From: Trifolium pratense
Taxonomy: Eukaryota; Streptophyta; Magnoliopsida; Fabales; Fabaceae
Direction: 5' to 3'
NCBI RefSeq assembly: GCF_020283565.1
Contig: NC_060059.1
Span: 10,547,501 to 10,611,500 of the forward strand
DNA: 64,000 bases
Shown: in pieces, positions 1 to 64,000 of the stretch
How the letters are laid out: each line of letters starts with the position of its first letter
Position numbering within the stretch: the stretch's first letter is position 1
The notes under the pieces: generated by a model
The model's input: the letters and a program-made list of their open reading frames with translations, nothing else
What the model was told of the DNA's origin: nothing
Databases searched by the model: none
Program-made: the position numbers and the translations under genes

Positions 1-3000
1 CTGTGCAGTCAGACTAAGTGAGTATTGTGTGTCAGTCGTGTTTGTCTAACAATTTTGTGTTGTTTGTTTTGTGAAATCATTCATGTTGTTCATTTAGGAA
101 CTATGAGTGGTGTGAATTGGATTAGATTATCCATTCTTCTTGTGAGTAGATGTGTGAGTATTATACTTCTATGTTTATAATAGTTGTATATGCTTAGTGT
201 TTAACCTTTGTGTAGTTTAAACTTGGTTGATTGATGCTTATTGCTAATTGTTGATGATCCGGCATGATGTAAAACTGCATGTGACGATCCGGCATGATAT
301 AAAACTGCATGTGGTAATGATTTGAAATAATTTTAAAAACTAATATTATTTCTTGAAGATTTTGATGAAAATATAGAGTTATTTTCTTTTGGGTGAGTGA
401 AAATTAATTTTCAAAATGGTGAGAAGAGTAGGATATTAATGTGTCCTGGTATGTGTTTGTTATATGTTTGTTTATAACATGTGCTAGATGATTACTAGGC
501 ATTTGAATTGCTATGCGTTTTATGAGTAAAAACATGAAGATCTCATAATCCTATGTTGTAATTGTGATGCATGATTCTAATTGTGCTTTCAAGTCTATAA
601 TGATGTTATATGCTTGATGTTTTGGATTTTGTGGATTAGTGAGTCGAGAAAACGAGAGTTTAGTGAGCGTAAGTTCAAAACCGTAGCAGAGCACCCAGAT
701 TTTTGGATGTGCTCACTAGGCGAAGAATGAACCTCGCTGAGTCTCGCTAAGTCTTGCTAAGTCCTGTGAATGTTTTGACTTGTCTCGCCGGGAGCTCGCT
801 AGCTTTTGCTAAGCGAGGGAGCCAGACAAGAAATTTATTTTTGTTGACGTCTTGTTCTGAGTTGATTGAATGTGAGTATGAATTATTGCCTTGCAATGTT
901 TATTTTTCTTGTGATTGTTTGATTTCCTAACTTTGAAAAGTGAGGGAAGTATAGGTTACTTGAATGCTTGCATGAATTTGTGTTAGTGTTTAGGTATCGT
1001 GGGTTAGGTTTTGTCCCCTGTATGCGACATGCGTGTAAACGATGTCGATACTAGTTTCTTCTTAGGAAGAATATGTTTAGAGACGATAGAACAGTTAGGT
1101 GTGAGCACTGGAAGTTCTAGTGGAAGAGTAGGAGTGAGTTTGAGATAAGTGGGGGAGAAGGTTATATCCCTCCGAGATGTTTCGAACGTGAGAAGATGAG
1201 ATGAGTAGAGATGTTCTTGAAGCGGAATATTCAGGAATTGGCGACGTTGTTCAAAGTGGAATGAATGGGAGCAACGAGTTGTGAGAAACTCCTAGAAGAG
1301 AAGTTGTCAGACTAAGTGTTTCGCCGTAGGGAGTTAGTGAGATTGGTTAAGTGAGATGAAGAGTATTCAGAACGGTTGGAGATCGTGTGTTGCACTAAAA
1401 GTATGGAGGCGTGTTTTGTGGACCAAAGTTGAAGTACATGTTTGATCGAAAGGAGTCGAATATGAGGAAGAGGGAGTGATTAAGATTCTTGAAGAGGTGA
1501 TGATTTTGAAGTAAGTTGTCATCCAAGTGGATCGGATGTTGTACCGGATTCTTGAGTAAGAAGCTTTATGTGAGTCGTGCATATGGTAGTAGGATGAATT
1601 GGTTGAACAATTTGGAGTTCTAAGTCTAGTGTGTGGAGTGACTTTCGGAGGAGATTTGAGAAGCTTAGAGAAAGAGATGTGAAGATTAGTGAACCGTTGG
1701 TGTTAATTAATCGATGAAGGGAAGTAGGTTTTAAAGTAAATGAGAATGGAATTGAGAAATATCATAATAGGATTGGTATGTTTGTTGAATCGTTGGAAGT
1801 GAGGATTGTATGAATAATCGAGTTTATTCGAAGATGGAAGTGGGATAACGATCCGAAGGATTTTGTGAGAGGCATGTTGAAGAAAGAGTAATTGGATTTG
1901 GATAATGACAGGGCAATTTGTGTCGAAGTTGAATGAGATCCTAGAGGTGGAGATGAAGCTAAAAGAGAGGTATCATTTTTGAATGATGAAGAATAAGAAA
2001 GTTAGCCGTTGGAGAACGTATTGAGAATGAGTAGTAGGAGGTCATGTTGGAAGTGACTTGTGTTAGGTGAGAGTTTGCGAAAAGGATTACCGCACATATG
2101 AGTAGATGTTGTGTTTGAGCACATATAGTAAGGAGTTGAAGGTGATGCCTAAGGTAAGTGTCAGAGAGCATTTGGTAGTGCCCACAAGATAAGAGTGAGT
2201 AAGTATTTGCTAAGGAATTTGGATTCATGGAATGGAAGAGTCGGTAGAGACTAGTTTTGTTAGATGCACCGTGGATGTTGATGTAGTATGATCGTGATCG
2301 GTGGCAATGAAGTAAAGGATTTTAAATTGTTTCATCATGGATGATGAAACGGTAGTGACTTGGTGCATAACTTAAAATGTATTTGGACGAGAATTTTGGA
2401 AATTTTCTAGAGATGTCATATTGGGATTAGACAAGGAGTCATGAGTAAGAATAATAAGACAAAGGTTGATTAGAATTTAATGGATAGATGGAGTGTGAGA
2501 GAATTGAAGATGTTGTTGGAATCAACGAGATAGAGGTTATGATTGTTTGGAGAACCAATTTTAGGCAGTGGTCTAATTTGGAAGTAGCGAATTGCTAAGG
2601 GATTAAGGAGAAGTGGTATTGGAAAATGTTGCGTTAAGGAATGCAAATGTTGGTTAAGAGATTACTTGGGAATAGAGTAGTCGTATTGGATTCGACTCAA
2701 TGTGAGAAAAGGAATTTGACGGTTAGAGACGGTAGTTTTAGCATGTGTCAATGAAGTTTGAGAATGTTGGTCATCAAGTGATTGTTGGAATTGAACTATC
2801 AAGTGATAAGTTGGAATAAGATTCGAATATGAATAAGTGATGTAACACGGTTAAGTGATTCATGAGGGAATCAGAGAATTATGGAGTTGTGGAAGTATTC
2901 CACGGAAGTATCTTTCGGAGAGTTCGATTGTTTGTACCTGTTTTGGGGTAGAGTTGTGAGTACCGTAGAATGTGAGTCTATGGATGTTTCGTACGAAGTG

Positions 3001-3262
3001 GATGTTTTAGCGGTTTGATAAGAATGGTTTGTGCCGATATCAAGATTGTTGAATATTTATCGACAAATTGAGGAACTGGCCGTCCTTGATCTCTTGTTGA
3101 TAAATGGACAAAAATTGTGTTGGATGGGATAAACTAATTTTGTCAAACTTGGTAATGTGTAGCGTTTTGAGCGTTTTGTTGGAGGGTCGGATACAGGAGT
3201 TATCCGGAGTTGCTTTAGTTGCGTAATTTTCGAGGGCGAAAATCTTTTAAGTGGGGGAGAGT
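1..3262 (+). mobile_element. Decayed internal region of a Ty3/gypsy retrotransposon
   Basis: No open frame survives, but the region ends in a purine tract (GTGGGGGAGAG, about 3251-3261) abutting the LTR that begins at 3263, the normal order at the 3' end of a gypsy element read on the plus strand. Around 1301-1340 one frame reads VVRLSVSP*GV, a damaged match to the conserved RT segment (I/V)RPSVSPWGA; the Trp codon is now TAG. Many stops look like G-to-A or C-to-T changes, the usual decay of methylated plant elements. The left 1 kb also holds LTR-like repeats (two copies of a gatccggcatgat.taaaactgcatgtg motif at about 256-313), so part of it may be LTR-derived. Tekay/Del-type chromovirus is my best guess; the lineage is not proven. 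Confidence 0.55.
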
Positions 3263-4370
3263 TGTAACGACCCAATTTTCATATTATTATTTTTATGTGT
3301 TAAAATATTTTATTTAACGTGGCATTTTAATTAAGTTAATAACTTGAGTTATTTATCGAATACTTTAGTTATTAAGCGAGTAGAGTGAGTTAACGCGTTA
3401 TTGGGCCAAGCCAATTGGGCTTGAGGCCCAATGGGCCTTGAGTGTGTGTGAGGGGGCGCCCATTAAGGGCAAGGAAGAGAGAGAGAAATTCATTTTCTCA
3501 TGGTTCTTGTGTTTCTTGAGAGGAGAAGAGGAGAGCTTGGGAGCTAGAGCAAGGGGAGAGCTAGGGATTCGAGATCTTCGTCGTGTTTTCTTCGAATCCA
3601 GGTAAGAGAGTAGATTTCATATTCGTGGGTGACTCGAGGAAGGGGAGAATGTCGATTTCTCCTTACCCGAACTTCCTCCACCCCATTTTCGTTTTAGATT
3701 GGAATGGATTTTCTTGATGGAAATCGTTCCTAAGGTTCTTAATATGTTTAACATGCTTGTAACATGATTAATGAACGGAAATAATGGTTAAAACGAGCTT
3801 TCTAATGGATTAAACTCAAGAACTTTGTGTTCTTGAGAGTTTTGATGAAAAAGTGTCAATCTTTACTTTTTCGATGTTTATGGCGTAGATCTGAGAAATG
3901 AACTGTCCTTTTGTGTTTAGATATGCTTGTTGCACTTGAATATGAACTTATTTGGGGTTTATAACATGAAAAATGACTTATGTGAGAGTTTTGAGAGTTT
4001 AGAGTTTGAAATGAGAAATGTAGAAAATTGTTATCTATGAGGTCTGAACCTTTACGTGCAATTTTGACCTCTTTTCGTTGTGAACTGGTTTTAGTGGCCA
4101 ACATAAAAGTTGTAGCCCTGTTTGTTAGCTTTCCAACGAGTATATGTGCGTCTCCATTGGACTTTCGTAGCCCAAGTTATGATCGTTGCAATGAGAGGCT
4201 GTCCAATAATTTCCGCCTGAAACGGCAGAGCAGTGAGCAGCCATCCTTTCTGATGTTTTTCCGCCCCAGGCGTAAATATTTCCGCCCCGGGCGTAAATAC
4301 TGCAGTTTTCACCAGTTTTTCATCTGCGATCTTCCTTTGCATGTAGTTTCGAATCAGTGTCTTATTCTTA

Positions 4371-4434
4371 CATGATTGTTGACGATTGTTGATGATTGTT
4401 GATGATTGTTGATGCTTGTTGATGATTGTTGATG
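4371..4434 (+). repeat. 10-bp tandem repeat in the LTR
   Basis: About six consecutive copies of GATGATTGTT with single-base variants (GACGATTGTT, GATGCTTGTT). It lies inside the gypsy LTR. Confidence 0.85.
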
Positions 4435-4903
4435 CATATATTGATTGTTAATCATGTATGAAGTATAAATGAAGTATATTAAGGTGTTAATCAACTTAAT
4501 AAAGAAGGATATTAGAATTATGTTATTCTAATAAAGACGGATATTAAGGTATTGACTATCTTAATAAAGACGGACGTTGGATAGTGTTCCACGTTATTGT
4601 TGACGGGCTATATGCCAAAATTGTTGATGAATATATTCATGAGTTTTGAGTGCATGCATCATGAATATTTAGGGATATTGGCTTGTCCAATAAAGAAGGA
4701 TATCGAACTATATTGTTTGATAAAGAAGGATATCGGAGGTGAAATACCCTGATAAAGAAGATGGTACCACATGCATTAGAGGTGTCTAGAGGACATAGCA
4801 TGAATGTGAAGCATTAGATTGCATTAGGGATTATGTGTGCATTTATGATAAATGATGTTTGACACATACTTGGTAATGTTGATTGTTAATCCGTATGTGA
4901 GGA

Positions 4904-5060
4904 GCAGAGTCCGTCATGACTATAAAATGAACAACGCAGAGTCCGTCATGACTATAAAATGAACAACGCAGAGTCCGTCATGACTATAAAATGAACAACG
5001 CAGAGTCCGTCATGACTATAAATTGAACAACGTAGGGTCCGTCATGACCATAATCTGAAC
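4904..5060 (+). repeat. 32-bp tandem repeat in the LTR
   Basis: Five copies spaced exactly 32 bp apart, each containing AGAGTCCGTCATGACTATAA; the last copy is diverged. Related units (TATAGTCATGACGGACTCTA on the plus strand) recur three times in the solo LTR at about 19293-19385, so the array is an ancestral feature of this LTR family. Confidence 0.9.
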
Positions 5061-5643
5061 AATGTATTTGTTGATGTTTTGGTATTGTCCGAGACGACGT
5101 GAAACTATATGTTTGGTGTATTTTGTGGATGTTTGATTAGGTGATAAATGAAGTATATGCATGATATATGAATATGCATGAATGATGGTGATGTATATGT
5201 ATAATGTATGATTATGCATGTTTTTATGAAGAAGTGTTTAAGTACAATTTACTTACACTTGTATATTTTGAGTATGTTATCTAACTCTCTTTTATGTGTT
5301 ATGTGCTGGATCGTTGGGGGTCCAGATTTTACAGGATTTTGTGGTATTCGATGTCGAGTCGTCGGTGAAGCTCCGCTCTGATTGTGACACGGGAAAGGGT
5401 TGTATTTAGACTATAGGGTCTTTATGATTTTCGATATTTATTTGTTAAACTATATATTTTGAGAAATGATTATTTTGTATAAACACTGTTTTTACTAATT
5501 AACTACATTAGTATTATTTTGAGTGAAGAATGTAATACTCGAACCACAACTTTTATAATATCGAACATTACTTTCCGTTGCGTATTTTGAAAAAGATTTT
5601 TACTAAAGGTAGAAATATATAAATAATGGGTTTGGGTGTTACA

Positions 5644-6425
5644 CCACCTGTGACAAAATTGACGGAAAGGACTAACTTGAAACCTAAAATAAACATAAGG
5701 GACCAAATTGATACTTTTTAAACGTAAGGGACCAAATTGAAACCTAAAATAAACGTAAAGGACCAAATGTATAGTTAAGCCTTTTTTAAAAATCTTCTTT
5801 CGCATGCTTAGCGATCTCATAATCTCAACACTTTGTTTGATCAACAATACGACAAATTTATTCAAGCGGAATGACAATGAAATGTTTTGATAATATTTTG
5901 ACTTTGTATCGAGATTAAATCTTTCATTTTAATAGTGTTTTGACTTTAATTTGAAATATAATTAGATGATTAAAAATATATTTAATAACCCTATAAAATA
6001 CTACTTACACTGCATATGCATGACAAAGTTGTTTCGGAAACTCTTTGAATATTTAGTCTAATATAAAAAGCCTCTTTAAAGTATAAAAAAATTTAATACT
6101 TTAAAATAATTTACCATTAAGTAACATGTCATCTTATTCTTATAAATTAAAGGTCAAGACAAGTATCAACCATTTTTTCATATAAAATAATAATAAGGAG
6201 ATGAGAGTATAATTAAGATAAAGATAGAGAGATACAGAGAAAAATAATCTACTATATTTTCGTAAAAACAAAAAATATATTAAAATAAAAATTACACTAA
6301 TTTGAAGATATATAAATCAAACCCAGAATTTTTTTTTTTAATATAATAAACTAATCTACTGCACTTCTATTAATTCTATATACTACACCTGAACGACACA
6401 TTGTCTGTATTTAAATCAATTTTTA
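5644..6425. other. AT-rich intergenic DNA
   Basis: No gene seen. At about 5660-5775 there are three or four imperfect copies of a GGGACCAAATTGAAACCTAA motif, a kind of sequence often found in plant repetitive DNA. The rest is low-complexity AT-rich sequence with A and T runs. Confidence 0.6.
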
Positions 6426-6621
6426 TCTATCTATCTATCTATATTATAGATTCACTTGAATGGAGAAAAAAAAATAAAAAATATTTTAAAAGTCACTTTT
6501 ATAATCAAAGAATTTCAACACATTTAAAAAACTTATTATTTTTAATACAATTTATTATAAAACACAATTTTTTTTAAAACATTCTAATCAAACTCGTGCA
6601 ACGCACGGGTTGAACACCTAG
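6426..6621 (+). mobile_element. Short non-autonomous Helitron-like element
   Basis: The right end carries a hairpin CTCGTGC-AAC-GCACGGG (about 6594-6610) followed 7 bp later by CTAG (6618-6621), the classic Helitron 3' hairpin plus CTRR end. The likely 5' end is TCTATCTATC at 6426, preceded by A. The base after CTAG is A rather than the expected T, so the insertion site is not perfectly canonical. The interior is AT-rich and non-coding. Confidence 0.5.
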
Positions 6622-6779
6622 ATATTGGCCTTATTTAACTCCAAGACATAACTTTATGAATTATAAGTCTTGCATTTCAATAAATATACTTTTGACCGGT
6701 ATGTCTTGCCAACCAATAAAAGAAAAATTATTGTATTAATTCTTTCTTGAGAAGCAAGGAGGTTGATAATTTTGAGTCA

Positions 6780-6895
6780 TACACAAGTGATAAGTCGTAA
6801 ATGAGGCGTTTGCTGATGACTTTGAACTAACACTATTATAGTGAATTTCCTTTCTAGATTGGTATCCCTAGAGTAGGTATGAGATGTTGTAGCAT
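6780..6895 (+). repeat. Orphan fragment of a Sirevirus LTR
   Basis: This stretch aligns by eye with the distal LTR of element B (18667-18715 joined to 21225-21272): an AAGTC-TAAA segment, AACTAA-ACTAT-ATAGTG-ATT, then GATTGGTATCCC and AGAGTAGG. It is clearly diverged and has no partner LTR or gag nearby, so it looks like an old remnant of a related element. Confidence 0.65.
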
Positions 6896-7094
6896 CTTTC
6901 CACCAAGCTGCCAAAATTTTATTATTGTTTGTGATTATTACTATTATTATTCCTCTTGTTTTGTTTGCCTCTTTTCCGTCAAAACAATTTGAGAAATCAT
7001 TATACGTACACATGCCAACGGCCAAAAGGTTGTGAAAACACCATGAAATTGTGGACACTTTAGAATATATTAGTATTAATACACAAGCATGGTC

Positions 7095-7290
7095 TATAAA
7101 TCATTCAGAATATTCTTGCTTTTCAAAAGCGGTAGTTTTGGAAAGCATGATCCCACTAATTGTAGTCGTTTTAGTGGAAATCATTCAGAATATTCTTGCT
7201 TTTTCAAAAGCATGTAAATCATTACGACAAAATGTAACGATAATTTAAAAAGCATGATCGCACTAATTGCAGTCGTTTTAGTGGTCATTA
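7095..7290 (+). repeat. Imperfect direct repeats
   Basis: ATCATTCAGAATATTCTTGC occurs at about 7099 and 7179. A second block containing CACTAATTG-AGTCGTTTTAGTGG occurs at about 7151 and 7260. Together they suggest local duplication of an 80 to 110 bp segment. No coding sense was seen. Confidence 0.75.
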
Positions 7291-7388
7291 ATTAATACTC
7301 GATCGGAAACATTAAAAATGTCCATATTTTGCCACTAGTTAGTAGTCCTTCATACCACAATATATGTCACTCTACACTTTTATACATA

Positions 7389-9300
7389 CTAGAACATCAC
7401 GGGTCTAATTAGCTGTAAGATATATAATGATTAAATAATATATGATAATTCCAATAATGTAAGGTATATGAAAAAAGTTTAGTAACATTAAACGATAGTT
7501 CAATAATAATTTTGGATAAATATTCATACAAAGAAAATTATGTTATATTACGAAAGACTTCATTATAGACCACATTCGAAGTCTTAGTCGTATCTTCACC
7601 GTCGTCATCGATGATCAATATTTTTAATCATTTTCTAGAAGTAACTCTTGAAATTGCAACATACAACTGACCATGTGAAAACACTGGCGATGAAAGATAT
7701 ATCCCAACATGCTTTAAAGATTGCCTCTGACTCTTATTAATAGTCATCGCAAAAGAAATCATTATAGGAAATTGTCTCCGTTGAAATTTAAAAGGAATTA
7801 TCACGTCAGATGGTGTCAGAGAAAATCTAGGTATGAAAACCTGATTACCAATATTACTTCTTGAAATAAATTTTCCTTCAAGAGCACGTTTTCCCAATCT
7901 CGTAATAATAAATATTGTTCCATTGCATAATCCTAATTTTTAATTCAAATTCCTTAATAACATAACTGGAACTCCAACTTTAAGTCTCAACTTGTGATTT
8001 AGAAGTCCCGACGTAGAAATCGTGTTAAAAAAATCGGGAGTATGAACATCATCCACTGTTTGACCGTCTACATTTTGTGTGAGTGTAGTATCATAACTCA
8101 AGTATGTTTTTTCTTCACCAGAAATTAAATCCAACATATAATCATTTATTGTGTCGACTATTGAATTTTTAGGAGCTAGTATAGCTCTATTTTGGAAATA
8201 CGTTATATCGTTCATGTTTTGTAAAAATTTGGGATATGTGCTTTCAACGATAGAAGCAAGAGGATCACCTGAATTTGGAATCAATAAATCTGATGGAATG
8301 TCAAGTTCTAAATCATCGTCGTTTTCATCTCCAATTTCCCCATCGCCAACACCCAAAACCCATTCAGAAAACAATTTTCTTTGTTCAACGTCTGCACTCG
8401 AAATACCACCGAGAAGCCTCATGTTTTTACTTAATGTTAAAACTTCACAAAAAAATTTTAAGAACCGAAGAATTAATAGTAGCATGAACAACTTCTGGCC
8501 TTGTACCTTTGGGTATTACTGGTAGAATTTGTCTAAAATCTCTGCCAAAAACAACTTTTCAACCGAAGGGAATGTGTTTATTGTTTTTTATCAACAGACT
8601 TGAGAATATCTTTTAAAGTTCGATCAACAGCTTCGAAACAGTGTTTGTGCATCATTGGTGCTTCATCCCATATAATGAGGTTTGCTTTTTGTATTAATAG
8701 CGCCAAAGGGCTTTTAGGAACTATGATACATGTTGAAAACTCGTCAACATTTAGAGGAATACAAAATCTTGAATGTGTTGTTCTACCGCCAGGTATAAGC
8801 AATGTAGCGATCCCACTTGAGGCAACTGTTAAAACTATCTCACCTTTTGAGCGTAATGCGACTGACATGACCCTCCAAATAAATGTCTTCCTTGTACCGC
8901 CATAACCACAAAGAAAAAACACACCATGTTTGTTTTCATTAAATCTTGTCATGATTGTGTCATATACTTTATGTTGCTTTGAAGTCATAGTTGACATCAA
9001 TCTAACATGTTCATCAGCTAATGATTGTTTGTTATAATTCAATTCGTCGTGTATTAAACTATTTTGTATATCAGGAACTAATGATGTGTCTGCTCTAGGC
9101 ATTGGAGGATAATCTTTTAAACTCTTCCCACAACTACGTAACATCATCTCAATATCTCTTAGTGCATATTGTATCAATTGATCATCGGTTAATATTAAAT
9201 CTGCAATGTTAAAATCAAAATAATGAATGTGATTAGTGACATGACTATGATTGTGTTTGGTTGTATTGCAAAAAAATTGATTTAGCATAATTGAGTTTGA
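7389..9300 (-). mobile_element. Decayed Helitron fragment with helicase remnants
   Basis: The segment holds three broken reading blocks of a Helitron RepHel helicase on the minus strand, described separately. On that strand the helicase is followed by ACCCGTGATGTTCTAG ending at 7389 and then T. This resembles a degraded Helitron 3' end (half of the usual hairpin plus CTAG). No Rep nuclease domain and no 5' TC end were found, and the left boundary is tentative. Confidence 0.5.
7628..9288 (-). pseudogene. Helitron PIF1-like helicase, broken
   Basis: Minus-strand blocks at 9288-8578, 8491-7940 and 7897-7628 follow the order of a Helitron PIF1-type helicase. The first block has a Walker A-like GYGGTRKT (normal form GYGGTGKT, so a Gly is replaced by Arg), a SSGIATLLIPGGRTTHSRF segment and Walker B-like IIWDEAPM. 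The middle block contains NSIVDTINDYML and a LRLKVGVPVMLLRNLN motif. The last block has [20 protein letters not shown] and ends [10 protein letters not shown], the typical helicase C-terminus. Two frame breaks, the altered P-loop and the missing N-terminal Rep domain make it non-functional. Neighbouring sequence is AT-rich and unrelated. Confidence 0.85.
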
Positions 9301-9729
9301 TAGATTTGATTTTGGTTAAAAGTGAGTTAAACAGAATTGATTTATGTTTGGATACATTAACGTAAAAATAAAGGGTATTTATAAAAAAATATCAATTCTT
9401 TTTCCATTAATCTTTTTTGACAAAATTCTTTTTCCAATTTTAAAAAACTATAATTTAATAAACTGCATAATAAATAATTTAAAAAGTGATATAAGTAAGG
9501 TTACATGAGACATTGAAATGTGAAAGATGGTTTTTTTTTTAATAGATTTAAATATTTTTGAAGGTGTTATAGTATGAGAATATATATATAACTTTTCAAA
9601 TCACACGTGATAATAACTTTCCAAATCTCACATGATAATTATTCTCTAAATTTATGATCCAGTAGAAAAAAAATCATTGATCAGGAAAGACATAAAAATA
9701 TTTCGTGATGAATAATATAGTCAACAATA
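9301..9729. other. Intergenic AT-rich DNA
   Basis: No gene seen. It contains a diverged repeat-like stretch (about 9285-9380), an (AT) run near 9580 and short T-rich runs. It ends at the ATTTT target duplication of element A (9730-9734). Confidence 0.5.
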
Positions 9730-9734
9730 ATTTT

Positions 9735-10711
9735 TGAAATCTGGCACGCAGTGAACACAATGCTGCACAAGATGCTATAGCATACGTTGCAGCAAGACAG
9801 TCGCAGAACACAGGAAATAAATAAATCAATTGCAGAATAATAAATAAGACAGATAGTTGTTAACCCAGTTCAGTGCAACGTCACCTACTCTGGGGGATAC
9901 CAATCCAGGAATGAATCCACTATAATAGCTCTAGTTCAAAGCCCTCGACCAACACCCGGTACTTGACTTATCACCTAGACACTACCCGTGCAATCCTACC
10001 TAAGAACCTCTTAGATAATGAGACCCCGTCCCAAATTCCCTCTAACAACACGTACCATGTTGCTGTCAATAATAATGATCAAGATGGAGACACTCTCCTA
10101 GAAACTAGACCACACTCTTGCTTAAAAGCTTTTGAGTGAATCACACATGCTAACTCCGTGCTTCAAAGCTTAGGAGTAGCTTACAATTAACAACACAAAC
10201 ACAGTCCTAAACTTGCATCAAATTGACACAAGAAAGGCTGACAAAAGACACAAACTCTAAACCTTAAAAAACTCACTTTGTAAAAAACACGGTTTAGAAT
10301 ACATGAGAATAATAGTTTGAGGCTTCACATATTTATAGTCTTCAATTGTCTTGATGTCCAAGTTAGGTCTTCAGACATGTACAGCTGTAGGAATTGCGGC
10401 CCAACCCTAAATTAATTTAAAAAATATAATTTGTTTGTTTCATGTTGTACCAAACAAAAAAAAATGCCAAAAATATAATATAATTATATTTTTGTTTTAA
10501 ATAACATTCCTTCAGCCGACTTCAATAAAACTTGCTGAGCAAGGCTCGTTTTGCCCAGGCGCACGTGCTTGAATATATAATTGAAGCAAATCTTGACTCA
10601 GATTTGAAATAAAAATTCTGCACGAAAACAGAGCTTCAGTATGCTGTACTATAATGCTACAGCATCTGGCTGGTTGGCTTTTGCAAAATGTAGCCAATCA
10701 AAACACCAACA
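9735..10711 (-). repeat. 3' LTR of element A (977 bp)
   Basis: It starts TGTTGGTGTTTTGATTGGC and ends GTGCCAGATTTCA on the minus strand. Compared by eye with the 5' LTR it differs by a few substitutions and lacks a 13-bp unit (CGGTACAGCATCT) present at about 17586. This suggests a young insertion. Confidence 0.93.
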
Positions 10712-11507
10712 ATCTCCCCCTTTGACAAATTTTGGCTAAAACAACCTTAGGCCAGTGCATAGAGAGATACAGTCTAAACTTTCCTTCGAGTCAACATAAG
10801 CACACAACTAGGAAAGAAAGTAGAACGATGCTAAGCTATTTAAACTTTCCTTCGAGTCAACATGAGCACACAACTAAGAAAGAAAGTAAGAAATTCATCA
10901 GATGAATAGATAGCTAGCACGTAAGCATCAGAGGCATGCAACAGCGGAACATAACACATCTTAGCCTCAAAGTACAGATAGAGAGAAATAAACTCTCACA
11001 TAGTGGATTCAAGATCGGAGAAATAAACTCCTTCATATTTAAGCAACGCCACAGAGAATAGGAAAAATAAATTCCTATGTAAACATGCATATCATAAGTA
11101 GTAGAAAAGTAAATTCTACCTACTCCCCCTCAATATATGCATAAACTTCACTCCCCCTCAAAACTTGCATATCACATGCTATACTAGATGCTATAGCATT
11201 ATGCATCACATCATGCACAACATATTACTCCCCCTTTTTAGCCATAAATTCTGACAAATAAAGTCAGTATCACATAGTAGGAGCAAAATACATATTTTCA
11301 CAGAGTTATCAGATCATAGAGAACATAGAGTGCAGAGAGAATCAGAGCATAGGAACTCATAAAGTGCATATACAAACCATCAGGGCATAGAAAACCTGGA
11401 GTATCAGACCCAAAGACATGGATTATGCATGTTACAATCCAGAGAGCATCAGGGCGTAGCCCAACAAATTAAAATCCAAAAGGACATGCAAATAAAGCAT
11501 AAGCAGG
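10712..11507 (-). other. Non-coding 3' region of element A with multiple polypurine tracts
   Basis: On the minus strand this stretch has several AGGGGGAGT-like tracts. They appear on the plus strand as ctccccct near 10713, 11123, 11151 and 11230. Sireviruses are known for such repeated polypurine tracts before the 3' LTR. No gene was seen. Confidence 0.75.
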
Positions 11508-11921
11508 TCACATAGAATGACTTGCATCAGAGTCCTCCTCCTCCTCTACCTCAGTATCACAGCCTGCATTATCATCTAGAACACCAGGATTAACATTGGA
11601 GAACACCTTGAGGTCAACAATCATTTGCTTCCTAGACAAAACATCAGTTGACTGATTGACAGATGATACAGCACAGTCTGCAACATGTGTACCCTCAAAC
11701 AGTCTAAAATCAAAAGATAAATCACAACCTCTCTTACTAGAAACACCAGCCTCAGTACAAATGCCAGGATTTTGAGCTAGAATAAAATCACACATCAGTG
11801 TAGGGAAAACTATAGGCATGTTCACAGCACATGACTTACCATGCAGAACAGTTTCATCAAGAATATGGAAACCAAGGTCAAGAGGTGATCTTGTCCCTAC
11901 AACATTTATAAACCGAGCCAA
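11508..11921 (-). pseudogene. Env-like third ORF of element A, C-terminal part
   Basis: 137 residues open. The block FINVVGTRSPLDLGFHI, then VNMPIVFPTLMCDFILAQ and PGIC, matches the C-terminal part of the envelope-like proteins of legume Sireviruses, from family knowledge. An acidic stretch (EVEEEEDSD) lies near the end. It is separated from the upstream block (12015-12608) by a stop or frame change and by missing sequence, so the ORF is broken. Whether these proteins are real envelopes is not established. Confidence 0.7.
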
Positions 11922-12014
11922 ACCTGTAGTCAGAGTATTGGAATGAGTAGTTGAAGCCGGTTGCAGTTTTCTGCTTTAATTAAATCAACAAGCTTTTGGC
12001 ATTGTAAAAAATCT

Positions 12015-12608
12015 TCACTTAAATTCCTTTCCACAGCAAGCCTTCTTTAACCTCCTAGTACTAGAAGCAGGAGTCCTCTCAGTAAGGTTGAGATTGTCCA
12101 CATAAATAACATTTGAATCTTTCTCAGCAGATTCATCAACATTCAAAGGAACAAACATAGTTTTACCACTATCATCAACATAAGGGATCACATAGATATG
12201 ATGAACAAAAACATTATCAGTAGTAGTTGCTTCAGAACCCTTTTCTTTGTCAGGAACAATAACATCATCTGGAGACTCGGGTATCACGATGTTATCCAAA
12301 TTTTCCCGTGCTGCAGATGTTGTAGCATCATGTGCAGCATCTTTCTCAGGAACACTCTTCTTGACATGTTCCAACACAGAGTCATCTTTGACCTCAGTTG
12401 GAGCGCTAATATCATTACCAACAAATGTTAAACACAGCAGAGGAGAACACCACATAACTTTCTCTGACAAATACTTTCTCACCACAAGAAATATCCTTAT
12501 CATCAACAAACACACAATTCTTACCAAATCTTCAGATGTTTCAACATTACCCATAACAGCGTGCATTACTAAATAAATTGAAGAGAAAACTGCACGCCAC
12601 ACTTGCAA
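12015..12608 (-). pseudogene. Env-like third ORF of element A, N-terminal part
   Basis: About 197 residues, open and in frame with gag-pol directly after its UAG stop. The sequence downstream of the stop begins CAA TTA. Pol plus readthrough is the expression mode described for SIRE1, so this ORF may never have had its own start. The product is acidic and low in recognisable domains. It ends near 12015, short of the conserved block at 11508-11921, so the env-like frame is interrupted. Confidence 0.65.
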
Positions 12609-12617
12609 TAATTGCTA
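12609..12617 (-). promoter_or_regulatory. Leaky-stop context UAG-CAA-UUA
   Basis: The gag-pol stop reads TAG CAA TTA on the minus strand. This fits the CAR-YYA consensus for UAG readthrough known from tobamoviruses and reported for SIRE1. The following frame stays open for about 197 codons. Element B has the equivalent TAG CAG TTA. Confidence 0.75.
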
Positions 12618-15600
12618 TAACTCTTCAGATAGGCAAATCCCAAGTTTGCCTCGCAATTTTTCAAATTGGACCGCATCTAGAGCCTTAGTAAAAATATCAG
12701 CCAGTTGTTCTTCAGTGGCAATATGCTCAAGAGTTATAATACCTTCTTCAACTAGGTCTCTAATAAAGTGGTGCCTAATATCAATATGCTTCGTCCTGCA
12801 ATGTTGGATAGGATTCTTTGAAATATTGATGGCACTAAGATTGTCACAGTACAATGCCATAGCATCTTGTACCACATTGTACTCCAGCAACATTTGTTTC
12901 ATCCATAATAGCTTGGAGCAGCTACTACCAGCAGCTATGTACTCAGCTTCAGCTGTAGATAAAGATACACAGTTTTGTTTCTTGCTGAACCAGGATATAA
13001 GATTGTTGCCTAAAAAGAAACAAGCTCCTGAGGTGCCTTTTCTATCATCTGCACAACCTGCCCAATCAACATCACAATACCCCTCTAGCATAGACTTGTT
13101 CTTGTACACCCACTTGGTACCAATCACATTAGTATTTTCTGGTCTAGGAACTAAGTCCCAAACTTCATTCTTCTTGAACTGATTTAGCTCTTCTTGCATA
13201 GCATTTATCCAAACCTCATCAGTGAGGGCTTCCATCACATTTCTGGGTTCAAACTTAGAAACAAAACAAACATTAGGAACTAAGTCAAGTGTCCTTCTAG
13301 TAGTAATTCCATGATTAGGATTACCAATAATCAGATCTGTAGGATGATTCTTTTGAGTACGAATGGATGACCCTTTCTTTGAAGTAGCAAAGATTGGTTC
13401 AGGTGTAGTAATCTCTGTATCATTCTTGAATTCCTCAATAGTTTCAGAATCTATACTACCTTGGATAGATGCTGTAGCATCTTCTGCATCATCTTTCACA
13501 ACTTCACTTGAAATACCATCTATTACTACATTTATAGATTCCATCATGGTTTTGGTTATGTAGTTATATACTCTGTAGGCTCTGCTATTTGTTGAGTATC
13601 CCAAGAATATGCCTTCATCACTTTTAGGATCCATTTTAGTTCTTGGTTCTCTATCAGACAAGATATAACATTTACTTCCAAACACATGAAAGTACTTAAC
13701 AGTAGGTTTTCTACCTTTCCACAATTCATACAGAGTAGATGTAGTTCCAGATCTCAAGGTGACACGATTATGAATATGACAAGCAGTGTTCATAGCTTCT
13801 GCCCAAAAACCATGAGAGAGTTTCTTTGCATGTAACATTACTCTTGCAGACTCTTGTATAATTCTATTCTTTCTTTCTACTACACCATTTTGTTGTGGTG
13901 TAATGAGAGATGAAAATTCATGGATGATGCCTTCAGAGGCACAAAAGTCAGAGAATCTAGAGTTTTCAAACTCCTTTCCATGATCACTTCTGATCCTTAA
14001 CACAACATTGTTTTTCTCTCTTTGAAGTAGAATACATAGATCTTTGAATACGTCAAAGGTCTCTGATTTCTTTCCAATAAAATTTATCCAGGTATATCTA
14101 GAGAAATCATTTACAACAACATAGGCATACCTTTTTCCTCCTAAGCTTTCAGTTTGCATAGGTTCCATCAAATCCATGTGTAGAAGCTCAAGAACTCTGG
14201 TAGTGGTAAGATGCTGCAGCTTTGGATGTGGCTTCTTGGTTTGTTTTCCAATTTGACATTCACCACAAATGCTTCCTTCTTCGATCTTGAGATTTGGCAA
14301 GCCCTTGATGGCTTCTTCAGGTATAGCTTTCTTCATGCTTCTTAGGTTGAGATGACCAAGTTTTTGGTGCCACAATTTTATTTCATCTTCTTTCGTGATT
14401 AAGCATGTCGACACATTTGCCTCTTCTTGGGGAACCCATAAGTAGCAGTTGTCTTTTGATCTGACGCCCCTCATCAAAATTTCACCCTCATCATTTGTAA
14501 CCAAACATTCAGACTTGGTGAAGTTTACCTTCATCCCTTGGTCGCATAATTGACTGATGCTTATTAAATTTGCAGTCAATCCTTTTACTAACAACACATT
14601 GCTTAGTTTAGGCAAGCTATTACTGTTGAGCTCCCCTATACCAACAATTTCTCCTTTAGTACCATTACCACAAGTTACAAAACTAGTTGAGTAAGACTTT
14701 AAATCAACAAGAAATTTTCCAATTCCGGTCATGTGTCTTGAACAACCACTATCGAAATACCAGTCTTCCCTTGATGAAGCTCTAAGTGATGTGTGAGCAA
14801 CCAGAGCAGTAATCTTCTTCTCAAGTTGAGTACCATCACTGGTCTTCACATTCTTACCTTTAGGTTTCCATTCTTGTTGAGTGGAGGCAGTTGTGGAAAC
14901 TAGTTTAGGCTGATGATGCCTGTTAGGGTATCCAAACAATTTGTAACAAAAAGGTCTTATATGCCCTTTTCTACCACAGTAGTGACATATCCAAGAGTGA
15001 TGTTTTCTTTTGTTCTTTGACAAGGGATGCTGCTTATGATGCTGTAGCATCTGTTGAGGCATATTTTGCTTATGAGTTTCTTTTGGATGCATGTACGTGA
15101 GATCTGAGCTGTAACCTTTGTGTTTGTTGACATTCTCATAACTAAGCCCAATATGTTTAGGCTTTAGAACATTTTTCTCTAAGATTTCTTCTAGTTGACC
15201 ATCAGCTTTATGAAGTTTATCAAGATGATCATCATCTTTATACAACATGTCAGAGAATTTTCTCAAACGCCAAATGTCAGCATTTAATTTTTCAATGACT
15301 TCCTTAGATTCATCAAGATTAGAGGATAGATAATTTACCTTCTTCTGGAGCTCATCCATCTTTGATATATTTTCAAATTTTTCTGCCTTCAATTGATTGA
15401 TGGTTACCTTTTGTTTCTCAATGACTCTGCATATTTCTCCACTCTTGAGGCAGAGTTCTTTGTAAGAATCAGCAAGTTCTTCGTAGGTTACCTCTCCATC
15501 ACAAGATTCTGTATCAGATGTAATAGTACCTGTTAAGACTGAGATATGTTTGGCAGTCACAGATGCTGTATCATCTTCTGAGTCATCATCATCAGACCAA

Positions 15601-16601
15601 CTGACAGTTAGTCCTTTCTTCGTTCTTTTCTGATATGTTGGACATTCAGGTCTGATGTGACCATATCCCTCGCATTCATGACATTGAATATTCTTGTTTA
15701 AGCTTGACTTTTCATCACTCTTAGGTTTTCCTTGATTCACAATGCTGCGCATAGTGCCTGGAGCATCATTCTTAGAATTTGGTCTGGGTCTTTTGTCCAT
15801 TTGTTTTAGAACTTTGTTGAACTGTTTTCCCAACAACTCCATAGCTTCAGAGATACTTTCATTAGATTCTTCATCCTCCTCCAGTTCTTCTTCATTATTT
15901 TTAGATGAGAAGGCAATGCTCTTATTTTTCTTTTCACTTCTTCCATTTGCAGCACTTTCATAAGTTTGGAGTGATCCAACCAGTTCATCCAGTTTCATCT
16001 GAGATATGTTTTTGGCTTCTTCCATAGCTGTGACTTTCATATCAAATTTCTTTGGAAGAGATCTGAGCATTTTTCTTACTAACTTTTCTTCGGGAATTTT
16101 CTCCCCCAAAGAATCAAATTGATTATCATAATCTAGAATAGTCATATGAAAATCTTGGATTGTTTCCTCATCCTTCATACGTAAATTTTCAAACTGAGTA
16201 GTAAGGATCTGTAATTTAGACATCTTTACCTGAGGAGTACCTTCATGAACAGTTTCAAGAATCTTCCAAGCTTCCTTTGCTGAGACACATTTTTTGATCA
16301 GCTTGAAGATGTGTTTGTCTACCCCATTGTATAATGCATATAATGCTTTTGAGTTTCCCAAAGCAAGCTCATCTTCTTCTTTAGACCAGTCCTCCTCAGC
16401 TTTTAGTTCAAGTGTTGGCTTTCCATCTTTGTCCATGACCACAGGGGGGTCCCATCCTTTCAGAACAGCTTTCCAAGTTTTGTTATCCATAGATTTTAGG
16501 AAAGCAATCATGCGTGATTTCCAATAATCATAGTTGGAGACACCAACGAGAAGCGGTGGTCTGCTTACAAGCCCTCCTTCTTTGTCCATGTTGCCAGACA
16601 T
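12615..16601 (-). CDS. Element A gag-protease-integrase-RNase H polyprotein with RT deleted in frame
   Basis: 1328 residues, uninterrupted. Visible in order: a copia-type gag (UBN2-like, about residues 20-220), a first zinc knuckle CHECEGYGHIRPEC (about 305), coiled-coil-rich middle, a second knuckle CHYCGRKGHIRPFC (about 536), protease active site DSGCSRHMTG (about 615), GAG-pre-integrase LWHQKLGHLNL (about 742), and integrase with catalytic D (HMDLM), D (RSDHGKEF) and E (VVERKNR). The frame then runs through GTKWVYKNK, the start of RT, straight into EGYCDVDWAG, the start of RNase H, and ends GKLGICLSEEL. The whole RT catalytic core including the YVDD box is absent. Start chosen at the ATG 53 bp from the 5' LTR edge. 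Confidence 0.92.
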   Translation of the reverse strand: MSGNMDKEGGLVSRPPLLVGVSNYDYWKSRMIAFLKSMDNKTWKAVLKGWDPPVVMDKDGKPTLELKAEEDWSKEEDELALGNSKALYALYNGVDKHIFKLIKKCVSAKEAWKILETVHEGTPQVKMSKLQILTTQFENLRMKDEETIQDFHMTILDYDNQFDSLGEKIPEEKLVRKMLRSLPKKFDMKVTAMEEAKNISQMKLDELVGSLQTYESAANGRSEKKNKSIAFSSKNNEEELEEDEESNESISEAMELLGKQFNKVLKQMDKRPRPNSKNDAPGTMRSIVNQGKPKSDEKSSLNKNIQCHECEGYGHIRPECPTYQKRTKKGLTVSWSDDDDSEDDTASVTAKHISVLTGTITSDTESCDGEVTYEELADSYKELCLKSGEICRVIEKQKVTINQLKAEKFENISKMDELQKKVNYLSSNLDESKEVIEKLNADIWRLRKFSDMLYKDDDHLDKLHKADGQLEEILEKNVLKPKHIGLSYENVNKHKGYSSDLTYMHPKETHKQNMPQQMLQHHKQHPLSKNKRKHHSWICHYCGRKGHIRPFCYKLFGYPNRHHQPKLVSTTASTQQEWKPKGKNVKTSDGTQLEKKITALVAHTSLRASSREDWYFDSGCSRHMTGIGKFLVDLKSYSTSFVTCGNGTKGEIVGIGELNSNSLPKLSNVLLVKGLTANLISISQLCDQGMKVNFTKSECLVTNDEGEILMRGVRSKDNCYLWVPQEEANVSTCLITKEDEIKLWHQKLGHLNLRSMKKAIPEEAIKGLPNLKIEEGSICGECQIGKQTKKPHPKLQHLTTTRVLELLHMDLMEPMQTESLGGKRYAYVVVNDFSRYTWINFIGKKSETFDVFKDLCILLQREKNNVVLRIRSDHGKEFENSRFSDFCASEGIIHEFSSLITPQQNGVVERKNRIIQESARVMLHAKKLSHGFWAEAMNTACHIHNRVTLRSGTTSTLYELWKGRKPTVKYFHVFGSKCYILSDREPRTKMDPKSDEGIFLGYSTNSRAYRVYNYITKTMMESINVVIDGISSEVVKDDAEDATASIQGSIDSETIEEFKNDTEITTPEPIFATSKKGSSIRTQKNHPTDLIIGNPNHGITTRRTLDLVPNVCFVSKFEPRNVMEALTDEVWINAMQEELNQFKKNEVWDLVPRPENTNVIGTKWVYKNKSMLEGYCDVDWAGCADDRKGTSGACFFLGNNLISWFSKKQNCVSLSTAEAEYIAAGSSCSKLLWMKQMLLEYNVVQDAMALYCDNLSAINISKNPIQHCRTKHIDIRHHFIRDLVEEGIITLEHIATEEQLADIFTKALDAVQFEKLRGKLGICLSEEL

Positions 16602-16633
16602 TCTCCCTGGAGCTCACCCTATAACCAGAAAGG

Positions 16634-16651
16634 GTGCCTGCTCTGATGCCA
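16634..16651 (-). other. Primer binding site of element A
   Basis: TGGCATCAGAGCAGGCAC on the minus strand, two bases from the 5' LTR. It resembles the complement of the initiator tRNA-Met 3' end (TGGTATCAGAGC) with one mismatch. Confidence 0.85.
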
Positions 16652-16653
16652 AT

Positions 16654-17643
16654 TGAAATCTGGCACGCAGTGAACACAATGCTGCACAAGATGCTATAGC
16701 ATACGTTGCAGCAAGACAGTCGCAGAACACAGGAAATAAATAAATCAATTGCAGAATAATAAATAAGACAGATAGTTGTTAACCCAGTTCAGTGCAACGT
16801 CACCTACTCTGGAGGATACCAATCCAGGAATGAATCCACTATAATAGCTCTAGTTCAAAGCCCTCGACCAACACCCGGTACTTGACTTATCACCTAGACA
16901 CTACCCGTGCAATCCTACCTAAGAACCTCTTAGATAATGAGACCCCGTCCCAAATTCCCTCTAACAACACGTACCATGTTGCTGTCAATAATAACGATCA
17001 AGATGGAGACACTCTCCTAGAAACTAGACCACACTCTTGCTTAAAAGCTTTTGAGTGAATCACACATGCTAACTCCGTGCTTCAAAGCTTAGGAGTAGCT
17101 TACAATTAACAACACAAACACAGTCCTAAACTTGCATCAAATTGACACAAGAAAGGCTGACAAAAGACACAAACTCTAAACCTTAAAAAACTCACTTTGT
17201 AAAAAACACGGTTTAGAATACATGAGAATAATAGTTTGAGGCTTCACATATTTATAGTCTTCAATTGTCTTGATGTCCAAGTTAGGTCTTCAGACATGTA
17301 CAGCTGTAGGAATTGCGGCCCAACCCTAAATTAATTTCAAAAATATAATTTGTTTGTTTCATGTTGTACCAAACAAAAAAAAATGCCAAAAATATAATAT
17401 AATTATATTTTTGTTTTAAATAACATTCCTTCAGCCGACTTCAATAAAACTTGCTGAGCAAGGCTCGTTTTGCCCAGGCGCACGTGCTTGAATATATAAT
17501 TGAAGCAAATCTTGACTCAGATTTGAAATAAAAATTCTGCACGAAAACAGAGCTTCAGTATGCTGTACTATAATGCTACAGCATCTCGGTACAGCATCTG
17601 GCTGGTTGGCTTTTGCAAAATGTAGCCAATCAAAACACCAACA
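16654..17643 (-). repeat. 5' LTR of element A (990 bp)
   Basis: Near-identical to 9735-10711 apart from a 13-bp extra unit near 17586 and a few substitutions (for example near 16812 and 16995). It is bounded by TG...CA and the ATTTT target duplication. Confidence 0.93.
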
Positions 17644-17713
17644 ATTTTGATATGATATACTTTTAAAATTGATGGTGCTTATCAATTATTGCACATAATT
17701 TTAATCACAATTG

Positions 17714-17792
17714 GTATACTTGCCATAGTGGTTAGAAATATTGCCTTGCATTGAAGGATTGCGGGTTCGAATCCTAGTCAAGACAAAATTGT
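17714..17792 (+). repeat. tRNA-like sequence, possible SINE remnant
   Basis: It has a box A-like TGCCATAGTGGTT and a box B GGTTCGAATCC spaced about as in tRNA genes, but the rest does not fold as a clear cloverleaf. It sits in the 274 bp between the target duplications of elements A and B. A tRNA relic or tRNA-derived SINE head is more likely than a functional tRNA. Confidence 0.5.
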
Positions 17793-18715
17793 ATTATTTT
17801 TTAATAAAAATTGCATTATAAAATGGAGGGAAAATGAGAAAAACAAATTAGGGTTTAGAATTTGCTTATGTATACAAGCTTATAATATAAAAGATATTTA
17901 GAACTGTAACTAATATCATATGTGTTGGCGTTGTATGATTGGCCTCATTTTGCTAAAACATGTGATCTTTCCTGATGTGGAACTACATGCTTCCACCATC
18001 CAGTATAAGCAAGATGTTCGGTACAATGCTTCAACATTGGATACCACATCCAGTAGGCCGGGCTTGTGTATGTTGAGATCTCGCGCCTAAGTTCTAAATA
18101 TGGAATCCATAATAAATGATCGTTTGTGATAAGGAGCGTTGTCACGCATAATTATTAATGGATCTCGTGATCAAGTTTTGCTTACTAATCAGATCTTCAA
18201 GTTAAGGAAACAAAACATTTTAATCGAAGAATATTCCTTGAAGGATCCATTAATCAAGCTATGCCATTGAAGCCTAACTGAAGACCTAGCCTGAGCTCGA
18301 AAAGGCTATTTAAAGAAGGTTGAAGCCTTTGTTCAAATAACTGAAACCAGATTTGAGTCTTATAAAGCGTGAGTTTAGGTTTTAGTATTGTGTCTATTGT
18401 GTTCTAAGTCTTGTGTTGATTTCCCACTAGACTAGGAACTGTGTGTTTGTGCATTGTAATATCTCTGAAGCTTCTAAGCAAGGAGATAGTGTGTGTATAC
18501 CATTCCAAAGCTTTTAAGCACGGAAGTGGTGTGAGTGTTTTATGAAGTGTGTCTTCACATATTAAATCTAGTATTGTACGATCACAGTGGCTGTGGTCAA
18601 GAGGAGGTGAGCGGAGGTTCTCATACCTAGGTGTGTCTTAGGTAGGATATAGCACGGGTGGTGATTAGGTGAGAAGTCATAAACGGGAGGTTTATTGAGG
18701 GCTTCAAACTAATAC

Positions 18716-21224
18716 TGTAACACCCAAACCCGTTATCTAATTAACTCTGCCTTTAAAAAATCTTTTTCGAAAATACGCAGCGGAAAAATTGAAAATCTGA
18801 TTTATAAAGCGCTGGTTTGAATATCACAAACTTCATTCAAAGATAATACTAATACATTTATCTAGTAAAATATTCGAATGAACTAAAAACAAAACCTCGC
18901 ATCGAACGATGCGTTATTAGTTATACAAAACGGATACTTTTCAAATGAAAGCTTAAGACCAACAGAGTATACTAAGAGGACTACATGCATATACATATAA
19001 AAACCCCTTTTTCCCGTGTCTCAATCAGAGCAGAGCTTCACCATTGCACTCGGACGAGGCTAACACATTACCTGTCAACCTGGACCCCCAAAGGTCCAGC
19101 AATTAACACAAAGCAGAGAGTTAGAAAACATAAACATAAATATAAGTGTGAGTAGTATACTACACACTTCACACACTATCATACATTTCTAACTCACGCA
19201 CATACATCGTCAAATACGACTACCAATTAATCATTCATTTACAAACACACCAATCATATAGTTTCACGTCTTCTCGGACACTACTAAAGTGTTCATTTTA
19301 TAGTCATGACGGACTCTACACTTGTTCATTTTATAGTCATGACGGACTCTACACTTGTTCATTTTATAGTCATGACGGACTCTACTCACATACCAAGTCA
19401 TGGCAACAATCACAGTATTAAACAATTAGTAAATACCAAAGCTTAACACATACGGAAAACACATTACAATCCAATCAGATATTGTCACATAACAACTATC
19501 AAATACATGTGCATTTACCCTAATGCATCTAATGCCAATTATCCAATGTCATGCCATCCCTAGACATGACTAATGCATGTGGTACCAATTGCCTTTTACC
19601 CCTCATGGATAAGTTAAACAGTTTTACATCTTGCCGGATTGTTCGGAACTTACCAAACCTTCATATCCCTCATGGATAAGTTAAACAGTTTTATATCCTG
19701 CTGGATAGCAGCTCTAGATCTTATGGATTCATCTAATCCGATCCTCGGCTTCCTTATGGACTCAAAAATCCATTTAAATCTATTGGAACCCAAGTTTCCA
19801 ATTTCAACATATATATACATGAATGCATGTATGTTTGCACATATCATCAATATGATATTTCTAGCTCGAAGCTACTCATTATGAATGCGGAAACACAATT
19901 CCAACATCTAACACATTAGGATAACACAATATCCTATCACTCAAATCATAATTATTCACATGATAATTATCTGCATAACCATTTTTATACACATAAAGTT
20001 TCATTTACACTTATGTCATAAAACACACATCATTTCCTTAACATTGCAAATCAATGCTAAAACATCACATTGCTCACTTTAAGCTACAACTTATTGCATA
20101 CACGTTTATCAATCATATAACGATTAACAATAAGTATTAACAACATCAACATGTATCAACAAACATGTAAGGATACCCTTAAACCATGTTACAAGTGCCT
20201 AATTGCACTTAAAACAATTATCAAAAAGCTGCTGTCACAGTGCTGTTCGCTAAGCGAATCCGTAGCGAACCCGTAGCGAACACGTAGCGAACACGTAGCG
20301 AACACGTAGCGAACACGTAGCGAACACGTTCGCTGTAGCGAACAGGTAGCGAACTACATCAGAGGGTTACAGGTACATGGCGAACAGATAGCGAACCCGT
20401 AGCGAATCCGTAGCGAACTTATTCGCTAAGCGAATCCGTAGCGAACTACACCAGAAATATCTGTTCTTGAGTTTTCTAAGGCGGTTTAACATGAAATCCA
20501 CTCAAAAATTCATCTAGACATGTTATAAATTCTTATAAACAGCTAATTCAAGCATATATGGTATCAAGGAACATTAATCATCCCTTCTAAACATCCAAAT
20601 ACCTCAAACAATCAAAATCATGCCAATTTCTTGCAAAATAAGCAAAGTTGCATAACCATTCAAATCATTGATCAAACATCTACATATTCCCATTTTCAAC
20701 TCCCCAAAGTTGTTTACCTCATCTACCATGAGTTCACTACACATGTTAGGATCAAAAGAATCCATTTTTCATTAAGAAAATCACCCACAAAACCCACAAG
20801 AAAATAGAGTGGAAAGAGTTTGGGAATGGAGGAATCGACATCCTCCCCTCTTCCGAATCACTCACGAATATGTAATCTAACTCTCGTACCTTAGCTCGAC
20901 GAATCCACAAGCTTGCTCTTCTCTTTCTCTCCCACGAGCTCCTTGCCCTAGCTAAGCTCTTGAACTTCTCATGGATTTGTAACTTATGAGACTATTCACC
21001 CAAACTTATGCTACTTATAGAGCTCCCATTGTTCTCATGGATCCAAGCCCACTTGGCTTAGGCCCAATGCCTTTCCCACGCCCAAAGGCCCAAACAACAT
21101 AACTTCTCGCTCATAACTTACGTTCTCGCTAAATGATTATTCGCCGCTTAATAATTTAATTATAAATCACGCCCTCGCGTAATAAAATAATTAAATAACG
21201 AATACTAAATTTTGGGTCGTTACA
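18716..21224 (-). mobile_element. Ty3/gypsy solo LTR (2509 bp) nested in element B
   Basis: On the minus strand it begins TGTAACGACCCAAAA and ends GGGTTTGGGTGTTACA, the same ends as the LTR at 3263-5643. It is flanked by a perfect 5-bp duplication AATAC (18711-18715 and 21225-21229); the uninterrupted site in the 3' LTR of element B has a single AATAC. There is no internal region and no second LTR, so it is a solo LTR produced by recombination between two LTRs. It contains the family's 31- to 32-bp repeat (about 19293-19385), a longer direct repeat (about 19602-19708) and an 11-bp satellite-like array. Confidence 0.93.
20245..20450 (+). repeat. 11-bp TAGCGAA tandem array with short palindromes
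   Basis: At least six consecutive CACGTAGCGAA-type units, plus variants CCCGTAGCGAA and TCCGTAGCGAA. They are mixed with the palindrome TTCGCTAAGCGAA near 20247 and 20420. CG-rich blocks like these are unusual in otherwise AT-rich DNA. They lie inside the solo LTR. Confidence 0.88.
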
Positions 21225-21450
21225 AATACTATCATAGTGGATTCACTCCTGGATTGGTATCCCCCAGAGTAGGCTCATGCTGAACTGGGTTAACAAATTA
21301 CTGTGTTAATTTACTTTCAGTTTTGTTTAGTTTATTATTCCTTGTGTATGCGCTGTTGGATGTTGGATCATTGATTCACGCATTAAAAGTGTACTATAGT
21401 GGTGGAGCGTTGAGTACAACATCTTAATACTAGTGTGCCAGAATTTCAAT

Positions 21451-21468
21451 TGGCATCAGAGCAGGCAC
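21451..21468 (+). other. Primer binding site of element B
   Basis: TGGCATCAGAGCAGGCAC, two bases after the 5' LTR and identical to that of element A. It is a tRNA-Met type site. Confidence 0.85.
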
Positions 21469-21516
21469 CCTGCTCGAAACTCAGGGTGAGCTTCAGGGAC
21501 GGAAAATTCTGGTGAG

Positions 21517-24500
21517 ATGGACAAGGAAGGAGGAACGGTTTCTAAACCACCACTGCTAACTGGGCCTGAGAACTATGACTACTGGAAAGCTAAGATGATG
21601 GTGTTTCTTAAATCCATTGATAGCAGAACATGGAAAGCTGTAGAAAATGGATGGGAACCCCCTATGGTCATTGATAAGGATGGAAAGCTAACAGGTGAAA
21701 TCAAGCCTAATAAAGACTATTCCAAAGACGAGGATGACCTAGCTCTGGGAAATTCAAAAGCCTTGAATGCCATATTCAATGGGGTGGACATCAACATGTT
21801 CAGACTTGTTAAACGATGCACTGTAGCCAAACAGGCGTGGGAAATACTCAGGAAAGCACATGAAGGAACCAACAAGGTAAAGCTGTCCAAACTTCAGATG
21901 CTTCGCACAAATTTTGAAAATCTGAGTATGAAGGAAGAAGAGACTATTCATGATTTTCACATGAATATTTTAGAATTTGCAAATTCATTTGATGCCTTGG
22001 GAGAACCCATATCAGATGAAAAACTGGTGAGCAAAATTCTCAGATCTCTACCTAAGAGGTTTGACATGAAAGTAACAGCAATAGAAGAATCTCAGGATCT
22101 GGCCAACATTCAAGTGGATGAACTAATAGGCTCACTTCAAACCTATGAGATGAGCATAAACCAAAGAAAAGAGAAGAAAAACAAAAGTTTGGCTTTTACT
22201 TCTAATACTACAGAAGATGATGAGATAGATATGGAGAGTGATGAAAGTTTATCTGAAGCCATGGTGTTACTTGGTAGACAGTTCAATCGTATCATGAAGA
22301 GGATGGATAAAAGAAATAAATTTAATGGTCCAAACACCAAATCTGACTTCAACAATAAGTTCAATGGTCCAAGCACCAAATCTGACTCCAACAAACCTGT
22401 ATCTACTCAAAGGAGGACCAGAAGTGATGACAAAGGTACTTCATCTAGAGGAGTTCAGTGTCATGAGTGCGAAGGATTTGGCCATATCAAATCTGAATGT
22501 CCTACTTTTCTGAAGAAGAAGAAGAGTCTTGCTGTTACTTGGTCAGATGAGGATGACTCAGAAGAAGATGAAGGTGAATCTGCTAAACTTGTCAATGCAT
22601 TGACAGGTGTCTATGAATCTGATGCTGAATCATGCGATGAAACATCATATGAAGAACTGCTGGCTACCTATAAGGACTTATTCATCAGGAGCAATGAATT
22701 CTGCAAAGCCTTGGAAAAACAAAAGGAGACAAATTGTCAACTTCAGGCCGAGAAGAATGAATGTCTGGATATAATTAAGACTCTCAACAAAGAGATTGAA
22801 AAGCTGAATGAAGACTTGGAGCATGCTAGAAAACAAGTTAGAGTTTTTGCATCAGGAGAAGAAAAGTTTCAAGCCATGCTGCTAAAACAAAGTGCTGGTA
22901 AGAAACCTATTGGCTTTGATTACGAGATAGTGGATCAAGAAATGGGTTACAACAAAGCTACAATCACTACCCCCATTGATAAAACTTTTCCTGTTAGTGG
23001 TGGGTTACTACCTCCTCACCCTCCCACACATCAGGGAACTGACACATGGTTAAAACCCAAGCAGCATGTCCAGACTAACTCGATGCCTCAACACCCGCCT
23101 CACCATCAATACAACAGGTCAAGATCTAGGACTAAAAGAAGGAATTGGAGGTGTCATTATTGTGGTAGGAAAGGGCACATTAGACCTTATTGCTACAAAC
23201 TGTACGGCTATCCACAGAATTCAAGGCCACTTGAACCCAAATCTGAGAACGTGAATGTCAAGAAAGAATGGAAGAAGAAGGAAGATGGTGTAAGCTTGAT
23301 AGCTCATACATCACTGCGGGCATCATCTAGACAAGATTGGTATTTTGACAGTGGATGTTCAAGACACATGACTGGAATGGAAGGATGTCTTGCCAACTTA
23401 AAATCCTATGCCACAAGTTATGTAACCTTTGGTGATGGAGCTAAGGGAGAGATAAAAGGAATTGGGAATCTAATCAACAATGGATTGCCAAATCTAGATA
23501 ATGTTCTATTGGTGAAAGGTCTTACAACTAATCTAATCAGCATTAGCCAGTTGTGTGATCAAGGCATGAAAGTAAACTTCACAAAGTCAGAATGTCTTGT
23601 TACAAATGAAGAAGGAAGACTCTTGATGAAGGGTGTGATGTCAAAGGACAACTGCTACTTATGGGTCTCTGAAGAAGAAAACCACTTGTCCACTTGTCTC
23701 TTAAGCAAAGAGGATAAAGTGAAGCTATGGCATCAAAAAATGGGTCACTTACATCTGAGAGGTTTGAAAAAGGTCATAGCAGAAGAAACAATCAAGGGAA
23801 ATCCAAAGCTCAAGATTGAGGAAGGAACTATATGTGGTGAGTGCCAAATTGGCAAGCAAACCATGGTGGCACATCCGAGGCTCCAACATTCGGTTACATC
23901 TAGAGCACTTGAACTATTACACATAGATCTGATGGCACCTATGCAGACTGAAAATCTTGGTGGTAAAAGGTATGTTTTTGCTTTGGAAGATGATTTTTCT
24001 AGATTCACTTGGATAGATTTCCTTAGAGAAAAATCAGACAGCTTTGAAACTTTTAGAAACTTATGCTTACAACTTCAAAGAGAAAAGGAGGTTGTTATTG
24101 TAAGAATAAGAAGTGATCGTGGAAAAGAATTTGAGAATGCAAAATTCTTTGATTCCTGTGCATCAGAAGGCATTTTTCTTGGATACTCCACAAACAGCAG
24201 AGCTTACAGAGTTTATAACTCTAGAACTAAAGTTACCGTGGAATTAATGAATGTGGTAGTTGATGATGCATCATCAACCAAAACAGCAGATGATGAATCA
24301 TCCATTCAACAGTCATATGATATTGTATTTGATGAAGTTTCAGGTTCTAACAATGAATCTGCTGATCCTAAATCAGAACTTGCCTGTGTCAACAAAGTCC
24401 CATTTATCAGGGATTTAGTTGAAGAAAATATTGTGAAGCTTGATCATGTTGCTATTGGATGCATATTCAGTAAAGCATTGGATGTTGTTGAGTTTGAAAG

Positions 24501-24543
24501 GCTAAGGGGCAAATTAGGAATTTGCCTGCATAAGGAATTGTAG
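21517..24543 (+). CDS. Element B gag-protease-truncated integrase polyprotein
   Basis: 1008 residues without a stop. Gag (about residues 20-220) is followed by zinc knuckle CHECEGFGHIKSEC (about 315), a charged coiled-coil region, a second knuckle CHYCGRKGHIRPYC (about 546), protease DSGCSRHMTG (about 612), GAG-pre-integrase LWHQKMGHLHL (about 740), and integrase with HIDLM and IRSDRGKEF. At about residue 884 the frame jumps from DSCASEG to IFLGYSTNSRAYRVYN, which in element A lies 106 codons further on, so the catalytic Glu is lost. A second deletion removes RT and nearly all RNase H; only the tail FIRDLVEE...GKLGICLHKEL remains. The deletions preserve the frame. Sequence is closely related to element A but clearly a different family. 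Confidence 0.93.
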   Translation: MDKEGGTVSKPPLLTGPENYDYWKAKMMVFLKSIDSRTWKAVENGWEPPMVIDKDGKLTGEIKPNKDYSKDEDDLALGNSKALNAIFNGVDINMFRLVKRCTVAKQAWEILRKAHEGTNKVKLSKLQMLRTNFENLSMKEEETIHDFHMNILEFANSFDALGEPISDEKLVSKILRSLPKRFDMKVTAIEESQDLANIQVDELIGSLQTYEMSINQRKEKKNKSLAFTSNTTEDDEIDMESDESLSEAMVLLGRQFNRIMKRMDKRNKFNGPNTKSDFNNKFNGPSTKSDSNKPVSTQRRTRSDDKGTSSRGVQCHECEGFGHIKSECPTFLKKKKSLAVTWSDEDDSEEDEGESAKLVNALTGVYESDAESCDETSYEELLATYKDLFIRSNEFCKALEKQKETNCQLQAEKNECLDIIKTLNKEIEKLNEDLEHARKQVRVFASGEEKFQAMLLKQSAGKKPIGFDYEIVDQEMGYNKATITTPIDKTFPVSGGLLPPHPPTHQGTDTWLKPKQHVQTNSMPQHPPHHQYNRSRSRTKRRNWRCHYCGRKGHIRPYCYKLYGYPQNSRPLEPKSENVNVKKEWKKKEDGVSLIAHTSLRASSRQDWYFDSGCSRHMTGMEGCLANLKSYATSYVTFGDGAKGEIKGIGNLINNGLPNLDNVLLVKGLTTNLISISQLCDQGMKVNFTKSECLVTNEEGRLLMKGVMSKDNCYLWVSEEENHLSTCLLSKEDKVKLWHQKMGHLHLRGLKKVIAEETIKGNPKLKIEEGTICGECQIGKQTMVAHPRLQHSVTSRALELLHIDLMAPMQTENLGGKRYVFALEDDFSRFTWIDFLREKSDSFETFRNLCLQLQREKEVVIVRIRSDRGKEFENAKFFDSCASEGIFLGYSTNSRAYRVYNSRTKVTVELMNVVVDDASSTKTADDESSIQQSYDIVFDEVSGSNNESADPKSELACVNKVPFIRDLVEENIVKLDHVAIGCIFSKALDVVEFERLRGKLGICLHKEL

Positions 24544-24549
24544 CAGTTA
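24541..24549 (+). promoter_or_regulatory. Leaky-stop context UAG-CAG-UUA
   Basis: The pol stop is TAG CAG TTA, matching CAR-YYA. The frame stays open into the env-like ORF (next in-frame ATG at 24595). Confidence 0.75.
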
Positions 24550-25269
24550 AGGAGTTTTGAGCGTGCAACCACATTTTTCACTTCGCTCCCACCAGTGATG
24601 CACGCTAATTCCGGGAAATCATATCAAAATTGCCATAACTGTGTCATAACATGCAATCAACTCTCTTTCACCTACTGTCCCACTGATTGTGCTCTGTTTG
24701 AAGTTCAATTCAATCGAAAACTATTTTATTTCAATCAGATCACCATGTCAAACTCTGATAATACTGTTGATGCTATTGTACAACCCTTTGTAGTTGTGAA
24801 TGATCATGTGGCTCCATCTGATAAGTCCATCTCTGATTCTGTTGTTGAGCTTGTTACTTTTTCTATCAAGGAGAACATTACTACCCTTGATGTTGCACAG
24901 GATGTTGGAACATCCTCTGTCCAGCCTAATCCAAATGCTACCACTATCACTGAGTCTTTTGGTGATAGCTGTGATTTTGAGGCTGCTACTAAAGATGAAT
25001 TGCAGGACAAAGAAAAGAATGATATTTCTGCTGATGCTATTGAAGACTCTAAAACAGAGGAAAGTATAGAGAAAGTTGTCTCTCTTGGTGATAAAGATAC
25101 TGAGTCTGAAAAGATAGTAGATGAAGAACAAGAGATGATTGATCTTGATGAGGTTGACTTCTTGGATGAACCTCAACCAAAGACTGTTCATGGGAGATTG
25201 GAACAATGTTTTCTTATGCCCTTGTCATATTATGCAAACAAGGGGAAATGTCTATTTTTTGAATGTTGA
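24550..25269 (+). CDS. Env-like third ORF of element B, truncated
   Basis: In frame with gag-pol behind the UAG codon; the first ATG is at 24595, giving 224 residues if started there. The product is acidic and Ser/Thr/Asp-rich, with no signal peptide obvious at the ATG. By position and composition it corresponds to the N-terminal part of the Sirevirus env-like ORF. The conserved C-terminal block visible in element A was not found in frame, so it is probably shortened. A further acidic 62-residue frame at 25355-25543 may be its broken continuation. Confidence 0.6.
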   Translation, partial: RSFERATTFFTSLPPVMHANSGKSYQNCHNCVITCNQLSFTYCPTDCALFEVQFNRKLFYFNQITMSNSDNTVDAIVQPFVVVNDHVAPSDKSISDSVVELVTFSIKENITTLDVAQDVGTSSVQPNPNATTITESFGDSCDFEAATKDELQDKEKNDISADAIEDSKTEESIEKVVSLGDKDTESEKIVDEEQEMIDLDEVDFLDEPQPKTVHGRLEQCFLMPLSYYANKGKCLFFEC

Positions 25270-25639
25270 CTATGTGTTTGTTGTGATGGAGGTAGTAGAT
25301 ATGCTTTTTACAACCTCTAGTTAGCTGGATGAAAAGAAGTTGTAGTTTGAGCGAATGATTCATGCTCTGAAGCTTGAAGAAGCTGCATTAGAAGCAACTG
25401 ACGCAGGTGTTGATGAGAATCTGAGTGTTGGTGCAGGTGGTGATAATGAGGAAGAAGACTCTGAGGTTGAAGATGAGGGAAATGATTCCCCAAGACAGTG
25501 CCTCTGTGTAATGTTTTCTTTTGGATTTATTTTCCATGTGTAGGCTATGATCTAAATTTAAGCACCTTGTGTGCATCTGGACTGTGATTTTCTGCACTGT
25601 GTCTCTGGTTTTTCTGCTACTTCTATGAAGACCCTATTT

Positions 25640-26776
25640 TGTCTAAAAAAAAGGGGGAGTAGTTGGTAGTTAGTAGTGTGCAGTATGTTGATGTGCTATT
25701 TGATGTTGCAACATCTGATATGTGTCGTAGTACTTATGTTTGCTCTGTAAGGATTAAGGGGGAGTAAGTTCTGATATGCATGTGGTACTCGGATACCTTG
25801 TTATGATATGCACTTTTTTAGGGGGAGTAAACATGTTTGATTAAATTTTTGCTCATCTCTGATATTGAGGGGGAGGAGTATTATTTAGTGAGCATGATGT
25901 GCTGACAGATGCTCTAACATCTGTTGTAGGCACGGTAGCAGTATGTGATGTATAGTATCTGATGTATGTGCTCTGCATATGTTCTGAATGTGCTCTGCAT
26001 GAGTGGTGTGTGATGTTTTGATACTCTGTTATGCATGTCTTGAAGGGGAGTAGTTATCTGATGTTTTATGATTTGGTGCTTAATGTTGAGACATTTGCCC
26101 TTCCTGTTGTGGAGTGTAGTATATGTTACGTATAGCAATGCTGCTACATTTCTGTATGTGAAGTAATGCTTCTGCTATTACAAGACTACGGGTTGCTAGA
26201 TACTAATATATGGATCTGTTATGCTCTGATACTCTGGACTATGGATTTCTGTGATACTCTTCGTGCATGAAGCTTCTGTTTGGCATATTTTGTGACTAAA
26301 AAGGGGGAGAGTTAGTAAGTCTGCCTGATGTACTGCTGATTGTCTGCTGAATCTGTGAAGAGTAGTGGTTTGCCTTGGTTTGCCTTCAGTGGCCCAATGC
26401 AAGATGTTCTAATCGATGCTGAATCACGTTACCTGATGCTCTGTTGAAAATGAACATCTTGATTCCTGAGAGGAATTTATTTTTCCCCGGTGATTCTTTT
26501 TATGAGAATATTTTTCACTCCATTGGCGTTTTCCTGTGAGGCGAGTTGTGTTCACTATTCCGCTGTTGCATGCCTCTGTTATTCTTGTGCGATACAACTA
26601 TTCTTATTTGCTATTTTCATCTGAGAAGTTCTATTGAAAACTGCATTTAAAGATGTTCTACTTTACTTCATGACTGTGTGCTTATGTTGATTTGAAGAAA
26701 GGTAGGTGATGTATCTCTCTAGATTGGTTGAAATGATCTTAAGTTGTTTTAGCCAAAAATTGCCAAAGGGGGAGAT
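25640..26776 (+). other. Non-coding 3' region of element B with repeated polypurine tracts
   Basis: AAGGGGGAG-type tracts occur near 25649, 25757, 25819, 25868, 26043 (one G short), 26299 and 26766; only the last abuts the LTR. This is the multi-PPT layout of Sireviruses. Otherwise the region is non-coding. Confidence 0.8.
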
Positions 26777-27788
26777 TGTTGGCGTTGTATGATTGGCCTC
26801 ATTTTGCTAAAACATGTGATCTTTCCTGATGTGGAACTACATGCTTCCACCATCCAGTATAAGCAAGATGTTCGGTACAATGCTTCAACATTGGATACCA
26901 CATCCAGTAGGCCGGGCTTGTGTATGTTGAGATCTCGCGCCTAAGTTCTAAATATGGAATCCATAATAAATGATCGTTTGTGATAAGGAGCGTTGTCACG
27001 CATAATTATTAATGGATCTCGTGATCAAGTTTTGCTTACTAATCAGATCTTCAAGTTAAGGAAACAAAACATTTTAATCGAAGAATATTCCTTGAAGGAT
27101 CCATTAATCAAGCTATGCCATTGAAGCCTAACTGAAGACCTAGCCTGAGCTCGAAAAGGCTATTTAAAGAAGGTTGAAGCCTTTGTTCAAATAACTGAAA
27201 CCAGATTTGAGTCTTATAAAGCGTGAGTTTAGGTTTTAGTATTGTGTCTATTGTGTTCTAAGTCTTGTGTTGATTTCCCACTAGACTAGGAACTGTGTGT
27301 TTGTGCATTGTAATATCTCTGGAGCTTCTAAGCAAGGAGATAGTGTGTGTATACCATTCCAAAGCTTTTAAGCACGGAAGTGGTGTGAGTGTTTTATGAA
27401 GTGTGTCTTCACATATTAAATCTAGTATTGTACGATCACAGTGGCTGTGGTCAAGAGGAGGTGAGCGGAGGTTCTCATACCTAGGTGTGTCTTAGGTAGG
27501 ATATAGCACGGGTGGTGATTAGGTGAGAAGTCATAAACGGGAGGTTTATTGAGGGCTTCAAACTAATACTATCATAGTGGATTCACTCCTGGATTGGTAT
27601 CCCCCAGAGTAGGCTCATGCTGAACTGGGTTAACAAATTACTGTGTTAATTTACTTTCAGTTTTGTTTAGTTTATTATTCCTTGTGTATGCGCTGTTGGA
27701 TGTTGGATCATTGATTCACGCATTAAAAGTGTACTATAGTGGTGGAGCGTTGAGTACAACATCTTAATACTAGTGTGCCAGAATTTCA
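26777..27788 (+). repeat. 3' LTR of element B (1012 bp)
   Basis: An uninterrupted copy of the 5' LTR with one visible base difference. It is followed by the target duplication ATATG. Confidence 0.95.
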
Positions 27789-27793
27789 ATATG

Positions 27794-28421
27794 AAATAGA
27801 TAATTATGAGTTAGTTTACAAAATTGTCCTTCATTAATGGTATGAAAAAGATAAATTATGAGAGTATTAATTAGTTAATGGTATAATAGAAAAAATAGCA
27901 TTAAATGCTTATTTTTTAAACGTTATTTTAAGTAGCTTATGAGCTTATAATTTATCATTTTTTTCTTCTAATTTTAGGGTCCTTTTGGCCAGACTTTTTT
28001 AGGTCTTATAAGCTATCTGAAATTTAAAAGTAAAAATAATAACTTTCTAGAAAAAAAGCTAAAGTTGTTTGGTGGTTGTTGTTTTTTTAGCTTCAAAGCT
28101 ATTTTTAAGCTAAAAATTGTTGGTAAAATATATTTTTAAAAACTTAATTATTTTTTTTTGACAATCAAGCGTATAAATAAATAAATATTTTAAAAACAAT
28201 AGATAAGTATGAATTTTCTACATTGAAAAAGAAAATTGCTTTTTATAATTAAGAGCTTTATTAAAAAAGTGTTTGGCCCAACTTCTCATTTTAAAGAGAA
28301 TAAAAAGCTAAAAAAAGCCAGGCCAATCGAGTTCTTACTCCTATCATCTTCACATACCTTTGGAGCTATTACTTTTTTATACACTCAAGAGAAATAACGT
28401 CAGACTGGTTTGGTAAGACTA
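27794..28421. other. Upstream region of the first DUF594 gene
   Basis: AT-rich DNA without genes. At about 27977 and 28270 there are inverted GGTCCTTTTGGCCAGAC-like and GTTTGGCCCAACT ends around a T/A-rich interior, a possible decayed MITE. Element B's right end lies about 630 bp from the start codon, so most of the original upstream region has been displaced. Confidence 0.5.
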
Positions 28422-30521
28422 ATGGAGATTCACATATTGGAGCTTCGTACTTTGGTTTTGGTTAGTCTTTTCTTGCAAACTACGCTAATCGTTTTTGGCG
28501 ACAAAAGGAAGTACATAACTAATGAACTGCTAAAATTCTTCATATGGTTGAACTATTTGTCAGCTAATTGGATTGCCACATTTATGTTGGGAATTCTTTA
28601 CGTAGACTTCAAAAATCCTGAGGTTGACCCCAACTTCTTAATTATCGCTATATGGGCACCATTTCTTCTTGTGCATCTTGGTGGTCCTGACACAATCACT
28701 GCCTACTCCCTCGAGGACAATGAGCTCTGGCTTCGACATTTGTTTGACTTACTCAGTCAGCTAGTAGTTGTGGTTTATGTTATTTACCAGTCATGGAACG
28801 GAAGCTCTCTTAATTATGTCACCATTCTCGTTGTTGTGGCAGGAATAATTAAATATTGTGAGAGGACTTGGTCGTTGCGGTCTGCAAGCAGAGATGAATT
28901 CAGAGAATCAATTCTCCCTCCTCCAGACGCAGGACCAAATTATGCTAAATTCATGGACAATTACATTGCTAAAGAAGATGAAGGATATCATGTTACCATG
29001 GATACATTTATTGATATTACTACTCCAACAGCATCGGATCATACTTCTCAAGGGCAAATGCCAAATCCAAATATTCCAGATGGTGGAGCTTTACGTGATG
29101 GATTCAAATTCTACAACATTCCTGAGTGCCTCGTTGCGGATCTTATCTTTAGTTTCCAAGATCACAAAAGCAGCCAAGATTTCTTTCGAACCAAAGGTTG
29201 TCAACATGCTTTCAACGTGATTGCAATTGAGCTGGGATTGATGTATGATATGTTGTACACAAAGTCAGTGCTAACATACTCCAAATTTGGCATCTTCCTC
29301 AAATCTGTGAGCATTCTCTGTACACTCTCTGCATTGATTAGTTTTTCTTTTCTGAAACCCAAACCCATAACTTATGACCACATTATCACCTTTGTGCTTT
29401 TTGGTGGGGCTATTCTTTTAGAGATATATGCAATCCTTGTTGTACTTTCTTCAAGTAGGGCAATGTTTTGGTTCAGCAAGCATAATAATTGGGGAGCTAA
29501 TTTTCTCTACAAATGCATCTCATGGTGTCAATGTTTTTCACACACTGTCACATGGTCTAATCGTATGTCACAGTTCAACCTCATTAGATTTTGCTTGAAA
29601 GATGAGCCAATCAAATGTATCAAAATCCAGAAATTCCTTCACATCTATAAATACTTTGAGAAATATTACTATAAAAAAACAAAACAAGTCTCTGAGGAAT
29701 TAAAAGAACTCATTTTTAACGAACTTAAGAATAAGTCTAGGGAAGCCACAAATATAGAAGAATGCAAAAGATTATGCGCTTGCAAGGGCGATTGGGTTCT
29801 TGAACAATGTAAGTTTCATATTCATAAAGAACAGAACGATCGTAATCATGATAAAAACAACTGTCATATCTGTGACATTAACCACAGCATTAAGGAGGTT
29901 GAGTTTGATCAGAGCATTCTGCTTTGGCATATTGCTACAGATCTTTGTTATTATTCAGAATATTCAGATTCAGATGATGAGCCTCTAATCTTAAGTCCTG
30001 CTGCTCTCCAAAGTCGTGAAAAAAGCCAATTGTTGTCGGATCATATGTTAAATCTTCTTGTTATATGTCCTTTTTTGTTGCCCAATGGAATAGGACAGAT
30101 AAGATTTGAAGACACATGCGCGGAGGTGGGTGAAATTTTGGAAGAGAGAAAATACATAAAGGAAAGAAGGGAAGTTTGCAAGATTATACTCAGAGTGAAT
30201 ACAAAAATTCCACCATCAAAGGTTAAAGGTGATAGAAGCAAATCTGTGCTATTTGATGCATGTAGGCTTGCCAAATCACTACAGTCTTTAGAAACGAAGG
30301 AGAACTGGTCCAAAGAAAAGAAATGGAAAATGATAAGTAATATTTGGGTGGAGATGTTGTGTCATGCAGCAAGCCAATGTCGAGGACTCAATCATGCTAA
30401 GCAACTTAGCCAGGGTGGTGAGTTGCTTACCCATGTCTGGCTTTTGATGGCTCACTTAGGTATAACCGAACAATTTCAAATTTCTAAAGGTCATGTAAGG
30501 GCAATGTTGAAGCTCTCATAA
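28422..30521 (+). CDS. DUF4220/DUF594 membrane protein 1
   Basis: A single-exon gene of about 699 residues. The start ATG at 28422 was chosen because an in-frame TAA lies at 28395-28397. The N-terminal half is DUF4220: several hydrophobic helices and the family signature APFLLVHLGGPDTITAYSLE (residues about 82-101), followed by ERTWSLRSAS and ESILPPPDAGPNY. A second membrane cluster lies at about 290-345. The C-terminus is the DUF594 block: ILLWHIATDLCY, LLVICPFLLPNGIG, and HVWLLMAHLGI near the end. These proteins are plant-specific, of unknown function, and occur in clusters. It is a close paralogue of 37550-39826 and converges on the NLR gene. No lesion was seen; it is probably intact. Confidence 0.93.
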   Translation: MEIHILELRTLVLVSLFLQTTLIVFGDKRKYITNELLKFFIWLNYLSANWIATFMLGILYVDFKNPEVDPNFLIIAIWAPFLLVHLGGPDTITAYSLEDNELWLRHLFDLLSQLVVVVYVIYQSWNGSSLNYVTILVVVAGIIKYCERTWSLRSASRDEFRESILPPPDAGPNYAKFMDNYIAKEDEGYHVTMDTFIDITTPTASDHTSQGQMPNPNIPDGGALRDGFKFYNIPECLVADLIFSFQDHKSSQDFFRTKGCQHAFNVIAIELGLMYDMLYTKSVLTYSKFGIFLKSVSILCTLSALISFSFLKPKPITYDHIITFVLFGGAILLEIYAILVVLSSSRAMFWFSKHNNWGANFLYKCISWCQCFSHTVTWSNRMSQFNLIRFCLKDEPIKCIKIQKFLHIYKYFEKYYYKKTKQVSEELKELIFNELKNKSREATNIEECKRLCACKGDWVLEQCKFHIHKEQNDRNHDKNNCHICDINHSIKEVEFDQSILLWHIATDLCYYSEYSDSDDEPLILSPAALQSREKSQLLSDHMLNLLVICPFLLPNGIGQIRFEDTCAEVGEILEERKYIKERREVCKIILRVNTKIPPSKVKGDRSKSVLFDACRLAKSLQSLETKENWSKEKKWKMISNIWVEMLCHAASQCRGLNHAKQLSQGGELLTHVWLLMAHLGITEQFQISKGHVRAMLKLS

Positions 30522-32145
30522 AATGTTTTGTGAGTGAGTAGTTAAGAGTTCTTGTTACTTTCATTAATATTGTGTTTTTTTTTTTTTTTATAATTTTGTG
30601 CTTTATCTCTAAGTCAAACTCTTTTGTGCCTTCCTATTTTGTGTTCAACTATTGTAATGATTGTAATATTGAAATTTGGTTAGTATTTTGTTCCATATCT
30701 GTAACTTGGTTTTGTACGATATTGTAAAACGGTGATTTGTTTGACAGCTTTGACCATGAGTTCTGAAAATGAATGTTACACTGCCTTATTTCCCTTACCT
30801 GATAAGAGTTTATTATGTATTTTACGAACTGATTGGTTTAAGCTCTGGATTATGAACGGTTGATTGCCTCGCTCCGCTCTTATTAATCAGAGTAGATGTA
30901 CATTAACTGAAATTTCAACGCGAAAATAAACATATACTTAGAAGTGAAGGGAAATTAAAGAAAACTGTAGGCTTAATCATTAATTAAGAAGAATATGGAT
31001 TTGAATAGTTTAATATTAAATACGATCGATAATAAGACATTCTGGTATGCATTTAAGTAGCAGCAGCAGGTTGTTCCCATGAGGATTTTCCTCTTAGGAA
31101 TAACCAAATCAAAGTGGCATTCACTACAGGCTACTACTACACATTTGATTACAGTTCACCAATCAGTACTTCACCAATCAGTGCCAAAATAAGTGCACAA
31201 AATAAAAAAAAGTTCTATAATTCTTTCCATGCCAATAAACCAGTACTTAACCAATCAATGCCAAAATAATTATAACATTGTCTACTACTCTACTGCACAT
31301 ACATAACAATTAGGCACAACAGAAATATTGCACCCAAAATTCTCAGCCATTTACAACATTATATAACTGACCAAACTCAGAACACATGAGTCATGACTAT
31401 GCATCCTCATAAAATTAGGCTACTGCAACTACACAGTCTCTAGGCATTCAAAAAATTTATAAAAATTAATTAAACCATATAATAAATAAAAACCGAAAGG
31501 AAACTGCTGCAGAGTGCAAAACGTCCGGAACAAAAATATAGAAAGTTTGTTATTGGTGAATTCTTTTGCGGTTTCCATAAAATAAAAATCAACTTTATCA
31601 TTTCTTATTATAAAATACTGACATGCCATATGGAAATAGAAATGCTCAAACTAAAATTTGGCTCCCTTTACTTATCAATCGGTACTTGAACGACACACAT
31701 ACAAATCACAATTTCTCCATTCATAACAGTCTAGGAAAATAATGTTTCCCAAATACTAATATTTTCACACAGCACTATTATGATTCCACAACAGATATCA
31801 AAATACAAATTAAAAGTCTATAAATAAACTTTAAAATTCTTACACACACTTAAAACGAAGAACCAAACTCAACCATCCTTTATTGTTCCGCAACAACATG
31901 CAAATAGTAGTTCCATTTGCACAGTAAGCAATTAAGTTGATGAAGTTTGTTGAATCCAAGTAAGCCTTTCTTCAGAAAGAGCCACAGTATATATATTCAT
32001 GCATCTCACTGCGAAGAGTATTTTACATAATTAAACTTCAGTATTGAGTGTCGATTGAAAGTAAAGTACAGAGAAAGTAAACATGTAGAAAATGAGGCAA
32101 CTGAGCACTACTCACCATGCTGTGCAGTGATGGAAATATATTATT
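30522..32145. other. Intergenic region between DUF594-1 and the NLR 3' ends
   Basis: No gene seen. The DUF594-1 3' flank and the block at about 31600-31945 both have counterparts after DUF594-2 (41270-41605). This shows that the duplicated unit included downstream DNA. Confidence 0.7.
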
Positions 32146-35100
32146 CTACTGAAAATTAGTTTGGACGACTTGACAATTGGGTGGGATGTTATGCACCTCA
32201 ACAATTATATCCATAGGCATGTTTGTTAACTTCAACTCAAGCAAGGTATTGACATGCTTTAGTCCATCAGGAAGCAATATTAGGCGCGGACACGATCTGA
32301 TTTCCAGTTGTCTGAGGCAAGGGAGCGCTCCTGGTTCTAAAGTCCATTCCTCTAATTGCTCCAGCACCCAAAGCTTTAATAATTGAAGCCGAGGAAAGCT
32401 TTGAGATTCGCAAACCATAGTTGTTCCCATGTATGACTCTGCAAGTAAACACAGTGTCCGAAGGTTTGGAAAATCTTTCAAAAGTTTCATGGGGTCATCT
32501 TGTAGTTTCGAATGTGATAGGGTAAGATCAATGAGGCTCAGTGGAAATTGGGAAAGAGGAAGAGATGAACTGCTCAAGCTTCCTAGCAAATACATGTCAG
32601 TGAGATTCACATTTTTTTCGAAGGACTTCAAGTGTAAAATCCATGGTTGGCCTTCTTCATCTCTAGATTTTAGTCTCAATGATTGAAGGTACTCTAATGT
32701 AGTAATCCAGTCAGCCACGGCCTCAAGTTGAGCTATCATTGCCTCTTGGTTTAGTGACATTGATTGGCACGCTAATCCCAATTTTGTGATATTGACCAAT
32801 CTGTCCAAGCCATCCTTCACTGGACTCTCCTCATCTACAAACAGTCCCCACAATGTTTGGAGGTCAGAGAGAGAATTACCTTTTGGTTGAGGTGGAAATT
32901 TTGTGCGGTAAGTCTCACTCAAGAACAAGTGTCTGAGTTCCATCTTCCAGATTGAGGTAGGTAGAGTATGTATGTAAGTATGTTTGAGATCAAGTGTCTG
33001 TAGCTTCAACAACTTGCTTATAGATGATGGAAGTGACTCTAAGTAGGTCCATCTCAAGCCAAGATACCTTAGCCGTGAAAGTCTTGCTATACGATTAGGC
33101 AAATTAGGCTTGTAAACACGCTCAAGATCAAGCACCCGAAGGAGTAAGAAGCAATCACTTGAAATACATCCCTTGAGAAAGTTACCTACTTGTTGCCCAG
33201 GTTTACTCCCCTCTTGAGTATCAAAGGAGATAAAGGAGAGAACGTCCTTGTAGTAGGTTGGAAGGGAAGTTGGATCAGTAATGTCACCATGAATATGATC
33301 GTTCCAGATATCATTTTTATCAAGATGATCTGCAACCCGGCGAATAATGGACATTTTTGGGTCTGCATTGGAATCCATGGCAGATCGGTGGCCTTGTAGA
33401 AATCTAGACTCATTAGCCTTTGTCAACCAGAGTTGCCGCAAAGCACTAGGGAGACGACATGTTTTCACCTTTCCGTTGCGCTTTCTCTTGGCAACTTGGA
33501 CCATGTTCTGATCTATCAACTCTGTCAAGTACTTTTCTGCAACTAGCTCCAGGGGCACTTCGTCATCTTCTGTCCGATGAACCAGATTCTCGGCAACCCA
33601 CAAAACAACCAACCTTCTGACAGGGATCGCAAATTCAGCAGGGAATTGCAAAAAGTAAAATAGACATCTTCTTAGATAAGAAGGTAAGTTTGTATTAATT
33701 GTGTCCAGCGTTTCAGACCAACTTTGTATTTGATCTTCACTGAATTGTTGCCCTCCCAACATGCTTAACCACTCCTCGTGCATAACATTTCTATGTGAAA
33801 GCAAATCACTCATTTTCAATATTTGTGATGGCAGACCCCCACATTTCATCACAATTTCTTTTTCAACCTTGAGAAGTTCTTTTTCTGACTCGGGTGGAAT
33901 GTTTGCCTTAAAATGTCTTGTGAACAACCTCCAACTAGTTTCATCATCTAATAACTGTAGTGGGTGAACAAAGACTGTACTTGTTGCATGTTGGGCTACA
34001 TTTGCATTGCGAGTGGTAAAAAGAACTCTGCTTCCCGTTGACATGTCGGGTATGACCCGGTTCAAGGTATCCAAGTATACTTGAGAGGTTTCTTTTATGC
34101 CATCAACAACTACAAGGTACTTTGCACGCGCCAAGGTTTCAAGTATGTAATCAGTGGACAAGATTTCTCCTTCTTCTACAGCAATTTGCTTGGCGGCTTC
34201 CTTGCCAATTTCTGCAATCAACTGGTTTGTCGTACAATCTGAAGGAAGTGACACCCATAGGCGACGCTGAAAATGAGCTACAACAGTGTTGTCTTCAAAT
34301 ATCAACTTGGCTAGTGTTGTCTTGCCTGTACCTCCAATTCCAACAATCCAAGTAATACAGCGATGTTTCTCGTCCGACAGCAACTCGGCCATTAGAACTT
34401 GTGTGTCATCATCAAATCCAACCACACTTGACTCCCTGGCAATGAGAGACGGTTGCATCCTTGCACGTAATATTTGAACCTTGGTTACAACTCGGCTTTG
34501 AATTTGCACCAAACCATATGCTTTTCTTCTCCTATAAGCATCTTCAATTTTGTTTCTGATACCATCTATCTTCTTATTAACAATCTGCCGGGTCCGGTAC
34601 TTAAAAATGTAGATGAGAATGGGCTTATGCTTCAATTTTGCATCATATTTGATAATGATGGATTGAGCTTCAAGGGAAATACCTTTCAGTTGTTCCACCC
34701 AGATTTTGGATCTTCCATCTAGTTCTCCCATCTCTTGTGCATCCAAAAGCAGTGCATCCATCAATTCCTTTTCACCTCTGATTGATTGGACCTTCTCTTT
34801 GAGCCCTGTGACAGGCCGATACGAGAAGTTGGCAGCTGCTGCTGGTGTAGCACCAGAATTTTCATCGTGTTCAACAATGATTTCATTCTCAATATCGCTT
34901 TCTTGTACGCCCAATAAAGGTCCAAGCTCTTGTTGTGTTGTTTGAATATTTGCAATGCCATAAATGGCCTTCCTATCTGATATATCAAGAATTTCTTTCA
35001 ACAAAAAGTTGATATCCTTGGCAAACTTAATTCTGCTCAAACAACCACCCTTACCTTTTGGATATGCATCAATAAGAGACTGGCCATTTTGAGACACGAC

Positions 35101-36810
35101 TCTCAGTTGATCCACCCACACTCTCTGTCTTTTATTTAGGCCTTCTGCACTTTCGGTCGTATCACTCAAAAACGCACGCAGTAGAGCTAAATATATTTGC
35201 GTACACTTCAAATTATTGTCCATAGACCTCCGCAAATTCACAGTCCACACAATAACTTCAACAAGTGGAGAACTCAAGATGATGATAAACGTTGTCAGGA
35301 CAGGGCGAGATTCCAGGACAGGGTGAAACACCAACAGGATCAAAATCGATGAAAAAAACAAGAAGAGCAGAAACCGTCTTATTAGTTGCCTTCTCTTCCA
35401 TTTGTTCTTCTTTTCCTTCTTCTTCTTCTTTTTCTTCAGACTCCACACAATAACATTAATAAGTGAATAACTCAAGATGAAAAGGAAAGTTGCCAGGCCA
35501 GGCTGAAACTGAAACAGGATGAAAATCGGTAAATAAATTACAATGACGCGCCAAAACCGTCTTATTATTTCTCTTCCCTTCCATTTCATCTTCTTCTTCT
35601 TCAACCTCAACTCAATAACTTTAATAAGTGAATAACCCAAGATGAAAAGGAATGTTGCGAGGACAGGCTGAAACTGAAACAGGAGGAAACTCGGTAAATA
35701 AATCACAGGGTAACAGAAGCGCAGATGCCATCTTCTTTGCCATTCCTTCACTTTCTTAATCTTCTTCAGTCTGGATTTGGATATACCTTTTGTTGTTCTT
35801 CCTTGTTCTCCATCAAACATGAAAAAGTGTAAGATTATTATAAACCAGATGCACTCTTTTTGCAAGTGGAAAAAAGAAATAAAAGCATAAATAATAAGTA
35901 ATTGGATGTGTGCAATTATCAAGCTCTCTTGTGCCAAGTCTGGGACGGGTGTTGTTTTTTTGAATCCCACTCCCATGTCTAATTGTGCCCCAACTCCGTA
36001 AGTCAAACTTCTATCAACTGCATCTCCGATACGAGTCCTAATATACTTCATTTGCTTCATAAATTTATTTTCAGAAGCATAATCATCTGAAAGATAAAGT
36101 ACTGTTTTAAGCCAACCCATTTTAGACTGTCTTTCCTTGGCAAGAATGAAATTACACCCAACAGTTTCAGTATAATTGCAAAGTTCCTTCACCTCTTCCA
36201 ACCATACATTTTCTCTTTCACTTCTTGGTGAAATCAAATTAATATTTTGTAGTTTTCCAAGACCATCTTTTACTTGTTCAACTATCTCCACCACCTCATC
36301 ATCGGTACTTAAACATTGACTCAGAATGTGATCAAGCTTCTCCATAGCTAGTGTAGTGGCGGTGGTGATGGTGGACGATGAAGATGTTTCTCCTTCTGCA
36401 GCTGTTTCAACTGAGACACTGACAATATTTGATATTCCAATCTGAGAGATGTCTCTCATCCTTTGGCGGATCTTCTCCAGCTCTTTCCCAACCTTGTGTT
36501 TGTCTATCCAATACATAACTCCACTCCTCCTCCTCTTCACCGATTTTATCAGGAACGTTTCTATCACATCATCTGCATCACGGGCAATTTCCTTTAACTT
36601 CTCTTCCCATTCATTCAAATCTTGTTTTTGTTCACCGTACCCGTGCTGCCCGACCTGTTCCAACATTTCTTGCATTGACCTCAGCTCTCTTTCAATCCAT
36701 GCTACCTGCCTAACTGTCCCGCTGCCCAACACTGCGTACTCTTCAATCAGGATTTTGGATAGTTTGTTTGCCAAGCGTAATACCCCAAATACGATTCCAA
36801 CATCAGCCAT
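32146..36810 (-). CDS. CC-NB-LRR protein with repeated CC-like modules and three membrane-hairpin repeats
   Basis: About 1554 residues from MADVGIVFGVL; an in-frame ATG at 36840 would add ten. Residues 1-130 are an Rx-type CC domain with DADDVIETF in the EDVID position. Three further partial copies of the same pattern follow, each with (V/I)W(L/V)xx(V/L)(K/R) and later a helix ending in YG: VWLEEVKELC, VWVDQLRVVS, IWVEQLKGIS. Between the first and second of these lie three tandem repeats (about 360-525) of a hydrophobic hairpin around QFQPxLATFLFIL, joined by Lys/Arg-rich linkers. The NB-ARC has P-loop GIGGTGKTT (about 822), kinase-2 YLVVVDGIKE, RNBS-B GSRVLFTTRN and GLPS. The MHD position reads LPS. 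LRRs fill about 1225-1550. It resembles legume RPP13/RPP8-like CNLs in NB and LRR. No intron was evident. Confidence 0.88.
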   Translation of the reverse strand: MADVGIVFGVLRLANKLSKILIEEYAVLGSGTVRQVAWIERELRSMQEMLEQVGQHGYGEQKQDLNEWEEKLKEIARDADDVIETFLIKSVKRRRSGVMYWIDKHKVGKELEKIRQRMRDISQIGISNIVSVSVETAAEGETSSSSTITTATTLAMEKLDHILSQCLSTDDEVVEIVEQVKDGLGKLQNINLISPRSERENVWLEEVKELCNYTETVGCNFILAKERQSKMGWLKTVLYLSDDYASENKFMKQMKYIRTRIGDAVDRSLTYGVGAQLDMGVGFKKTTPVPDLAQESLIIAHIQLLIIYAFISFFHLQKECIWFIIILHFFMFDGEQGRTTKGISKSRLKKIKKVKEWQRRWHLRFCYPVIYLPSFLLFQFQPVLATFLFILGYSLIKVIELRLKKKKMKWKGREIIRRFWRVIVIYLPIFILFQFQPGLATFLFILSYSLINVIVWSLKKKKKKKEKKNKWKRRQLIRRFLLFLFFSSILILLVFHPVLESRPVLTTFIIILSSPLVEVIVWTVNLRRSMDNNLKCTQIYLALLRAFLSDTTESAEGLNKRQRVWVDQLRVVSQNGQSLIDAYPKGKGGCLSRIKFAKDINFLLKEILDISDRKAIYGIANIQTTQQELGPLLGVQESDIENEIIVEHDENSGATPAAAANFSYRPVTGLKEKVQSIRGEKELMDALLLDAQEMGELDGRSKIWVEQLKGISLEAQSIIIKYDAKLKHKPILIYIFKYRTRQIVNKKIDGIRNKIEDAYRRRKAYGLVQIQSRVVTKVQILRARMQPSLIARESSVVGFDDDTQVLMAELLSDEKHRCITWIVGIGGTGKTTLAKLIFEDNTVVAHFQRRLWVSLPSDCTTNQLIAEIGKEAAKQIAVEEGEILSTDYILETLARAKYLVVVDGIKETSQVYLDTLNRVIPDMSTGSRVLFTTRNANVAQHATSTVFVHPLQLLDDETSWRLFTRHFKANIPPESEKELLKVEKEIVMKCGGLPSQILKMSDLLSHRNVMHEEWLSMLGGQQFSEDQIQSWSETLDTINTNLPSYLRRCLFYFLQFPAEFAIPVRRLVVLWVAENLVHRTEDDEVPLELVAEKYLTELIDQNMVQVAKRKRNGKVKTCRLPSALRQLWLTKANESRFLQGHRSAMDSNADPKMSIIRRVADHLDKNDIWNDHIHGDITDPTSLPTYYKDVLSFISFDTQEGSKPGQQVGNFLKGCISSDCFLLLRVLDLERVYKPNLPNRIARLSRLRYLGLRWTYLESLPSSISKLLKLQTLDLKHTYIHTLPTSIWKMELRHLFLSETYRTKFPPQPKGNSLSDLQTLWGLFVDEESPVKDGLDRLVNITKLGLACQSMSLNQEAMIAQLEAVADWITTLEYLQSLRLKSRDEEGQPWILHLKSFEKNVNLTDMYLLGSLSSSSLPLSQFPLSLIDLTLSHSKLQDDPMKLLKDFPNLRTLCLLAESYMGTTMVCESQSFPRLQLLKLWVLEQLEEWTLEPGALPCLRQLEIRSCPRLILLPDGLKHVNTLLELKLTNMPMDIIVEVHNIPPNCQVVQTNFQ
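35240..35720 (-). repeat. Tandem coding repeats for membrane hairpins in the NLR
   Basis: Three related DNA units begin near 35622, 35461 and 35262 (spacing about 161 and 199 bp). Each contains a plus-strand motif like AAGTGAATAACTCAAGATGA. They encode the three hydrophobic hairpins of the NLR N-terminal half. The third unit is the most diverged. Confidence 0.85.
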
Positions 36811-37549
36811 GCTCAAGTTATATTGATGATGGAGATGCAAGCTATATTAATTAATGACTTTTTTCTCATGAGGAAGGAATTATTTCTCTTGCTTTTTTAT
36901 TCTAATTTGCTTTCTTTAGACTCTGTTGGACGAGGATATATCAATAAAGGAGATATTTTAACTTTGGAAGATATAAGACATATGTCACTTCACTGCACTA
37001 CAAGAGTAGGAAAACAACCAACATTGTTATTGGTGGTAGTATATTATTGATAAACACAATTGTTTGGCATTTTTCATGACATGTCATGCTGATAATTTGT
37101 GTTAAAATAATTAAATGTGCAACAAAAATGCAATCAAATAGCTAATTTTTTCTTTGTTTGGACTTGGTAAAGGATGAGAAGGAAATATTTTGGATTTTGC
37201 ATAAGAGGACGGAGATACTTGTAAAACATGCCTGCCCTACCAATAAGATAGTTCACAAATCATATCGACATAGTTTTGTTTCGTGTACTATCAATTCCTA
37301 CTGTTTGGCATTTTTCATTAACAGCATGATATGACATGTTGGCAATTTGTGTTATACTTTTTGCAATTATTACATATTACATTAAATATAAAATTTTAAA
37401 AAGAGTGATGATATTGATATATGCATTAAGCTAACAACAGAGCTACTTCACTAAGGTAGGAAACCTGAAGGCATTTCTCAGTAAGACATTAACAGATAAC
37501 AAATCACTTTTAAATTAATTGCTAGCAATCAAGTAGAAGCACAAACTCA
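36811..37549. other. Shared upstream region of the NLR and DUF594-2
   Basis: 740 bp between two divergent start codons, so regulatory sequence may be shared. It is AT-rich. A TGTTTGGCATTTTTCAT motif occurs twice (about 37061 and 37303), each followed by CATGACATGTC/GATATGACATGT-like sequence, indicating a local duplication. No other gene was seen. Confidence 0.55.
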
Positions 37550-39826
37550 ATGTTACTCGCTGGTAAGACGGATAATTGTTTCGGTATTTATTTATTCAAT
37601 TCAATAGTGGTCTTACTTTCCTTTCTAAAAAGGCTTAGCAAGCAATTGACATATATATGTTTTTTTTCAGTTGTTGCCAGTTTGATATATTCAAGAGAAA
37701 CATCAGATAATCAGACTACTCCGAGTCTGGCAAAAGTGTGGAATGTATTGGAACTACGGATTTTGGTTGCTGTTAGTCTCTTCTTACAAATGGTACTCAT
37801 CTTTTTAGGTAACCGAAGGAAGTATATAGTTGATAAAAGGCTACAATTGTTGATATGGTTCACCTATCTGTCAGCCGATTGGATTGCTACCGTTGCTCTA
37901 GGAATTCTTTCTAAAGACACTAAAGATCATAAGAAAGACACCAACTTTGCGATTATGGCCATATGGGCACCATTTCTTCTTGTGCATCTTGGTGGCCCCG
38001 ACACAATCACTGCCTACTCCCTTGAGGACAACCAACTATGGCCACGACATATGCTAGAATTACTCTATCAGTTAGCAGTTGCAGTTTATGTTGTTTACCG
38101 GTCATGGAACACCGATCCCCTTAAGTATGTCACTGTTCCTATTGTCATGGCAGGAATAATCAAATATGGCGAGAGGACTTGGTCGTTACGATCCGGAAGC
38201 AACGATGGATTTAGAGAATCAATTCTCCCTCCTCCAGACCCAGGACCAAACTATGCTAAATTCATGGATGATTACACTGCTAAAAAAGATGAAGGTTATC
38301 ATGTTACCTTAGACGAAATTAATGAAACTACTCCCTTAGTGTTGGATCATAATTCTCAAGGGGAAACCGGAATACCAAATGCCAATATTCCAGATGCTCA
38401 AGCTTTACGTGATGGATTCAAATACTACAACATTCCTGAGTGCCTATTTGCAGATCTCATCTTTAGTTTTCAAGACCACAAAAGCAGTCAATTTTTCTTT
38501 CACAGTTCTAATTGGAAAGATGCTTTTAAAGCAATAGAGGTTGAGCTAGGATTAATATATGATATGCTATATACAAAGGCAGTGGTAACATATTCCTACC
38601 GCGGCATCTTGCTCAAATCTGTGAGCTTTTTCTGTACGCTCTTTGCATTCATCGCCTTTTCTTTTCTGATATTTAAACAAAGTGTAGATAATAAACTCGA
38701 TTTTAAAGGACACAAACACTGGAATTATGATATGATTATCACTTTTGTGCTTTTCATTGGGGCTATTCTTCTTGAGATATATGCGGTCATTGTTTTACTT
38801 TCTTCAAGTTGGGTAATGAATTGGCTGAGAAAGCATAAGAATCGGAGAGTGGATCTTCTCTACAAGTTCATTTGGTTTTGTCAATTTTGTTTCAAACTTT
38901 CACACACTATCAGGTGGTCTAATCAAATGTCCCAATTCAACCTCATAAGTTTTTGCTTGAAAGATGAGCCAGTCAAATGTATCAAATTGCAGAAACTCTT
39001 TCACATATATATGTTTTTTGAGAAGTCTTACTATCAAAAAGCAAAACAAGTCTCTGAAGGATTGAAGGAACTCATTTTTGACCAGCTTAAGGAAAAGTCT
39101 GAGGAAGCGGAAGATATTCAAGCATGTAAAAAGTTATGTGCTCACAAGGGTGATCGAGTTCTTAACAAATGGAGTTGTGATAATGTTCCTGACATAAACC
39201 GGAGCATTAAGGAAGTAGAGTTTGACCAGAGCATTCTGCTTTGGCATATTGCTACAGACCTTTGTTATTCTTCAGAATATAATGAGCACCAAATCTTAAA
39301 TCGCGTTGCTCAACAAAGTCGTGAAGAAAGTCAATTGTTGTCGGATTATATGTTATATCTTCTTGTTATATGTCCTTTTTTGTTGCCCAATGGAATAGGA
39401 CAAATCAGATTTGAAGACACGTGTGCAGAGGTGGATGAACTTTTGAAAGAGAGAAAATACATAAAAGAAAGAAATCAAGCTTGCAAGATGATACTTAGAG
39501 TGAATACAGTTATTCCACCATCAGAGGTTAAAGGTGATAGAAGCAAATCTGTGTTGTTTGATGCGTGTAGGCTTGCCAAATCACTGCAATCTTTAGAAAC
39601 GGAGGAGCATTGGACCAAAGAAAGGAAATGGAAAATGATAAGTAATGTTTGGGTGGAGATGTTGTGTCATGCAGCAAGCCAATGTAGAGGACTCAATCAT
39701 GCTAAACAACTTAGCCAAGGTGGTGAGTTGCTTACCCATGTCTGGCTTTTGATGGCTCATTTAGGTATAACTGAACAATTTCAGATTTCTAAAGGTCATG
39801 TAAGGGCAAAGTTGAAGCTCTCATAA
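37550..39826 (+). CDS. DUF4220/DUF594 membrane protein 2
   Basis: 758 residues if read straight through. However, 37563-37670 has GT...AG ends, a TTTTTTTCAG acceptor and a length of 108 bp, a multiple of three. Splicing it gives about 722 residues starting MLLAVVASLIYSRETSD, and this seems likely since the retained version adds an odd hydrophobic insert. DUF4220 signatures APFLLVHLGGPDTITAYSLE and ERTWSLRSGS, membrane helices, ILLWHIATDLCY, LLVICPFLLPNGIG and the C-terminal HVWLLMAHLGI are all present. It is very similar to DUF594-1, with differences concentrated in linkers and around residues 500-530. It is head-to-head with the NLR gene. Function is unknown. Confidence 0.92.
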   Translation: MLLAGKTDNCFGIYLFNSIVVLLSFLKRLSKQLTYICFFSVVASLIYSRETSDNQTTPSLAKVWNVLELRILVAVSLFLQMVLIFLGNRRKYIVDKRLQLLIWFTYLSADWIATVALGILSKDTKDHKKDTNFAIMAIWAPFLLVHLGGPDTITAYSLEDNQLWPRHMLELLYQLAVAVYVVYRSWNTDPLKYVTVPIVMAGIIKYGERTWSLRSGSNDGFRESILPPPDPGPNYAKFMDDYTAKKDEGYHVTLDEINETTPLVLDHNSQGETGIPNANIPDAQALRDGFKYYNIPECLFADLIFSFQDHKSSQFFFHSSNWKDAFKAIEVELGLIYDMLYTKAVVTYSYRGILLKSVSFFCTLFAFIAFSFLIFKQSVDNKLDFKGHKHWNYDMIITFVLFIGAILLEIYAVIVLLSSSWVMNWLRKHKNRRVDLLYKFIWFCQFCFKLSHTIRWSNQMSQFNLISFCLKDEPVKCIKLQKLFHIYMFFEKSYYQKAKQVSEGLKELIFDQLKEKSEEAEDIQACKKLCAHKGDRVLNKWSCDNVPDINRSIKEVEFDQSILLWHIATDLCYSSEYNEHQILNRVAQQSREESQLLSDYMLYLLVICPFLLPNGIGQIRFEDTCAEVDELLKERKYIKERNQACKMILRVNTVIPPSEVKGDRSKSVLFDACRLAKSLQSLETEEHWTKERKWKMISNVWVEMLCHAASQCRGLNHAKQLSQGGELLTHVWLLMAHLGITEQFQISKGHVRAKLKLS

Positions 39827-42800
39827 AATGTTTGGTGAGTGACTACTTTTGAGTTCATGTTACTTCCATTTTGTGCTCTTTTGGTTTCTTGCGCTTTTTC
39901 TCTTACTCAAACATATCTTTTTTACAATGTCACAGATGACAGAGCATAGGAGTGTGCCTTCCCATATTGTGCTCAACTAATATTGAAATTTGGTTAGTTT
40001 CATATGTAAAACTTGGTTCTGTAGGAGACTGTAAAATTAATAAAATGGTGATTTTTCTGAGAAAGCTTTGACGGTAAGTTCTGAAAATGAATGTCACGCT
40101 ACCGTATTTCCCCTACCTAATTAGAGTTTATTACTTCTTTTATGAATTGATTGGTTTATGCTCTGAATTGTGAACAATTGATTGACTCACTCCACTTTCA
40201 TTAATCATATTCAAGTATTCAAATCCTACTCTTGAAATTTGGCCTTCACCCACTATTAGAGAACTCCAACTGAAACAATTTATTCGAAAATATATCTACA
40301 ATTGAATCCCCCTTCCTCTTGACTCGTCAGTTAGAAACCGTTACAGCCAACTCCACTATTAAAAGTAACATGCTAACCAACTAACTTTCTTCTAGATTCT
40401 AGCTCCCTAAGAAGTCAGGACAACAACAGATCTTATTTAGCCAACAATTGACAATGGCATTACTCTTCCACATTACAAATTTAACTACAAACATAGATGC
40501 ATGAATTCAAAATGTGGTTAAAATATATTGAAATCATACCTGAACCATTTTATGAAACTCAATTGTACGGTTTTGACCATTTGTATTGCTTGCATAGCTG
40601 CCTTTAGAGACACCTCAAAGAAGAGGGTTCTACGAGAACATAGATAAGTAAACTTTACCGTATATGAATGTTCGAATTGTCCATCACTTTGGTACCTATA
40701 AACTTGCCCCAGTTGTATCCATCAAAGTTTTGGATGGTTGTAACAAGAGGTTGTTGCTAATCTGAATCAGGTGCATGCTTTCCAGTACCGATGTATCTAT
40801 CAGAATGGTTAAGTCCGATAATATATATAAAACAACACATAACAAGCTGCATGATGGAAGGATGTAACAAATATTCAGAGGATAATATGTTATAAATCTT
40901 ACCAACATTTCTCCAGTTCTCCTTTTGATCATCAACCCCTGCAAACTGAAATATTGGCAACAGTTGGACATGCGTTGATACCAGCACTGTATGGCAACAA
41001 GAAAATGGTAACCAGAATCTAGAATGAAAAAGAAAATATCACATAAAAACTCCGAAAGTTGCAGTCCCAAGTGATGCTTCTAAAATATAAGCAGTAAGCA
41101 CAATAATTAACTACTTTAAAGATTAAGGAAACTGGCTAATGTGTATTGACTATTGACAACTAGCAACTGACAAGCAATTTGAGCCTAAAGATATCTTTTT
41201 AGTATCCTATACGCACAACTACAGTCGATGCATTCAGTGACTAAATCATAACATAAATGCCAACTAAATCATTTCTTACTATAAAACACTCACATGCCAT
41301 GTTGAAAAAGAAATGCTCAAACTAAAATTTGGCTCCCTTCACTCATCACTCAGTATTTAAACTACAAATCACAACTTCTCCATTCGTAATAGTCTTGGAA
41401 AATAATTTTTCCCAATAGTAATATTTTTCACACACAACACACTTTTATGATTCCACAACTCAATGTCAAAATACAAACTATGAATCCATAAACAAACTTT
41501 AAAATTCATACACACACTTCAAATGAATAACAAAACTCAAAACCATCCTTTATTATTGTTCCACAACATGTGAATAGTAGTTCCACTAGCACGGTAAGCA
41601 ATTAAGTTGACAAAGGCAGATCTGCAGGTCTGCAGGTGACCGTGTGTGATAGTTTAAGGAAAGTTTGAAACCGTGAGATTGATAATGGATTTGTAGAGAA
41701 GATTAGCTCTCCAAATGTTATGATTGTTCGACCATAGCACTTTTCAACTTGAAGAAAGTAAAACAATGAGGGCATATTTTTCCATAAGAATATCCCCACC
41801 CCACCAAAAAGCACAAAGGTTATAATTAGGAATTGGATTAGGGAATTGGATTAGGTGCAGTCGACTTTTCCATGCAGTCGTTTAATAGTCGTACGATCAC
41901 GATTGGATGGTTTAAACAAATACAATTCTTAAATCATGACCTTCCGATCTTGATGAGACTGCTATAAATGACCTGACTGCATGGAATCCAGATCCTTATA
42001 ATTATGTCACAACTTATGTGTTTGTATTCTTTAATATTCGGGTCATCATTTTCGGATTCAGGTTAAGTCCTTTGATATGTAGGTTTTTTTTTTGGGTGAT
42101 TAACGTTTGATAATGCAGAGTGAACAGAGAAAGGTCACATATTTGAGCAAGATACAACGTTTGTAGTATGTTAGCACTGCCTTTGTATTCATCATATCGT
42201 AGCTCAAATTAAACTAGTTGAGAACTCCTCCAAGATCATCGGTTTGATCTGTTTTTATGCTTCTTGTCAGTGCTTTAACAGTATTTTTGGTTTTTCAAAA
42301 AATAACATTGGTGTTCATATCTAAGTAAAAACAACATATTGATCTAGAAGAAAATTAAAACTAAAACACGACCAAATTTTTTGTCGGATGTTTTTGGATA
42401 TTCTTTTGTGAAAACACTTGAATTGGATTTTAGATTATTATTAGTATTATAAAATGTTATAAATTGAATTTGTTTAATATAAGATTTTTTTACTATTCAG
42501 ATGATCCAAACCAAACATAACTGATTCTGGTTACTGCATAATATAATATTTGTTTTCAGTGTATGCGTGTGTTTGTGTGCGCCCGCGCGTGTGTTTTGAT
42601 ATTATTCTCTTATAATTATGCATTTGTAGAAATTGAATGAAACGCTTCAATCCAAATTGCATTTAATTGGATTGGAATTTAGCCAAATCAAACCACGACA
42701 CGTGCTATATTAATATTTGGATCGAATAATTTTGCCTAAAAAATTATCCAAAACAAACCACAAACACACGGGGCAAGTCGCGGAAATCCTGCTCATATAA

Positions 42801-43036
42801 CTCAAAGCGTTGCGGCATGTGATTAAGGAACCCGTAAAAAAACACAGCAAAGATCGTAGGTGAGGCAACATTCCAAATTTAGCTACTGAGTATTTTCAAT
42901 ATACAAAATTAGACAAGTTGATGCTAGTCCTATTCCCATCAACTAAGATAGGATAGGAACATACAAGAATTTAAGCACTTAATTAATCCTACAAACTAGG
43001 AGTCAAACACAATGTCTTCTCTTTACAATGTCCTAC
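39827..43036. other. Intergenic region with duplicated flank and decayed sequence
   Basis: 39827-40215 continues the similarity to the DUF594-1 3' flank. 41270-41605 matches 31600-31945. 40560-41080 has short minus-strand open pieces with splice-like edges (for example VSTHVQLLPIFQFAGVDDQ) that I do not recognise; probably a gene fragment. At about 41850-42000 a GCAGTCGACTTTTCCATGCA segment and its partner TGACTGCATGGAATCCAGAT form a fold-back, a possible MITE. The remaining DNA is AT-rich, with the MYB-CC 3' UTR presumably at its right end. Confidence 0.5.
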
Positions 43037-45808
43037 CTACATGCCATACCTTGCTATTCCTTGAGGATTGACTTGGGATAAATGAATGCCTTGAGTTCTC
43101 ATGTTAGTATCACTCCAGATCAAAGGCGCTACCATCGAGTCCAAACCCAGCATCCTCTTTGTCCCACCACCAAGTGATCCTTCTAGAGTCAATCCTCTGA
43201 GACTTTCAAGCGATGTTAGGCAACTTTCAGCAGAACAGTTTGCACCTTGGGGCTGGAGAATATAGGGTACTTCTGAAACATGCATTCCATTTCCACCTAG
43301 CACGGTATTTGGTAGTTCTTGAAATTTTTGGATGTCTGTGTCTATAGTTGCATCACCAATAAACTGATCAGCCAACATCTTACACGCTCTCTCAAGCATG
43401 GCCATATATCTCCGTTCTGCATCTTGGCGAATTTGCAAGTGCTTCTCTGCCTGCAATAACATAATAGTAAGCATTACGGTACTTTTATCAGACATAAGAT
43501 AATCTATTGAGAAAACAGTAAATAAAACATATCTATTTCATACTATCATTTATTTCTCTCTGCAATAAATAGTTAAGGGTGTTATTGACAAAACAACAAT
43601 AAATGTTGAATTGAAATTTGAAAGTGACAAGTAAACAGGAACAAAAAAATTCTACAAAAACAACAAGTAATAAGTCCAAAAACGACATATATTGAGTATA
43701 ACCAAAACTATAATACATTGTGCAGCAAGAAAAGGAAATTTACCTCCACTAGTAAATGTAGCTTACTCTGCACTTCCATTTGTGCTCTTAATGCCTCCTT
43801 GACTTCATGGCCCCTATATATCAAATTGCAATTCTCAATTCAATCATTCATTACCATTCAAGAATAAATGGAGGAATAACAATGTCTAGTCTAAAGAAAC
43901 CACGAAATCCTTACTCATTTGCATCAGAAACTGGTAACTTTGGAGATGAGTTTTCAGTACTAGGGCTTTCAAGAAGATATGAACCTGATATTGCTTCCAA
44001 AATAATTCAATCAGTTAAGGCAGAGACATAGACCATAACCAACAGGTTAAAATTACAAACAGAATTGCTAATGTGTACTTTAGGCCTTGTACCACACAAA
44101 TGACGGTGTTTTCTTTAATCAAGAAACGAACATAGATTAAACAGCTAACCAAGCCTCATCCAAAAAAAGTGGGTGGCATATAATTCAAAGTGTAGAGAGA
44201 TTAACGTACCATCTTTGCATCCCTCGTCCGAATCTTTTCCAGCTTGTTTACCAAGCCTGTACTTCTACAATGCAGAAAATAATAGTGTAAAACGAAAAAA
44301 TCGTAAAATTTCTATTATACCAAATATTGTAACTGTTACAACGGGATATACGCAAATGAACCTGAAGATGACTCTTCAAATGATAGAGTGTCAAACCCTT
44401 GACGTTCATGCTCCTCATGATTGCTTTTGGTGTGGCTTCTGCAAATGATAATGTTAATAATATAATAATTGTGAGAAGACCGGTAGATGCAGTTACTTAG
44501 AAGAGTTTATCAAATGGAGGAATGCCCAATAATTAGAGTTATAGAGGCATATATTACTCGAATAATGGTATTAGTTATTTCTATAAGAATTCCTAGAAAA
44601 TATTCGCAATAAATCATAACTCCAACTACAAAGTGAGAAAAGAATCAATGCCATCAATATTTAAAGATTGAAGTTTATAGCACCATAAAAGGAATAAAAC
44701 ACCATCACAATCAAAAGGCAATGCTAAAACAACAAAAAGAAGCTCAACCAAGAAAAATGAGGACTGAACGACTACGATAATGATCTTCATACAAATTCTT
44801 AAGGCATACAAATTCTTAAGGGTGAGGTACCAAAGTGTAACTACTAAAATTTAGGGATTAAACTCACTCAAAAAAATTGGGGACCAAACTCACACATTAG
44901 CTACATAGAGACTAGAAGTGCAAAAATAAGGCATATTTTTGCTGACATGAATATTCAACGTGACCCAAAAAATGAGATGAGGGACCATAATGCCAAAAAA
45001 ATTGTGGGACTAAAACTTCATTTTTTTTAAAATAAGAGACCAAAAGTGCATTTAAACCCTAATTCAATTAAGAAATCACAGTAACATAAGTACATGAAAA
45101 GTATGGAATATGCATACACTAATAACATAAATACCTACAATGACAAGACAAACTCTACTAGTACAAGAATGATGCTAACCAACATACAAACATGAAATTG
45201 AAGACAAATAGAATAGTTTCACTAAAAGTTTAACACCTCATGTTGTACTACTGGATAGTGGTTTCTACAGCATTCACAATAGATTAACTTAACAACTAAT
45301 TAAGATGAAACAAAAATGATTACAAATTATGAAAATCAAGTCTAAACACCAATTTGCAACAAATTTCACAAAATTTACAACACACACAAAAAAGTACTTC
45401 CTTTCCTAACAATAGTTTCCAGCTGTTAAACAAAAACCATTCTTCCCTATCAATGTCAAACTAATAATGGCAAAATTAAATCAATAAATTAACCAAATGG
45501 GGTACATCAAAACCACATTTAATTCTACAAAATTAGCCAACACAACAAAAGTATCCAAATTTAGAAAAAAATAAAGTAATGTGATGATGTGAGAGAGAAA
45601 TTAATGACATACTGCTAGGACCACCAAGTTGAGTGACAGCATCAACAAAACGTTGGTGAAGGTCAGTAGTCCAACGAAGACGAGGTTTAGGATCAGAAGT
45701 AAGAACAAGACAAGGGTCAGTAAGGTGACTATGATGATGATTTGTTTCTTCTTGAACAACAACAACACTTCCTTCATGGTCATGAGGACGTAACAACCTA
45801 GAAAACAT
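43037..45808 (-). CDS. MYB-CC (PHR1-LIKE type) transcription factor, six exons
   Basis: Exons, in order on the minus strand: 45808-45613, 44438-44362, 44264-44210, 43984-43915, 43813-43744, 43450-43037. All introns are GT-AG and phases agree, giving about 293 residues. The GARP/MYB-like DNA-binding domain starts DPKPRLRWTTDLHQRFVDAV, continues across the first junction as GGPSKATPKAIMR and ends LTLYHLKSHLQKYRLGKQ. The coiled coil of the CC domain (EVKEALRAQMEVQSKLHLLV, then AEKHLQIRQDAERRYMAML) spans exons 5 and 6. Proteins of this family act in the nucleus, many in phosphate-starvation or vascular programmes; I cannot name the orthologue. Intron 1 (1.17 kb) carries a degenerate repeat at about 44815-45065. 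The upstream region is interrupted by hAT elements at 46169. Confidence 0.92.
44815..45065. repeat. MITE-like repeat in intron 1 of the MYB-CC gene
   Basis: Recurrent GGGGACCAAACTCA/GGGACTAAAAC motifs lie between weak inverted ends (TAAGGGTGAGGTACCAAAGT and, reversed, TTAGGGTTTAAATGCACTTT). This type is common in legume introns. Boundaries are approximate. Confidence 0.5.
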
Positions 45809-46160
45809 CTTTTGTTTCAATGATGAAAAAAACACAAAAACACAGAAAACTCCACCAACCCAAGAAGAAGAAAAAGATGAATTTTTTTTACTATTATAAG
45901 AGAAATGGAAGAAGATAGAGATGACCCATTTGGTGAAAGAGGAAGAAGAAGTGAAATAGGGAAATGGGTAAGTGAAAAGAACAAGACTTTGGTATTGGGA
46001 AGAGAAGCCTAGTAGTAGCAAAGCAAATGGAGCTGCCACTGTCACGCTTTACTGTGATTTTGTCACTTTCTGCTTTCTTTATGCTTTTTTCTTATCAAAA
46101 ATACAAAATAATAATCAATGGCTTTCTTTGTGTTTCCCTCCAATCATTTTTCCGTGGGGT
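45809..46160 (-). promoter_or_regulatory. Remaining proximal promoter and 5' UTR of the MYB-CC gene
   Basis: Only about 350 bp separate the start codon from the target duplication of the hAT-like insertion at 46169. No certain TATA box was identified. Confidence 0.4.
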
Positions 46161-46168
46161 TTAGTTTA

Positions 46169-48212
46169 GGGGGGTGTATTGGATTAGGATTTTGACTAGA
46201 GCTGGGTATGCGGGCTAGCCCGCCCCGTTTAACCCGCCCTGCATAAGCCCGCATATTAAACGGGGCGAACAAGCCCGTCATCAAATATAAACGAGTTTTA
46301 AAATTAAGTTCGAGTTCGGTCCGCGTAAGCCCGCGGGTTAAACGGTTAACCCGCGGACTATTACAAAGAAAAACTTTTTTCAAAAAAATAAACAAAATTA
46401 ATAAAATATTGATATAATAAAAGTTAAAAAAACTATATTATTAATAATTTTATGTTATAATTTGAACTAACAAATAAAAATAAATAAAGTTTGTGATATA
46501 TTATTGAGTTTATCTATCTTTTATATATTTGAAAGTAATGCAACTAAAATCAAATTCAACTTGTTTTTATCGTAATTATTTCTCCACACATACCTCAAAT
46601 CCATAAAATAAACCCAGATGATATTGAATAAGAACTTTAACTTGTTCAAAATATAAAAAAAGAAATTTAATAGTCCAAACCAATATTAAAAGTACAACCA
46701 AAAATCTAATACAACCAACCGATTCAAAAACAAAACAGTAATGTATATAATTAACTAATTGAAAACTGAAGGAAAATAGTCACTCCTGCTTGATGCCTCC
46801 ATTGTAACACTTAAAATCCCTACATTAAAGCATATGATTAAATTGTGTTATTTTGCATTAAAACAATAAAAGATAAAGTGTCTAATAGTTAAACAAGAGG
46901 GCTTAAGATTACAAACCCAAAACAACAGACGGCAGATCTCATCAATCATCAATAGTTATACTTGGTTCATCTTTCTCATCATCATCACATTCATATTTTT
47001 CTACAATTCGTCACATCATAAATCATAATTCATAAAAGTGTTCGATTTGGATATGGACCAAATTATTTATAAATGGTAAATTTTGTAATTAATTATATTT
47101 ATAAAAAAAGAATGTGGGTCACGGGCTAACCCGCGAACCCGCGGATTTAACCCGCATAACCCGCGGTTTTAACGGTCCAACCCACACGGGCAAAAATATA
47201 AACGGGCCAAAAAAAAATGGTCTTAAGACCGCGCGGGCTGCAGGTTAAACGGGTTGGCCCGCGGACCTTGGTCCGTATACCCAGCTCTAATTTTGACGGA
47301 CAATTTTAACAAAAAAAATCTTGAAGATTTTAAAAGATTTTATAGGATTGTATAGACTTTTAAGACTTTTTAAAAGACTTTTTTACAATCAGGATTTTTC
47401 AATTTGGATTTTAAAAGACTTTAATGGATTTTATAATACAGATTTTTAAGATTTCAACTGACTTTATGAATTTTTAATATTGAAAAAAACTTTCCATTCT
47501 TGGTGAAAAAGAAAAAGAAGGGAATGAAAAAAAAAATTAACGTGAAAAAAACCAGTTGAATGATAATTAACGTGAAAAAAACAAGTATATCCCTTCCTTT
47601 GATTTGAAGATACATGGAAAAAAAATTATGAATGGATCATAGATTCATAATATATAAGAAAGAAAGAAAGAAAGAACAATAAATTGAAAAAATTAAAATC
47701 GATGGGCAATAATATATATATATAAATAATATTGAGTACACTTGTATGCATGTCCATTGTCATTCAAAAGAAATCACCATGAAGAAATTTGAAAGAGATT
47801 GAACGGGAGTTGATGGTGAAAAGAAAATCAGAATATTGATAATGTTCTATTTTGTAGATAGGAAAAAAAAAAGTCTTGAAATATTATAAAAAGTCTCATG
47901 GGTTTGGGTGAGATTGTTGGAGGAGTGTTTTGTGTGTATTTTCAACTAAAAAGTCCATCAAAATCCATTGCAAAGAAGAATCCATCAAAATCCATAGACT
48001 TTTGAATACCAGTGGACATTTTAAAAGTGGTAAGAAATCTCAATTGAATACCAACAGATTTTGTTACCCTGAAAAAAAAATCTTAATTGTCTTAATTGAA
48101 TACCACAAGATTTATTTAACTTTTCTAAAAGTCTTGATTGAATACCACAAGATTTTTTTATCATAAAAAAGTCTTTTAAAATCCTATGAAATCCTAATCC
48201 AATACACCCCCC
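46169..48212. mobile_element. hAT-like element with 8-bp TSD, carrying a nested element
   Basis: Terminal inverted repeats GGGGGGTGTATTGGATTAGG and, at the right end, CCTAATCCAATACACCCCCC. The target duplication TTAGTTTA is at 46161-46168 and 48213-48220. Removing the nested hAT and its duplicated 8 bp leaves about 943 bp. The interior has many AAAAGTCTT/AAGACTTTT and GAATACCACAAGATTT copies near the ends, typical subterminal repeats. No transposase was seen. The 8-bp duplication supports the hAT superfamily. Confidence 0.85.
46197..47289. mobile_element. Nested non-autonomous hAT element
   Basis: 1093 bp with inverted ends TAGAGCTGGGTATGCGG and CGTATACCCAGCTCTA. The perfect 8-bp target duplication ATTTTGAC is at 46189-46196 and 47290-47297. 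Subterminal zones are rich in CCCGCGG and GGGTTAAACGG blocks in both orientations; the interior is AT-rich without transposase. It sits 28 bp inside the left end of the outer element. Confidence 0.92.
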
Positions 48213-48220
48213 TTAGTTTA

Positions 48221-49096
48221 GGATTCACATTATTAGTCACAAAATTTTATTTATGGAATTTTTTAAGCATTAAAGATATTTTAAATTGTTAGCCGAGAAC
48301 GGTTTACAGACGAATTTAGGATGAGTGTAATTCTAGATAGTCGAGGCTAGGATGGTTGAAGGTCGTTAGATGAGTAAAATTTAGAAAACATGATTAGAAA
48401 TAGAATGTGAGTGGAATGAGTAATAGAACGAATTGTATAACATAGAGAATGCGATAGGATATGTGACAACGTGCAAGCAGAGTAACATTCATACTTTCAC
48501 ATACGATTGTACGAGTACCACTTGTTAATTTTAATTTAGACACAATTAATCAATCAAACGATTTATTTTACTTGCAATTTGTCTTTCATATGTGTAAATA
48601 TGGATTTTGTTTTTTTTCTTAAAACCGAAAAAGATTTGAAATTACAAATTTTGAAAAAACGTGGAGAATGCATGATTATAGTTTTTTTCCCGCGTTTTTT
48701 TAAGATTTGGCCGTTTGTGGCCAAATTACTTTTGGACTTTTTCATTTAATATCTTTTTCAGAATTTTGGATTTTTTATTATTTTGAAAATTCGGAATTCT
48801 GAAATTTTTAATATCTGAAAAATCCAAAACTTATTTTTGTTAAAACATTTAAATTAGAGGACTTTGTTTGAAGTATAAGAACTAGCCGAGGCCCGAGGGG
48901 GTGCAAAATAGATTTTTCAAATCATTCTCTTGTTTTGTTTGTTGTCTATGCAGTCCATAATTAACGTTCCCTTTTATGGGCTTGTCTAGGCTTGGTTTCT
49001 TCACACTGTGGATTATGTAGAGAAACCCATTGGGCCTAAAATATTGTGTGCTTTGTACTGAAGAAAATTATACTCTATATATAGTATATGAATAAT
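48221..49096. other. Intergenic AT-rich DNA
   Basis: Nothing recognisable except A/T runs. Confidence 0.5.
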
Positions 49097-49271
49097 GCTA
49101 GCAACACACTCTTTAATAAACACACTCCAACACACTCTCTTTTATTGGTTGAAATTCACATTGGTCCCATAAAAAAATGTGGACCCATATAATTTTTATG
49201 GGACCCATATAAATTTTAACCAATAGAAGAAAGTGTGTTAGAGTGTGTTTGTTAAAGAGTGTGTTGCTAGC
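49097..49271. mobile_element. Fold-back MITE (175 bp)
   Basis: The two halves are near-complete inverted repeats starting GCTAGCAACACACTCTTTAA on both strands. The centre is a GGACCCATAT/GGTCCCATAA motif. Superfamily unassigned because no convincing target duplication is visible. Confidence 0.85.
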
Positions 49272-49459
49272 ACTCCTCGTAGTATATATACCACAACTGA
49301 CCTAAATATTAAGGATAATAATTAGATTCATATTTATTAATTATACACAAAAAAGTATTCATAATAAATACAGAGTATAATAAAAACTCGCATTATAGGT
49401 TTATAAAAAAAATAACTTGTATTATAGATTGTGTCAGAAAATAAAAAATTTGCATTATA

Positions 49460-49935
49460 GGTATGAAAAGAAAATGGATAAAATGCAAAGGTATGTGCGG
49501 TGGGAAAAACTATGGGAGGGTTGGATAAAATGTAACGTGGACATGAAATTTTTTGTTGGGGCTGGTGTCACTATGGCGGGAGCTTGTTTCCATAATCATT
49601 TAGGCCACTTTGTGGCCGTGCAACTATCAACTTTGAAGGGGGGAGCACGAGCTCTTTTGCTTGCTATAGAAGAGGCTGAGGGGGTTTGATCGAGCTCTTT
49701 TGCTTGCAATTCATTTGAAGCGTTAAGGTACTTCTGAAATTCGTTTAATTGTTGTTCATATTATTCATATTATGTCATTTTTTGTAAATTTTGAGGTAAA
49801 GTTTGTTAGAAGATAAACAAATTTGGTGTCTCATACGCTTGCTAGTGTAACCAATTCTTAGACTAGTCTCCATAGATTTGAGTTTATTTCTTTATATATT
49901 AAACATTAGTAACTGATTAATGAAATTAATTAGGT
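49460..49935 (+). pseudogene. LINE (non-LTR) RNase H domain remnant
   Basis: One frame reads WEGWIKCNVDMKFFVGAG, ACFHNHLGHFVAVQ and ARALLLAIEEAEG, the RVT_3-type RNase H of plant L1 elements, then stops. Further on, out of frame, LVSHTLASVTNS and HRFEFISLYIEH match the C-terminus. It is truncated at the 5' end and frame-shifted. The AGCTCTTTTGCTTGC motif is duplicated inside. Confidence 0.75.
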
Positions 49936-50534
49936 TTGCTTTAATAAAAAAATAGATAAATACCAAATGAGTAGGTACTCGACGTTGCACAATTATATTT
50001 ATTACGAACCTAGAATCTCATGTATACTACCTAAACTTCTTATAGTTGACCTACCATCACATGCAATATTATTTTTCAAAAATATAAAATCAACAAAATA
50101 ATTGGTCCTTGTAACATAATTAAGCTAGTTGGTTAGAAAAGTAATGGACCTACAGATAAAGAAAATGTAACATAATATTAGGGTCATTTGTATCTGCATG
50201 TGCACTCCATGATATTCTACCACCATTGTTCTATAACCTCTTATTATTTCATGGGATTTCCATTGACTAATTGCAATTAGTGGTCGAGAATGTGAAATGA
50301 AATCAATTTGACAATGACTATACTGGTTTTTATGTCAATTTTAATAAGATCATTGGGGATTCTTTGTCCATTTTAATTTCTTTATTTTCTATTGAAAGAG
50401 ATATTTAACTTTACGAGATATGGATGGATAGCTTGATCATAATATAAATTATTAACAAGAGTTATGATATGCACGTTGATTATAATAAATTTTGAATGTG
50501 ATCATTTTCTCACTAAATTATGTTTTCTACTCAT
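49936..50534. other. Intergenic AT-rich DNA
   Basis: No gene or clear repeat seen. Confidence 0.5.
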
Positions 50535-50543
50535 TTTAAATAA

Positions 50544-52263
50544 GGGGTTTTCTAACTTAGACCCTAGTTAGGTCTAAGTTAGCAAGGTGCACCTTTTGAG
50601 TTGGACAAAAATACCCATTTTTTTTTTTTTGAAACAATAGAGCAACTGGGGCATGTATGTAATTTGCATCATAAAAATACCTTTTTTTTTTTTTTTTTAA
50701 ACAATAGAACAACTATTACATTTTTTAAATTTCTTCCAAATTTCGACCTCATTTTACGTGCGAATCGAACGCCGATTTCAAAAACTAATACCGGAAACCT
50801 TTGTAAAATTGAAAAACGATCAAAATCCATATAAGGAACGTCGAGTTTCGTTGAGTATTGAGGGAGATCGAACCGGGTCAAAAACCGGGTCGCACGACCC
50901 GTTTCTGCATAAAACGGGTGGGAGGGACGATGAACAGTGCGCGTCGCCCACGCCCACTCTCACCGGCGGCGCGTGGGGGCGCGTGCGGCCTCAGGGAAGC
51001 TCTATTTTTTTTTTATTTTTTCATAATAAAATAGTAGATAATATTCTGGAAATTTTGGTATATTGTATGAAATTTTTGGAGATACGAAACTATTTTTAGT
51101 TAATTAAATGAGTAAAAAGGTAATTAAAAATATTATAATTCCATAAAAAAATTCCAAAATTTTATGTAAAGTACTATGAATTATTTAGAACCCTCTTGTG
51201 TACCTCACTCTCCCTAGTTCAAGTCATGAAATTATTTTCACAAATTCCGCTGATTATTTAAAACCATTTAACAAATAATAATAATAATTTCATAGATTTG
51301 TACTCTGAAACCAATTGTTTTTTTATTTGTTTCTAATAAAATATTAGATAATATTCTGGAACTTTTGGTATATTTTATGAAATTTTTTGAGACCTGAAAC
51401 TATTTTTCGTTAATTAAATAAGATAAAACGGTAATTAAAAACTATTGTTTGCTTCTGAAACCATTTAGCTGGAAGAATGGTTTCAGAGAGTTATACTGTG
51501 AAACCATTCTAGCAGTAAAATGGTTTCAGAAGCAAACAATTAAAAATCAACTCCCCTGAAACCATTCTATCAGTGAAATGGTTTCAAAGTACAACGCTCT
51601 GAAACCATTGTAGCAGCTAAATGGTTTCAGAATGGTTTCAGAAGCAAACAATTAAGAAATTACTCACTGAAACCATTTTACCAGTAAAATGGTTTCAGAG
51701 AGTTATACTGTGAAACCATTCTACCAGCTAAATGGTTTCACAGTATTATATAAAGATAATTAAAGGTAGTGAAAAATTGAGTTTTTTTTTTTGTGTCCAA
51801 ATCAAACGAACCAAGTCTCTATTTGTAGACAAAAAAAAATTATGAATTTTGGTATAAAAATAAAAAAATAAAAAATTAATTTACAACGAAATAATTGAGT
51901 TTAAAGTATTAAATGAAAAAAAAAACACGCCAACCACCCAGCAGTTGACACGTGTCCTGCTTTTTTAAAATGAAATTTTCTCTCTCCAGGCGCAGATCTA
52001 GTGTGGTGCACGGGCTGGCTTATCATGGAGATGGATGATCTGGACTGTCTGATTGATCCGACAGCCATGATGAGATCATCTCTTGGCCGTCTGATGGAAA
52101 TCAACGGTCTGTAACGGTGGTCCTGCGGTAGGCGCGCGACACTGGATCAGCGCCAATATGTTTTTTTTTTTTTTTTTTAAAAAAAAGAAAGGGTATTTTT
52201 GTCCAACTCAAAAGGTGCACCTTGCTAATTTAGACCCAACTGGGTCTAAATTAGCAGCCCCCA
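50544..52263. mobile_element. MULE-like element with long TIRs and a hairpin array
   Basis: Long inverted repeats of at least 60 bp: after GGGG, the left end has TTAGACCCTAGTTAGGTCTAA, then TTAGCAAGGTGCACC and TTTTGAGTTGGACAAAAATA; the right end mirrors it. A 9-bp duplication TTTAAATAA lies at 50535-50543 and 52264-52272. This fits Mutator-like elements. The interior has a GC-rich patch (about 50930-50995), two copies of a 95-bp segment (about 51036 and 51340), an array of GAAACCATT/AATGGTTTC hairpins and a 170-bp module shared with the Harbinger element at 57438. No transposase was found. Confidence 0.8.
51455..51742. repeat. Array of TGAAACCATT / AATGGTTTCA hairpins
   Basis: At least five or six units, each TGAAACCATT, a loop of about 11-14 bases usually containing CTA-CAG, then AATGGTTTCA. 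Spacers such as AGAGTTATACTG and AGAAGCAAACAATTAA also repeat. Transcripts of either strand could form serial hairpins. Confidence 0.9.
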
Positions 52264-52637
52264 TTTAAATAAAATGAGTTTTGCTCTCCAATATGATGGG
52301 ATAATTTTGCCCAAATGCATGTCTAACAAAATACATAATTGGATGATAATTAGGGCCGGCCTAATTATATATAAAGCTGACAAAGCCCTTGTTTTAAGCC
52401 TGCAAAAAATTAATATTTTTTTATTTATAAAAATGGTCTCATAATAGAAAAAAAAAAGTTATCAATATTTTTTAACATCGATCATGAAGTGTAATGTTTG
52501 ATTTAAGGTTGATTAAGTACATTTGGAACAAAAATAATTTAGTGAGACATATATTATCCCTCGAAGAATCGAAGGTATATCTAACAACTAATGAGAATAA
52601 ATTGGCATGTTGTATTCATAAATATAACTTCTTCTTT

Positions 52638-52762
52638 TTTGTCAAATAACCTAGTGGCTAGAAAATTTTATCATTAAGATGGATAAGTAAGATGACCGAA
52701 GTTCGATCCCTGCATATATAATACAATGTCCTACGAACTGAACTAAGCCCACGGGACACTCA
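52638..52762 (-). mobile_element. tRNA-derived SINE, diverged copy
   Basis: The minus strand starts near GTGGGCTTAGTTCAGTTCG (box A), has a box B-like GGGATCGAACTTC, and ends GCCACTAGGTTATTTGACAA followed by A residues. It matches the copy at 58713-58852. No clear target duplication remains. Confidence 0.75.
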
Positions 52763-53652
52763 CAAATATTGTATTACTTTTACTTCACTAATAAATAATT
52801 TGTTTTATTCGGCTAATTTTTATAGGTTGTTAAGTAAACTACATTTAAATTCTTTGAAGTTAAAAAACAAACATTTTCATAGATAGGCAAATAAACTTTT
52901 GTAAGGGGTGGAATTAAGCAAAGGTAAAATAAATTAACATCCATAGCCTAAAATATTTACAAATAGATATATAAATAGAAAATTTTCAGTTTTCACCATA
53001 TATGGTAATGTTCAATTTCTACCCAAAGAAAACATGTTTCTATTTTATCTCATTATTCATCATGGGGAGTCTAATTAGATGTACTCTTAAATGGCAGACA
53101 CTACCATTAAATAAAGTGTACTTCATGTGAAAGCAACAAACAACTTTTGGAAAATAATAACACGAGCACAACAATAACCTTAAATTAAAAACCATAACAT
53201 TTGAAGCTTGGTTACCCCACCCTCCTACCACATTACAAAATTGTGTCACAACTTAAAGTGAGATTTTTCAATTCCTAACAATTTTTTCTAAGAATTCAAC
53301 CTCATTTGACTAAATTATATACATAAAAACATGATAATATAATTAGAGAAACATTAAATGTCAACCATTGATTCTCTCTTGTGAACCATACACAAAAGTA
53401 TGTCATGGTTTGTTGATAACGCTCACTTTAACTCTCTATATACTACTCTTAAAGTTATGATATTGACTATTACTATGAGATCAGACAATTTAGATTACGT
53501 AACTTAATTTTAAATGATCTCAACCATTGATTTAACTATATAACAACGAAAAATCCAGATGCAAAATTCAGGTGGGTCCCGCCATCGAATTTCACCTAAT
53601 AAAAGGAGTAATAGAAAAAAGAGCGTTAGAGTAAATATCGCCGACACTGCTC
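52763..53652. other. Intergenic DNA downstream of the DUF1635 gene
   Basis: AT-rich with no recognised gene. The 3' UTR of the DUF1635 gene presumably lies at the right end. Confidence 0.5.
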
Positions 53653-54467
53653 TTATGAAAATGATGGATGTGGTAGGAAATGAGTAGGTGTTGTTGGTAA
53701 GTGCTGAACAACTTTTCTACACTTTGAAACAGAACAATCAGAACCAACTGAAGAGAGTAAAAAATCCCTTTTCTTGCTTAAAGATGAAGAATTTGGAGAT
53801 GAAATCGAAACCGGAGGAATCTCGATGGCTTTGAGTTGTGGTGGTGGATGTTGCCACTGTGGAAGTGGTCCAGCTAGAAGAAGTGTTTGCAACAATGGAC
53901 CAGCTTCAACCACAGCTTTCAAAAACTTTCCTTTTTCTGGCAATGGTTTCTTTTCAGCTAACTCTAACACTGCTTGAAATTGTGTTGGAAGTGTTGTTGA
54001 ACTATTTTCTTCACAATCAGAAGAAGCATAATTTGGTGCTGAGTTATGCTCATTTTCACTTCCTGATTTGTTCTCTATTTGTAACTCTTGTTTTTCAAGC
54101 ATTAGTTTTTGACATTTTTCTCTAGCTTCATCTCTTTCTTTAATGACTTTGCTTAAAAGATCATTAGCATTAATTAATTCACATTCTTTTTTTGTAATCT
54201 CTTCTTTAGCTGACACAATTGTTGCTTCTAGCTCCAAAGTTGTGTACAAAAGTGAATGTTTCAAGTCCTCTAATAATCCCTACAAGTTCAAGAATAAAAA
54301 GCAACAAAACTAATCAAATAATTGAAATAAAAATTAAAAACCATAAGGACAATTAATTTTGAGAAAAAAAATATTTATTTGAAAGAAATTTATGAAAGTG
54401 TATATATGTGACATACCTCATCATGGTTATAGAATTCCCAACTAAGAGGGCTACATTCATATTCCAT
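53653..54467 (-). CDS. DUF1635 family protein, two exons
   Basis: Exon 1 is 54467-54417 (MEYECSPLSWEFYNHDE) and exon 2 is 54279-53653, joined by a GT-AG intron, giving about 225 residues. The N-terminal coiled coil LLEDLKHSLLYTTLELE and KERDEAREKCQKLMLEKQEL matches the DUF1635 core. The second family block, AEKKPLPEKGKFLKAVVEAG followed by PLLQTLLLAGPLPQWQHPPP and EIPPV, is intact. The tail is Ser/Pro-rich. Function is unknown; a nuclear or scaffold role is sometimes guessed but nothing here shows it. Length is normal for shorter family members and no lesion was seen. Confidence 0.92.
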
Positions 54468-57118
54468 TTGTTGCAATGGTTTTTGTAAGAGATATTGGAA
54501 ACTAAGAAGAAGGAGAATAATGTAATGGATATTCAAGTGAGGAATATTGAAGTAGTACTATATATTATGGTGGCTACTTTCCTTATATTCTTGGCTTAAC
54601 TTTAATTTATGGGACAAAGAGTTGAAAAATAAGACACAAAAGGCCAAGAATATTAAAGCACAAAGGCCAAATGGTATAAGTGCATTTAGCTTTGTAAAAA
54701 TAAATAAATATATATATGTACCATGTCTCCACAAGGACTATAATTCGGTGGGGATAGGGACTAGGGAGAGGGAACTTGATTTTATTTCATATAGGTCCAA
54801 CTTGTACCCTAATCCTCTTCATATTAAACCTTTTTAGGAAGTTGTGTATGGCACGTGTGTGTGTACATGTAAAAATGAAAGGAAATTTGAGTATGTTAAT
54901 CAAAAGTACTAATTCTAGTTATAGTTTCATTTGGTTTATTAAGTTTAAGTAAGTTTGAGATATTTACTCAAGATGGCTTAGCTTGATGCTATGGTTTGGG
55001 TTTTTTTAGTTTAATTAGTGATTTTGTGTTCGAGTTTAGTCGTAAGGATTTGGATTTTTTCCTCTCCATTCTCTTATGTTGTCATTTTATCTTAATCGAT
55101 CAGCCATTCATTCACTTGTTTTTCTCTCTTTTTTGTGCTGTTTTTTTCTTACTTTATGGTTCAATCCACAATTGGATTAAGAAAATGAGAGAGAACTGCA
55201 CAAAAATAGTTGGAAATGATCCAAATCATAATTATAAGAATGTCGTACTATTAAAACTTTTGAAGGAGAACTATGCAGCCTGACGTGATTCTACCTTATT
55301 TAAGGGATTAGTTTATGCAGTTGCACGTAGAGGGTATCCAATTTTAAAGAAAGTGAGTTGGAGATTTTTAACTACCTAGGCAACAAAAATTTGTCAATGA
55401 GAAGTCTAAATGCTATGAATATTTTTGTGTTTTCAAAACTATGCTGGTTTTCTTTTTCTTGTTGGAATCATTTCCTTATTCTTGAATATGTTTCTGAATA
55501 ATCTTTTCCTTTATCGGATATTAAAAATAAGTGATCTTGATATATTGAAGGTCGGTCCAACATTAAAGAGGATCTAAAGTGAACTTTAAAGCGAAGTTTT
55601 TTTTTACTTATTCAGAGAAAGATTGAAAGAATCATACAAAAAGTGTTTTTTTTAATACAAAGTCTCAAATATTTTTCAGTTATTCATAGAATACAAAGTA
55701 TCTCAGATTATTTTATACCGTAGAAGATACTATTTTTTCTTTTTTTTGAGGTCTTTGTGGCCAATTTTATGTTGTGATCAACTTATAACTTATGAGATGT
55801 CTTTTTTTTCTTGATAAGTTGTTTATATTTTTTAAGGCCTAAAACTATTGTTTGGGTTGTCTTACTCTTGGACTGCACCATATATATTGATATATTTAAG
55901 GGCATGGAATAGAACTAATGCCTTATCAAAATGAGATTAATGTAAACCATTGCTTTTTTGTTATATGTTCAAGAATCAAGACTAAATATAAAACAAAAAG
56001 AGTCTAGTTTGAGGAATGATTAAAGGCATGCAATGGTAATTCCTTTTCCTTTTGTGTGTATATCCTTTCATTTTCTTTTTGACTAAAAAGAGAATTTTGT
56101 TATGGCTTTATTAGTTACTATCTATCACGCCATATACCATACCATATAGTACACACTAAATAAAGTATATGTATATAATTGTTGTTCACTTTTTATATAA
56201 AAAATAAAATAAGAAAAAGATATTGTTGTTCCCTTTCCCTCCTTAATTATCATTCCCGCCATCATTTTTATGTTCTCATTCAAATGGTTATAATGCAATG
56301 TTGTATGCTTCTCTTGTCAAATGAAAGTGACACGTTAACTTTTAATTTTAACCCAAATCTCTAGCCAATTTTAGTATTAATAACCTTTTACTATATATGT
56401 GGTGATTGGAAGTAGTGATGTAAATATCATTACACATCTGAAAATGATATTAGGGTCATGTGAGAAATTAACTATCCTAGCTAATTCCTAAGATAGTGAT
56501 ATGAAAAAAAGTTCTAACGACTTACCATTCTAAAATAGTCAACATATTTAGTTGACAAAATTTAAGAGATTATAATCAAGTGATTGAATTGATTTAATAA
56601 GTTCCATTTTATGACAAATTATTTATGAGACGCGAGTTCAATTCTTGACTGAAATTAGTTTTTGTAAAATTTTATTTATTTTTCAACAAAACTCCGAATT
56701 ATCAGAATTTTTTTTAATATCAAAAGGTTAAGATAATTTTTTAAAAGATTATGAGAATTTTGATGATCGCCTACATTACATAGTATATTTTAGTCAAATA
56801 AGGGAGCTGGTAGAAATATGTTTGTTTATACCTAAAACAAATAAAAGGGAAATTGAGATAATGGTGGGTCATTTATGTAGGAGTTCTTTTTTCATAATAA
56901 AGTTGGAGCCTTTTAGATGAAATGGAAGAAAAAGAATAACGGCTTATGATACCTCTAACTGTTTAGATAAGAAAATATTGGCATAGATCTCATTACAACC
57001 GTGTGGGTCCTTATACCCTCTTCACACTCCTTGGTTTCCCGATGTCCATTCACCAAATTAGAATGATGAACAATGTCTACACTCTACATTATGTGTCAAA
57101 AAAAAATGTCTACATTAG
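54468..57118. other. Large AT-rich intergenic region
   Basis: No gene recognised. Open stretches such as 54996-55283 and 56179-56364 lack family features or codon sense. A tRNA-like scrap with CGAGTTCAATTCTTG lies near 56632 and may be an old SINE. Confidence 0.5.
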
Positions 57119-57131
57119 AATCATAATCGGT

Positions 57132-57260
57132 TGGTTTCGTATGCTTAGCTCAGTTGGTAGGGCATTATATTATATATGTAGGGGTTCGAACTCCAGTCAT
57201 CTTATTTATCCACCTAAAACAGTGGAATTTCTAGCTATCAGGCTACTTGACCAAAAAAAA
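57132..57260 (+). mobile_element. tRNA-derived SINE with target duplication
   Basis: Box A TAGCTCAGTTGGTAGGGCA, box B GGTTCGAACTC, then a tail ending CAGGCTACTTGACC plus a run of A. It is flanked by AATCATAATCGGT (57119-57131) and AATCATAGTCGGT (57261-57273), a 13-bp duplication with one change. Confidence 0.85.
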
Positions 57261-57775
57261 AATCATAGTCGGTCAATATTGGTGACCGTTCGATAATAAC
57301 AAATGATTCAGATTTAAATTTAGTATATAAAATAATAAATTTGTACAAATGCGTATTTTTTGTTATTTATGTGTGCAATTGTAGATATTAATCGATCGAG
57401 TCTTGTGAGATCTAAATAGGTGACAAACTCTCGCTAAGACCATGTACAATGGTCACTCAATTTCAACACCACTTTTTCACTTCCCAACACTCCATATCAT
57501 TTTCTATTTCTTCCACCTAATCATTCAACACACATTCAACTTTTATTCTCTCCAATAGTTTTTTTATTCAACACTCTACCCCACCACTTTCTCTACCCCA
57601 CCATTTTTTATTTCATATTCTTATTTAAATTTATATTTTTATTTTTATGATTACATAAAATTATAATTATCGATTAAAATTAAATTAAAATAATAAACAC
57701 TTAACAATTTTTTTTTTTGTTGTTTTTTTTAATAAAACAAAATTTATTTAAATAATTTATAAGATACAAATCATT

Positions 57776-57919
57776 TTAACTTAATTTAAAATACAACACA
57801 CAATTAACGTAATTAGTACTTGACAAATTGATTTGGATGAAAAATTGATTTGGATTTTGATAATTGTTGGGATGATTAGAAGAATTTTGAGTGTTATTGA
57901 AGTGATTATTGGGATCCAT
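57776..57919 (-). pseudogene. Truncated N-terminus of a Harbinger ORF1 (Myb-like) protein
   Basis: 47 residues starting MDPNNHFNNTQNSSNHPNN, an Asn-rich start typical of the Myb/SANT-like partner proteins of plant PIF/Harbinger elements. It then runs into unrelated sequence and a stop. The DNA-binding domain itself is deleted. Confidence 0.6.
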
Positions 57920-58024
57920 TTCACTTAAAAAAAGACTAATATTTCAAGATTAACACTAATAGGAAGATAATAATAAGATTATTATAGTGAAAAAATTCGT
58001 TTTTTTTTTCTGTATCCAAATCAA

Positions 58025-58055
58025 ATGAACCAAGTCTCTATTTATAGATAAAAAA
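58025..58055 (-). promoter_or_regulatory. TATA-type promoter of the Harbinger ORF1 remnant
   Basis: On the minus strand, CTATAAATAGAGACTTGG lies about 120 bp before the ATG at 57919. The same module, with CTACAAATAGAGACTTGG, is present in the MULE at about 51815. Confidence 0.5.
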
Positions 58056-58712
58056 AATCATGAATTTTGGTAAAAAAATAAAAAATTAATTTTCTATGAA
58101 ATTATTGAGTTCAAAGTATTATTGTTATAAAAATCCGGTCGGCCAATCAAATAGCAACACGTGTCAGGATAATGTTTTCTCTCTCTGTCCCTCTGCCAAT
58201 CACGCGCCTTGTCTGCGCGTGTGCTGCACGCGCCGAGCTTGAACGAACAAGAACGCGCCACGTAACGCCCCCCCCCGGTTCAGATTCAACCACAGTTGAA
58301 TTTTTTCAACTCCTCACTCCTCCACATCATTCAACACCCAATTTCAACACACCTCCTCCAATCATTTTCAACTATCAACACCTATTCAACATCCCTTTTA
58401 AACACCCATTGTAAATGGTCTAAGAGTTTTAACACTAGTGCATGTCAAGTCAGAGATCGAATTCATGATCTTAGTTAAGTTAGAAGAAACTCGCATTATT
58501 TCATCTAAGTAATTGCAATAATCCAATTTCCACTTTTTTTTTTGAATGCATTAAATTCCATATTTAATTAAGGAAGCTATATGGGAACGAGTTCATATTC
58601 AGAATTTTTATTAAAAAAGCCAGAATATCTGCCATTTGTAGGAAAATTCTCAACATACACCTCATATAACTCTCCACTTCTATTGAGGGGAGACTATACA
58701 CGTTCCTTGATT

Positions 58713-58852
58713 ATTTTTTTTTTTGGTCAGGTAGCCTAGTGGCTTGAAATTCCACCTTTAAAGATGGATAAGTGGAGTGTCCAGGGTTCGAACCCTGGCT
58801 CCTGCATATAAAATGCTGATGTCCCAACCAATTGAGCTAAGCTCATGGGGAC
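58713..58852 (-). mobile_element. tRNA-derived SINE with 16-bp target duplication
   Basis: The minus strand reads GAGCTTAGCTCAATTGGTTG (box A), CAGGGTTCGAACCCTGG (box B) and ends GGCTACCTGACC plus an A run. The perfect duplication TACACGTTCCTTGATT is at 58697-58712 and 58853-58868. Confidence 0.92.
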
Positions 58853-58868
58853 TACACGTTCCTTGATT

Positions 58869-59297
58869 TAATCAATACGTTAGAATAAAACAAAACATAT
58901 ACTAGAAATTAATAATTCTATATTTGATGCATGATAAAAAAAAAAGTTTGTCTAACATGTGCAATCTTGCACAAGTTAAAGTAACCAAAAATAGTAATTA
59001 TTTAATGAAAAACAACAATTATTTATTAAAAAATCAAACATTTATTATGAAATGCACAAGTTTCAATGCAAACTTACTAAGTATTTTAAATTTCTTAACA
59101 TGTGCAAAGTTGCACATGATAGAAAAACCCATAAAAAAAACAACAAATCAGTTCACATATTCCAGCTTAATAGATGTAAATGTTAAAATTATTAGGTCAA
59201 ATGTTATGATCGGGTTCGAACACTGATCCTTCTATATTGTATGTGAATTTTCAATGATTTGTTATTTCATTTATATCTACGAAAAAATATACAATGG

Positions 59298-59364
<67 letters not shown>

Positions 59365-59896
59365 ACATTTTGAATTCACACCTACAATCCTATGTTTCAA
59401 ACGCTACATGAGTGTATGAACAATTCTTGAACTAGAAAAAGGTGATGCAGGTGGCTCTGAGCGTGCCTGGGAGGCTGGGACAAGAACAATACAATTATTG
59501 GAAAACATTATTTTTGCAACTCACGAAATTCATAAATATCGTGTTACACTAAATTAATTACTTGATGTAATCTGGGAGACTTTTTTTCTCCTTGAAGTCG
59601 TAGTTATATATTTGAGGATGAAAAATAAAGGAATAGTTCCTCAGGCATTTACCAGTCAATTCTCAAATTACGAATATTCAAACTAATCGTTACTTGTTAT
59701 TTAGTGGTGATTGACGCTGAACTTGTGTAGTTTCAACATTGAACAAGGGGTATAAATAAATAAATACAAACCCTTATATATTACTCTATACTCTTTCAAC
59801 CATTGTTTACTTCTTCCTCTTAAAACTATGAATTAGGGTTCACACTCTTAATCACCAATTGTATTGTATACTCACTCCTCCTCTGACTGAACAAAG
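58869..59896. other. Intergenic DNA with a TA microsatellite
   Basis: No gene recognised. A (TA)n run of about 59 bp lies at 59302-59360. A TATATA-containing stretch at about 59775-59800 precedes the PAH/F-box pseudogene and may be its former promoter. Confidence 0.5.
59302..59360. repeat. (TA)n microsatellite
   Basis: About 29 uninterrupted TA units. Confidence 0.97.
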
Positions 59897-60725
59897 ATGA
59901 AGATCCCCCGACAAAACGACGAGTCTAATTGTAGAGTTGATCGCCATGATCCATATGCATTGGCGTTTCTTAAGGCAATACAAATTGTGTTTCAAGATAA
60001 GAATGAAAATCATAATTAGATTGTGAAACTCCTAAAAGATTTCAAGGCTAGAGATAATAATTCTTCAACAAAAAGAGTGAAAGAGTTGCTTAAAGGCCAT
60101 ACAAATTTAATTTTGTTATTCAACATTTTATTCATGCCAAACGAACATCGAATCATACTTCCATCTTATCAGCACAATTGTGACCTTCCCTGGGATGTGC
60201 TTGATATCATTTTCAAAAAACTAGATTTTGACGACTTCTTTCAGTTTGCCGGTGTGTGCAAGAATTGGAGGGCTTTTCATAAAATTCACTGGACAAATTT
60301 CTTGGCATCCCAAGAACCATTACTTCTTCAGCTTTCCTGGGATATTTATAAAAGATTATTTTCCTGGGACAAATTTCATGACGGGTGATTTTGAGCCTAT
60401 GAGAATAAATGTGTACAAGATAGACTTCTCAACCATGAATTATGTCAAACTAAAAACTTTGGGCGACATTGCTTTATTTCATGCTTGGAATGGTTTTAAG
60501 AGTAAATGTTATGCATTGAGCAACCCAAATAGGTGGGGATATGAGAGCAACTCGGCGTATGTACTCAATAACGGTTCTACAATATGTAGTGTGTATACAT
60601 GGGATGATAAAAAATTGCAAAAGTGCATTATGCTTCCAAGAACTCCTCATGGAATAATGTTACCCATGAGCGAATGGTGTTTTAGACATCTAAAATATGA
60701 GATAGATTATTCTCTAGTTGATTAA
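59897..60725 (+). pseudogene. Broken gene joining a SIN3-type PAH domain to an F-box and DUF295 fragment
   Basis: From the ATG at 59897 the frame reads a paired amphipathic helix domain: DPYALAFLKAIQIVFQDK, then (after an in-frame TAG at 60017-60019) VKLLKDFKARDNNSS, RVKELLKGHTNLILLFN and FMPNEHRIILP. The order and spacing match SIN3 PAH repeats. It continues in the same frame into an F-box, CDLPWDVLDIIFKKLDFDDF and FAGVCKNWRAFHK, then SQEPLLLQLS, as in DUF295/KIB F-box proteins. Near 60340-60385 the frame shifts and most of the beta-propeller is missing; the other frame resumes with VYKIDFSTMNYVKLKTLGD and ends near 60725. The stop, frameshift and internal loss make it a pseudogene unless it is heavily spliced. 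Confidence 0.75.
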
Positions 60726-61130
60726 CTTTCATATTTTACACTATGTTACTTGTGTGGTCTTTGTGTTTTGATCTAATTCCTTTTTGTTTGCTAATAATTT
60801 GACTAGAGTAGAAAAAACATGTAATAGTTTTTAGTTTACAAGTATCGAGATAAAATAATACTATGTTTAGTATTGAGATAAAAACCATTTCTATTTGTAA
60901 TTAAAGAGTATATTTTTTTAAAAAAAGATCATTAGAAATTCTCTAATAATTATGAGTGAAGGACCTCAATGATCTCTTTAACTTAACCTTGTTGTTGCTG
61001 GGGAAGTGGACGTGGGTACGTGGCACTACTCTTGACTGAAAAAATTGTACATTGAGGCTAGCTAAAGCTAAATACAATTTAAGTGAATTGGTATGCAATA
61101 ATAATTGTTATATTTGGTGGTGAGATTTGG
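60726..61130. other. Intergenic DNA
   Basis: AT-rich; nothing recognised. Confidence 0.5.
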
Positions 61131-61134
61131 CTTT

Positions 61135-61318
61135 AATTGAGAAGGTTGGCAAAAGCAGCCCTATCTAATTTACGGTTCATTATCACATAAGATTGGCGAT
61201 AGTAGAGATACATTGTTTTTGCATGAACCTTGGTGTGGTCCTCAGGCCTTCAAGGACCTTGGCTCCTGCATCATGACCGTCCAATTTGAATCGGAGATGT
61301 ATTAACTATGTGAAATGG
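61135..61318 (+). pseudogene. LINE fragment between RT and RNase H
   Basis: One frame reads HKIGDSRDTLFLHEPWCGPQ and then AFKDLGSCIM, matching the region after RT in plant L1 pol (pattern IGxGxxTxFWxDxW). It is short, with stops on both sides. Confidence 0.6.
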
Positions 61319-61324
61319 ATTGTA

Positions 61325-61460
61325 TAATTTTATTTTTTTTACAAAATGAAACTTAATGCATTTCATTAATCAAAACATTGTGAATACAAGTAGGTATCAT
61401 CTCAAAAATATAACGACTAGTCTTAGAATAGGCCGCTCTTGCCAAGGTGTGAGCAACACT
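61325..61460 (-). pseudogene. LINE 3' end (RNase H C-terminus)
   Basis: The minus strand reads VAHTLARAAYSKTSRYIFEM and then IPTCIHNVLINEMH before a stop and an A-rich tail. This is the typical end of L1-type pol. It abuts the plus-strand LINE fragment in opposite orientation. Confidence 0.75.
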
Positions 61461-62150
61461 ATAAAATTAAACAAATAAAATTTTTCTTCGCTTCGTAAAA
61501 AAAAGCATTTTTTTTGCTCATGTGTGCATATGGAAAAAATTCTATTGGGAGGAAAGAACCCACCATGTATGTTTCATAGGTTCTGTGTCGAAGATTAATC
61601 ATCACTAACGGCGGTAAAAACTTTGTATCAAATCATTGATAACAAAAAAAAAACATTGCTCTTCAATATTTTGTGTACTTACTAAGAGCATTGATTATTT
61701 TCCCACAAAATTGAAAACTATAAGCAACATTATTGTAAATTGAATAATTCCTTACAAAAAGATGAAACATTTTTTACTTAGATTTTTTTTCTTTCTAGTA
61801 GCTTAATTGCTAAAGCTAAACTCACATTATAAATATAGAGAAGTGGAGAATATCAACCCTTCTATAGTAAGGTCCATAGTAGCTGGTAGCCACTAGGTAC
61901 TTAGTTACCCTATTGGGACGATGAAACAAAAAAATTGTCAACGCGCATTTGAAATGCAGATTAGATATTTATATATGCACTATATAATTCATTCGTGGTG
62001 TGACACGGTTTTGAACTTAAGAATGTTGGTGAAACTAGAAACAGGTAATCTTTGAGCAAATCAATACATGGCGTAAAACGCTTAATCCATCACTATAACT
62101 TAGTTAAATTAAATCATGGAGTAAAACGCATAATCCATCACTATAGTCAC
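61461..62150. other. Intergenic DNA with a possible old SINE
   Basis: At about 61785-61925 a T-run, AGTAGCTTAATTGCTAAAGC and AGAAGTGGAGAAT resemble the minus-strand SINE order at 58713, strongly diverged. A CGTAAAACGC/CATCACTATA motif is duplicated at about 62070 and 62120. Confidence 0.4.
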
Positions 62151-62330
62151 TAACTTTGTACGACACTCTCAAAAGGTCTATGACTTTATGATTATTTCAA
62201 AAATGTCTCTCACTATGTCAAATAGTAAGATGTAGTAAAATATTGACAACATAATAGTGTAAGAGACATTTTTGAAATAGTCATAATCTCATGACCTATT
62301 TGAGAGCATTCTACAAAGTCAAAGACTAAT
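62148..62330. repeat. Fold-back (MITE-like) repeat
   Basis: Inverted arms share TATTTCAAAAATGTCTCT, AGGTC-ATGA and AACTTTGTA/GACTTTGTAGA segments around a centre near 62240. About 180 bp; ends are approximate. Confidence 0.65.
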
Positions 62331-62846
62331 TCGGTGAAGTTACCAATAAACCCCAATACCTTTGCCTTGGCTAAAATCATTTTCTAGATAAAAATTAATA
62401 AACATAAATAACTGGATTCACTGCATACAAACTCAATTCTCTACAAAATCAACTTTTAGAAGAATAAGTTCAAGCACAATGAAGTAAGCAATTACAATTC
62501 AACTACCTTACTTTTTGCTGTGAACTCCATTAGCATTTTAAAAACTGAGAACCACCTGGTCAGCACTGTAAGTTTAATTTACAATGTGACAAGGAGGGAA
62601 GGGGAGGAAACAACGACATGACTTCAGTGGATCAAATATTATCATCTAAAATTGCCTACAATAGAACATACATCGGTTTTCAATTATGCAGAGTCCTAAA
62701 CAATAAGCTATTTAACAAATCAAAACAATCCCTACCAAAATGCATTGTGGCATGGGGATGTAGGACATACCATCAGGCTTTCAGATTTCCACTTCTATTC
62801 TTCTTGTATTGACAGTTCAGTGAAAACTTTATGAAATTCAATCAAC
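62331..62846. other. 3' flank of the shugoshin gene
   Basis: No gene seen. It probably contains the 3' UTR on the minus strand at its right end. Confidence 0.45.
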
Positions 62847-63870
62847 TTAGTTTTCCCTACGCATCTTCACATTAAGTGGAATTTCCTTATAGGAAACAAT
62901 CTTCACAGCTGATCGACGCAAAGGCCGGCCAATAGACGATCTTCGTATTTCTTGAGGACCAGGCGCACAAGCATTGTTTTCTGAAGTTACACTTTCTGCA
63001 ATATCATCACATAAATTGGAGACCTCAAATTTTGGATTGTTGACATCAAAGAAGTCTTCAGATGGTTCTGGATTCTCAGGTCTGAACAGGGCAGATTGCC
63101 TTCTCAAACTATGCCTGTAAATAATTTGGGAAGACATGTAACAGAGTTTCAATTATCTAATCTAAATTAATCAAATATTCCAATTTCAGCCATTCAAATC
63201 TAGTCAGAAAGTGGATGTATGTAATAGCATACCTCTTATTTTCAATATTCTTTTTGGCAGGAACTTGTTCAGTGTTAGTAGCTCCCGAGGCTGCAAGCAA
63301 AAAATATGTTGAAGAACAGATAATAAAAGAAAAAGAAAAAAAAAAGAAGATATAAATGGCATACAATTACATTCAGTATCTTGTCCAGCCACATCATGAA
63401 CTTTGGATCCTAATGATGTTGATTCGGTCTTATTTGCCAAATTTTCAGGTAGATGCAAGGCATCATTATTTATTTCAAACAAGTCGTCAGTTGGTCCTAG
63501 TTTTCCAGCTTTCAACGCTGCAGATTTCCTTCTCGAAGAATACCTGTTTGTATATTTGAGGAAGACATATAAGTTGCCTTGTTCCGAAGTATCCCGGTGT
63601 ACAACTTTGGAGTTTAGACATTACTAGATTAGTCGTGTATATAAACTCAAACTCATACCTCTGAGTGTCAACCTTTTCTGTTGATTTGACTTGTTTCCTG
63701 ACAGCAGGTGCAGTAGCTGCATAAGAAAAATACCTACTTAAAGATATCAACAATAACATTTAAGTTTTGTAAACACACAAAGTGGGTTTGGCATACTAAT
63801 TACATTGTGATCTGGGAACTCTCTTCCTTTTTCCTCCCCCCTTGTTATCTTCTTGAAACTTTTGATCTAA
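62847..63870 (-). CDS. Shugoshin, C-terminal exons (partial)
   Basis: Five exons on the minus strand: 63870-63804, 63716-63659, 63543-63371, 63290-63233 and 63114-62847. All have AG/GT edges and consistent phase, giving about 207 residues; the 5' exons lie beyond the window. The end IGRPLRRSAVKI followed by VSYKEIPLNVKMRREN is the conserved shugoshin C-terminal basic motif, which in the family binds centromeric chromatin to protect cohesin during meiosis. The part seen lacks the N-terminal coiled coil that recruits PP2A. The order of a 58-bp exon followed by an exon starting R(Y/H)S(S/L)RR(K/Q)SA occurs twice, indicating exon duplication. Plant genomes have SGO1 and SGO2; I cannot decide which this is. 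Confidence 0.87.
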
Positions 63871-63946
63871 CTGCTTAATCAAACAAAAGGACAACTAGAT
63901 GAAGTGCTAAAGGAAAGACCAACAAGATGAATAAACCAAAAAAGGA

Positions 63947-63948
<2 letters not shown>

Positions 63949-64000
<52 letters not shown>
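63949..64000. repeat. (AT)n microsatellite at the window edge
   Basis: At least 25 AT units continue to the end of the window, inside or beside an intron of the shugoshin gene. Confidence 0.95.

Follow-up and report, generated by a model that had tools for sequence, protein, structure and literature searches.

Whether an NLR resistance receptor can be held permanently in the membrane by a part of its own chain is the question raised by a gene on the minus strand of the window analyzed here, i.e., the whole stretch of 64,000 nt from Trifolium pratense (C1:10547501-10611500). The explanation that fits best as a whole, to which we assign a probability of about 0.55, is that the gene encodes a CC-NLR that is likely membrane-anchored already before activation and in which the last helix of a hydrophobic hairpin module likely replaces the alpha1 helix.

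Gene structure and order of domains

The coding sequence of the NLR forms a single open frame on the minus strand that runs from the ATG at 36810 to the stop at 32146. The original prediction had drawn the feature as 35240..36810, an interval that lies within the gene while the gene itself extends to 32146. Its estimate of about 820 residues ahead of the NB-ARC domain was close, as this domain starts at residue 807 and is thus preceded by 806 residues. These comprise CC1, CC2, a hydrophobic module (about residues 293-527), CC3 and CC4. The main parts are the following:

32146..36810, minus strand: complete coding sequence in a single open frame, 1554 aa and stop codon; the public T. pratense protein P0002 is identical across its full length
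36427..36810, minus strand: CC1, residues 1-128; Rx_N type, predicted as four helices, contains DADDVIETF
35986..36375, minus strand: CC2, residues 146-275; by prediction an Rx-like bundle of four helices, no Pfam match
34951..35229, minus strand: CC3, residues 528-620; Rx_N-like, predicted to lack an alpha1 of its own
34486..34821, minus strand: CC4, residues 664-775; Rx_N, predicted to lack alpha1, adjoins NB-ARC
33724..34392, minus strand: NB-ARC, residues 807-1029; Pfam 122.2 bits, E 2.9e-35, cut-off 23.5
33436..33645, minus strand: winged helix, residues 1056-1125; Pfam WH_DRP 44.6 bits, 71-94% identity to 12 relatives
32284..33165, minus strand: LRR, residues 1216-1509; Pfam LRR_14 109.9 bits, cut-off 40, 69-96% identity to 12 relatives

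With an NB-ARC domain, an Rx-type CC and an LRR, the protein has the defining features of a CC-NLR (CNL); Pfam gives Rx_N and no RPW8 domain for it. Rx_N is matched with 52.9 bits by CC1, with 38.4 bits by CC4 and with 23.7 bits by CC3, the latter value lying below the cut-off of 27.7, and not at all by CC2, which was recognized from its predicted fold and by comparing its profile with that of CC1 (probability 88). In agreement with the expectation of one full Rx-type CC and further CC-like copies, four predicted CC bundles were thus found. The DADDVIETF motif of CC1 occupies the EDVID position. A separate gene or a second exon for the hairpin segment is ruled out, one frame running through all of these parts.

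A query spanning CC2 to CC4 gave one full match in the 413.6 Mb T. pratense assembly, i.e., the window itself, and two weak partial ones, with 32 candidates scored. P0025, a partial T. pratense protein from another record that carries two hairpins by eye, was not recovered by this query. With regard to the surroundings of the gene, DUF4220/DUF594 genes in the same orientation lie on either side of it (28410-30521 and 37550-39826, both plus strand). Two open frames at 12615-16601 (minus) and 21517-24543 (plus) belong to copia-type retroelements and contain parts for gag, pre-integrase and integrase. A fragment of a PIF1-like helicase, which we take to be possibly derived from a Helitron, is located at 8578-9288 (minus), and further fragments show below-cut-off matches to the MYB-CC LHEQLE motif (43037-43495, minus) and to the KIB1-4 beta-propeller (60228-60725, plus).

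The hairpin module and its history in legumes

Three repeats of a hydrophobic hairpin with Lys/Arg-rich linkers had been predicted for the region ahead of the NB-ARC domain. Three tandem copies and their basic linkers are indeed present, and the description has to be extended by an additional, unrepeated hairpin upstream of them:

35809..35934, minus strand: unrepeated hydrophobic hairpin, residues 293-334; hydropathy peak 2.15, predicted helices 294-313 and 318-332
35707..35808, minus strand: basic linker 1, residues 335-368; net charge +10
35602..35706, minus strand: tandem hairpin copy 1, residues 369-403; DNA repeat D1, peak 1.98
35551..35601, minus strand: basic linker 2, residues 404-420; net charge +10 for residues 401-421
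35431..35550, minus strand: tandem hairpin copy 2, residues 421-460; DNA repeat D1, 89% identical to copy 1 over 123 nt, peaks 1.90
35371..35430, minus strand: basic linker 3, residues 461-480; net charge +14 for residues 458-480
35230..35370, minus strand: tandem hairpin copy 3, residues 481-527; the one that has diverged most, 60% identical to the reference, peaks 2.57 and 2.11

Peaks of at least 1.6 in Kyte-Doolittle hydropathy (19 residues, threshold 1.6) are confined to residues 302-513 of the T. pratense NLR; an N-terminal hydrophobic anchor, i.e., a peak of at least 1.6 before residue 302, is absent from it. The linkers are rich in Lys and Arg and net positive in 23 of 24 rows of the family alignment, and the hairpin turns are net neutral. 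On the DNA level three copies of 123 nt are recognizable (35222-35344, 35420-35542 and 35585-35707; start spacing 198 and 165 nt), of which the first shows 60% and the last 89% identity to the middle copy. Across the 735-nt hairpin segment the NLR frame is open as opposed to 6 to 21 stops in the other five frames, and none of 20000 mononucleotide shuffles of the segment stayed open, which rules out a chance open frame. The dN/dS ratio is about 0.41 for copies 1 vs. 2 and 0.95 and 1.28 for comparisons with copy 3, values that are based on 18-26 synonymous sites and are not decisive. FQFQP occurs in copy 1 as well as in copy 2 (35431-35706) of T. pratense, and FQFHP takes its place in both copies of T. 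repens, a pattern which suggests gene conversion between the two copies.

No Pfam family exceeds its cut-off in the module. Matches to TctB, EcsB, PIG-F and others do not reach the respective cut-offs and were treated as chance. Hairpins of the reticulon type measure about 35-50 residues, have both ends on the cytosolic side and are joined by a cytosolic linker; the clover module is like them in shape only, as Pfam gives no reticulon match in residues 286-530.

The family as delimited here comprises 33 distinct members including the T. pratense NLR (P0001, P0003-P0025 and P0031-P0039). Every member with a species name stems from a legume, the genera being Trifolium, Vicia, Lathyrus, Cicer, Medicago, Sesbania, Abrus, Spatholobus, Glycine, Phaseolus, Sphenostylis and Flemingia, all of which we take to be papilionoid. 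Public names of the relatives include RPM1, RPP8-like, RPP13-like and RF9. Five more distant NLR matches, P0026-P0030 (321 bits or less), were set outside the family by our own cut, and none of them shows a hydropathy peak (maximum 1.54). No non-legume member was found above the cut among the candidates sharing most words, a selection that missed the known members P0015, P0017, P0020 and P0023. The partial protein P0025 was left out of the alignment used for hairpin counts, tree, linker charges, identities and motif counts.

At least two hydropathy peaks between CC2 and CC3 occur in 25 of the 33 members, a single one in P0011 and none in seven; a further peak elsewhere is present in P0006, P0008, P0010, P0017 and P0032. 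P0011, P0015 and P0034 look like shortened gene models, P0015 beginning downstream of the module and P0034 having a near-twin, P0032, that retains it. P0035-P0039, on the other hand, appear to have lost the module. P0035 is a contig sequence, and P0036-P0039 are public gene models in which an intron call could in principle remove the module; P0035, P0036 and P0037 retain an almost identical short remnant. According to our reading of the alignment, four hairpins are present in T. pratense, T. repens, P0004, P0005 and P0007, five and three in two genes of Vicia villosa, and two in the remaining 18 intact members, with a weak second block in some of these (P0010, P0018).

In a tree derived for the stretch from CC3 to the LRR, i.e., with the module excluded (quick search, long outgroup branch), the hairpin counts require four changes over 29 labeled rows. 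Rows with three to five hairpins fall into one clade (SH-aLRT 100), which includes two two-hairpin Lathyrus rows as well, and the rows with apparent loss of the module are located in another (SH-aLRT 97). On this basis two hairpins look ancestral, three to five look to have arisen later by tandem copying among clovers and vetches, and the hairpins seem to have disappeared from one bean clade. The proposal that the module had grown by tandem duplication is supported for the extra copies, by the DNA repeats as well as by the tree, the starting point being what looks like a base of two hairpins. A lack of orthologues with an open frame, named in the original prediction as an argument against itself, was not encountered: the frame is open in relatives, although there is also a sister clade that has no module.

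Predicted structure, constraint and switch motifs

CC3 and CC4 are each predicted to be a CC unit of three helices that lacks its own alpha1; CC4 has three predicted helices and matches Rx_N from position 19. The CC adjoining the NB-ARC domain, CC4, thus lacks alpha1, unlike in the channel of the ZAR1-type resistosome. The last membrane helix, in turn, is predicted to continue into CC3 as one rod:

35155..35304, minus strand: uninterrupted helix by prediction, residues 503-552; unites the last hydrophobic helix with the first CC3 helix

This helix is continuous in both models (residues 218-267 of the second model are the same residues). The predicted CC3 fold matches CC chains of MADA-type CC-NLR resistosomes. 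The best Foldseek E-value was 0.63 for one model and 0.30 for the other; the row at 0.30 and the next one (0.68) are Sr35 chains with Foldseek probabilities of 0.99 and 0.96. In one of the ten best structure rows, the last hydrophobic helix overlies alpha1 of the activated ZAR1 resistosome. Homology between this helix and alpha1 of CC1 was not found by hhalign. As to the hairpins, none of the Foldseek rows listed pointed clearly to a known membrane fold, which excludes nothing.

Identity to the clover protein was determined for 12 members that we picked from the other 31 aligned. It amounts to 69-96% for the LRR and 71-94% for the winged helix, which are the best-conserved parts of the family, to 49-84% for NB-ARC and to 31-86% for CC1. 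For the module it ranges from 12 to 70% in the 11 members that have one, the LRR of the same 11 showing 72-96%. In 16 of the 18 members with two hairpins, identity in hydrophobic columns amounts to 30%; substitutions in these 16 stay within the hydrophobic set in 61% of cases in hydrophobic columns vs. 37% in CC3, a comparison that is partly circular because the columns were chosen by hydropathy. The LRR does not look like an effector-tracking surface and, being among the best-conserved parts, may rather read a conserved host partner.

The motifs of the nucleotide-binding switch are located as follows:

34312..34341, minus strand: P-loop GIGGTGKTTL, residues 824-833; Lys invariant in the 31 rows with the site
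34090..34119, minus strand: kinase-2 YLVVVDGIKE, residues 898-907; Gly in place of the second Asp
33445..33453, minus strand: MHD position, occupied by Leu-Pro-Ser, residues 1120-1122; aligned to NRC1, NRC2 and Sr35

Of a canonical CNL switch the family thus retains the P-loop, the Lys being followed by Thr in 28 of 31 rows, and lacks the MHD motif and, in all member rows but one, a two-acid kinase-2. Gly or Cys stands in place of the second kinase-2 acid in 29 of the 32 member rows; DD is found only in P0033 and VD in two Flemingia rows. With the register at the MHD position confirmed by alignment to NRC1, NRC2 and Sr35, His is absent from all 31 rows with the site and Asp is present only in P0013. 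As the loss of His also affects members without hairpins, it is not tied to the module.

Probable membrane anchoring, alternative explanations and significance

That the receptor is membrane-anchored before activation is, as a prediction, quite probable. The permanent anchoring originally proposed is favored by the hydrophobic blocks, which are mostly of the size of a hairpin, by the positive linkers and by the occurrence of the module in 25 of 33 members; it keeps the rank of a prediction. According to the positive-inside rule, positively charged linkers lie on the cytosolic side of a membrane, and because hydrophobic segments are paired and linkers are basic, CC1-CC2, the linkers and the part from CC3 to the LRR are predicted to face the cytosol. 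The hydrophobic hairpins would hold the receptor in the bilayer prior to infection, and these built-in helices would bypass the insertion that ordinary CC-NLRs presumably undertake only upon activation. The conserved LRR would monitor a conserved host partner and not fast-changing effectors; once this partner is altered, NB-ARC domains may assemble into a ring that, via the CC3 rods, would gather the pre-inserted helices into a signaling or conducting cluster. Within this scheme the replacement of alpha1 by the last membrane helix is conceivable at somewhat less than even odds, and a pore-like, conducting function appears rather unlikely.

Several other explanations have to be weighed against a pre-anchored receptor with a substituted alpha1. 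The hairpins may be a mere tether, with the complete N-terminal alpha1 of CC1 acting upon activation in the MADA-type fashion. CC1 is a predicted four-helix bundle with alpha1, the N-terminus of P0032, MADLAVSFIV, is near the motif as quoted in a passage of PMC12856790, a hydropathy peak lies at residues 10-15, within helix 1 of CC1, in seven of the 33 members, and absence of the module from one clade fits a dispensable tether. However, the end of CC1 is nearly 700 residues away from NB-ARC, CC2 and the hairpins intervene, and it is the NB-ARC-adjoining CC that lacks alpha1. We regard this explanation as rather improbable. The clover protein itself begins with MADVGIVFGV, in which a resemblance to the MADA motif is visible by eye. 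A membrane-held regulator without the usual ADP/ATP switch, restraining or scaffolding partner NLRs, deserves about the same doubtful standing. The missing MHD His and the presence of both kinase-2 acids in just one of 32 member rows speak for it, the single full assembly match and the conserved LRR would suit a conserved component, and NRCX, described in part of PMC9851556 as an NLR that does not execute cell death, provides a precedent by a different route. Yet the P-loop Lys is retained throughout, NRCX has an intact MHD motif according to the same source, and an altered MHD may instead mean autoactivity, as may be the case for TYG replacing MHD in rice RGA4 (PMC4246468, in excerpt).

Markedly less probable is an integrated decoy, i.e., a module that mimics a pathogen-attacked membrane protein and whose modification is sensed by the NLR. 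The module changes fastest, as evident from its low identity compared with that of the LRR in the same 11 relatives, and its hairpin number varies, but it contains no Pfam family above cut-off, and constraint falls on hydrophobicity and on no conserved site. Least credible of all is that the hairpin segment is missing from the mature protein, either spliced out or as part of a decaying gene. Gene models for Glycine soja (P0034) and T. subterraneum (P0011) do omit most of the module. Against this stand proteins from T. pratense, T. repens and contigs of 5-10 kb (P0004, P0005, P0007) that are full-length and include the module, its retention in G. max P0032, which is near-identical to P0034, and the many stops in the other frames of the segment.

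With MADA-type CC-NLR resistosomes (ZAR1, Sr35, NRC2/3/4), the clover NLR shares the Rx-type CC, NB-ARC, winged helix and LRR, and its CC4-to-LRR part aligns from NRC2 residue 24 onward (E 1.9e-54). It differs in having four CC units instead of one and a predicted internal polytopic membrane module, and in lacking alpha1 on the NB-ARC-adjoining CC as well as the MHD His. In ordinary MADA-type CC-NLRs alpha1 is thought to insert upon activation (PMC12856790 and PMC9851556, both in excerpt). Flax L6 and M (signal anchor) and RPS5 (acylation) likewise reach the membrane by their own sequence, albeit through one N-terminal hydrophobic stretch or a lipid and not through four internal hairpins amid CC units (PMC3801107, in part). 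NLRs with integrated domains (NLR-IDs) also carry an extra module, although their usual domains resemble host targets and the clover module matches no Pfam family above cut-off. RGA4 and NRCX share the departure from the standard switch or executor role; no membrane module is described for them in the excerpts of PMC4246468 and PMC9851556, and in the legume family the MHD change is clade-wide. Barley Rph3, an executor-type resistance protein with several predicted membrane helices, resembles the clover NLR in this respect but is presented beside NLRs and not as one in the part of PMC9061838 concerned, whereas the helices of the clover protein belong to the NLR itself.

The statement that no NLR class with this layout has been described stands within the open-access PMC literature searched, in the available text of which no NLR with an internal polytopic membrane module was found. 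By word search, "membrane" is absent from the main text of the NLR-ID review PMC9528084 and "transmembrane" from that of PMC11734081, a survey of NLR architecture in nine Fabaceae including T. pratense. A CC-CC-NBS-LRR arrangement is mentioned for ryegrass in PMC2694799, the accessible text of which lacks the word "transmembrane", and nothing alike is described in the corresponding parts of PMC11126693, PMC12415192, PMC12652450 and PMC11921622.

Taken furthest, the anchored-receptor explanation would mean that a legume NLR clade has made resistosome insertion permanent, with pre-inserted helices in place of alpha1 that are in rigid connection with an activated-like CC3, so that NB-ARC assembly would need only to collect preformed hairpins into a channel, and that clovers and vetches tune it by adding hairpins, a speculative extension that we consider unlikely. 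The action of resistosomes in the membrane is unsettled: in the relevant passage of PMC12856790, alpha1 "presumably" enters the membrane and is unresolved in Sr35. A seemingly built-in membrane part gives a natural comparison, and sister genes with 0 (Phaseolus), 2 (soybean), 3 and 5 (Vicia) or 4 (clover) hairpins constitute a ready-made comparison series. The family would represent a membrane-resident type of NLR that public databases name merely RPM1, RPP8-like or RPP13-like.
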